Virus record (IMG/VR): IMGVR_UViG_3300010354_007053
Span: 1 to 35,035 of that record
Reading direction: 5' to 3' (one strand)
Source of the DNA: a virus
Length of the DNA: 35,035 bases
Shown in pieces: positions 1-35,035 of this stretch; the first letter of the stretch is position 1, and every line of letters begins with the position of its first letter. The notes beneath the pieces are model-generated. The model was given only the letters and a program-made list of their open reading frames with translations, ran no database searches and was not told the DNA's origin. Position numbers and translations under genes: made by a program.

Positions 1-162
1 CCATTTGCTTTTGACGATATGATGGTGGATTATTCAGTACCGTTTGATTGTAATGAGTTTTGGGATAAAAAAATGTGGTTCTGGTTAGAAGAAAACATTG
101 GGAAATTAGAAGGGAAAGTATTATTTTGGAATATTGGTGGTTCGTATTTACAATCAATTTAA
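1..162 (+). CDS. C-terminal fragment, possibly a PLP-dependent deaminase-like enzyme
   Basis: An open frame runs from the first base of the window to a TAA at 160-162, giving the last 53 residues of a protein whose start is outside the window. The tail reads ...GKLEGKVLFWNIGG..., which resembles the C-terminal strand and Gly-Gly turn (VLFxHTGG) of ACC deaminase/D-cysteine desulfhydrase-type PLP enzymes. That resemblance is short and no catalytic residue is visible, so the family call is weak. The stop lies 22 nt before the dUTPase start, so the two genes are probably co-transcribed. Confidence 0.5.
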   Translation, partial: PFAFDDMMVDYSVPFDCNEFWDKKMWFWLEENIGKLEGKVLFWNIGGSYLQSI

Positions 163-184
163 TATAAATAAAGGAGTTATGAAA

Positions 185-691
185 ATGGCACAGACGTGGC
201 ATAGAAGATGGGATGACAGTTATGCTGAGGAAGCATTTAAGAACAGATTGAATTTACCTATTAAGTATGTAAAGTTAAATAAAGATGCAGTTAAACCAGA
301 ATACTCACAAGATGGCGATGCAGGTATGGACTTAACCGCAACTTCATTTAGAGTTACAGATACTTTCATGGAGTTTGGAACTGGTATTGCGGTACAAATT
401 CCAGAGAATCATGTTGGACTTTTATTTCCAAGAAGTTCAATTACAAAATCTGCACCAGGAGTTTCATTGAAAAATTCTGTTGGTGTTATTGATTCAAATT
501 ATCGTGGTGAAATTCTTGTTAGATTTGAATTGCCTTACTCAGCAGAGATGGGAGGAACTATTCCAGTTGTTGGCGATAGAGTTGCACAATTGGTTATTAT
601 TCCTTACCCAAGAGTAAAATTCGTAGAAGTAGATAAATTATCTGATACAAACCGTGGTGAAGGCGGGTTTGGTTCAACAGATAAACAGTAA
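185..691 (+). CDS. dut: dUTPase (deoxyuridine 5'-triphosphate nucleotidohydrolase)
   Basis: Hydrolyses dUTP to dUMP and pyrophosphate, keeping uracil out of phage DNA and feeding dTMP synthesis. All five trimeric dUTPase motifs are present in order: GDAGMDL (44-50), PRSS (82-85), GVIDSNYRGEI (100-110), GDRVAQL (130-136) and the C-terminal RGEGGFGST (157-165). The protein is 168 aa, slightly longer than usual because of about 20 extra N-terminal residues. Two ATGs follow the AAGGAG Shine-Dalgarno at 171-176. The one at 179 is only 2 nt away, while the one at 185 is at the good 8-nt spacing, so 185 is chosen. It heads the nucleotide and DNA metabolism part of the window. Confidence 0.96.
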   Translation: MAQTWHRRWDDSYAEEAFKNRLNLPIKYVKLNKDAVKPEYSQDGDAGMDLTATSFRVTDTFMEFGTGIAVQIPENHVGLLFPRSSITKSAPGVSLKNSVGVIDSNYRGEILVRFELPYSAEMGGTIPVVGDRVAQLVIIPYPRVKFVEVDKLSDTNRGEGGFGSTDKQ

Positions 692-697
692 CTTATA

Positions 698-705
698 TAT
701 TTATA
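698..705 (+). promoter_or_regulatory. TATTTATA promoter-like box upstream of the 739 gene
   Basis: TATTTATA ends 33 nt before the ATG at 739, in the gap after dut. The same octamer or a one-base variant occurs at a similar distance before the genes at 12827, 25628 and 31895, and 25 nt before 31202. I infer a phage-specific promoter element. It touches the palindrome at 705-724. Confidence 0.4.
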
Positions 706-724
706 GTAAACAAATTTGTTTACT
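705..724. promoter_or_regulatory. Perfect 20-bp palindrome, candidate operator or leader hairpin
   Basis: AGTAAACAAATTTGTTTACT reads identically on both strands with no mismatch. It begins at the last base of the TATTTATA box and ends 14 nt before the ATG at 739, so it would cover the transcription start if that box is a promoter. It could be bound by a dimeric regulator. In RNA it could fold as an 8-bp stem with an AAUU loop near the ribosome binding site. No T-run follows, so it is not a standard terminator. Confidence 0.5.
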
Positions 725-738
725 GATAGAGAAGCATT

Positions 739-1368
739 ATGTCAAAACTAACTAGTATATTAAAAGAAAGTGGTTTATCGAGATTGGTTTACCACATGGA
801 AATGCATGATTGCGGTACAATTACAGCCTTCCGTTCTAAAGAAGGCTGTGGTTTACCTGAAGATTTACCTTATGCATTACAAGATAACAAAAAAAGAAAT
901 GCTCAATTAAAAGCAAAACTTGAAATGATGGGGTATGGAACAACCGCAGTTAAAGGTGCTTACATTGAAAACTACGGAACACCAGAAGCGATTGAAGTGC
1001 GTGAGGATGTTTTCTTTGTTGTAGATTTACAAGATAAAGGAAACCTTGAAGCAGATTTAAGAAGATTGGGTGAAGAGTATATGCAAGATTCTATTTTGTT
1101 TATACCAAGAGGTGGTAGAGGTTCTATTCTCATCGGTACAAACCATTGTTCAGATTATCCAGGATATGGAAGAACAATGCAATTCAATGATAGACAAATG
1201 GGCAAAGGTGGACAGTTTATGACAAAAGTAAACGGTAGACCTTTTATATTTGAAGCTAACTTACTTGAACAAGTTGGAAACCATAACTATTATAGTGTTG
1301 CAAACAATATGGGTAAGTGGGCAATGAAAACTATTGCAAACAAAGATTGGAAAGATATAGAAATTTAA
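739..1368 (+). CDS. Conserved phage protein, DUF3293-like
   Basis: 209-aa protein of unknown function. The core has the pattern of DUF3293-type proteins: GTITAFRS near residue 26, then NKKRNAQLKAKLEMMGYG, then a block with a charged E..FFVVD strand, then the QDSILFIPRGG strand (about 115-125). The C-terminal part (FMTKVNGRPFIFEA) is extra and looks like a compact beta-rich unit. The N-terminus MSKLTSILKESG resembles the short leader seen on several other proteins here (11346, 31895, 34253), with a possible LKE|S processing site. The gene has its own upstream TATTTATA box and palindrome, so it may be expressed apart from dut. The family assignment is from memory of the pattern and is moderate to weak. 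Confidence 0.75.
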   Translation: MSKLTSILKESGLSRLVYHMEMHDCGTITAFRSKEGCGLPEDLPYALQDNKKRNAQLKAKLEMMGYGTTAVKGAYIENYGTPEAIEVREDVFFVVDLQDKGNLEADLRRLGEEYMQDSILFIPRGGRGSILIGTNHCSDYPGYGRTMQFNDRQMGKGGQFMTKVNGRPFIFEANLLEQVGNHNYYSVANNMGKWAMKTIANKDWKDIEI

Positions 1369-1389
1369 TTTTAACTTAAAGGTATTATT

Positions 1390-1674
1390 ATGAGTCGTTC
1401 ATATAGAAAAACTTCGATAATAGGAAATGCAGGTTCTTCAGAAAAAATGGATAAAATTATAGCTCATCGTAAATTTAGGAAGTATATTAAAAACCATATT
1501 ACAGCAACTCATGGTGATTTAGAATTATTAGAAGAAATAATGATGCCAAAAGACGATGAAATTTCTAATACTTGGACATCATCGAAAGACGGAAAGACTT
1601 ATTGGGATATAAGTGAGGACGAGAATGATTCAGATTGGCTAAAGCGATTTAAGAAAAAAATGATGAGGAAGTAA
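1390..1674 (+). CDS. Hypothetical small basic protein (MSRSYRKT family)
   Basis: 94-aa protein, not recognised functionally. The first 32 residues are basic and Ser-rich (MSRSYRKTSIIGNAGSSEK...HRKFRKYIK), a beginning I have seen on short phage and bacterial proteins of unknown role. The C-terminal half is acidic (SEDENDSDWLKRF) and ends in a basic KKKMMRK tail. No cysteines, signal peptide or membrane segment is visible. It is preceded by an AAAGG ribosome site 21 nt after the 739 gene and is followed 5 nt later by the next gene, so it sits within an operon. A nucleic-acid-binding role is possible from its charge but is not shown. Confidence 0.7.
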   Translation: MSRSYRKTSIIGNAGSSEKMDKIIAHRKFRKYIKNHITATHGDLELLEEIMMPKDDEISNTWTSSKDGKTYWDISEDENDSDWLKRFKKKMMRK

Positions 1675-1679
1675 TTGTT

Positions 1680-1979
1680 ATGGAAGTTTTATTAGTAGAA
1701 CCCAAAACAAATAAGTTCACCGCTTATTTGTATGATGGTACAATGGAAGCAGCAACAGAAGCATGCTCAAAATGGCCATGTATTATGACTGCAAGTAACA
1801 GTTATAAAGATAAGTGGGTTTTAAAGTTTGAAGCATCAAAAGAAGAGTGCTTACCTGGACAATATATTGTTAATGAAAAGAAGGGGTATTCAATTTATAC
1901 ACAACGTGAATTTTTAGAAAAGTATGACGTGGTGTATGATAACAGAAATAAAATCGGTAACTTTTTAGCAGACGATTAA
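1680..1979 (+). CDS. Hypothetical 99-aa protein
   Basis: Unknown function. The protein starts MEVLLVEPKTNKFTAYLYDG, suggesting a small alpha/beta fold, and has two cysteines in its first half (EACSKWPC). No catalytic motif, membrane helix or signal peptide is visible. It lies 5 nt after the preceding small gene and 12 nt before the methyltransferase-like gene, so it is probably translated from the same message. The reading frame is clean and codon use matches its neighbours, which supports it as a real gene. Confidence 0.65.
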   Translation: MEVLLVEPKTNKFTAYLYDGTMEAATEACSKWPCIMTASNSYKDKWVLKFEASKEECLPGQYIVNEKKGYSIYTQREFLEKYDVVYDNRNKIGNFLADD

Positions 1980-1991
1980 TATAGGAATGTT

Positions 1992-3152
1992 ATGTATTTA
2001 GATTACTTTGATAAGTTCAAAGGAATGAGTCCCTACCTTGCGATTGATGAAACAGAATGGAAATATATTCAAGAAACATTTCAGAAAGAAGATGTGTTAG
2101 AATCTATGGCAACAGTTTTGATGACGTATGATTTACCATACGCTGACATTTCTATTGATGATGCAATTTCTGAATTTCAAAAATTGAAGGGTATTAAGTG
2201 GAAAGAATTATTAAAAGAAGGTAAGTGGAAGGCAAGGCATAGTTACAATGCAGAATTTGAATGGAATGAAAAACCATTATATTTTTCAAGAAACAATGTA
2301 GGTAATTCTGCATCAAATTATTTTCAACAGATAAACCGTTGGAAAGTTGATGCTGCATACTCACCTGGTCCAGCGAGAAGTTGGACTTCTCTTCGTTCTA
2401 TGATTTCTTTATCAAAAGCATTTTTTACATTAAAATTCAAAAAGATTGATAAAGCAGCGGTTCGTTCTGCACTAAGTCTTAGAAAATATATTTGTTCTCA
2501 ATTCAAACCAAATGTTGCAAAAGCATTATACGATATGTATGGGGCTAAAACAATATTGGATTTCTCAGCAGGTTGGGGTGATAGATTGTGTGGATTCTAT
2601 GCATCGGATAAAGCAGAAACATATATTGGAATAGACCCAGCACCAAACAACCATGACGTTTATAAACAACAATCTGAATTTTATTCTAAACAATTAGGTT
2701 GGTTTGATACTAAAAAATCAGTACATTTATACGAAGCACCCGCGGAGGATTGGGACAATTCAGAGTGGATAGGCAAAGTTGATTTAATATTTACATCGCC
2801 TCCTTACTTTGATACCGAACGATATTCAAACGATGATAAACAAAGTTGGGTTCGGTACAAGAATATAGATTCTTGGAACAAAAACTTTTTACATAAAGCA
2901 TTGGATAACGTATGGGCTACTCTTAAACCTGGTGGTACAATGATTATAAACATTGCAGACATTTATAATAGACCGGCCAAATCTTATTTGAAAATATGTG
3001 ACCCAATGATTGAGTACATGAAAGAAAAGTCAGATTGTTTATTTGAAGGTTCTCTTGGAATGGAAATGGCATCACGCCCATCGGATACTGGTATTGACTA
3101 CGATGATAAAGCAAAATTTGCAGAACCAATGTGGATATTTAAAAAGGCATAA
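1992..3152 (+). CDS. SPPY-type DNA methyltransferase-like protein (paralogue 1)
   Basis: 386-aa protein with the two hallmark motifs of N6-adenine/N4-cytosine amino-methyltransferases: a SAM-binding motif I, DFSAGWGDRL (190-199), followed by IGIDPAP, and a catalytic SPPYF (269-273). SPPY is typical of N4-cytosine and some N6-adenine enzymes. Motif order I then IV suggests a beta- or gamma-type arrangement with no large target-recognition insert. The N-terminal 180 residues are helical and unassigned. The end of the protein (SLGMEMASRP, EPMWIFKK) parallels the 6438 protein, so they are diverged paralogues. It may modify phage DNA to resist restriction, but a non-DNA substrate cannot be excluded. 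Its stop is directly followed by the polymerase start. Confidence 0.85.
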   Translation: MYLDYFDKFKGMSPYLAIDETEWKYIQETFQKEDVLESMATVLMTYDLPYADISIDDAISEFQKLKGIKWKELLKEGKWKARHSYNAEFEWNEKPLYFSRNNVGNSASNYFQQINRWKVDAAYSPGPARSWTSLRSMISLSKAFFTLKFKKIDKAAVRSALSLRKYICSQFKPNVAKALYDMYGAKTILDFSAGWGDRLCGFYASDKAETYIGIDPAPNNHDVYKQQSEFYSKQLGWFDTKKSVHLYEAPAEDWDNSEWIGKVDLIFTSPPYFDTERYSNDDKQSWVRYKNIDSWNKNFLHKALDNVWATLKPGGTMIINIADIYNRPAKSYLKICDPMIEYMKEKSDCLFEGSLGMEMASRPSDTGIDYDDKAKFAEPMWIFKKA

Positions 3153-3153
3153 A

Positions 3154-5670
3154 ATGTATCAAAATATATTTGTTAAAACAAACACAAAAGAAGCATGGGT
3201 ATGGGATGATGATAAAGGACTTCTTTATTTTAACTATACTCCATACGCTTACCGAAAAGATTCAAATGGTAAATTTGTTTCATTGTACGGTGATAAATTA
3301 TCTAAGGTAACTGAATTCACAAAGAATGATCCAGACTTATTTGAATCTGATGTTGCTGAAACTACTCGTATTCTTGTTGATATGTACCACGAATCAGATA
3401 TTCCATCGAAGGGAATTATTACAATGGCTTTTGACATTGAGGTTGAAATGATTACAGGTACACCAGACCCAACCGAAGGTAACAACGAAATAACTTCTAT
3501 AGCTTTCCATGATTCAGCAACGAACACATACACTATGTTGGTGTTGGATAAAAGAAAAAGGTTGAAGAATAGAACTACGGATAACAAAATAATAGTTTCT
3601 TGTCCAGATGAAAAAACACTTCTACTTAAATTTTTAAGTGCAATAGAAGAAATTCAACCACACATAATGACTGGTTGGAACTGTGATGCATTCGATATAC
3701 CGTATTTGCATAATAGAATAAAAAGAGTTCTTGGTAAAAAACAAGCGCATCGTTTATCACCTATAAATGAAATGTTTTTCTCTCCTTACAGAAACCGATG
3801 GAGCATTGCTGGTATTTCTGTATTGGATTACATGACTGTTTACAAAAAGTTCTCTTATAAAGAATTACCATCGTATGCACTTAATGCGGTTTGTATGACT
3901 GAGTTAGGTCGAGGTAAGGTTGAGTATGAAGGTAACTTAGATGATTTAATGGAAAATGATATTGAAACTTTTATTGAGTACAATATAACTGACGTTGAGT
4001 TGGTTCTTGAATTAGATAAGAAGTTGCAGTACATAGACTTAGTGCGTGGTATTTGTCATGTAGGTCATGTTCCCTATGAAGATTTTGTGTACTCTTCAAA
4101 GTATCTTGAAGGTGCTTTATTATCGTACCTTAAAAATGTTGGAAGTGTTGTAGCACCGAATAAGCCAGCGGATAGACAAGAGAAGATGGCAGAGTTAAGA
4201 GAAAGTGGTGAGCAAGGATTCATTGGCGCTTTCGTTAAAGACCCAATTCCTGGCCGTTACGAATGGATGTATGACTTAGATTTAACTTCTCTGTATCCAT
4301 CTATTATTATGACTTTGAATATTTCACCAGAAACAAAGATTGCTAAAATCGATAACTGGTCTGCTGAGGATTTTATTCGTGATAAGAATGATGAATATTC
4401 TGTTGCAGGTGAAACTGTTTCAAAAGAAAAGTTAAAAGCGTTTTTAGATAAGTACAAATATACCGTTGCTTCAAACGGTGTAATGTATAGTTCAGATAAG
4501 GTTGGATTGATTCCTGCTATTCTAAACGATTGGTTTGATAAACGGGTTCAGTACAAAGATGAAATGAAAAGATGGGGTAAAGAAGGCGATACAGAAAAGT
4601 ATGAGTTCTATAAGAAAAGGCAACTTGTTCAAAAGATTCTTCTTAATTCATTGTACGGTGTATTAGGTTTACCTGCTTTTCGTTTCTATGATATTGATAA
4701 TGCAGAAGCGGTTACTCTTTCTGGTCAGACTGTAATTAAGAAAACAGAAGCAGCTATTAACATGAAGTACAACAAAGAGTTAGGTTCTGATAATGTTGAT
4801 TACGTGCAATACGTTGATACTGATTCTGTGTTTGTTTCTTGTTTACCGTTGGTAAAGAATAGATTTCCTGATATTGACACTAACAATATTGAGTTGATGA
4901 CTCCAAAGATTTATGAGATTGCAACGGAAGTTCAAGATTACGTTAATGAATTTTATAATGTATTTGCACAGAAAGTATTCAACACAGAGAAGCATCGATT
5001 GGAAATTAAACAAGAGATGATTGGACGTACTGGTTTCTGGCAAAAGAAAAAACGATATGCCTTATGGATTATTTCTGATAACGGTGTTCCGATGGACAAG
5101 TTAGAAGTTAAGGGATTGGACATTGTTCGCTCTTCTTTCCCCAAATCATTTCAGAAGTTTATGAAAGCGGTACTCATTGATATTTTAAAAGGCAGAGATA
5201 AAGAAGAATTGGATGAAGACATTATAAAATTCAAAAAAGATTTAGGTACAGTTCTCTATGGTGAGTTGGCAAAGAACTCTTCTATAAAAGATATTAAGAA
5301 ATATCAAGAACGTTTAACCGTTGATGTATTGGGTAAGTTTGGGAAAGGAACACCTGCTCATATTAAAGCAGCGATGAATTATAATAACTTGTTAAAGTTA
5401 TTTAATTGTCCACCGAAGTTTCCTGCAATTAAAAATGGTGATAAAGTTAAATGGTTATACTTAAAAAATAACTCATACGGTTTAGAAGAATTAGCATTCA
5501 GAGGGGATTCAGATCCAGAAGAAATTATAGAATTTATTAAAAATAACTTTGATGCAAACGAACTATTTGTATCGGAGTTGGATGGTAAACTAAGAGGTTT
5601 CTATGAATCTATGAAGTGGGAGTTTCCAACTGAAAATAAAAAGGTTGCACAAAAGTTTTTTTCTTTCTAA
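3154..5670 (+). CDS. Family B DNA polymerase (T4 gp43-like)
   Basis: Replicative polymerase with 3'-5' proofreading, 838 aa (T4 gp43 is 898). Exonuclease motifs: FDIEVE (93-98, Exo I), GWNCDAFD (174-181, Exo II) and YNITD (276-280, Exo III). Polymerase motifs: A, DLTSLYPS (376-383); B, KILLNSLYG (494-502); C, YVDTDS (553-558) with both catalytic aspartates. A KKKRYAL segment follows. All catalytic residues are present in a single chain, unlike phages with split polymerases. An upstream in-frame ATG at 3043 exists, but it lies inside the methyltransferase gene. The ATG at 3154 follows that gene's stop by 1 nt and starts the conserved region, so it is preferred. Confidence 0.97.
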   Translation: MYQNIFVKTNTKEAWVWDDDKGLLYFNYTPYAYRKDSNGKFVSLYGDKLSKVTEFTKNDPDLFESDVAETTRILVDMYHESDIPSKGIITMAFDIEVEMITGTPDPTEGNNEITSIAFHDSATNTYTMLVLDKRKRLKNRTTDNKIIVSCPDEKTLLLKFLSAIEEIQPHIMTGWNCDAFDIPYLHNRIKRVLGKKQAHRLSPINEMFFSPYRNRWSIAGISVLDYMTVYKKFSYKELPSYALNAVCMTELGRGKVEYEGNLDDLMENDIETFIEYNITDVELVLELDKKLQYIDLVRGICHVGHVPYEDFVYSSKYLEGALLSYLKNVGSVVAPNKPADRQEKMAELRESGEQGFIGAFVKDPIPGRYEWMYDLDLTSLYPSIIMTLNISPETKIAKIDNWSAEDFIRDKNDEYSVAGETVSKEKLKAFLDKYKYTVASNGVMYSSDKVGLIPAILNDWFDKRVQYKDEMKRWGKEGDTEKYEFYKKRQLVQKILLNSLYGVLGLPAFRFYDIDNAEAVTLSGQTVIKKTEAAINMKYNKELGSDNVDYVQYVDTDSVFVSCLPLVKNRFPDIDTNNIELMTPKIYEIATEVQDYVNEFYNVFAQKVFNTEKHRLEIKQEMIGRTGFWQKKKRYALWIISDNGVPMDKLEVKGLDIVRSSFPKSFQKFMKAVLIDILKGRDKEELDEDIIKFKKDLGTVLYGELAKNSSIKDIKKYQERLTVDVLGKFGKGTPAHIKAAMNYNNLLKLFNCPPKFPAIKNGDKVKWLYLKNNSYGLEELAFRGDSDPEEIIEFIKNNFDANELFVSELDGKLRGFYESMKWEFPTENKKVAQKFFSF

Positions 5671-5679
5671 CTAATTTAG

Positions 5680-5687
5680 TATATTTG
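5680..5687 (+). promoter_or_regulatory. Bacteroidota-type -7 box (TATATTTG) upstream of the clamp gene
   Basis: TATATTTG lies 31 nt before the clamp start and matches the Bacteroidota sigma-A -7 consensus TAnnTTTG. A T-rich stretch sits where the -33 element would be but has no clear TTTG. The same box and context (GTATATTTGTRGAAATTA) precede the clamp-loader gene, which strengthens the call. Confidence 0.6.
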
Positions 5688-5718
5688 TGGAAATTATTAT
5701 TATAAAAGGATTCGTGTT

Positions 5719-6438
5719 ATGGAAAAATCAAAGTTATTAAACTTCATCAGTAAATATCATTTGGGTAAGTTAGTTCAATCAGTTGCTTGGAATGCAAATG
5801 GTGGATTATCAACTCGTTTTATTTCTGATGATAAGTGTGTAGTTGGGGAAATTAAATTGAAAAGTTTTAGTGGGCAAGAAGCAAAGTTCGGTGTATATGA
5901 TACAAATTTACTTACAAGCCTTCTTGGTGTTCTTGGGAATACAATTGACTTCAAAATAAACGCTGCAGAGGAAAAAGCATTTGCTTTAACATTAAGTGAT
6001 AAATCTACAACTGTTAATTATATGTTAGCTGATTTAGCAGTTATTCCACCTGCACCAGAGTTGAAAGAACTTCCACCATTTGAATTAGAAATGTCAATTA
6101 CAAAAGATTTCATTGAGAAGTTTATTAAAGCTAAATCTGCTTTGTCTGATATTGAGAAGTTTACAATTCTTAAAAACGGTAAGACTGGCAAATGGCAAAT
6201 TGTAATTGGTTATGCTAACACAAACTCTAATAGAATTTCAATTGATATTGATTGTACTTGCAATGAAGATTTTGAACCAATTTCTTTTTCTGCAAAGTAT
6301 TTCAAAGAAATTCTATCAGCAAACAAAGATTTAAACGGTGGTTCAATGAAAGTTTCTTCACAAGGTTTAGCAAAAGTTGAATTTGATATTGATGATTTTG
6401 AATCAAGATATTTCTTAGTAAAATTGGAAAACAATTAA
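5719..6438 (+). CDS. DNA polymerase sliding clamp (T4 gp45-like)
   Basis: 239-aa processivity clamp (T4 gp45 is 228 aa), expected to form a trimeric ring tethering the polymerase to DNA; in T4 it also activates late transcription. The start MEKSKLLNFISKYHLGKLVQS and the two-domain pattern of repeated beta-strands fit gp45. Typical strings are FGVYDTNLLTSLLGVLG (about 57-73), the inter-domain linker VIPPAPELKELPPFELE, and a closing FDIDDFESRYFLVKLE. The gene lies between polymerase and clamp loader with its own TATATTTG promoter, and an AAAGGA ribosome site precedes the ATG. It overlaps the next gene by one base (TAATG). Confidence 0.92.
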   Translation: MEKSKLLNFISKYHLGKLVQSVAWNANGGLSTRFISDDKCVVGEIKLKSFSGQEAKFGVYDTNLLTSLLGVLGNTIDFKINAAEEKAFALTLSDKSTTVNYMLADLAVIPPAPELKELPPFELEMSITKDFIEKFIKAKSALSDIEKFTILKNGKTGKWQIVIGYANTNSNRISIDIDCTCNEDFEPISFSAKYFKEILSANKDLNGGSMKVSSQGLAKVEFDIDDFESRYFLVKLENN

Positions 6439-8087
6439 TGAAAAAGTATTTCTATGAAAAAAGTGATATTCTGTCCTGGCCATCAAATATAACGTATGGA
6501 GAACTGGTTACGTTTGACGATAACAGGTTTTATGAATGGGCAGAAGATTTAAGAATGAGGATTCTAACTGATTGGGATAACAATGGGAAACCACCAGTCG
6601 TTGGTAGAACTGAGGAAGAGATTAATCAATCATTCTCTAAACTACGTCAGTTTAACGCCTCATCTATTTTTCATAGTGTGGAAGAAGGCAATGACTCTGA
6701 CATGATTGGAGTCATTGCTAATTTCACAAAAGTTGGTTCGGCAGCAAATCAATTCTTTCCAACAATGCTAAAAACTAAAATTGCATCAGGTATGGGAAGT
6801 GATTCTGGTAAATCGATTTACGATTATTTTACAGACTCTATGAAAGAAACATTTCACCACATTATGAAGAGAAGTGTTTACAACGATTCTATGTATTTGT
6901 ACAGTAAGTCTTTATCTTCAAATCAAGTAAAGAATCCTTACTTCAAAGAAGGTGAAACTCTCCGTGATTTCTTCATGGCGTATAAAAATGGCGATGGAAG
7001 ATTCGATGGACAAGGTGTTCGTATTTCTAAAATATCATGCACCTTAGAAACTCAAACTAAAAAATATAAAAAGTATTTGACTATAAAAGCAGATGAGATT
7101 AGACAATTCTTAGCGGAAGGTTTGATTGATGATTTTATGTTATTCACGTTGGGTAGTCCAGAAGATTTAACTGATACATTTAATATACAGAAAGAAGGTT
7201 CTGAACCGAGAGCTAATGTTTATATTGTTCGTGTTTACGAAAAGAATATAAAATTATTTCCAAGTGCAATACAAGTATTTCGTATGTCCTTTTGTCAGCC
7301 AGCTGTAAACTTTCCACCTATGACCGCAAAGTTTCTTTATGAACACTTTACAAAACATATACCTGCAAGTGAAACAGTAACGGTATATGATCCAAGTTCT
7401 GGTTGGGGTGGTCGCATATTAGGTGCAATGTCTGTTGGTCGTCCAATACATTATGTTGGAACAGACCCAAACACAGATAACTTTATTGATGAATTAGGAA
7501 TAAGTCGTTATGAATACCTTGCAGACTTTTTCCTAAAATCAATAGGCGAGCGTGGTACAAATGTATCTTCAAAGTTCTTTGTTACAAATGAAAATCATAC
7601 GTACGAGCTTTTCCAAGATGGTTCGGAAACAATTCAGTTTAATCCTAAATTTCAAAAGTATAAAGGTAAGTTAGATTTTGTTTTTACTTCACCACCATAC
7701 TTTAATCGAGAAATGTATTCGGATGACGCAACTCAGTCCTATAAAGCACATAGTGAGTATGCGGATTGGCGTGATAACTTTTTACGCCCAACATTAGAAA
7801 CCGCGGTTGCTTATTTGAAATCAGACCGTTACCTTTGTTGGAATATAGCTGATATTAGAATTTCAACTAACAAAATAGTTCACCTTGAAAAAGATTCAAT
7901 TGATATATTAGAATCATTGGGAATGGAGTATGTAGGTAAATTTGGAATGGCGATGGGTAGAATGATTGGAAACTCTGACCAAGAAAAATTAGCAGAAAGA
8001 ACTTCTAATAAAGTTTTCCATAAGAATCAATGGTGGAAACAAGAACCTATTTTTATATTTCGTAAGCCGTTGGTAGATAAAGAATAA
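6438..8087 (+). CDS. SPPY-type DNA methyltransferase-like protein (paralogue 2)
   Basis: 549-aa protein sharing its C-terminal catalytic half with the 1992 protein. SAM-binding motif YDPSSGWGGRI (317-327) is followed by VGTDPN, then FTSPPYF (416-422), with a conserved MYSDD and W-x-x-NFL after it and a FIFRKPL ending. The first 300 residues are an extra region with no recognised motif (GRTEEEINQSFSKLRQFN...) and could recognise DNA or a partner. Motif order again suits an amino-methyltransferase acting on DNA. It is translationally coupled to the clamp gene (TAATG overlap), which puts it in the replication operon and suggests methylation near the fork, though that is inference. Confidence 0.85.
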   Translation: MKKYFYEKSDILSWPSNITYGELVTFDDNRFYEWAEDLRMRILTDWDNNGKPPVVGRTEEEINQSFSKLRQFNASSIFHSVEEGNDSDMIGVIANFTKVGSAANQFFPTMLKTKIASGMGSDSGKSIYDYFTDSMKETFHHIMKRSVYNDSMYLYSKSLSSNQVKNPYFKEGETLRDFFMAYKNGDGRFDGQGVRISKISCTLETQTKKYKKYLTIKADEIRQFLAEGLIDDFMLFTLGSPEDLTDTFNIQKEGSEPRANVYIVRVYEKNIKLFPSAIQVFRMSFCQPAVNFPPMTAKFLYEHFTKHIPASETVTVYDPSSGWGGRILGAMSVGRPIHYVGTDPNTDNFIDELGISRYEYLADFFLKSIGERGTNVSSKFFVTNENHTYELFQDGSETIQFNPKFQKYKGKLDFVFTSPPYFNREMYSDDATQSYKAHSEYADWRDNFLRPTLETAVAYLKSDRYLCWNIADIRISTNKIVHLEKDSIDILESLGMEYVGKFGMAMGRMIGNSDQEKLAERTSNKVFHKNQWWKQEPIFIFRKPLVDKE

Positions 8088-8092
8088 ATTCG

Positions 8093-8100
8093 TATATTTG
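8093..8100 (+). promoter_or_regulatory. Bacteroidota-type promoter (TTG-N-TATATTTG) upstream of the clamp-loader gene
   Basis: TATATTTG matches the -7 consensus TAnnTTTG. A TTG at 8070-8072 lies about 20 nt upstream, where the -33 element is expected. The box is 32 nt before the ATG at 8133, nearly the same arrangement as at 5680. Confidence 0.6.
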
Positions 8101-8132
8101 TAGAAATTAATTATTAAGAATATAGGCTACGT

Positions 8133-9077
8133 ATGTTTAACAAATCTCATACAATTTGGAACGAAAAGTATCGTCCCGAAACACTTGAAACTTACGTTGG
8201 AAACCCAACAGTTAAAGAAACTTTTGCACAATATATTAAAACAAATGATGTACCGCACTTACTTTTACATGGCGATGCTGGTAGCGGTAAAACAACTCTT
8301 GCTAAAATTGTTGCTAACACTATAGCAAAAGATAATTATATTTATATAAATGCATCGGATGAAAACTCAGTAGATACTGTTCGTGATAAGATTAAACAGT
8401 TTGCTTCTTCTATTGGATTTGGAGGATTGAAACTAATTATTCTCGATGAGTGTGATTACATGACACCGAACGCTCAAGCAGCACTTCGTAATGTAATTGA
8501 AACATTTAGTAAAACTACTCGTTTCATTTTAACGTGTAACTATGTTGAAAAGATTATTGACCCAATTCAATCACGTTGTCAAATATTCAATATAGTTCCA
8601 CCATCTAAAAAAGAAGTTGCACAACATCTCGTAACTATTTTGGAAAGCGAGGGAATTAAATATAACAAAGAAAACCTTGTTAGTATTATAAACTCGAACT
8701 ATCCAGATATTCGTAGAGTTATTAATACAACTCAACGGTGTGTTATAAACGGTAATCTGAAGTTAGATGAATCAACATTGGTGGAAACTAATTACTTTTC
8801 AACTATTGTTGATTTACTGAAATCAGATAAAAACAAAAAAGAAAAGTTTGAAGGTATTCGTCAGATACTTGCAGACAATCATGCGAGAGATTTTAACCAA
8901 CTGTTTCGTTATCTCTATGATAATGTAGATAGTTACGCAAGCGGTTTTGTATCAACTATTATTTTAATCATAGCAGAAACACAATACAAAGATAGTTTTG
9001 TGGTTGACCACGAAATAAATGCAATGGCAATGTTTATTCAAATTATTATGGAAATTGAACAAAGGAGAAAAGGATGA
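8133..9077 (+). CDS. Clamp-loader large subunit, AAA+ ATPase (T4 gp44-like)
   Basis: 314-aa AAA+ ATPase (T4 gp44 is 319 aa) that, with the small subunit at 9357, opens and loads the sliding clamp. It starts with the RFC-box-like NEKYRPETLETYVGN. It has Walker A GDAGSGKTT (47-55), Walker B LDECDYM (104-110; the DEAD-box-like DECD form), sensor 1 TRFILTCN, and the arginine-finger SRC motif (147-149). The helical C-terminal collar follows. It ends in an ATGA overlap with the zinc-ribbon gene, so the two are co-translated. Confidence 0.96.
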   Translation: MFNKSHTIWNEKYRPETLETYVGNPTVKETFAQYIKTNDVPHLLLHGDAGSGKTTLAKIVANTIAKDNYIYINASDENSVDTVRDKIKQFASSIGFGGLKLIILDECDYMTPNAQAALRNVIETFSKTTRFILTCNYVEKIIDPIQSRCQIFNIVPPSKKEVAQHLVTILESEGIKYNKENLVSIINSNYPDIRRVINTTQRCVINGNLKLDESTLVETNYFSTIVDLLKSDKNKKEKFEGIRQILADNHARDFNQLFRYLYDNVDSYASGFVSTIILIIAETQYKDSFVVDHEINAMAMFIQIIMEIEQRRKG

Positions 9078-9343
9078 GTGTATTTGATATTAATGGTGGT
9101 GGACAACCACCAGGACAAGAACAACAAAGAATTAATGTTGACTTAAATCAAGCGAGCGATATTGCTTGTTCTTATTGTGGTGGAAAGTTTTTCCATCAAG
9201 TAACATTCTTTAAAAAGATTTCTGCATTACTTTCACCAACTGGACAAGAAGGAATTATTCCAATTCCAACATACGCTTGTCTTGAGTGTGGAAATATTAA
9301 TGAAGAGTTTTTACCATCGAGAAGACAACAATTAAACGATTAA
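9074..9343 (+). CDS. Small zinc-ribbon protein
   Basis: 89-aa protein with two CxxC knuckles, CSYCGG (about 32-37) and CLECGN (about 70-75), separated by a strand-rich segment, which is a four-cysteine zinc-ribbon layout. The N-terminal 30 residues are Gly/Gln-rich and probably disordered. Its position between the two clamp-loader subunits, with start and stop overlaps, suggests a role in replication or transcription. The exact function is unknown. Confidence 0.8.
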   Translation: MSVFDINGGGQPPGQEQQRINVDLNQASDIACSYCGGKFFHQVTFFKKISALLSPTGQEGIIPIPTYACLECGNINEEFLPSRRQQLND

Positions 9344-9356
9344 TAGGATTTTAATA

Positions 9357-9812
9357 ATGGCTGCTAAGAATATATTCGACCACTTAAAAGGTGTTACACT
9401 TCGTAAGACAAAGTGGGAAGACTTATCTGAAGAAGATAAGAAGAGTTGGAGTAACTATATGATTTCACGTTTCTTCTCTATGGAGCCGGAACTTGTGGAA
9501 GTTATAAATGAGTTTCAGAAATACTCGAATGGAATATTAACATCAGAAGATTATTATAAACTATTATCGGATACTCTACCAAAACATTCGTTCTTTCTAA
9601 AGTATGTTAAAGCTAAGAACAGAGTTGACATAGAACCAGAAATGATTACTTTATTTTGTAACCATTTTCAACTTGGAAAGAGCGAAGTGTTTGAGTATAT
9701 TCGTTTTCTGAAAACTACTAATCCAACCGAACTTACTACTATACTAAAGAAGTATGGTACTAAGGAAGACGCAATAAAAGATTTTGAAAAGAAATTGAAG
9801 ACAATAAAATGA
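9357..9812 (+). CDS. Clamp-loader small subunit (T4 gp62-like)
   Basis: 151-aa all-helical protein (T4 gp62 is 187 aa). It begins AAKNIFDHLKGVTLRKTKWEDL, the pattern expected for gp62-type subunits, and contains NYMISRFFSMEPELVEVIN (about 32-50). It has no ATPase motifs, consistent with the structural subunit of the loader that partners the gp44-like ATPase. The gene position, just after gp44 and one small gene, supports this. Its TGA overlaps an ATG of the next gene. Sequence conservation in this family is low, so context carries much of the weight. Confidence 0.82.
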   Translation: MAAKNIFDHLKGVTLRKTKWEDLSEEDKKSWSNYMISRFFSMEPELVEVINEFQKYSNGILTSEDYYKLLSDTLPKHSFFLKYVKAKNRVDIEPEMITLFCNHFQLGKSEVFEYIRFLKTTNPTELTTILKKYGTKEDAIKDFEKKLKTIK

Positions 9813-9820
9813 GGAACAAA

Positions 9821-10192
9821 ATGTCAATTAAAGAAATAGACTTAGGGAGAAAACAAAGTGGTGTTGTTTCCGAAATGGAAGAGAAGTTTCCAACTATGAC
9901 TAAAGAATTTAAACGCATTCAACAAGAACAGTACGAACTATTTTGTGGAAAACAAAAGAACTATGGTCCAGATAATATTTCAATGGGGAGTAATCTTGAA
10001 AGAGAAGATGACCGTAAACTTTCTTTACAAGGTTTATTCTTTAGAATTAATGATAAAATAAATCGTTATAAACAAATGATTATGTTTGGTTCACAAGATG
10101 CAGTTGGTGAATCACTAAACGATACATTCAAAGATATTTCTGTATACGGAATAATTGCACAACTTGTTCAATCTGGTAAATGGGGGAAATAA
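9821..10192 (+). CDS. Nucleotide modification-associated domain 1 (DUF1599, MazG-like) protein
   Basis: 123-aa helical protein. The pattern FKRIQQEQYELFCGKQKNYG, then N-SMGSNLEREDDRKLSLQGLFFRINDKINRYKQM, then E-SLNDTFKDISVYGIIA matches the DUF1599/Nmad1 family, related to all-alpha (MazG/dUTPase-2) NTP pyrophosphatases. The E/D residues in the KNYGPDN, RIND and ESLNDTFKD segments are candidate metal ligands. Such proteins are found in phages with modified nucleotides, and here it lies beside MetK and methyltransferase genes. The ATG at 9809 overlaps the previous stop. The ATG at 9821 has a GAGGA site at 5-nt spacing and is preferred. Confidence 0.78.
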   Translation: MSIKEIDLGRKQSGVVSEMEEKFPTMTKEFKRIQQEQYELFCGKQKNYGPDNISMGSNLEREDDRKLSLQGLFFRINDKINRYKQMIMFGSQDAVGESLNDTFKDISVYGIIAQLVQSGKWGK

Positions 10193-11349
10193 TGAGTATA
10201 TATATTTGGACTTCGGAATATGTAAGTGAAGGGCATCCTGATAAAATAGCTGACCAAATATCAGACGCAGTTCTTGATTGGTACTTACAGAGAGACCCAG
10301 ACGCAAAAGTTGCTTGTGAAGTAATGGTTAAAGATAATGATATTTATGTTTCTGGTGAAATAAAATCTACCGTTAATAAAGATAAACGAACTTTAGAATT
10401 ATCACTCACACAATTAATTAGATGGGTTATAAAGGATATTGGTTATACAAAAGAAGAATCACCGTTCTTTAATTCAGACTATTGCCGTATTCATTTTAAT
10501 ATATCAACTCAATCCCCTGAAATTAATCAAGCAGTTGATAAAGCTGGAGTTGTAACAGCAGGAGACCAAGGTATTATGTTTGGATACGCAACACGTGAAA
10601 CTCCAACTTATATGCCAATAGCAATTTACTTAGCTAAAAAAATTATAGAAGTAGCAACTGATATTAGAAAGAAAGGTGCTAAACTTGGTCATGTACAAAA
10701 ACTTCGCCCTGATATGAAGAGTCAAGTATCTGTTGTATATTCAGATGGTAAAGCAGTTGGTATTCATTCTGTTGTATTTTCAACTTGTCATTCCGAAATG
10801 GTTTCACTTGAACAACTTAGAAAATATTTTCATTCAGATATTTTGCCAGTTGTATTGGAAACTATTCCAAAGGAACTTGCAGAGTTATTTACAGATAAAA
10901 CAATTTATCATATAAATCCTGCTGGTGAATGGAACATAGGTGGTCCAGTTTCTGACTGTGGGCTAACAGGTAGAAAGATTGTAGTTGACCAATATGGTGC
11001 TGATTGTGAAATCGGTGGTGGTGCTTTCTCTGGTAAAGACCCAAGTAAAGTTGATAGAAGTGCTGCTTATATGGCGAGACACATTGCTATTAAAACACTA
11101 CATGAAAATCCAGAAGCAAATAAAATAAAAGTTCAACTGGCGTATGCAATCGGTGAAGAGTTTCCTGTTTCGTATCGTATATTCGACCCAACAACTGGTA
11201 AAGAATATGGATTGAATAAATTTACTCATACCGATTTAACTCCAAGTAAAATCATTGAACGATTAAAATTAAAAACTCCTATTTATTTACAGACTGCAAG
11301 GAATGGTCATTTTGGAAATAATGAGTTTGAATGGGAGAAAATTGGATGA
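10192..11349 (+). CDS. metK: S-adenosylmethionine synthetase (methionine adenosyltransferase)
   Basis: Makes SAM from methionine and ATP. The 385-aa length equals cellular MetK (E. coli 384). Signatures are complete: SEGHPDKIADQISDAVLD (12-29; H15 and D17 of the ATP/metal site), GDQGIMFGYA (124-133) and the glycine-rich P-loop-like GGGAFSGKD (275-283). It therefore looks catalytically intact. An in-frame ATG at 10180 lies inside the Nmad1 gene; the ATG at 10192 follows a GGGGGA site and is the conserved start. Carriage on a phage is uncommon, and here it probably supplies methyl donor to the several methyltransferases in the window. It overlaps the next gene by ATGA. Confidence 0.96.
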   Translation: MSIYIWTSEYVSEGHPDKIADQISDAVLDWYLQRDPDAKVACEVMVKDNDIYVSGEIKSTVNKDKRTLELSLTQLIRWVIKDIGYTKEESPFFNSDYCRIHFNISTQSPEINQAVDKAGVVTAGDQGIMFGYATRETPTYMPIAIYLAKKIIEVATDIRKKGAKLGHVQKLRPDMKSQVSVVYSDGKAVGIHSVVFSTCHSEMVSLEQLRKYFHSDILPVVLETIPKELAELFTDKTIYHINPAGEWNIGGPVSDCGLTGRKIVVDQYGADCEIGGGAFSGKDPSKVDRSAAYMARHIAIKTLHENPEANKIKVQLAYAIGEEFPVSYRIFDPTTGKEYGLNKFTHTDLTPSKIIERLKLKTPIYLQTARNGHFGNNEFEWEKIG

Positions 11350-11837
11350 AATTAAAAGACTTGATAATGGAAGCGTTCACATTGAATGGTAGAGTTATGT
11401 TATACCACTTTTCAAAAGAAGATTTAGGAAATGTAGCACTACTTGATCCAGCATTGTCAAGTCAACGTCCATCTTCTTGGTCACGTAATGATTATAAATT
11501 ATCAAAAGTACCAAGAGTATTTTACTATACAGACTTAGCAAAAGTTGAGCGTATGGTTAAAAGTAATAATTTATATGCAGCAGAGTACGATGGAACAAGA
11601 ATATTAAATATACCACAAGTATTAAAAGAGTACCAAACAAACCCAGATTCACTTGCTATAAAAAATCCAAATGCTTTCAAGGTAATGCAATCTTCCGTAA
11701 ACCAATACGGTGTAATAGATTACGATGCTATGTTAAGAACGGCAGGTCAATTCTTTAGTGGTGTATTCTACGATACTGGTAACTTACCAATCGTTAATTT
11801 ATTTGTACCACTAAGAGCAAAAAAACAAAATGTCTGA
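11346..11837 (+). CDS. Phage protein of unknown function with KLKDLIMEA leader
   Basis: 163-aa protein. It begins MKLKDLIMEAF, a short amphipathic leader with an IME|A site like those cut by the T4 prohead protease. The body contains LYHFSKEDL (about 19-27), a Ser/Arg-rich stretch, and PRVFYYTDL (about 53-61), a pattern I associate with an uncharacterised phage family and loosely with ADP-ribosyltransferase-like folds; the link is speculative. No catalytic triad can be assigned. The start at 11346 overlaps the MetK stop (ATGA) and has a GGGAG site at 8-nt spacing. It overlaps the nuclease gene by 8 nt. Confidence 0.75.
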   Translation: MKLKDLIMEAFTLNGRVMLYHFSKEDLGNVALLDPALSSQRPSSWSRNDYKLSKVPRVFYYTDLAKVERMVKSNNLYAAEYDGTRILNIPQVLKEYQTNPDSLAIKNPNAFKVMQSSVNQYGVIDYDAMLRTAGQFFSGVFYDTGNLPIVNLFVPLRAKKQNV

Positions 11838-12741
11838 TAAAAAAATATCCTTTTCACAATATCAAATGTGGAAGGGTTGCCCTCACAGGTGGAAACTTGT
11901 TTACAAAGATAAGGTTGGCATTTTTACTCCAAACATAGCAATGTTGTTTGGAACGGTGATGCATGAAGTTCTACAAGAATATGTAAAGACTATATATGAA
12001 AAATCAATAAACGAAGCAAACGCTTTAGAGTTAGATATAATGCTTCAGAATGGTTTGAAGGAACATTATAAAAAACTACTTACAGAAACTAATGGGGTAC
12101 ACTTCTCAAATCAAAATGAACTTGCTGAGTATTGTAATGATGGTATTGAAATTCTAAAATGGTTCAAGGCACATAGGGCAGACTTCTTCTTAAAGAAAGA
12201 TTATGAATTAGTTGGAATAGAATTACCGATTAATATAATTCCACTTGAAACTCATTCGAGTGTAAGACTTGTTGGATTTTTGGACTTGGTAATAAAGAAT
12301 ACAAAAACAGATGAGATTTATATTTACGATTTCAAAACAAGTACAGGTGGATGGGGTAAGTATCATAAGAATGATAAAGCAAAAGTATCGCAACTTGTTT
12401 TGTATAAAACATATTATGCAAAACAATATAATGTTAGTCCAGAAAGTATTCACGTTGAATATCTTATTCTAAGAAGAAAGATAAGGGAAGACGCTGAATA
12501 TGAAGCAATGAAAAGAAGAGTTCAAAGATTTGAACCATCGCACGGGAAAGTTTCTCAGAATCAAATTCAAAAAGAAATACACGAATTTATAACCACCAAC
12601 TTTACAGAAGACGGTGAATTTAAGTTAGATGTTGTTTATACACCAGAAGGTGGCAATGAATATTCTAATTGTAGATTTTGTGATTTCAATAAGTCTGAAG
12701 ATTTATGTCCGAAGGAAAAAAGAAATACCCTACCGTTCTAA
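11830..12741 (+). CDS. PD-(D/E)XK nuclease with four-cysteine Fe-S site (Cas4/AddB/RecB-like)
   Basis: 303-aa single-domain nuclease of the PDDEXK_1 type. It opens with ISFSQYQMWKGCPHRWKL (C17), has FGTVMHEVLQEY (H45), then the metal site GFLDLV (D152) and DFKTS (D167, K169). It ends with CRFC...LC, placing C281, C284 and C293 with C17, the four cysteines that hold a 4Fe-4S cluster in AddB and Cas4. It is expected to be a DNA exonuclease or flap nuclease for recombination or genome processing. It closes the metabolism block before the regulatory gap. Confidence 0.9.
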   Translation: MSDKKISFSQYQMWKGCPHRWKLVYKDKVGIFTPNIAMLFGTVMHEVLQEYVKTIYEKSINEANALELDIMLQNGLKEHYKKLLTETNGVHFSNQNELAEYCNDGIEILKWFKAHRADFFLKKDYELVGIELPINIIPLETHSSVRLVGFLDLVIKNTKTDEIYIYDFKTSTGGWGKYHKNDKAKVSQLVLYKTYYAKQYNVSPESIHVEYLILRRKIREDAEYEAMKRRVQRFEPSHGKVSQNQIQKEIHEFITTNFTEDGEFKLDVVYTPEGGNEYSNCRFCDFNKSEDLCPKEKRNTLPF

Positions 12742-12746
12742 AATAA

Positions 12747-12776
12747 TTTCTACTATTTTCTACTGTTTTCTATAAT
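12747..12776. repeat. Three tandem 10-bp repeats (TTTCTACTAT type), candidate operator
   Basis: TTTCTACTAT, TTTCTACTGT and TTTCTATAAT follow one another with an exact 10-bp period, close to one helical turn. They start 6 nt after the nuclease stop and lie just upstream of the TATTTATG box and of a ribbon-helix-helix gene. RHH proteins bind short, helically phased repeats cooperatively, so an autoregulatory operator is a reasonable inference. Confidence 0.5.
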
Positions 12777-12779
12777 TAG

Positions 12780-12793
12780 TACATATTTATGTA
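12780..12793 (+). promoter_or_regulatory. TATTTATG promoter-like box inside a TACATA-TT-TATGTA palindrome
   Basis: TATTTATG (12784-12791) ends 35 nt before the GTG start at 12827, the same position as the TATTTATA boxes elsewhere. It lies inside the palindrome TACATATTTATGTA, so promoter and operator may coincide. It would drive the RHH gene and probably the glycan island. Confidence 0.4.
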
Positions 12794-12826
12794 TGTATGG
12801 AATTTATCTAAACATTGGAGAAAATT

Positions 12827-12985
12827 GTGGATGAAAAATCAAAATATTCAAGTATTCAAATTAGAGCAAGAATAAAAGAAGAAATGTTAAATTACTGTAA
12901 TAGTAATGGATACAAAGTTAGTGGTCTTTTAGAAAAACTAATTCAGAATCACCTATCAGGAAGTTACGTTACGAATACTATATAA
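12827..12985 (+). CDS. Small ribbon-helix-helix DNA-binding protein
   Basis: 52-aa protein with a GTG start, six bases after GGAG (12817-12820). The layout is that of Arc/MetJ/CopG repressors: a short strand YSSIQIRAR (residues 7-15), helix A IKEEMLNYCNSNG (16-28) and helix B VSGLLEKLIQNHLSG (31-45), with a glycine turn between helices. It would act as a dimer inserting the strand pair in the major groove. The ATG at 12831 is in another frame and soon hits a stop. It is the first gene after the 10-bp repeats and 25 nt before the first glycosyltransferase, so it probably regulates itself and the island. Confidence 0.78.
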   Translation: MDEKSKYSSIQIRARIKEEMLNYCNSNGYKVSGLLEKLIQNHLSGSYVTNTI

Positions 12986-13010
12986 GTATATTATTAATAA
13001 AAGGTTATGT

Positions 13011-14447
13011 ATGGCAAAGAAAAAAATATTATTATTATCAGATGATTTACGGCTAACATCTGGAATTGCAACTGTGTCTCGTGATTTAGTTCTCGGTACA
13101 GTAAAAGACTTTGATTGGGTACAAGTCGGTGCAGCAATTAATCACCCAGATAAAGGTAAGATATTCGATTTATCACAAGATGCTAAAGAAAGAAGTGGTG
13201 ATGATACGGCAAGTGTAAAAATTTATTGTAATGATGGTTATGGGGATTCTTTTCTTATTCGTAGAATAATGCAAGCAGAAAAACCAGATGCTATATTACA
13301 TTTCACAGACCCAAGATTTTGGGGATGGTTATATAATATGGAACATGAAATACGTAAAAAAATTCCGCTGATGTATTTGAATATATGGGATGGTGCTGGT
13401 TTAATTGGAAATACAGCAACAGATCCTATGTGGAACAAAGAAGCATATGCAAGTTGTGATTTGTTAATGGCAATTTCAAAACAAACGTATGGATTAAATA
13501 CACGCATTCTTAAACGTTTTGGTGAAGAAATTCCCGAACATAGAATAACGTATGTACCTCACGGAATTGATACTGATATGTTTCACCCTATTAGAGAAGA
13601 GAATACAGTAGCTAATAACCAATGGGAAGAACTACAAGAAGAAAATAAAAAACTTCGTGGTAATAACCCAAACAAGTTTATTGTTATGTGGAACAATAGA
13701 AACATTCATCGAAAGCATCCAGGTGATGTAGTTCTTGCTTATAAACATTTTTGCCAACTTGTAGATAAGAATGGTGGTAATGCTGCAGAAGATTGCGCTC
13801 TGTTGATGCACACTCAACCAGTTGATCCAAATGGAACTGACTTAGTTTCATTGGTTGGTGAGTTATGTAATGAGTACACAGTTTTGTTTGACGATAAAGT
13901 AGTTCCATCTCCAAAATTAAATGTCTTATATAATGTAGCAGATGTTGTTCTTAACATGGCTTCAAATGAAGGATTTGGCTTAGGAACTGCAGAAGCAATC
14001 GCGGCAGGTACACCGATTGTGGTAAATGTTACAGGTGGTTTACAAGACCAATGTGGTTTTATAAATCCAAAGACTGGTACGTATTTTACAGCGGAAGATT
14101 ATTTGGAAGTTCATACACTTCATAGAAAAGATGAGTGGGGACATTTACAACACGGTGAATGGGTTAAACCTGTGTTCCCATCAAACATTTCATTACAAGG
14201 TTCAGTACCAACTCCTTATATTTTTGATGATAGAGCAGACTTCAGAGATATTGGTCAGGCATTATACGAGTGGTACATAACTTCAAAAGAAGATAGAATA
14301 TTTGCCGGATTAAAAGGAAGAGAGTTTATTAGGAATGCGGAAGTTGGTATGTCAAGAGATAATATGTGTGAGCGAGTTTCAAAAAGTATCAACGATACAT
14401 TTGAAAATTTCGTACCAAGAAAAAGTTTTGAATTACATTTAGTGTGA
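13011..14447 (+). CDS. GT4-type glycosyltransferase
   Basis: 478-aa GT-B fold glycosyltransferase. The N-terminal domain begins KKILLLSDDLRLTSGIATVSRDLV, typical of GT4 with a Gly-rich first turn. The C-terminal nucleotide-sugar domain has the EGFGLGTAE retaining motif (E320...E328) followed by AIAAGTPIVVNVTGG. A PHGIDTD string marks the domain junction. The donor and acceptor cannot be read from sequence. It is the first enzyme of the island and has no signal or membrane segment, so it acts in the cytoplasm. An AAAGG site precedes the ATG. Confidence 0.9.
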   Translation: MAKKKILLLSDDLRLTSGIATVSRDLVLGTVKDFDWVQVGAAINHPDKGKIFDLSQDAKERSGDDTASVKIYCNDGYGDSFLIRRIMQAEKPDAILHFTDPRFWGWLYNMEHEIRKKIPLMYLNIWDGAGLIGNTATDPMWNKEAYASCDLLMAISKQTYGLNTRILKRFGEEIPEHRITYVPHGIDTDMFHPIREENTVANNQWEELQEENKKLRGNNPNKFIVMWNNRNIHRKHPGDVVLAYKHFCQLVDKNGGNAAEDCALLMHTQPVDPNGTDLVSLVGELCNEYTVLFDDKVVPSPKLNVLYNVADVVLNMASNEGFGLGTAEAIAAGTPIVVNVTGGLQDQCGFINPKTGTYFTAEDYLEVHTLHRKDEWGHLQHGEWVKPVFPSNISLQGSVPTPYIFDDRADFRDIGQALYEWYITSKEDRIFAGLKGREFIRNAEVGMSRDNMCERVSKSINDTFENFVPRKSFELHLV

Positions 14448-14454
14448 GGGAATG

Positions 14455-15741
14455 ATGAGTTATAGACCAAAATTAGCTTTTTGTGGACCAGTTGCAACTA
14501 TGAGTGGTTATGGTTCTCATGCGAGAGATTTACTTTTATCACTTATAGAAATGGATAAGTTTGATATACAAGTAATATCAATAAATTGGGGTGAAACTCC
14601 CATGGACGCATTGGATTCAGATAATGCAGATATGAAAAAAATTAAAGACTTAATAATTCCAGGCTTACAATCACAGCCAGACATTTGGATGCAATGTACT
14701 ATTCCAAATGAATTCCAACCAGTTGGTAAATATAATATTGGAATTACAGCAGGTGTGGAAACTGACGCTTGTTCTCCTGAGTGGATTGATGGTTGTAATC
14801 GTATGAATTTGATTATTGTTCCATCCAAACACGCTAAGTGGGTATTTGATAATACTCAATACGATAAAATGGATAAGCAAACAAACCAAAAAGTTGGAAG
14901 TCTTAAAGTAACTGTACCTATAGAAGTTTTACATGAAGGTGTTAGAACTGATATATACAACAAAGAGAATCCGTTAGAAAAAAATATAACAGAAATATTA
15001 GATTCTATTCCAAACAATTTCGTATATTTGTTTGTTGGACATTGGCTTAAAGGAGACTTCGGTCAAGATAGAAAAGATATTTCTGGACTGATTTATACTT
15101 TCTGTGAAACATTTGGTGACACAGTAAATCCACCGGCACTTCTTTTGAAATGTACAAGCGGAACATTCTCTATCTCAGATAGAAGTAGAGTAATGGATAA
15201 AATTAATCTTATTAAGCGAATGAGTAAAAAGAAAAATCTACCAGAGATTTATTTACTACATGGTGAACTAACTGATAGTGAAATGAATTCTCTTTATAAT
15301 CATAAGAAAGTGAAGGCTATGGTTTCATTCACAAAGGGTGAGGGATATGGAAGACCGATTGCTGAATTTATGGCATCGGGTAAACCAATTATTGTTTCTG
15401 GTTGGAGTGGACATATGGATTTTATCAATGAGAAATTCCATATTCCATTGAAAGGATCTTTGTTAGAGGTTCATCCAACTGCTGTTTGGGATACAATTAT
15501 AAACAAAGGAACACGTTGGTTTACAGTAGATTACCAATATGCAGCAGAAACTATGGATAAAGTTCATAAGAATTATAATAAATACTTACAAAATTCTAAA
15601 ATAGGTATTCGTGAACTAAAAAGTATTTGGTCATATAATTCTATGTGTAAAAAGTTTGAAACTATGTTAGAAGAAAAACTTCCAAAGTTTGCAGAGAGAG
15701 TTGCTTTGAGTTTACCTAAACTTAAAAAAATCAGTAGTTAA
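14455..15741 (+). CDS. GT4-type glycosyltransferase
   Basis: 428-aa GT-B glycosyltransferase. The N-terminal domain starts YRPKLAFCGPVATMSGYGSH, and the donor domain has KGEGYGRPIAE (E296...E304) followed by ASGKPIIVSGWSGH. It is only distantly similar to the 13011 protein, so the two probably make different linkages. Two ATGs are adjacent (14452 and 14455); GAGG at 14446-14449 gives 5-nt spacing to 14455, which is chosen. It is separated from the preceding stop by 7 nt, indicating one transcript. Confidence 0.9.
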   Translation: MSYRPKLAFCGPVATMSGYGSHARDLLLSLIEMDKFDIQVISINWGETPMDALDSDNADMKKIKDLIIPGLQSQPDIWMQCTIPNEFQPVGKYNIGITAGVETDACSPEWIDGCNRMNLIIVPSKHAKWVFDNTQYDKMDKQTNQKVGSLKVTVPIEVLHEGVRTDIYNKENPLEKNITEILDSIPNNFVYLFVGHWLKGDFGQDRKDISGLIYTFCETFGDTVNPPALLLKCTSGTFSISDRSRVMDKINLIKRMSKKKNLPEIYLLHGELTDSEMNSLYNHKKVKAMVSFTKGEGYGRPIAEFMASGKPIIVSGWSGHMDFINEKFHIPLKGSLLEVHPTAVWDTIINKGTRWFTVDYQYAAETMDKVHKNYNKYLQNSKIGIRELKSIWSYNSMCKKFETMLEEKLPKFAERVALSLPKLKKISS

Positions 15742-15752
15742 GGAGAAACCAA

Positions 15753-16376
15753 ATGATTTCGTACACCATTACTGTTTGTAACGAACACAATCAGTTGAAT
15801 ACATTATTAAATTTTCTTGATTCAAAAATATCTGACCAAGATGAAATTGTTTTACAAATGGATAGTTTATCTGTAACCAACGAGGTTATAGAAGTTGTTA
15901 ATTCGCATAAAGCAAGAATAAAAAACTTAACCGTTATTGAATTTCCATTGAACAATGATTTCTCCAGCTTCAAGAATAATTTGAAAACGTATTGTACAAA
16001 AGAATGGATTTTTAATATTGATGCAGATGAAATACCCAACGAAGTTTTAATAGTAAACATACATGATATTTTAAAAGAAAATAAAGAAGTTGATATGTTT
16101 TTAGTTCCAAGATGGAATACTGTTCAAGGAATAACCGAAGAACATATAAACCAATGGAACTGGACTTATGATAAAGAAGGTAGAGTGAATTGGCCAGATT
16201 TACAAACAAGAATTTATAAAAATAAAGAATCTATTGTTTGGAAAAACAAAGTACATGAGCGATTAAGTGGGTTTACTACTTACGCTGTACTGCCTGAAGA
16301 AGTTGAGTATTGTTTGTTTCATCCTAAAACAATAGAACGGCAAGAAAAACAAAATGAATTTTATAGTCAAATATAG
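15753..16376 (+). CDS. GT2-type glycosyltransferase
   Basis: 207-aa GT-A fold enzyme. It starts MISYTITVCNEHNQLNTLL, the usual GT2 first strand and NE turn, and has the metal-binding NIDADE (D90-A-D92). It then has WNWTYDKEGRVNWPDLQTRIYKN and WKNKVHERLSG, the strings seen in WaaE/SunS-like GT2 proteins. It lacks the C-terminal extension of longer family members. A strong AAGGAG site lies 8 nt upstream. The acceptor is unknown. Confidence 0.88.
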   Translation: MISYTITVCNEHNQLNTLLNFLDSKISDQDEIVLQMDSLSVTNEVIEVVNSHKARIKNLTVIEFPLNNDFSSFKNNLKTYCTKEWIFNIDADEIPNEVLIVNIHDILKENKEVDMFLVPRWNTVQGITEEHINQWNWTYDKEGRVNWPDLQTRIYKNKESIVWKNKVHERLSGFTTYAVLPEEVEYCLFHPKTIERQEKQNEFYSQI

Positions 16377-16384
16377 GAATTGTT

Positions 16385-17569
16385 ATGGAAAAAATACCAT
16401 TATTCAAAGTGTTCATGTCTGAAACAGCACCAAAAGCTGTTACAGAAGTTCTTACTAGTGGGTTTATTGGTCAAGGGCCAAAGGTAGAAGAGTTGGAGAA
16501 GAATCTAACTTCTTACTTTGGAAATACATCAGCTGAAGTTTTAACGTTCAACTCAGCAACTTCGGCAGAGCATCTAATTTATCATCTACTAAAGAAACCA
16601 TCAAGACTCACAACAACATACGATGCTGGTCAAACTTGGTATGATTGGCAAGGATTAGAAGAGGGTGATGAAGTTCTAACAACACCACTAACTTGTACCG
16701 CAACAAACTGGCCAATATTGGCAAACGGTTTAAAAATAAAATGGGTTGATGTTGATCCAAATACAATGAATATTTCTTTGGAAGATTTGAAAGCAAAGTT
16801 ATCAGAAAAAACAAAGATTGTTGTTGTTGTTCATTGGGGTGGGTATCCTGTTGATTTGGTTGAACTTCAAAAAATCAGAAATGATTTTCACGCCAAGTAT
16901 GGTTTTTCATTTATGATAGTAGATGATTCGGCTCATGCTTTTGGTTCTGAATTAGATAATAAACTCATTGGCACATTCGATACTATTTCAACTTTTTCAA
17001 TGCAAGCGATTAAGCACATAACTTCTATTGACGGTGGGTTTTGGTTGTGTCCTTACAATGAATTAAATAAACGTGGAAAACTACAAAGATGGTATGGGAT
17101 TGATAGAGAAGGACCAAGAGCAGATTTTAGATGTGAAAGCGATATAGAAGAATGGGGATTTAAGTTTCACATGAATGATGTTTCTGCTGCGGTTGGTATA
17201 GAAAATTTAAAACACGCAAAGTATATAATTGGTAAACATAGAGATAACGCTAAGTATTACAACACAGAACTTCAAGGTGTAAGTGGTGTAACACTCTTAG
17301 AAAATTCTCCAAGAAAAAAATCTGCTTATTGGTTATATACAATGCGAGTAGAAAGAAGAGATGAGTTTATGCGTTACATGAATAGTTGTGGCATTGTTAC
17401 GAGTAGAGTACATGAAAGAAACGATAAACATACTTGCGTTAAAGAATTCGTTACTGAATTACCCAATGTGGAAATGGTAACTAAAGACATGATATGTATT
17501 CCTGTTGGTTGGTGGGTTACTGAAGAGCAACGTGAATATATTGTTAACTGTATCAAGAGGGGTTGGTGA
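16385..17569 (+). CDS. DegT/DnrJ/EryC1/StrS family sugar aminotransferase
   Basis: 394-aa PLP enzyme that transfers an amino group to a keto sugar nucleotide. Key parts are GFIGQGPKVEELE near the start, TPLTCTATNWPIL, VDDSAHAFGSEL (D180/D181 for the pyridine nitrogen), and the lysine in SMQAIKHITSIDGG (K210) that forms the Schiff base. The C-terminal domain has the usual WLYTMRV and IPVGWWVTEEQRE strings. It implies that an amino sugar is made or modified, but no 4,6-dehydratase is in this window, so the keto substrate would come from the host or from elsewhere in the genome. Confidence 0.94.
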   Translation: MEKIPLFKVFMSETAPKAVTEVLTSGFIGQGPKVEELEKNLTSYFGNTSAEVLTFNSATSAEHLIYHLLKKPSRLTTTYDAGQTWYDWQGLEEGDEVLTTPLTCTATNWPILANGLKIKWVDVDPNTMNISLEDLKAKLSEKTKIVVVVHWGGYPVDLVELQKIRNDFHAKYGFSFMIVDDSAHAFGSELDNKLIGTFDTISTFSMQAIKHITSIDGGFWLCPYNELNKRGKLQRWYGIDREGPRADFRCESDIEEWGFKFHMNDVSAAVGIENLKHAKYIIGKHRDNAKYYNTELQGVSGVTLLENSPRKKSAYWLYTMRVERRDEFMRYMNSCGIVTSRVHERNDKHTCVKEFVTELPNVEMVTKDMICIPVGWWVTEEQREYIVNCIKRGW

Positions 17570-18252
17570 TGAAACATTGGGAAGAGTTTTGGAGTATTAA
17601 ACAACAGAAACCTATTATAGAAGTTCCACCACAATCATTATATGGTGGAACTTATATAGAACCACTTGCTTCAATTGGTATGTCATGCTTCTTAGAACCT
17701 GTTCGTGATTTATTTAAAGAAGGGGTTTCCATATTAGACTACGGATGTGGTGCGGGGATATTAGCTAATTTTATTAGTGAACGGTTAAAAGATTATACGT
17801 ACTACGGATTAGAAATAAATTCAGAGCATGGTATTGAAAGACTTGATATTGCAAAAAAATACTTAACTGATAATAGAAATTACTTTGGATTAATAAACGA
17901 AGATTTAACATCGGTTCTAAAAAATAAAATAGACTGTGTTGTTTTGATTTCTATTTTTACACATTTAAAAATAGATGCAGTTAAAGATATAATTTTTAAT
18001 TTGAAACCTTTATTTGAAACAAACAAAGAAGCAAAAATTATATTCTCTTGTTTTATTGCAGAAGAAGATAATGTTATAGATTATAAACCAGAAATATCTG
18101 ATGAGTTTTACGGAGTTAGTTTTATAAAAGAAATTGATTTAGTTAACTTCTGTGAAGAAAATAATTTAAAATTAAGTAAGTGTTTTGATTTTGTTGCACA
18201 GAATGATCATGTTCATAATATATACATGATTGAAGTAGGTGAAAATTTATGA
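17569..18252 (+). CDS. Class I SAM-dependent methyltransferase
   Basis: 227-aa Rossmann methyltransferase. SAM motif I is ILDYGCGAG (55-63), followed by an acidic strand end YGLEIN and the INEDLTSVL segment. Later strands are VVLISIFTHLKIDAVKDI and AKIIFSCFIAE. It resembles small-molecule or glycan O/N-methyltransferases and not DNA enzymes, as there is no SPPY/DPPY. The start at 17569 overlaps the DegT stop (TGATG) and has AGAGGGG 7 nt upstream. It is probably a tailoring enzyme of the glycan. Confidence 0.87.
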   Translation: MKHWEEFWSIKQQKPIIEVPPQSLYGGTYIEPLASIGMSCFLEPVRDLFKEGVSILDYGCGAGILANFISERLKDYTYYGLEINSEHGIERLDIAKKYLTDNRNYFGLINEDLTSVLKNKIDCVVLISIFTHLKIDAVKDIIFNLKPLFETNKEAKIIFSCFIAEEDNVIDYKPEISDEFYGVSFIKEIDLVNFCEENNLKLSKCFDFVAQNDHVHNIYMIEVGENL

Positions 18253-18815
18253 TCGGTTGGAATGAAGAAATTAAAAAAGAATTGGGGTACTGTGGTAATA
18301 ATGTATTTATTGGACATAATGTTGTATTCACAAATCCAAAAGAAGTTTACCTAAGTGATAACGTTAGAATAGACCCATTTACTTTAATAACAACTAAATT
18401 AAAAGTTGGAAGTTATGTTCAGATTTGTTCTCACGCAGTTCTTGGTGGTGGAAGTTCTCATACAATTACATTGGGTGACTGGACTTTCATAGGATATGGT
18501 TCTAAATTGTTCTGTGCATCTGAGGATTATAGTGGTGACTTTGGACCTGTAAATGAGTTTTGGGGTAACAACAAAATATTTAGAGGCGATATTACGTTGA
18601 GTAACCACTCTGGTATTGCTTCTGATACAATGTTGTTTCCTGGTGTTCATCTACCAGAAGGCTGCACTATTGGTGCTAAAAGTTTTGTTTATCCAAAAGT
18701 TGAATTAATTGAATGGAGTGTTTGGCTTGGAAATCCTTTAAAGTTTCATAAAATGAGAAATAAAGAGAACGTACTTGCGTTTGCAAAAGATAAAGAATTT
18801 TTGAAGAAACATTAA
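18249..18815 (+). CDS. Left-handed beta-helix (hexapeptide) acyltransferase
   Basis: 188-aa protein of repeated hexapeptide turns: VFIGHNVVFTNPKEVYLSDN, VRIDPFTLIT, SYVQICSHAVLGGG, ITLGDWTFIGYGS, IASDTMLFPGVHLPEGCTIGAKSFV. The SHAVLGGGSSH histidines are candidate catalytic residues. With the DegT aminotransferase nearby, N-acetylation of an amino sugar is the likely job; serine O-acetyltransferase-like or colanic-acid-type O-acetylation is an alternative. The start overlaps the methyltransferase stop (ATGA). Confidence 0.9.
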   Translation: MIGWNEEIKKELGYCGNNVFIGHNVVFTNPKEVYLSDNVRIDPFTLITTKLKVGSYVQICSHAVLGGGSSHTITLGDWTFIGYGSKLFCASEDYSGDFGPVNEFWGNNKIFRGDITLSNHSGIASDTMLFPGVHLPEGCTIGAKSFVYPKVELIEWSVWLGNPLKFHKMRNKENVLAFAKDKEFLKKH

Positions 18816-18823
18816 GAAAATAT

Positions 18824-19570
18824 ATGAAGTGTTGTAAAGTAATATGCTTTTGGTTTGGATGGAGAAGACAATTTAGTAACAACGTTAGTAACATTACTGA
18901 ATTAGTTCCTACAATAGTAAACACGGAATTAAATATTGAGAACGGAATAGATACCGATGTTTTATTTGTAGTAAACAAAACAAACACAGAATTAGATAAT
19001 TCACTCGATAAATATGATGGTATGCAAACTAAGAATGGTTGTATTAAAGTTATTAAACGAGATAACATTGGTTTATCATTCGGTGCTTATTTAACAGCTT
19101 TCTCTCAATTTAAAAATGAATATGACTATTGGTTCTTCTCTGAAGATGATGTAATAATTTATCACGAAAATTATATGAAATCATTCGTAGATTTTTGGGA
19201 AAAAAATAAAGAGCAATTAGGATTTATCGCTTTAGCACCTATAAGTAATTATGGAAAATTACATTGTGGTGGAGGATGTGGAATGGTTTCTACAGAATGG
19301 ATGAAAAAAACATATAACGATTCTGATATAATCCGTATATTGCAAAATTATTCTACGTATAAAGAACAGTATGATATTGCAGATTCTACATTAGGTAGTG
19401 AAAATGCAGAAGTTCTTTTCTCTAGTTCTTTTGTTCACGATGGTAGAACGATAATGAATCACTCAGAGTATTCACCACTTGCAGCAAATTACACAAAGCA
19501 TAATAGTCAACGTAGATTTGAAACAAGAGAAAATCTAAATAAAAAATTTATATACACAGTTGGGGCATAA
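18824..19570 (+). CDS. Probable glycosyltransferase (GT-A/RgpF-like)
   Basis: 248-aa protein. It has a DTDVLFVVNK strand, the NIGLSFGAYLTAFSQF string similar to the N-x-G-x-x-xGA motif of RgpF/GT2-type enzymes, and an acidic SEDDVIIY motif (about 106-113) in place of DxD. The C-terminal half has GGGCGMVSTEWM, as in enzymes that test an acceptor at that loop. No signal peptide or membrane helix is seen. Assignment is by motif and by its position among other glycosyltransferases. Confidence 0.72.
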   Translation: MKCCKVICFWFGWRRQFSNNVSNITELVPTIVNTELNIENGIDTDVLFVVNKTNTELDNSLDKYDGMQTKNGCIKVIKRDNIGLSFGAYLTAFSQFKNEYDYWFFSEDDVIIYHENYMKSFVDFWEKNKEQLGFIALAPISNYGKLHCGGGCGMVSTEWMKKTYNDSDIIRILQNYSTYKEQYDIADSTLGSENAEVLFSSSFVHDGRTIMNHSEYSPLAANYTKHNSQRRFETRENLNKKFIYTVGA

Positions 19571-19571
19571 T

Positions 19572-20444
19572 ATGAAAAACTATTTCACAGAAAAAACAGC
19601 GATGGATATTCCTTGGATTGAATCTCCATTTTTTGAAAAAATACTAAACAACTCAGAGTATACAGAAGAAGAAAGAGAAACTCTAATAAAGTATAATAGA
19701 GATGGATATGTTGTGATTGATTTAGAATTGGATGACAATTTTATTAGTAATTTAATTAGTGGCGTTCAAGATGAATTAGATAAATTACCAACACAAGATT
19801 CGAGATACCATTACTCAGATTCACCTAGAGTTTTTGAAGCATGGAGAACTAATCCGTATGTTTTAGATTTAGCTCGTCATCCTAAGATATTGAAAACACT
19901 TGAGTTTCTTTATAATAAAAAACCAGTTCCATTTCAAACTATAAATTTTTTGAAGGGTAGTAATCAACCATTACACCAAGACTCTATTCATTTTTATACT
20001 CAACCAGAAAGATGGATGGTTGGAACTTGGACTGCTTTAGAAGATATGAGTGAACTAAATGGTCCATTGAATATAGTACCAGGTAGTCACAAACATCCAC
20101 ATTATAATTTTCAAAACTTAAATTTACCAGTTGTGGAGTTTGGAAATCAATTTGAAAATTACGCTGAGTATGAAAACTTTCTTATTCATTTAGTAGAAAC
20201 AATGAGTGAGAACAAAAAACAATGGATAGGTAAAAAAGGTCAAACATTAATTTGGGCTGCTAATTTATTACATGGTGGTGCTGAAATTATTGATAAAAAT
20301 TTAACACGTCATTCACAGGCCACTCATTTTTACTTTGAAGGGTGTAACCATTACTATGCACCTTTATTCTCAGATGTTACTAACGGAATATATTCAGATA
20401 AAGACTTAACAAACAAAGATATATTAAATCATATAATTGGGTGA
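19572..20444 (+). CDS. Phytanoyl-CoA dioxygenase (PhyH) family Fe(II)/2-oxoglutarate oxygenase
   Basis: 290-aa double-stranded beta-helix oxygenase. The iron triad is clear: H135-x-D137 in LHQDSIHFY and H234 in LLHGGAE, with R246 (TRHSQ) for 2-oxoglutarate. The intervening GPLNIVPGSHKHP is a family hallmark. It probably hydroxylates a small molecule or a lipid or sugar part of the glycan. The first in-frame start is a TTG at 19560 inside the previous gene; the ATG at 19572 is used. It is not of the TET/JBP DNA-oxidising type, so base hydroxylation is not suggested. Confidence 0.9.
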   Translation: MKNYFTEKTAMDIPWIESPFFEKILNNSEYTEEERETLIKYNRDGYVVIDLELDDNFISNLISGVQDELDKLPTQDSRYHYSDSPRVFEAWRTNPYVLDLARHPKILKTLEFLYNKKPVPFQTINFLKGSNQPLHQDSIHFYTQPERWMVGTWTALEDMSELNGPLNIVPGSHKHPHYNFQNLNLPVVEFGNQFENYAEYENFLIHLVETMSENKKQWIGKKGQTLIWAANLLHGGAEIIDKNLTRHSQATHFYFEGCNHYYAPLFSDVTNGIYSDKDLTNKDILNHIIG

Positions 20445-20447
20445 TGT

Positions 20448-21089
20448 ATGGCAAAGATAGTTTTTTTTGGTGGTACAGGTGGACTTGGTTCGAAAGTTAT
20501 AGAACATTTAGGAACACATACTATAAAGCCAGTTGGTTCGAGATTGGTTAATCTTGAAGAAGAATTAGAAATACAGAAATATTTCAATAGTAATAAAGAT
20601 TTAGATGTGCTTGTTATTTTTTCTAATTATAATTTTAATTCTTTCTTGCACAAGTACAAAGATAATCAAGAAGAATTAAATAAACAGATAGCAATAAACA
20701 TTGGAGGTGTTACTACTTGTATAGCAAACGCATTACCAAATATGAGAGAAAGAAACTTTGGTAGAATAATACTTGCTTCAAGTATAACAGTTGATAAAAA
20801 TGTTATTGGTACATCCTTGTATGCAGCAGCAAAAGCATACTATGAAAACATTGTAAAAACAATTTGCATTGAAAATGCACAAAAAGGAATAACTGCAAAC
20901 TGTATTCAGTTGGGTTACATGGACGGTGGTTTAACTTATACATTAGACGAGGAATTTCTAAAGAATACAATTAAATCAATTCCTGCTAAAAGACTCGGTA
21001 CACCTGAAGAAATAGCAATGACTATTGACTTTCTAATAAATAATCCTTATGTTAATGGAACTACAATTAAATTAACTGGCGGTTTATAA
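20448..21089 (+). CDS. Short-chain dehydrogenase/reductase (SDR)
   Basis: 213-aa NAD(P)-dependent oxidoreductase. The dinucleotide motif is FFGGTGGLGS (5-14), the catalytic serine lies in ASSIT (S111/S112), and the active site is Y125-AAA-K129 in SLYAAAKAYYE. ITANCIQLGYMDGG follows as the usual post-active-site loop. Length is slightly short for a classical SDR (about 250). It could reduce a keto sugar or act on the product of the PhyH enzyme encoded just upstream. It ends in TAATG, overlapping the next gene. Confidence 0.9.
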   Translation: MAKIVFFGGTGGLGSKVIEHLGTHTIKPVGSRLVNLEEELEIQKYFNSNKDLDVLVIFSNYNFNSFLHKYKDNQEELNKQIAINIGGVTTCIANALPNMRERNFGRIILASSITVDKNVIGTSLYAAAKAYYENIVKTICIENAQKGITANCIQLGYMDGGLTYTLDEEFLKNTIKSIPAKRLGTPEEIAMTIDFLINNPYVNGTTIKLTGGL

Positions 21090-22066
21090 TGCTGTATTAT
21101 AGAATAATAAATGATAAAGTTGTAGTGATGGATGAACTTCATTACTTATTGTTTTCCAAAGAAGATAAAGAAAAACATTCTGTTCCAGGATTACCAGACA
21201 ATTATGATGGATGGTTTCCTTTTTTAAGAATGTGCCATACTATTGGAGATTATGCAATAACAAGTGGAATCTTTGAAGCATTGAAAACAAAACATCCTAA
21301 GATACAAATAGCATTACCAACTGATGAATATTTATTGAAGTTTTTTGGTGAAGCGGGTTTGGAATATTATTCATCTGGAACCAATAATGGTTTGCAGAAT
21401 TTTCATATTGTTAATGCTAATAATCCACATATAGATTATTATTACAACTTCGGAGAATTTGAAAATATATTCACAGATCACGAAAGATGTTATACAAGTT
21501 TAGTTAAAAGACCAAACGGTGATATTCGTTCCTGCGATGAACCTTTAGCTGAACAAATACTTCGTAGGTTTGGGTTCACAGAAGAAGAGTTAAAAACTAT
21601 TGATAGTAGACCTAAGTTATACTTTTCTAATGAAGAAAAAGAAAAAGGTGACGCATTTATTAAATCACACATGGGAAATTCTGAGTATGGTTGTTTATTA
21701 TTTTCAGCAAGAATAGAAGAGTACCGTAACGAGTGGGAGTATGATACTGAACTATTTAATGCGTCTGAACAATATTCCAATTATCCTGTGTTTTATTATT
21801 CCAACGCTTTTGATTTAGAAACAACAAAGTGGAAGAAACGTTTTAATAACGCCATTGATTTTTCTAAAACAGATTTAACAATACGTGAACAACTTTATGT
21901 TAAGAGTAACGCAAAATTTAATATCGGTTATCAAGCAGGAGTTACCGATGCAATATCAGGAACAAATACAGAATGTCATGTTCTAACTCCATACTATAAC
22001 ATTGCGGAATGTTGTATTAGAGGAGTTACTTATTATTTTTCAGACGGTTCAATTAAAAGGTTTTAA
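21089..22066 (+). CDS. GT9-like (heptosyltransferase-type) protein, tandem copy 1
   Basis: 325-aa protein. FLRMCHTIGDYAITSGIFEALKTKHP (about 45-70) has the shape of the N-terminal GT9 signature (LRxxxxGDxxxxxPxL...P), and QIALPTDEYL is the next strand. The C-terminal half ends in REQLYVKSNAKFNIGYQAGVTD, resembling the acceptor-side GT9 pattern of a gate residue plus Gly. It is a clear paralogue of the next gene. A heptosyltransferase-type role in the glycan is an inference; the active-site residues are not certain. Confidence 0.68.
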   Translation: MLYYRIINDKVVVMDELHYLLFSKEDKEKHSVPGLPDNYDGWFPFLRMCHTIGDYAITSGIFEALKTKHPKIQIALPTDEYLLKFFGEAGLEYYSSGTNNGLQNFHIVNANNPHIDYYYNFGEFENIFTDHERCYTSLVKRPNGDIRSCDEPLAEQILRRFGFTEEELKTIDSRPKLYFSNEEKEKGDAFIKSHMGNSEYGCLLFSARIEEYRNEWEYDTELFNASEQYSNYPVFYYSNAFDLETTKWKKRFNNAIDFSKTDLTIREQLYVKSNAKFNIGYQAGVTDAISGTNTECHVLTPYYNIAECCIRGVTYYFSDGSIKRF

Positions 22067-22068
22067 TC

Positions 22069-22980
22069 ATGGCTATTTTTTATAGAATATACGATAACAC
22101 AATTAGACACGCATTTGAAACTGACAAACTTGGTTTTGATGTAAATGATCCCTCTTATATACCAGATGAGTATTTGGCAAACAAAAAGTTTATAGTGTTA
22201 AGAACTTGTAACTCATTAGGTGATTGGGGAATTATATCTGCAATGCCTCGATTACTAAAGCAGAAATATCCAGATTGTAAAGTGTATGTTCCATCTGTTG
22301 ATTTATTAACAAATATGTTTGCAGGTAGAAATACATGGAATCAATGGAACAATCCGTTTGAAAATGTTAAACAAATATTTCACAACAATCCGTGGGTTGA
22401 CGGATTTATAGATAATATAGATGATGAAGTTTTCCATGACCATTATAGAATATACGATTTAGATGATCCAGAAATACCACTTGTAAAACAAATGTTAAAG
22501 TTCTGGCAATTCGCAGATTCAGAAATGAAAGATTATTTACCTGAGATTTATTTCACACATGAAGAAATACAATTAGGAAATGAAATAATAAATTCTTATA
22601 TTGGTGATAATAAATTCGGTTCATTGTTATTGGCTAATACCACAAAAGATTTTTATGAAGACAATGTAAATGAATTACTTATTGGTGCTTTGGAATTATA
22701 CAAAGATTTACCGTTCTTCTATTATGGAAGTAAAGACATAAGTGAAACAAAGTTTAACTTTGTTAATGTTAAAGGAAATTTTAAGGATATGAAAATTCCA
22801 TTACGAGTTCAGTTATACATAAAGTCAAGAGCAATTGTTAACATTGGTTATCACAGCGGTATTAATGATATATTATGTAGGTATACAAATGTAGTATGTA
22901 CACCGATGCACCCAACAAGTAAAGAAACTTTAAGAGAAAATTATTTACACACTATAAACTATTTACGCTATGACTTTTAA
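22069..22980 (+). CDS. GT9-like (heptosyltransferase-type) protein, tandem copy 2
   Basis: 303-aa paralogue of the 21089 protein, sharing FYRI at the start, VLRTCNSLGDWGIISAMPRL (about 43-62) for the GT9-like donor loop, a Y-x-VPSVDLLTNMF strand, and RVQLYIKSRAIVNIGYHSGIND near the end. The GDWGI motif is a closer match to GT9 than copy 1. Tandem duplication with later divergence is the simplest reading. It overlaps the next gene by 11 nt. Confidence 0.7.
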   Translation: MAIFYRIYDNTIRHAFETDKLGFDVNDPSYIPDEYLANKKFIVLRTCNSLGDWGIISAMPRLLKQKYPDCKVYVPSVDLLTNMFAGRNTWNQWNNPFENVKQIFHNNPWVDGFIDNIDDEVFHDHYRIYDLDDPEIPLVKQMLKFWQFADSEMKDYLPEIYFTHEEIQLGNEIINSYIGDNKFGSLLLANTTKDFYEDNVNELLIGALELYKDLPFFYYGSKDISETKFNFVNVKGNFKDMKIPLRVQLYIKSRAIVNIGYHSGINDILCRYTNVVCTPMHPTSKETLRENYLHTINYLRYDF

Positions 22981-23527
22981 TGAACCAAATATTGAATCGA
23001 GTTATTCTATAAACACATTAGGAAGCACTATTTATCAAACAGTTTTGGATTATAAACCAGAACGAGTTATTGAGTTTGGTGCACTCTATGGTTATTCTAC
23101 TATTTGTATTGCTTCTGCTCTGAGGGAACTTGGTAGAGGGAAACTTATATGTTATGATATTTGGGACAAGTATGAGTACAAACACGCATCCATAAATGAA
23201 ACTCACTCTAATGTTATTAAGTATGGTTTAACCGATTATGTTGAATTGCAAGAAATGAATTTTTATGAATGGGTATTGAATCCTACTGACTTCGATTTAA
23301 TGCACTTAGATATTTCCAATGATGGTGATATAATTGAATTAGTTTATGATTCACTTGTAAAGAACAAAAAGCATGGTGTGGTTTTATTTGAAGGTGGTAC
23401 TGTTGAACGAGACAATGTTGAATGGATGATTAAGTACAATAAAAAACCATTCAGTTCAATACAGCAAAAAGTTCAGTATGAAATTGTTAACCCTATGTTT
23501 CCTTCACTTTCTAAGATAGTTTTATGA
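22970..23527 (+). CDS. Class I SAM-dependent methyltransferase (Methyltransf_24/CmcI-like)
   Basis: 185-aa Rossmann methyltransferase. SAM motif I reads ERVIEFGALYGYST (31-44), followed by the hydrophobic helix ICIASALRELGRG, the acidic strand LICYDIWDKYEYKHA, and a later FDLMHLDISND strand (D near 110) that often holds a metal in this family. The G-x-x-x-G-Y-S loop is typical of Methyltransf_24 and CmcI proteins, which methylate sugars or small hydroxyl compounds. It is shorter than many members, but the fold is complete. It overlaps the preceding gene by 11 nt and the following one by ATGA. Confidence 0.82.
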   Translation: MTFNEPNIESSYSINTLGSTIYQTVLDYKPERVIEFGALYGYSTICIASALRELGRGKLICYDIWDKYEYKHASINETHSNVIKYGLTDYVELQEMNFYEWVLNPTDFDLMHLDISNDGDIIELVYDSLVKNKKHGVVLFEGGTVERDNVEWMIKYNKKPFSSIQQKVQYEIVNPMFPSLSKIVL

Positions 23528-24450
23528 AGATAGCATTCTTTACAGAAATGGGATTCAATGGTAAGATACCGAGAACACATGAAAACATGAGAACTGAATT
23601 TGCTTGGATGTGTGCATTGAATGCAACTCACTACACTATTGGGCAAGTTCCAAATGAAGAATATGACTTGGGTGTAGTTATTATTCCTAAGAATAATCCA
23701 AACTTTAATATAGATGAATTAAAATCAACTTGTAAGAAAGTAGCAATAATGCAAGAAGGACCAAATTGGTTCTGGCAAGATTATGATTTAGCAAAACAGA
23801 TTTGGTATTTTAATACATTAACTTCAGCAGATATTATATTCACTCACAATAAAGCTGACCAAATGTATTATCAAGGTTTAACTTCACATCCTGATGTTCG
23901 TGTGTTACCTGCTCTTATGATTGAAGAAGTGATTAGTGATATTCCAAGTGTAGAAAGAAATGGTGTTATAATAGGTGGAAACTTTGTATCTTGGTATGGT
24001 GGATTTGATTCATACATAATTGCTTCTGATTTAAGTGAAGATGTGTACGCACCATCGATGGGTAGACGGCAACCTGGAGAGGAACACTTAATCAAACATT
24101 TACCATATATGAATTGGAAAGAATGGATTTATGCATTGAATAAATTTAAGTGGGGTATTCATTTAATGAGAACTCATGCAGCAGGAACATTTGCATTAAA
24201 CTGTTCTTATCTTGGTATTCCATGCATTGGCTATAATGGTTTAGATACACAAGAGTTGTTGCACCCAAACCTTTCAGTTGATGTTGGAGATTTACAAACA
24301 GCAAGGAAGTTGGCATTGAAACTAAAAGACGAAGAATTTTATAAAGAGCAGAGTGATATTACTAAAAAAATGTATAAGGAGTTTTATAGTGAAGATAAGT
24401 TTTATTCAGCCTTCAAGAAACAATTTGAAATATCTCAAATGGTCTTATGA
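23524..24450 (+). CDS. Probable GT-B glycosyltransferase
   Basis: 308-aa protein. The N-terminal part has MKIAFFTEMGFNGKIPR and a KKVAIMQEGPNWFWQDY strand; the C-terminal part has GVIIGGNFVSWYGG and WGIHLMRTHAAGTFALNCSYLGIPCIGYNG, the last resembling the donor-domain E/G-rich loop of GT4-type enzymes without a clear E-x7-E. A TARKLALKLKDEEFY string near the end is a common GT1/GT4 tail. Function is by fold pattern and by context. It shares its final 62 nt with the start of the next gene in another frame. Confidence 0.7.
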   Translation: MKIAFFTEMGFNGKIPRTHENMRTEFAWMCALNATHYTIGQVPNEEYDLGVVIIPKNNPNFNIDELKSTCKKVAIMQEGPNWFWQDYDLAKQIWYFNTLTSADIIFTHNKADQMYYQGLTSHPDVRVLPALMIEEVISDIPSVERNGVIIGGNFVSWYGGFDSYIIASDLSEDVYAPSMGRRQPGEEHLIKHLPYMNWKEWIYALNKFKWGIHLMRTHAAGTFALNCSYLGIPCIGYNGLDTQELLHPNLSVDVGDLQTARKLALKLKDEEFYKEQSDITKKMYKEFYSEDKFYSAFKKQFEISQMVL

Positions 24451-25567
24451 AGCAATAAGAAAAAATCAAGGAAGTCACACGGTAGAAATATGTGTTGCTG
24501 ATGACTTTAGCAATGATGGTACATGGGAATGGTGTCAGGATAAAATGAAGGTTGATTCTAACTTTAAGGCTATACGCAATGATGGTCCAAAAAGAATTGG
24601 ACATACAATTCTATATGATAGATTAATTAATGAAGTTTCTTCACATGATATATGTATGATTTATCATGCCGATATGTACCTGTGTCCAGGTGCGTTGGAT
24701 TCTATTGAAAAGTATATAGCACCTAAAACTATTGTTTCATTGACAAGAATCGAACCACCTTTACATCCGAATGGTCCAGAAAAAGTTTTATTAGATTGTG
24801 GAATTGAACCAGAAGAATTTAATGAAGAAAAATTATTATCTGAATTAAATTTATTACAAGTTGGTGAAAAAACAACGGAAGGTATATTCGCACCATGGGC
24901 ATTTATGAAAGCTGATTTTCAAGAAATTGGTGGACACGATCCATTATATGCACCACAATCAAAAGAAGATTCGGATATTTTCAATAGGTTTCAATTGAAT
25001 GGTGTTAAGTTTATTCAAACTTGGCAAGGATTTGTTTATCACATGACTTGTAGAGGAAGTAGATTTAATCCAACTTTAACTGAGCCGGGAAAGAATAGTT
25101 CGGAATGGGAAGAACAGAACCTACGTTCAACTAGAAACTTTATTCGTAAGTGGGGTAGTTTTGTTTCACATGACGAATTATTGAAACCAGTAATAACTCA
25201 CAAGTATGATATTGGTATAGTGTTGAAAAATTGTACATTACCATTATTAGAACTTAGTGAAATATTTTGCTCAAATGTCTATGTGGATTTAGATTCAGAA
25301 TCTATTCAACGTTACATCGATAGGGAACAACCAAATACTAAGTTTAATTTATCTGATAGAATTCGTTCTATTGATGCAGAAAAAGTAAATGATATTATTG
25401 TTGAGTTTGATGGAAACAATTGGACACAAGCAGTAAGAGACATGGTGCTACACTTACCGAGTATTCTAACTGTTAATGAGATAGAAGTTGGTATATATGA
25501 ATTAGACTTTTGTACTATATATGTTAAAAATGTAATATACTATGAGAATAATTTGATAAAATTATAA
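24389..25567 (+). CDS. GT2-type glycosyltransferase
   Basis: 392-aa protein with a GT2 N-terminal domain: MKISFIQPSRNNLKYLKWS (GTG-initiated), VADDFSNDGTWEW (37-48), and MIYHADMYLCPG (an H-A-D in place of DxD). A later WAFMKADFQEIGGHD is typical of the GT2 acceptor loop. The C-terminal 130 residues are unassigned. An in-frame ATG at 24353 exists, but AAGGAG (24376-24381) lies 7 nt before the GTG at 24389, which also begins the conserved first strand. This start gives a 62-nt overlap with the previous gene. It is the last gene of the island; a run of TAA/ATA triplets follows its stop. Confidence 0.84.
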   Translation: MKISFIQPSRNNLKYLKWSYEAIRKNQGSHTVEICVADDFSNDGTWEWCQDKMKVDSNFKAIRNDGPKRIGHTILYDRLINEVSSHDICMIYHADMYLCPGALDSIEKYIAPKTIVSLTRIEPPLHPNGPEKVLLDCGIEPEEFNEEKLLSELNLLQVGEKTTEGIFAPWAFMKADFQEIGGHDPLYAPQSKEDSDIFNRFQLNGVKFIQTWQGFVYHMTCRGSRFNPTLTEPGKNSSEWEEQNLRSTRNFIRKWGSFVSHDELLKPVITHKYDIGIVLKNCTLPLLELSEIFCSNVYVDLDSESIQRYIDREQPNTKFNLSDRIRSIDAEKVNDIIVEFDGNNWTQAVRDMVLHLPSILTVNEIEVGIYELDFCTIYVKNVIYYENNLIKL

Positions 25568-25585
25568 TAATAATAATTGAATATA

Positions 25586-25593
25586 TATTTATA
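25586..25593 (+). promoter_or_regulatory. TATTTATA promoter-like box downstream of the glycan island
   Basis: TATTTATA ends 34 nt before the ATG at 25628. The longer string ATATTTATATGTAT is identical to that before the 31202 gene. It lies just after the end of the island, so it probably starts a new transcript. Confidence 0.45.
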
Positions 25594-25627
25594 TGTATAT
25601 ACTGTAAAAAATTCTTTGGAGACATTT

Positions 25628-25984
25628 ATGCATGAGATCGCAAGTAAATTAGTTCAAATACAAACACAACTCAGATTTTATCATTGGCAAACTAAATCAT
25701 ACGCACGTCACCAAGCATATGGTGGTACGTATGGTGCAATGGATGGTTTGATTGATTCATTTGTAGAAGTTCTCATGGGTAAATACGGACGTGTTCCTGC
25801 TATTCCGTTTGAAATTGTAAACAGCAATGCAAAAGATATAAATTCTTTTATAGAAGAAACAATCCAATTTTTAATTGGTTTGTCTTCCATGTTGAATGTA
25901 AAGACAGATACAGACTTATTGAACATAAGGGATGAAATGTTAGCCGAGTTTAATAAACTCAAATATTTAATTACATTAAAATAA
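25628..25984 (+). CDS. Small helical phage protein (DUF5856-like, Dps-like helix pair)
   Basis: 118-aa helical protein. HEIASKLVQIQTQLRFYHWQTKSYARHQAYG (2-32) and the following MDGLIDSFVEVLMGKYGR look like the first two helices of a ferritin/Dps-like bundle, with H/W/H/E residues placed as in Dps ferroxidase helices. I associate this pattern with short phage proteins (DUF5856); the exact role is unknown. An upstream in-frame ATG at 25577 is possible, but GGAG six bases before the ATG at 25628 decides the start. Confidence 0.72.
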   Translation: MHEIASKLVQIQTQLRFYHWQTKSYARHQAYGGTYGAMDGLIDSFVEVLMGKYGRVPAIPFEIVNSNAKDINSFIEETIQFLIGLSSMLNVKTDTDLLNIRDEMLAEFNKLKYLITLK

Positions 25985-25998
25985 AAAGAGGTGTTACT

Positions 25999-26178
25999 AT
26001 GAATTCTAATTCAAATAGCGAAAAATCACAAGGGTTAGGTGATACAGTTGCTAAAGTTACAAGTGCATTGGGCTTAGACAAGGTTGCTGAATCAGTTGCT
26101 AAGGCAGCAGGTAAAGAAGATTGCGGTTGCAATAAAAGAAAACAAAAATTGAACGATATGTTTCCTTATAATAGATGA
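25999..26178 (+). CDS. Small cysteine-motif protein (DCGCNKRKQKLNDMFPYN)
   Basis: 59-aa protein with an AGAGG ribosome site. It has a small amphipathic N-terminal part (GLGDTVAKVTSALGLDKVAE) and a conserved-looking tail, DCGCNKRKQKLNDMFPYN, with a C-x-C pair. I recall this type of tail in short phage proteins of unknown role. It ends in an ATGA overlap with the next small gene. Cysteines this close may hold metal or be a redox site, but this is not shown. Confidence 0.75.
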   Translation: MNSNSNSEKSQGLGDTVAKVTSALGLDKVAESVAKAAGKEDCGCNKRKQKLNDMFPYNR

Positions 26179-26369
26179 CACAGAAGTCTATACATAAGAT
26201 AGCTACTAAGATGGGTATATCATGGGATGGTGATAAACATTTCATGTCATGGTGTAAGACAATTGTTGGTAAGGAACATTTAGATGATATGTCAGAAGTT
26301 GAACTCATTATGATTTACAACAGATTAAAAAATGGTAGATTCCCAGAACTATTAATAAAAAATGGCTAA
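26175..26369 (+). CDS. Hypothetical 64-aa protein
   Basis: Short helical protein of unknown function: MTQKSIHKIATKMGISWDGDKHFMSWCKTIVG, then MSEVELIMIYNRLKNGRFPELL. No motif was identified. It is joined by ATGA to the preceding gene and overlaps the Nudix gene by 8 nt, so the three are co-translated. This coupling and the clean frame support it as real. Confidence 0.7.
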   Translation: MTQKSIHKIATKMGISWDGDKHFMSWCKTIVGKEHLDDMSEVELIMIYNRLKNGRFPELLIKNG

Positions 26370-26793
26370 CATAAACTACATAGCACCCGAAGAGTTGTCT
26401 AACATCAAGAAGCCAGCAGCTTCGGGTGTATTAGTTATGAATGGTGATGGTGAATTTCTTTTAACAAAGAGAACTTCTAAGGCAGATTATTTAGCTGGTT
26501 ACTGGTCAGTTCCGTCTGGCGAATCAAATGTGAATGAATTGGAATCTTTAGAAGATTGTGCACGTAGAGAATTCTTTGAAGAGACAACTCATTTTATTCC
26601 TAAAAGTGAAAAGTTAATACGTATTGATAGATATTGTGTGGATGATAGAATATATTTTTTATTTTTATATAAAACTAAACGTAGATTTTTTGTAAAAATA
26701 GATTGGGAACATGAGGACTTGGGTTGGTTTACAAAAGAAAATTTACCTGAACCAATTGCTTCTAATATTTTAGACGCAATTCAAAGAGTTTAA
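26362..26793 (+). CDS. Nudix hydrolase
   Basis: 143-aa Nudix protein. The core is SGVLVMNGDGEFLLTKRTS, then YWSVPSGE, and a Nudix box that reads G-x7-E-x7-REFFEETTHF, two residues longer than the consensus in the first loop and with T in place of the conserved G. The metal-binding REx2EE residues are intact, so activity is plausible. Substrate may be a nucleotide, NAD-type or capped RNA compound; sequence alone does not tell. It follows a chain of overlapping small genes. Confidence 0.88.
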   Translation: MANINYIAPEELSNIKKPAASGVLVMNGDGEFLLTKRTSKADYLAGYWSVPSGESNVNELESLEDCARREFFEETTHFIPKSEKLIRIDRYCVDDRIYFLFLYKTKRRFFVKIDWEHEDLGWFTKENLPEPIASNILDAIQRV

Positions 26794-26804
26794 TATTTAT
26801 TTAT

Positions 26805-27269
26805 ATGGAAAAAGAATTAACTTCAATATTGGAAAAATGGTCTACTAAATATAAAAGATCAATAAACTGTTCAAAGCCAAAAGGATTTAGTCAAAAGGCT
26901 CATTGTGCTGGTAGAAAAAAGAAACGAGGTAATAAAAAAATGTATAAAGAAATAAACGATGCAAATTATCTTATGGATATGATGAAAGAAGATGTGTTCG
27001 GACATCGAGTAACTATGGTAACTGCAAAGGATACTAACAGATTAAAAAATAAATTATCTCAACCAACTACCGATTCTGAGAAAGAAGATTTTGTTGCGGT
27101 AGTTGAACCACTTATGAATAGAAAATCTTTTATTTCAAAAGAAAGAGACCCAAACTTAGACTCATTTATAGATATTGATACAAGAGTAAGTCAGCACGAT
27201 TTTACAGGTGAGCCAGATAGAGATGAGTTAGACTTTGATGAACTTTTAGGCGATGAAGAATTATATTAA
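26805..27269 (+). CDS. Phage protein with PKGFSQKAHC motif
   Basis: 154-aa protein. After a helical N-terminus (MEKELTSILEKWSTKY) it has SINCSKPKGFSQKAHCAGR and a basic KKKRGNKK run, then a mainly acidic C-terminus (FDELLGDEELY). The Cys-Pro-Lys-Gly-Phe-Ser-x-Lys-x-His-Cys motif recurs in marine-type phage proteins, as far as I recall, often at an N-terminus, and may bind metal or RNA. No enzymatic site is visible. The start lies close to an AT-rich TATTTATT stretch. Confidence 0.72.
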   Translation: MEKELTSILEKWSTKYKRSINCSKPKGFSQKAHCAGRKKKRGNKKMYKEINDANYLMDMMKEDVFGHRVTMVTAKDTNRLKNKLSQPTTDSEKEDFVAVVEPLMNRKSFISKERDPNLDSFIDIDTRVSQHDFTGEPDRDELDFDELLGDEELY

Positions 27270-27275
27270 AATAAT

Positions 27276-27306
27276 TTTGTTTATTAGATAAAAATTTGTA
27301 TATTAG
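27276..27306 (+). promoter_or_regulatory. Bacteroidota-type promoter upstream of the 27327 gene
   Basis: TTTG (27276-27279), 19 nt of spacer, then TATATTAG (27299-27306), one base from the -7 consensus TAnnTTTG. The spacing fits the Bacteroidota TTTG-N19-TAnnTTTG promoter. It ends 20 nt before the ATG at 27327. Confidence 0.5.
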
Positions 27307-27326
27307 TAACCTCATTGGAGAGTTTA

Positions 27327-27923
27327 ATGAGTGAAATAAAAAAATTCGTAGTAAAAGAAATAAGAGATGTATTACGAGAAGAAAAACATAAGCATCAAAT
27401 TAAAAAATTATCTTCTATACTTTTTGAAGCAGTAGATACAGCTAAAATGTTAAAAGATAATCCAAAAAAATTTGGAATCGCAAAGAAAGTTATAAAAATA
27501 GCAGAGAGTAATCTTATAAAAGAATACCACAAAGAAGGTGAAGGTAAGATGTTCAAAGCTCAATTACTTTCTATAATGAATAGTGCAAAAGAAATTTATG
27601 AAATGATTGATGAGCACGATGAGTTTGAAGATTGGTTACAATCAAAAGTTACAATAGCAGAAGATTATTTAAGAGCAATTCACGGTTATATGAAATATTA
27701 CAATGGAGACGAAGACATGGGTACTGAGTTTGAAGACGAAATCGAATATGATGAAAAGGAAATGAACTTTAGTGATGATGAAACTGAAGAATACACAGAA
27801 TTTCCAGATGAGGCTTTTGATGATGATGATATGGAAGGTGCAGTATATGGTGAAGAAGAATGGGCCGATGAAGATGGTGAACCTTTTGATTGGTTCATAG
27901 AAGACGAAGAAGAAACAGTATAA
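27327..27923 (+). CDS. Acidic phage protein, possible virion or scaffold-like
   Basis: 198-aa protein. It begins MSEIKKFVVKEIRDVL and is helical through residue 125 (KKVIKIAESNLIKEY, EMIDEHDEFEDWLQ), then turns extremely acidic, with long runs of D and E (EFEDEIEYDEKEM..., DDDDMEG). Such a charge pattern is seen in scaffold- or DNA-mimic-type proteins, but nothing identifies it. The upstream TTG at 27315 is part of the ribosome site; GGAG at 27317-27320 gives good spacing to the ATG at 27327. It has its own promoter-like sequence. Confidence 0.74.
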   Translation: MSEIKKFVVKEIRDVLREEKHKHQIKKLSSILFEAVDTAKMLKDNPKKFGIAKKVIKIAESNLIKEYHKEGEGKMFKAQLLSIMNSAKEIYEMIDEHDEFEDWLQSKVTIAEDYLRAIHGYMKYYNGDEDMGTEFEDEIEYDEKEMNFSDDETEEYTEFPDEAFDDDDMEGAVYGEEEWADEDGEPFDWFIEDEEETV

Positions 27924-27937
27924 CAATAAGAGGTAGT

Positions 27938-28144
27938 ATGAGAACACCATTCATATTTACTGATGGTTGGCGATTTATATCCAGTGATGGTAATTCTATG
28001 TATATAACAAAGAATGAATTGGAAAATTATAAATACAATAATATACAAATCGATGAAATAAAAGCTCTATGTTTTGGTTACATGACAGGCAAGTCTTTTT
28101 TGAATTTCTCAATAGAAGGAATCGATCAATATTATGAATTTTAA
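27938..28144 (+). CDS. Hypothetical 68-aa protein
   Basis: Unknown function. MRTPFIFTDGWRFISSDGNSMYITKNELENY suggests a small beta-hairpin followed by helices. The ATG at 27938 has an AGAGG site nearby and follows the acidic gene by 14 nt. The final 11 nt overlap the start of the next gene, which is consistent with coupled translation. No motif, cysteine pair or membrane helix is evident. Confidence 0.65.
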   Translation: MRTPFIFTDGWRFISSDGNSMYITKNELENYKYNNIQIDEIKALCFGYMTGKSFLNFSIEGIDQYYEF

Positions 28145-28421
28145 TACAAGAACGATTATAAACTTAATAGAACTTGATTCTGATTTAAAGAGTAAATTGC
28201 AAAGAATTATTGATGATGAAAAGTTATTCTTACTTAGTATGGACGATAGTTCTATTGATGAAGAAAATTTTATAGAATCCGCATACCCACTAATACAAGA
28301 TAATCTTAAACGCTACGTAAAAATAGATTTAAGAGGAACGGACTTGAGTTTTTTGAAAGGAATGATCAACCTAAATAAAGTTGATTACAAATTAGTTTTT
28401 GAAAGTATTATACAGGTTTAA
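28134..28421 (+). CDS. Hypothetical 95-aa protein
   Basis: Mostly helical protein of unknown role: NTRTIINLIELDSDLKSKLQRIIDDEKLF, then a YVKIDLRGTDLSFLKG strand-turn. It is acidic in its middle part. Its start is inside the end of the preceding gene, and it is followed 5 nt later by a small membrane-protein gene. No family was recognised. Confidence 0.65.
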   Translation: MNFNTRTIINLIELDSDLKSKLQRIIDDEKLFLLSMDDSSIDEENFIESAYPLIQDNLKRYVKIDLRGTDLSFLKGMINLNKVDYKLVFESIIQV

Positions 28422-28426
28422 TTGTT

Positions 28427-28594
28427 ATGTTAAATAAGTTTTTTGAATTTATTGGTGTGGGGATAATAACACCAATAATATATCTAGTATACGCCATTAC
28501 AGCAATAATAAGTGTATTTTTATTAGGAGTACCTATTGGTATTGCCTTTTATTTTATAGATTTAGTTGTAAAACAAATTTTTGGAGTTAATTAA
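28427..28594 (+). CDS. Small two-helix membrane protein
   Basis: 55-aa protein with two hydrophobic stretches: IGVGIITPIIYLVYAITAII (about 9-28) and VFLLGVPIGIAFYFIDLVV (about 30-48), and a lysine-bearing C-terminal tail. Its size and two segments allow a holin-like or membrane-anchor role, but no lysis gene is nearby, so no function is assigned. It lies in a tightly packed run of small genes. Confidence 0.7.
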   Translation: MLNKFFEFIGVGIITPIIYLVYAITAIISVFLLGVPIGIAFYFIDLVVKQIFGVN

Positions 28595-28596
28595 AT

Positions 28597-28785
28597 ATGC
28601 CGGTCTATGATTTCAAATGCGAAGAATGCAATAGTATAAAAGAGTATTATGTTCCAACAATGAATTCAATTCCAGATAAATGCTCATGTGGAAAGAAATG
28701 TAATTTACAAAAAGTGGAATCGTTTAGTTCTAGTAAACCCATATTAAATGGAAAAGGATTTTACGAAACTGATTATAAAAAATAA
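28597..28785 (+). CDS. FmdB-type zinc-ribbon protein
   Basis: 62-aa protein. MPVYDFKCEECNSIKE is the typical start of FmdB-type putative regulators, with C8 and C11; the second knuckle is C29-S-C31...C35 (KCSCGKKC). One zinc is expected. These small proteins are common in phages and bacteria; functions are not established. The ATG is 2 nt after the previous stop. Confidence 0.82.
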   Translation: MPVYDFKCEECNSIKEYYVPTMNSIPDKCSCGKKCNLQKVESFSSSKPILNGKGFYETDYKK

Positions 28786-28797
28786 ACAGAGGTGGTT

Positions 28798-29130
28798 ATG
28801 AATTATCCAAAATACAGAACGGATAAAAACATCGTAATAAGAATGGCCCCGCAGATTGGAGTCATGGGTTGTGAATATAGACACTTGACTAAAGCGTTTG
28901 GGCATCCAAATCTTTCTACGGATTATGGGGATGAATTTGATGGTGTTGAAAAATGTGCTTGGCATATTGAATTTGAAACAGGAGTAACCGCTAAGATTTC
29001 CGATGTTAGACCTTTTGGCTCAAATGATTTAGATTATAAAGCAGTAAAACAATGGCGAGTAAATTCTCGTGATGAGAACGCTTACGAATGGATTAAGGAA
29101 AGAATCAGGGATGCAAATCCTACTGAATAA
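28798..29130 (+). CDS. Conserved phage protein of unknown function
   Basis: 110-aa protein. The string CAWHIEFETGVTAKISDVRPFG followed by AVKQWRVNSRDENAYEWIKERI resembles a small phage family of unknown role that I recall (W-x-IxFE...GxxAxIxD...W.V.s). It is probably a compact alpha/beta fold. The ATG at 28798 follows a GAGG site; a GTG six bases earlier (28792) is an alternative start. It closes the cluster of small genes before the exported-protein cluster. Confidence 0.7.
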   Translation: MNYPKYRTDKNIVIRMAPQIGVMGCEYRHLTKAFGHPNLSTDYGDEFDGVEKCAWHIEFETGVTAKISDVRPFGSNDLDYKAVKQWRVNSRDENAYEWIKERIRDANPTE

Positions 29131-29160
29131 GTTTTATTAATTAAGAAAGGAGTTATGACA

Positions 29161-29589
29161 ATGAAGTATATCATTGTATTGTTTCTTGCCTTCACTTCCA
29201 TGATGGCAGGAGATACGCAACCATATCTATTGAAAAAAATAGTTAGTGGTGGAAACGGTAATGCAACTCTCGGTCAAGTAGTTGCTGGTTATAGGAATGG
29301 TTATCATGTTGGAATACGTACACCAAAGGTACTTACAACTTCCATAAATGAACCAACACCTATTGAAATATCAGGATTAACATATCCAAACCCAACATCA
29401 GATGGTATTGTAAGAATTGATGTACCGAATCCAATGCGAATCGAAGTGGTTGATTTAAAAGGACTTACAGTAGGCTATGGAGTTAATTTATTGTCAAAAC
29501 AAATTACACTTCCATATAAGGGCTCATTCTTTGTAAGAGTTATTACAACAGACAATCAAGTTTACAAAACAATAGTTATTTTTAATTAA
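29161..29589 (+). CDS. Exported protein with T9SS C-terminal sorting domain
   Basis: 142-aa protein. Residues 1-16 are a Sec signal peptide (MKYIIVLFLAFTSMMA). Residues 25-55 (VSGGNGNATLGQVVAGYRNGYHVGI) recall a short unit in Bacteroidota surface proteins (GG...TLGQxVxG...GGY). Residues 72-142 match the type A sorting domain (TIGR04183): YPNPTSDG, then VVDLKG, a GSFFVRV strand, and a final K-x-IVI. In T9SS hosts this tail directs export to the surface and is cut off. The second ATG (29161) has AAAGGAG at 8-nt spacing and is chosen over 29155. It is unusual in a phage; whether it is displayed on the host or acts in the tail is unknown. Confidence 0.82.
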   Translation: MKYIIVLFLAFTSMMAGDTQPYLLKKIVSGGNGNATLGQVVAGYRNGYHVGIRTPKVLTTSINEPTPIEISGLTYPNPTSDGIVRIDVPNPMRIEVVDLKGLTVGYGVNLLSKQITLPYKGSFFVRVITTDNQVYKTIVIFN

Positions 29590-29603
29590 TCAATGAGGGA
29601 AAG

Positions 29604-30779
29604 ATGAAACAAGTTATTTTAGCAATATTTGCTTTATTCTCGGTTACATTATCGGCACAAACAAATCTTCAGTATCAAGCACACGTTCCTGCTGGTACAT
29701 CAACTGCATCAAAGTTTTCAGTTTATATTGCGAATGAAACATTTGATGAAAACTCACATTTGAATTCATCTGCTTTCTGGTATCGTGAAAATGCAGAAGT
29801 AGAAATTCAAAACGGCATATTAAATTATTTACTTGAAAGTGTACCTGATAGTGTATTCATAAACAATTATGGTAAACCATTATTTGTATACGCATACGTA
29901 AATGGTGTAACACTCGGTAGATTAAGAATTCAATCTGTACCGTATTCTCTTCTTTCAAGATATTCTTTAGAAGCAGCAGAAGCAAGAACTGCTAACCTTG
30001 CAGAAAAATCTAACCTTGCAAAGAGAGCAATCCTTTCTGATACGGCAACATTCTCACGTAGTTCAATCAGAGCGGTGTATTCAGATACCGCATTAGTTTC
30101 AGATACAGCGAACTATGCCAGGCACGCTAATACATCAGATTCTTCTGTCTCGTCTGCATACTCTGATTTGGCTGGGTATTCGGCAAATTCTGCCCATTCC
30201 GTGAAATCGGATACCACTAAGTTAGCAATAAATTCAAAGCATTCTGTTTATGCGGATACTGCTTTATATTCAGAACACTCTGGTATTTCTCTATACGCAG
30301 AAACAAGTGCTTTTGCAATGAATGCAAACCATGCTTCAGTTACAGATACGGCTAGGTTTCTTAGAGATTCCCTTCTTTTTCCAAGGAATTTCACACGTGG
30401 ATCAGTTACCCTTCTTTCACTTCAAGGAGCAGAGACCGCTCAAGTTGGTTCAATTCTCACACGAGGAACTAATGGAATTTCGTGGGAAGTTAATCCGCAA
30501 CACAGAACAAGTAGTGTTTCCATTTATACTTCCGCTCCAGCAAGTTTACCTTCGAGTTCAAGGTGGATTGTTTCCAGAGTTGCTGTGGATTATAACTTGG
30601 TCGCGGTATCAAACCCAGTTATCGGTCAACTCGTTACAATCTATAATGGTTCAACTGCAAATACAGTTACACTAAATAACAATACATGGATAATCGATAC
30701 GGCAATTAGTTGTGTAATTTTACCAAATCAATCAAGAACCCTTTGGTTCAATGGTGCGTTTTGGATTATAGTAGAATAA
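29604..30779 (+). CDS. Exported fibre-like repeat protein of Bacteroidota type
   Basis: 391-aa protein. A Sec signal peptide (MKQVILAIFALFSVTLSA, with Q after the cut) is followed by NLQYQAHV, a GxLxY-type first domain, and the SVPYSLLSRYS string (about 110-120) that in Bacteroidota secreted proteins precedes a stalk. Residues about 120-255 are an A/S/D-rich repeat of the form (S/A)DTAxxS, a plausible trimeric stalk; residues 260-391 form a beta-rich head ending WFNGAFWIIVE. This looks like a tail-fibre or adhesin-type protein. No protease or enzyme motif is seen. It starts with a GAGGGA site and lies between the T9SS-domain gene and the collar gene. Confidence 0.78.
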   Translation: MKQVILAIFALFSVTLSAQTNLQYQAHVPAGTSTASKFSVYIANETFDENSHLNSSAFWYRENAEVEIQNGILNYLLESVPDSVFINNYGKPLFVYAYVNGVTLGRLRIQSVPYSLLSRYSLEAAEARTANLAEKSNLAKRAILSDTATFSRSSIRAVYSDTALVSDTANYARHANTSDSSVSSAYSDLAGYSANSAHSVKSDTTKLAINSKHSVYADTALYSEHSGISLYAETSAFAMNANHASVTDTARFLRDSLLFPRNFTRGSVTLLSLQGAETAQVGSILTRGTNGISWEVNPQHRTSSVSIYTSAPASLPSSSRWIVSRVAVDYNLVAVSNPVIGQLVTIYNGSTANTVTLNNNTWIIDTAISCVILPNQSRTLWFNGAFWIIVE

Positions 30780-30797
30780 TTTTAAGGAGATAATAAA

Positions 30798-31088
30798 ATG
30801 TACGAACCATTTTTAGGTATGATAGTGCAATTTCCATATAACTTTCCTCCTCGTGATTGGACATTTTGCCATGGGCAAGTTATGGAAATTCAACACAACG
30901 CTGCATTGTTTTCTTTACTTGGAACAATGTATGGTGGTGATGGTATTCATAATTTTAGATTACCAGATTTAAGACCAAAGGATGAACACGGTGCTCCATT
31001 GCATATTGAGATAGGAGACACGTATCAAGGTAAACCTTATATGGAACATTCCATTTGTATTGCTGGTGTTTTCCCATCAAGAAATTAA
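30798..31088 (+). CDS. Phage tail-collar domain protein (microcystin-dependent-protein-like)
   Basis: 96-aa protein. PFLGMIVQFPYNFPPRDWTFCHGQ, QHNAALFSLLGTMYGGDG and FRLPDLR are the hallmark of the tail-collar domain (PF07484), found in phage tail fibres and in MdpB-type proteins. It is short for MdpB (about 180 aa), lacking the C-terminal part. It follows the fibre-like gene and precedes a terminator, so the two probably form one unit at the tail tip. A strong AAGGAG site precedes the ATG. Confidence 0.9.
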   Translation: MYEPFLGMIVQFPYNFPPRDWTFCHGQVMEIQHNAALFSLLGTMYGGDGIHNFRLPDLRPKDEHGAPLHIEIGDTYQGKPYMEHSICIAGVFPSRN

Positions 31089-31118
31089 TCTCAATAACCA
31101 TGTGTTAATAGAGTTACG

Positions 31119-31153
31119 AAGTCGCCAGACATAATATCTGGCGATTTCTGTTT
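31119..31153 (+). terminator. Rho-independent terminator after the collar gene
   Basis: TCGCCAGA (31122-31129), a 7-nt loop CATAATA, and TCTGGCGA (31137-31144) form a perfect 8-bp stem, extendable by a G-U and two A-U pairs to 11 bp. A T-rich tract (TTTCTGTTT) follows. It is the clearest GC-rich hairpin in the window and ends the 29161-31088 unit. Confidence 0.88.
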
Positions 31154-31168
31154 ATATTATATATTTCA

Positions 31169-31176
31169 TATTTATA
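31169..31176 (+). promoter_or_regulatory. TATTTATA promoter-like box downstream of the terminator
   Basis: TATTTATA in the string ATATTTATATGTAT, which is identical to that at 25584-25597. It lies 16 nt after the terminator tract and 25 nt before the ATG at 31202. It probably starts the following transcript. Confidence 0.5.
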
Positions 31177-31201
31177 TGTATGTTAAACATGAGGGAAACT
31201 A

Positions 31202-31837
31202 ATGGCACAATTAAACGCTAACACTCCGTATGTCCAATGTTACATTCGGAAAGAAATTACTGGTTATGATAAACATTTACACGGATACATTTTTGGTGTA
31301 AAATCTATGTTAAATTATCCGATGTTGTTTCATTTTCAAAGTGAAATAGGTGCTATATTTTGGAATATGCCAATAAGTGCTTTCTTTCATACGGAAAACT
31401 TTGATATACTCTCAACTGATGAAAAGAATAGATTGCAGTTACTACAAACATGGGATTGCCAGTCAACCGCCATTTCAGTATGTTGCTTCAAGTTCTTACA
31501 GCATAAAAGAGTAGATGTATTTTGTAGAGATAAGAAATGGCGTAGTGGTATTTATCATTTCACAATAGATGATTACTATACCGATCCAAATGAAATTCAT
31601 GTTGGTTATTCACAGGACATGGACAGTAAGTGTTACCACTTCATAGAATTAGAAGATGGAAACTTCTGTATACACCCAAACAATTTGTTAAGATGGCACA
31701 ATCCAGATTTCATTGTTCCTTACGATAAAAACAAACCACCAAAGATAAAAATTAAGAATCCATTAATGTCAAGTGAAGATATTGACCGCAGTTACGGTAA
31801 TACTGCTTATTATTTTTATAACCACGAGGTAGAGTAA
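31202..31837 (+). CDS. Conserved phage protein of unknown function
   Basis: 211-aa protein beginning MAQLNANTPYVQCYIRKE, a start I associate with conserved hypothetical proteins of marine T4-like phages. It has a mixed alpha/beta body with IGAIFWNMPISAFFHTENF and WDCQSTAISVCCFKFLQ, several cysteines, and a beta-rich C-terminus (KWRSGIYHFTIDDYYTDPNEIHVGY). The role is not known; virion or accessory function is likely from neighbours. A GAGGG site precedes the ATG. Confidence 0.75.
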   Translation: MAQLNANTPYVQCYIRKEITGYDKHLHGYIFGVKSMLNYPMLFHFQSEIGAIFWNMPISAFFHTENFDILSTDEKNRLQLLQTWDCQSTAISVCCFKFLQHKRVDVFCRDKKWRSGIYHFTIDDYYTDPNEIHVGYSQDMDSKCYHFIELEDGNFCIHPNNLLRWHNPDFIVPYDKNKPPKIKIKNPLMSSEDIDRSYGNTAYYFYNHEVE

Positions 31838-31851
31838 TTTAGTTTGAATTA

Positions 31852-31859
31852 TATTTATA
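31852..31859 (+). promoter_or_regulatory. TATTTATA promoter-like box upstream of the 31895 gene
   Basis: TATTTATA followed by G, as at 698-706, ends 35 nt before the ATG at 31895, in a 57-nt gap without genes. It is the fifth example of the box at a near-constant distance from a start. Confidence 0.45.
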
Positions 31860-31884
31860 GTTGGTAATTTATTATTTTAGAATA

Positions 31885-31935
31885 GAGTAGTAATATGAAA
31901 GATTTAGTAAATGAAGGTAGAAATCTTCAAGATAA
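31885..31935 (+). repeat. 51-bp direct repeat, copy 1 (at the start of the 31895 gene)
   Basis: Identical over 51 bp to 32577-32627. It covers ten bases before the ATG and the first 13 codons plus two bases, so it duplicates a gene start. Copy 2 is followed by a stop after 18 codons. Confidence 0.95.
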
Positions 31936-32572
31936 ATTTAAAAAAAGAATAGAAGAAAATATATTCTCAGATTTAGCATGGGGTATTAAAGCGGATGTTG
32001 GTAATTTTGTAAAGGGAGATTCCAGTCCTGGCAGAGTATTATACCTTAAATGGAAAGACGGATCACTATATAAAGACGAAAAAAGTCCATATAGTAAATC
32101 AGTTAGTTGGTATAATGAAAATGGGATAAAGACAAACGCAATGACTTTGGATAAAGTTGATAAAGAATTGGCAGCATTATTAAAAAAAGTTTCCGATATA
32201 AAAGGTAAAGTAGCAACTGAACCCAAATATCCAACCGATGATGATAAACAAAAATTGGCAAATAACAAAGAATACTTACAGGCATACATTGCATATTTGA
32301 AAAAACAAATTGAATCCGAGAAAACTTTACACAATTTGCGTTTATCACTCGGGATGAAAGACAAAAAAAATCCATGGGGATTGAGTGTTCCTATTTACGA
32401 TAAAGAAGGTAATTACAAAGGAGAGAGTATAGATAAAGAACTATTGTATAAACAATGGCCAAAAGAATTGGTAGATGATATGGATTTAGATAAACCAAAA
32501 CAATTATCCACGAGAGTTGCTGAATGGGAAGAGAAAGTAAAAGAAGCAGAACAACAACTTTCTAAACTTTAA
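31895..32572 (+). CDS. Probable virion-associated protein with KDLVNEGR leader
   Basis: 225-aa charged, mainly helical protein of unknown function. It begins MKDLVNEGRNLQDKFKKRIEE, where VNE|G resembles the sites of T4 prohead protease. The middle has a WKDGSLYKDEKS segment and the C-terminal half (KPKQLSTRVAEWEEKVKEAEQQLSKL) is a likely coiled coil. No Shine-Dalgarno is evident before the ATG; the preceding TATTTATA box suggests its own transcript. Its first 51 bases are repeated at 32577. Confidence 0.72.
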   Translation: MKDLVNEGRNLQDKFKKRIEENIFSDLAWGIKADVGNFVKGDSSPGRVLYLKWKDGSLYKDEKSPYSKSVSWYNENGIKTNAMTLDKVDKELAALLKKVSDIKGKVATEPKYPTDDDKQKLANNKEYLQAYIAYLKKQIESEKTLHNLRLSLGMKDKKNPWGLSVPIYDKEGNYKGESIDKELLYKQWPKELVDDMDLDKPKQLSTRVAEWEEKVKEAEQQLSKL

Positions 32573-32576
32573 TTGT

Positions 32577-32627
32577 GAGTAGTAATATGAAAGATTTAGT
32601 AAATGAAGGTAGAAATCTTCAAGATAA
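32577..32627 (+). repeat. 51-bp direct repeat, copy 2
   Basis: Exact copy of 31885-31935, located 692 bp downstream between the 31895 and 32681 genes. Perfect identity in AT-rich DNA points to a recent duplication or to a conserved recombination site. Confidence 0.95.
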
Positions 32628-32643
32628 CTTTAAGAATAAATAG
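32587..32643 (+). pseudogene. Truncated copy of the 31895 gene start
   Basis: An ATG with the same upstream ten bases as the 31895 gene opens a frame that encodes MKDLVNEGRNLQDNFKNK, then a TAG at 32641-32643. Only the 13 N-terminal residues are the same; the rest is lost. The next gene starts 37 nt later with its own GGAG site. It may be a remnant of a duplicated cargo gene, or a short leader peptide that is still translated. Confidence 0.7.
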
Positions 32644-32680
32644 TAGTTCCTATAACCGTTTCACATTGGAGAGATTTCAC

Positions 32681-33958
32681 ATGAATAGGTATAAATTATT
32701 AGTAGAGAATGAAAGGCGAATACTTACTTCCGTTAAAAGAATAATACGTGAAGCAAAACTAACCGATGCTGAAAAGGCTGAAAGAGAAGCTGAAAAAATA
32801 AGAAAAAGGGCTGAAAAAGAAGCTGAAAAAGCAAGAATAAAGGCAGAAAAAGAAGCAAAAAAAGCAAACAGATTAACTGCTGCAGAATCGGAAGATGTTA
32901 TAGTTCATATGTGGAATACTGCTGCTAAAGGTAAAGAAATACCAAAGGAATATGCAGATAGAGGACTTGAACCATTGTTCAATTCTGTAAAACCTTATGC
33001 TAAAAGTAAAGCTACTGTATATGGTAAAAAGAAATTGTCAACATCTGATTTATGGAAAGACGTAACAGGTAAAGATAAGGATACATCAAAAACAGATGTT
33101 ATAGGTGATAGAAATTATTCTGTAAAATATGGACCAGCACAGTTAATGTCAGGTGCTCCAGAAGAAGCAAGAGCAACATTGGTTGCTGCTGCAGAAAAAT
33201 CTGGACTTTCAAAAGAAGCACAAAAAAAGGCAGATAATTTTCTAACTGATTTAAAACTATACGCACTAAGAACAGTTGGTGAAACAATGAATCTACAAGC
33301 AATTAGGAGTCTTGGGGACAAAGAAGCTATTACCAATCAACTGAATCAAAGGGCGTATGATTTTGTTAAAAAAGGTGAAGAGTTACAAAAAGGATTACAA
33401 GAAGAAATGCAAAAATTATTTGATAGTTCTCCTGCATTTGAACAAGAATTTATATATGAAGCAATGACAGGTGCAACTAAATTCTCAGATGCAACCGCAA
33501 TAGCAGATACAATGTTATGTATTGATAAAGATGCAACATCTATAAAAATAGAATCTGTTAGTGATTCTTCAAGTCCGTATGTAAAAAAAGTAATGAGTGC
33601 AACTAGTATAAAAGCATCTTATAAAGGTTCTTCCTATGAATTGAAAACTGGAGTTAAAGGTTTTACATTTCAAACTGCATTAAGATTAATTACTAAAGAT
33701 TTATCCAAAGCAACAAATGAATGTATTGCTGCCGTTAATTCATATCAAGGTAGTGTTCTCAATGAAAACTTTTTTGATTTTGTTAAAAAAGCATGGGAAA
33801 AGTTAAAGAGTGTTGTTGAAAAAATAAAACAATTTATAGTAAAAGCGATTGAGCACATAAAGGCTGGATTTGTGAAATTACTTCAATTCTTTGGAATAGA
33901 TTTTGATGTGCAGGGTTGGGAAAAATTAGACACTATTGATTTATATGATGTGGCTTAA
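32681..33958 (+). CDS. Phage protein with charged leader, possible nuclease-like motif and amphipathic C-terminus
   Basis: 425-aa protein. It starts MNRYKLLVENERRILTS (a possible LVE|N site) and continues in a K/E/A coiled coil (residues 28-66). A KTDVIGDRNYSVKYG stretch (137-151), followed by AQLMS, faintly resembles the D...SxK core of restriction-type PD-(D/E)XK nucleases, but the fold is unproven. A long helical region follows (EEARATL, EKSGLSKEAQ). The C-terminal 60 residues (FFDFVKKAWEKLKSVVEKIKQF...) form amphipathic helices as in membrane-active proteins. GGAG at 32668-32671 supports the ATG at 32681; the earlier ATG at 32603 lies inside the duplicated repeat in another frame. Confidence 0.78.
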   Translation: MNRYKLLVENERRILTSVKRIIREAKLTDAEKAEREAEKIRKRAEKEAEKARIKAEKEAKKANRLTAAESEDVIVHMWNTAAKGKEIPKEYADRGLEPLFNSVKPYAKSKATVYGKKKLSTSDLWKDVTGKDKDTSKTDVIGDRNYSVKYGPAQLMSGAPEEARATLVAAAEKSGLSKEAQKKADNFLTDLKLYALRTVGETMNLQAIRSLGDKEAITNQLNQRAYDFVKKGEELQKGLQEEMQKLFDSSPAFEQEFIYEAMTGATKFSDATAIADTMLCIDKDATSIKIESVSDSSSPYVKKVMSATSIKASYKGSSYELKTGVKGFTFQTALRLITKDLSKATNECIAAVNSYQGSVLNENFFDFVKKAWEKLKSVVEKIKQFIVKAIEHIKAGFVKLLQFFGIDFDVQGWEKLDTIDLYDVA

Positions 33959-33960
33959 TT

Positions 33961-34242
33961 ATGTTAGATTCGTTTTGGGCAAGTTTAGAAATAGATGATG
34001 TGTCCGATTTGAAATACACGGACATGAAAGCATATAAAACTTTAGAACAAAAAGAAGAAGTATTGGAAAAATTGGATTGGGTAATACTTAAATTATATAG
34101 GATTAAAGATGTACGAAAGTATGACTTTGATATAGTTAGTAGAATGAAAGATAAAATTAAATATGGTGATAGTTCTCTAACTCTAAAAGGTGTAGAATAT
34201 TTGAATTTAATAACGGCAGATTTGAAACAAGATACATTTTAA
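33961..34242 (+). CDS. Hypothetical 93-aa protein
   Basis: Acidic, probably helical protein: MLDSFWASLEIDDVSDLKYTDMKAYKTLEQKEEVLEKLDWVILKLYRIKDV... with a K-rich middle. No motif, cysteine pair or membrane segment is seen. It starts 2 nt after the preceding stop and is followed by the DHH gene 10 nt later, so all three lie on one transcript. Function is unknown. Confidence 0.68.
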   Translation: MLDSFWASLEIDDVSDLKYTDMKAYKTLEQKEEVLEKLDWVILKLYRIKDVRKYDFDIVSRMKDKIKYGDSSLTLKGVEYLNLITADLKQDTF

Positions 34243-34252
34243 GGAAGATGCA

Positions 34253-35035
34253 ATGATAAAATTGAAAGACCTGTTGAAAGATAAAAAACAGATGCTTACA
34301 GAAACAGGAATCCGAAACATTAAAGAATTAACAGCAACGAGAAAAGAGGCTGTTATGTACTTTCACATGGATTTGGATGGTGTAACAACTGCAATCGGTA
34401 TGAAAGCGTACTTAGAAAGGTACGGTGTTAGGTTGGTAGAATGCCACAAAATTCAATACGGTGGTATGGAATACGCAGTTCAAAAACCACGTCCTGGTTT
34501 ATTAGTTGTTATCGTTGACTTTGCTCACGGCAAACCAATGGTTCACATTCATACAGATCACCATCAGTCACAAGCAGGTGTTGCTCCAACTACATCAGGT
34601 GCATTCAAACACGCACCTTCAAATGTTGCAGCAATGTCTCAAGAAATTTCACCAACTGATTTATTTCCAGCACAAGATATTCAAATTATATCAACCGTTG
34701 ATTCTGCTGACTTTGCTTCACAAGGTATTAATCCAGACCAAGTAATGCGCTCAGTCTTTGAGTTCGATCCAACTATGTCTGCCGTACCAAACAGATTAGC
34801 AATGGGATTGGTAGTTAATAAAGTTCTTCTTGCATTCAAGAACAAACCAGGTTTCTTAGAAGCATTGGTAATGAAAGCACGTCCTTCACTTGTTTCTATC
34901 TATAATGTAATTAAACAAGAAGTAAAAGCTCGTGGTTTATCATGGGAAGATTTACCTGCTAAAACAGCAGCATACCTTGCTTCACAAGCACCTGATATAA
35001 AGATGAAACAAATAACAAATCCACGAGAAATACAA
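34253..35035 (+). CDS. DHH family phosphoesterase, N-terminal part (runs off the window)
   Basis: The frame is open for 261 codons to the window end, so the C-terminus is missing. After the leader MIKLKDLLKDKKQMLTETG, the DHH signature is clear: FHMDLDGVTTA (motif I, about 37-47), LVVIVDFAHG (motif II, about 82-93), and HTDHHQSQ (motif III, about 99-106). These residues bind two metal ions in RecJ/PDE-type enzymes that cleave nucleic acids or cyclic or linear dinucleotides. A GGAAG site lies before the ATG. The leader is like those of other possible virion cargo, so packaging in the head is conceivable. Substrate is not known. Confidence 0.9.
   Translation, partial: MIKLKDLLKDKKQMLTETGIRNIKELTATRKEAVMYFHMDLDGVTTAIGMKAYLERYGVRLVECHKIQYGGMEYAVQKPRPGLLVVIVDFAHGKPMVHIHTDHHQSQAGVAPTTSGAFKHAPSNVAAMSQEISPTDLFPAQDIQIISTVDSADFASQGINPDQVMRSVFEFDPTMSAVPNRLAMGLVVNKVLLAFKNKPGFLEALVMKARPSLVSIYNVIKQEVKARGLSWEDLPAKTAAYLASQAPDIKMKQITNPREIQ

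Follow-up and report, generated by a model that had tools for sequence, protein, structure and literature searches.

Phage glycosylation is usually discussed as a matter of single enzymes or odd auxiliary genes. The locus examined here raises a broader question: what could a phage make with an unbroken run of sugar-pathway genes, and to which acceptor would the product be attached? It occupies positions 13011–25567 of the window, a 35,035-base IMG/VR virus record whose main genes all lie on one strand. An initial annotation had proposed a glycan-synthesis island, a reading that proved well supported.

The window represents part of the genome of a T4-like phage. Genes for a dUTPase, a family-B DNA polymerase (T4 gp43 type), the sliding clamp, the large and small clamp loader subunits, SAM synthetase and a PD-(D/E)XK nuclease lie 5' of the island, so that the T4-like replication set gp43/gp44/gp62/clamp is present. 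The polymerase matched that of Microcystis phage Mel-JY01 most closely (62%; host as recorded). A Gp23 capsid gene is found in the close relatives G001, G002 and G011 and is absent from the 35-kb window fragment. A host within the Bacteroidota is probable, since the gene at 29155 combines a signal-peptide-like start with a borderline T9SS sorting domain and Flavobacterium phage immuto is a relative of the island.

Island layout and enzyme assignment

Fourteen co-directional ORFs, rather than the 13 genes of the initial annotation, lie between the nuclease gene (11830..12741; PF12705, E 9e-20), a constant left frame outside the pathway, and a DUF5856 gene (25577..25984; PF19174, E 7e-18), the constant right frame. 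These and all features below are on the plus strand. The proposed coordinates, single strand and tight packing were correct, with intergenic gaps of -62 to +11 nt when the start of the last gene is taken as the GTG at 24389 that follows AAGGAG. A 52-aa ORF ahead of the island (12827..12985) may encode a ribbon-helix-helix-type regulator (weak PF10723 match, E 0.004, below cut-off). Its two alleles track cassette type in the six loci compared, and conserved upstream sequence is present. In DNA this AT-rich, searching for TATAAATA (T4 late promoter) or for sigma-70 promoters gave no useful information.

The enzyme classes named by the initial annotation were borne out by Pfam, PHROG and fold comparison. 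The island comprises eight glycosyltransferases together with a DegT aminotransferase, a hexapeptide acyltransferase, a PhyH oxygenase, an SDR and two methyltransferases. It opens with GT4a (13011..14447; GT4 Pfam, PHROG 2170), GT4b (14452..15741; PF00534, E 2e-7; PHROG 2170, E 5e-21) and GT2a (15753..16376; PF00535, E 5e-6). These are followed by the DegT sugar aminotransferase (16385..17569; PF01041, E 8e-67), SAM-dependent methyltransferase 1 (17563..18252; PF13489, E 1e-6) and a left-handed beta-helix acyltransferase of NeuD/WcaF-like type (18249..18815; PF00132, E 1e-14). After a further glycosyltransferase (18824..19570) come the PhyH-type 2-oxoglutarate oxygenase (19560..20444; PF05721, E 1e-18) and the SDR oxidoreductase (20448..21089; PF13561, E 3e-24). 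Two GT9-type glycosyltransferases (21089..22066 and 22069..22980), the O-methyltransferase-like methyltransferase 2 (22970..23527; PF13578, E 2e-10, with a weak RMNT_CmcI match), a GT-B glycosyltransferase (23524..24450) and GT2b (24389..25567; PF00535, E 1e-7), whose start was set by its ribosome-binding site, complete the run.

Four of the genes, at 18824, 21089, 22069 and 23524, fell outside Pfam-type families and were resolved as glycosyltransferases. The protein at 23524 gave a profile match to the C-terminal half of BshA/GT4 (E 2e-4). The GT9-fold pair had no Pfam match, and PDB sequence profiles returned only chance-level matches for the pair and for the 18824 protein, so fold comparison was required. 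The AlphaFold model of 22069 (pLDDT 82) matched GT9/heptosyltransferase structures best (3tov, 1psw, 2h1h; Foldseek E 5e-6, TM about 0.5), and 21089 is its 30% identical paralogue, the fold having been tested on 22069; both are GT9-type predicted glycosyltransferases. The top PDB matches of the 18824 model (pLDDT 89) were nearly all GT-A enzymes, again with TM-scores near 0.5, and its EDD motif is invariant.

Each island gene present in the relative G001 showed dN/dS of 0.05–0.15, which indicates purifying selection and argues that the island is not a chance assembly. Values for the replication genes upstream of the island against the same relative were close (0.04–0.10).

A fixed head and an exchangeable cassette

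Megablast found nothing resembling the island among phage records, and protein searches were therefore used instead. Contig scans with DegT, GT4b, GT4a and DUF5856 recovered about 170 viral loci, a number that includes some overlapping segments from the same contig. These relatives are metagenomic contigs, mostly fragments, and several of the large records are also fragmentary. Across the T4-like relatives the left side was constant (nuclease, often an extra 461-aa gene, GT4a, GT4b, GT2a), as was the right side (DUF5856, a small ORF, NUDIX), with a variable gene run between them and minor exceptions. The three leading transferases were kept in every contig long enough to hold them: GT4a in 47/47, GT4b in 37/37 and GT2a in 31/31, with contigs picked by the nuclease alone. 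The island thus consists of two units, a fixed head (13011–16376) and an exchangeable cassette (16366..25583).

The cassette borders were set by gene architecture and DNA alignment. The window and contig G011 (IMGVR_3300019776_000461) share 87.6% DNA identity as far as 16365, which leaves the last 11 bases of GT2a outside the match, and alignment resumes at 25584, within the DUF5856 ORF and seven bases from its start. Between these breakpoints the 9.2 kb cassette of the window gives way to 8.2 kb of unrelated sequence. In G002 the left breakpoint is identical to that of G011. Among 39 distinct backbones, 17 different cassette beginnings were counted, and of ten pairs whose GT4b is at least 90% identical, three had no cassette gene in common. 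Some cassette genes move between distant backbones, judging from the comparison with immuto, in which DegT is 71% identical to that of the window and the trio only 45–48%. Smaller changes occur as well: G001 carries the cassette type of the window without methyltransferase 1 (alignment gap 17577–18249). Recombination in the constant flanks would swap the whole cassette, and sister phages with near-identical backbones would then display different glycan types.

Two artefactual origins were rejected. A host operon in a contaminated contig does not fit the cellular genome sets, in which GT4a occurred on 11 contigs only, nine clearly showing the phage frame and the other two being short trio-bearing fragments. 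An assembly chimera does not fit the same frame in the isolates immuto and Mel-JY01 or the same left breakpoint in independent contigs. The initial annotation had also held that the island idea would fall if its enzymes proved unrelated to one another in related phages. The first three were found to be constant and the rest exchanged for other sugar-pathway genes, which refines the idea without refuting it.

Predicted chemistry and candidate acceptors

Representatives of 149 cassette protein clusters matched methyltransferases, epimerases, GDP-mannose dehydratase, RmlD, DegT, FkbM, NeuB, formyltransferase, hexapeptide and GNAT acyltransferases and cytidylyltransferases. NeuB, which catalyses the committed step towards nonulosonic acids (pseudaminic and legionaminic acid, for example), was present in 8/35 contigs and twice in three of those. 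The window cassette itself is probably suited to an N-acylated amino-deoxy sugar with methylation. As the initial annotation had stated, no NDP-sugar dehydratase was matched by any island gene, nor was one found in the 110-kb G001 with the same cassette type; the 4-keto sugar is therefore probably host-derived. Host supply of precursors fits the window's cassette type in this way, but many sister cassettes bring dehydratases of their own or NeuB.

In the pathway we propose, GT4a, GT4b and GT2a would place a conserved short core on a phage-owned acceptor, most likely a virion protein. DegT, possibly aided by the SDR, would make an amino-deoxy sugar from the host 4-keto sugar, and the hexapeptide enzyme would N-acylate it. 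The five further glycosyltransferases of the cassette would add more residues, and the two methyltransferases and the 2-oxoglutarate oxygenase would finish the chain. The order of addition and the sugar identities are those we infer.

Where such a chain could be assembled is constrained by the membrane machinery. A simple hydropathy scan found no membrane-length hydrophobic segment in any island protein. Among 592 cassette proteins of the relatives (a redundant set), 587 had no hydrophobic 19-mer above 1.8 and none had two. Neither a Wzx-type flippase (PF01943) nor an initiating sugar-phosphate transferase (Bac_transf, PF02397) was detected in any of 16 large records, with controls positive. 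From the lack of flippase, initiator and multi-span membrane proteins it follows that the chain is assembled in the cytoplasm, either directly on its final acceptor or on a lipid exported by the host. A Wzx/Wzy-type polysaccharide locus was rejected on the same absence of membrane parts, PF02397 and PF01943. GtrABC-type O-antigen conversion was rejected as well, since the flippase GtrA and a membrane-anchored GtrB would be expected and the island has no membrane segments; in this Gtr-type test GT2b gave only a marginal PHROG 841 match (E 0.008).

The same findings bear on modification of the host surface, the second use named by the initial annotation. Here the enzymes would extend or cap host lipooligosaccharide on the cytoplasmic face and so block superinfection or the sticking of progeny to debris. 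Cytoplasmic enzymes of the LPS core work without a flippase of their own, a lipooligosaccharide acceptor therefore stays compatible with the soluble island, and the GT9 folds resemble heptosyltransferases. Modification of the host surface has been proposed for the glycosyltransferases of pelagimyophages (PMC7029224). The absence of an initiator, flippase, polymerase or multi-span membrane protein counts against it, as does a start module that is the same across phages recorded from quite different hosts, whose lipooligosaccharide cores should differ. A lytic cycle would also leave little time for remodelling. We consider this acceptor unlikely, at about one chance in four.

A virion protein is favoured by the company the trio keeps. 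Immuto, Mel-JY01 and G002 share the trio along with capsid, portal, terminase, sheath and tube at 50–56% identity. They differ in polymerase and base-modification genes: immuto has polymerase A and 7-deazaguanine DNA genes, Mel-JY01 polymerase B and ThyX, and G002 polymerase B and a hydroxymethylase-like protein. A trio common to phages that share a virion module and differ in these genes points to a virion protein over DNA. The link is not clean, because helicase, primase and other replication genes are also shared among the three, and it is a correlation within one broad group. The cellular genome sets bear on the acceptor too, since GT4a occurs there on no more than the 11 contigs mentioned above, nine of them phage-framed. 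On these comparisons we give a virion protein about an even chance of being the acceptor.

Hypermodification of DNA was considered seriously. T4 and other phages attach sugars to a hydroxymethylated DNA base (PMC13216743), and sugars so placed would block restriction and CRISPR nucleases. In G001, G002, G011 and G006 there is a gene for a protein of the thymidylate-synthase family whose nearest match is CMP 5-hydroxymethylase (E 0.003); the gene lies just 5' of the stretch homologous to the window. The gene was not found, however, in trio-bearing Mel-JY01 (a complete record, whose annotated thymidylate synthase is a ThyX-type sequence) or in the fragments G003, G004 and G005, and immuto has its 7-deazaguanine genes instead. 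The presence of the trio in phages with no detected hydroxymethylase lowered this reading, and a serotype-like outer chain made by eight transferases would seem excessive for blocking nucleases. We regard it as improbable. Of the three uses originally listed, the virion coat is the best supported, if indirectly, the host surface weaker and DNA the weakest.

A soluble or small-molecule glycoside, or another phage-made acceptor, would agree with the solubility of all the enzymes, and combinations of PhyH, SDR and methyltransferases are also found in small-molecule pathways. Eight glycosyltransferases and serotype-like exchange point rather to a chain shown to an outside selective agent, and we judge such a product very unlikely.

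Returning to the virion protein, the gene content would describe a complete cytoplasmic glycan assembly line whose start is fixed and whose end can be exchanged, most likely acting on that acceptor; our confidence in this whole is evenly balanced. The benefit could be escape from glycan- or protein-binding agents, or changed adsorption. We regard it as a serious possibility, somewhat short of an even chance, that lytic T4-like phages display long, elaborate virion glycans and switch type by cassette exchange behind a kept three-enzyme primer, giving phages true serotypes, with glycan-binding or virion-protein-binding agents of the host or environment as the driving force. Were the virion the acceptor, phages would have self-made surface serotypes, with bearing on adsorption, immune recognition and phage defence. 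At this one locus the outer glycan genes are highly diverse and the starter genes constant, a pattern that spans many aquatic phages, among them one cultured on Flavobacterium. The cassettes also offer enzymes for rare sugars.

Comparison with known systems

No description of this locus was found in the open-access literature, nor any earlier account there of a T4-like locus in which three starting enzymes are always kept and the whole cassette is exchanged at fixed borders. Several systems share parts of this design. Virion glycosylation in mycobacteriophages (Freeman et al. 2023, Cell Host Microbe, as cited in PMC12619734) likewise involves phage-encoded glycosyltransferases of tailed phages and, in that secondary account, proposed display on capsid or tail proteins. 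The window pathway is much larger, combines a fixed trio with an exchangeable cassette, belongs to phages of unrelated hosts and is predicted from its genes. Jumbo moraphages, also large aquatic phages, carry several conserved core glycosyltransferases (PMC12619734), a possible parallel to the trio; cassette exchange is not reported for them there.

Chlorovirus capsid N-glycans are made by virus-encoded enzymes and have a constant glycan core, whose constancy is chemical and measured (PMC7826918). Chloroviruses are eukaryotic viruses with different enzymes, and the constancy of the window's core is deduced from genes. The DNA glucosyltransferases of T4 and related DNA-hypermodifying enzymes offer a T4-like phage with glycosyltransferases, and some window relatives have a hydroxymethylase-like gene; the window families differ from theirs, however, and the trio persists where no hydroxymethylase was found.

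The hypervariable host recognition cluster of pelagimyophages and cyanomyophages (PMC7029224) is, like the island, a variable region of T4-like phages rich in LPS-type glycosyltransferases. That cluster sits among structural genes, between VrlC and gp14, includes tail fibres and is described as diverging gradually, whereas the window island follows the replication genes between nuclease and DUF5856, contains pathway genes only and is exchanged as one unit.

Closest in organization are bacterial O-antigen and capsule loci, in which constant flanks enclose a swappable block of sugar-synthesis and glycosyltransferase genes. Their exchangeable blocks give rise to serotypes. The island differs from them in being carried by a phage, in having no initiator, flippase or polymerase, and in keeping its first three transferases constant.

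Genes flanking the glycan island in the window

Two genes of S-adenosylmethionine (SAM) metabolism lie upstream of the island and are both carried in the window: a SAM lyase family protein (739-1368; PF23780, E 3e-10) and a SAM synthetase (10180-11349). These enzymes would have opposed roles, the former destroying SAM and the latter making it. The polymerase and clamp genes are flanked by a paralogous pair (1992-3152 and 6438-8087; 30% identical) with N6/N4 DNA-methylase-like domains.

Downstream, the stretch 29155-31088 encodes three proteins in a row. The first has a signal-peptide-like sequence and a borderline match to the type A sorting domain of the type IX secretion system (T9SS), which scores 22.9 bits against a cut-off of 23 for TIGR04183. 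It is followed by a fibre-type protein, also signal-peptide-like, with a weak Phage_depo_C match, and then by a tail-collar protein. These sequence features suggest a Bacteroidota host. Routing of a phage protein via host type IX secretion would be unusual.

Island head and distribution of GT4a

The island is headed by a small ORF (12827-12985) that exists as two alleles, which track cassette type A or B across the six loci compared. The GT4a-GT4b-GT2a trio between this ORF and the cassette is conserved despite this pairing. Cellular genome sets also hold GT4a, on 11 contigs (L187-L197) whose labels include archaea, Pelagibacter and Flavobacteriales, among others. As the T4-like phage gene frame is present in nine of these, the contigs are probably mis-binned phage DNA.

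Nucleotide and base-modification genes in relatives

In G001, a 110-kb relative with the window's cassette type, a candidate base-hypermodification cluster (L179:7709-11062) directly precedes the region that is homologous to the window. Its consecutive genes encode thioredoxin, a thymidylate-synthase relative resembling CMP/dCMP hydroxymethylase, an amidotransferase of the asparagine-synthase type and a PLP enzyme similar to threonine dehydratase. At another compared locus, an IMP dehydrogenase split by an apparent intein lies between the PD-(D/E)XK nuclease and GT4a (L078:4452-6909), and the putative intein contains a homing-nuclease-like ORF. The Microcystis phage Mel-JY01 has an annotated GuaB at the matching position. 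In Flavobacterium phage immuto, an annotated 7-deazaguanine DNA-modification set (FolE, QueD, QueE, QueC, QueF and DpdA; L099:18607-37015) adjoins that phage's own copy of the glycan core.
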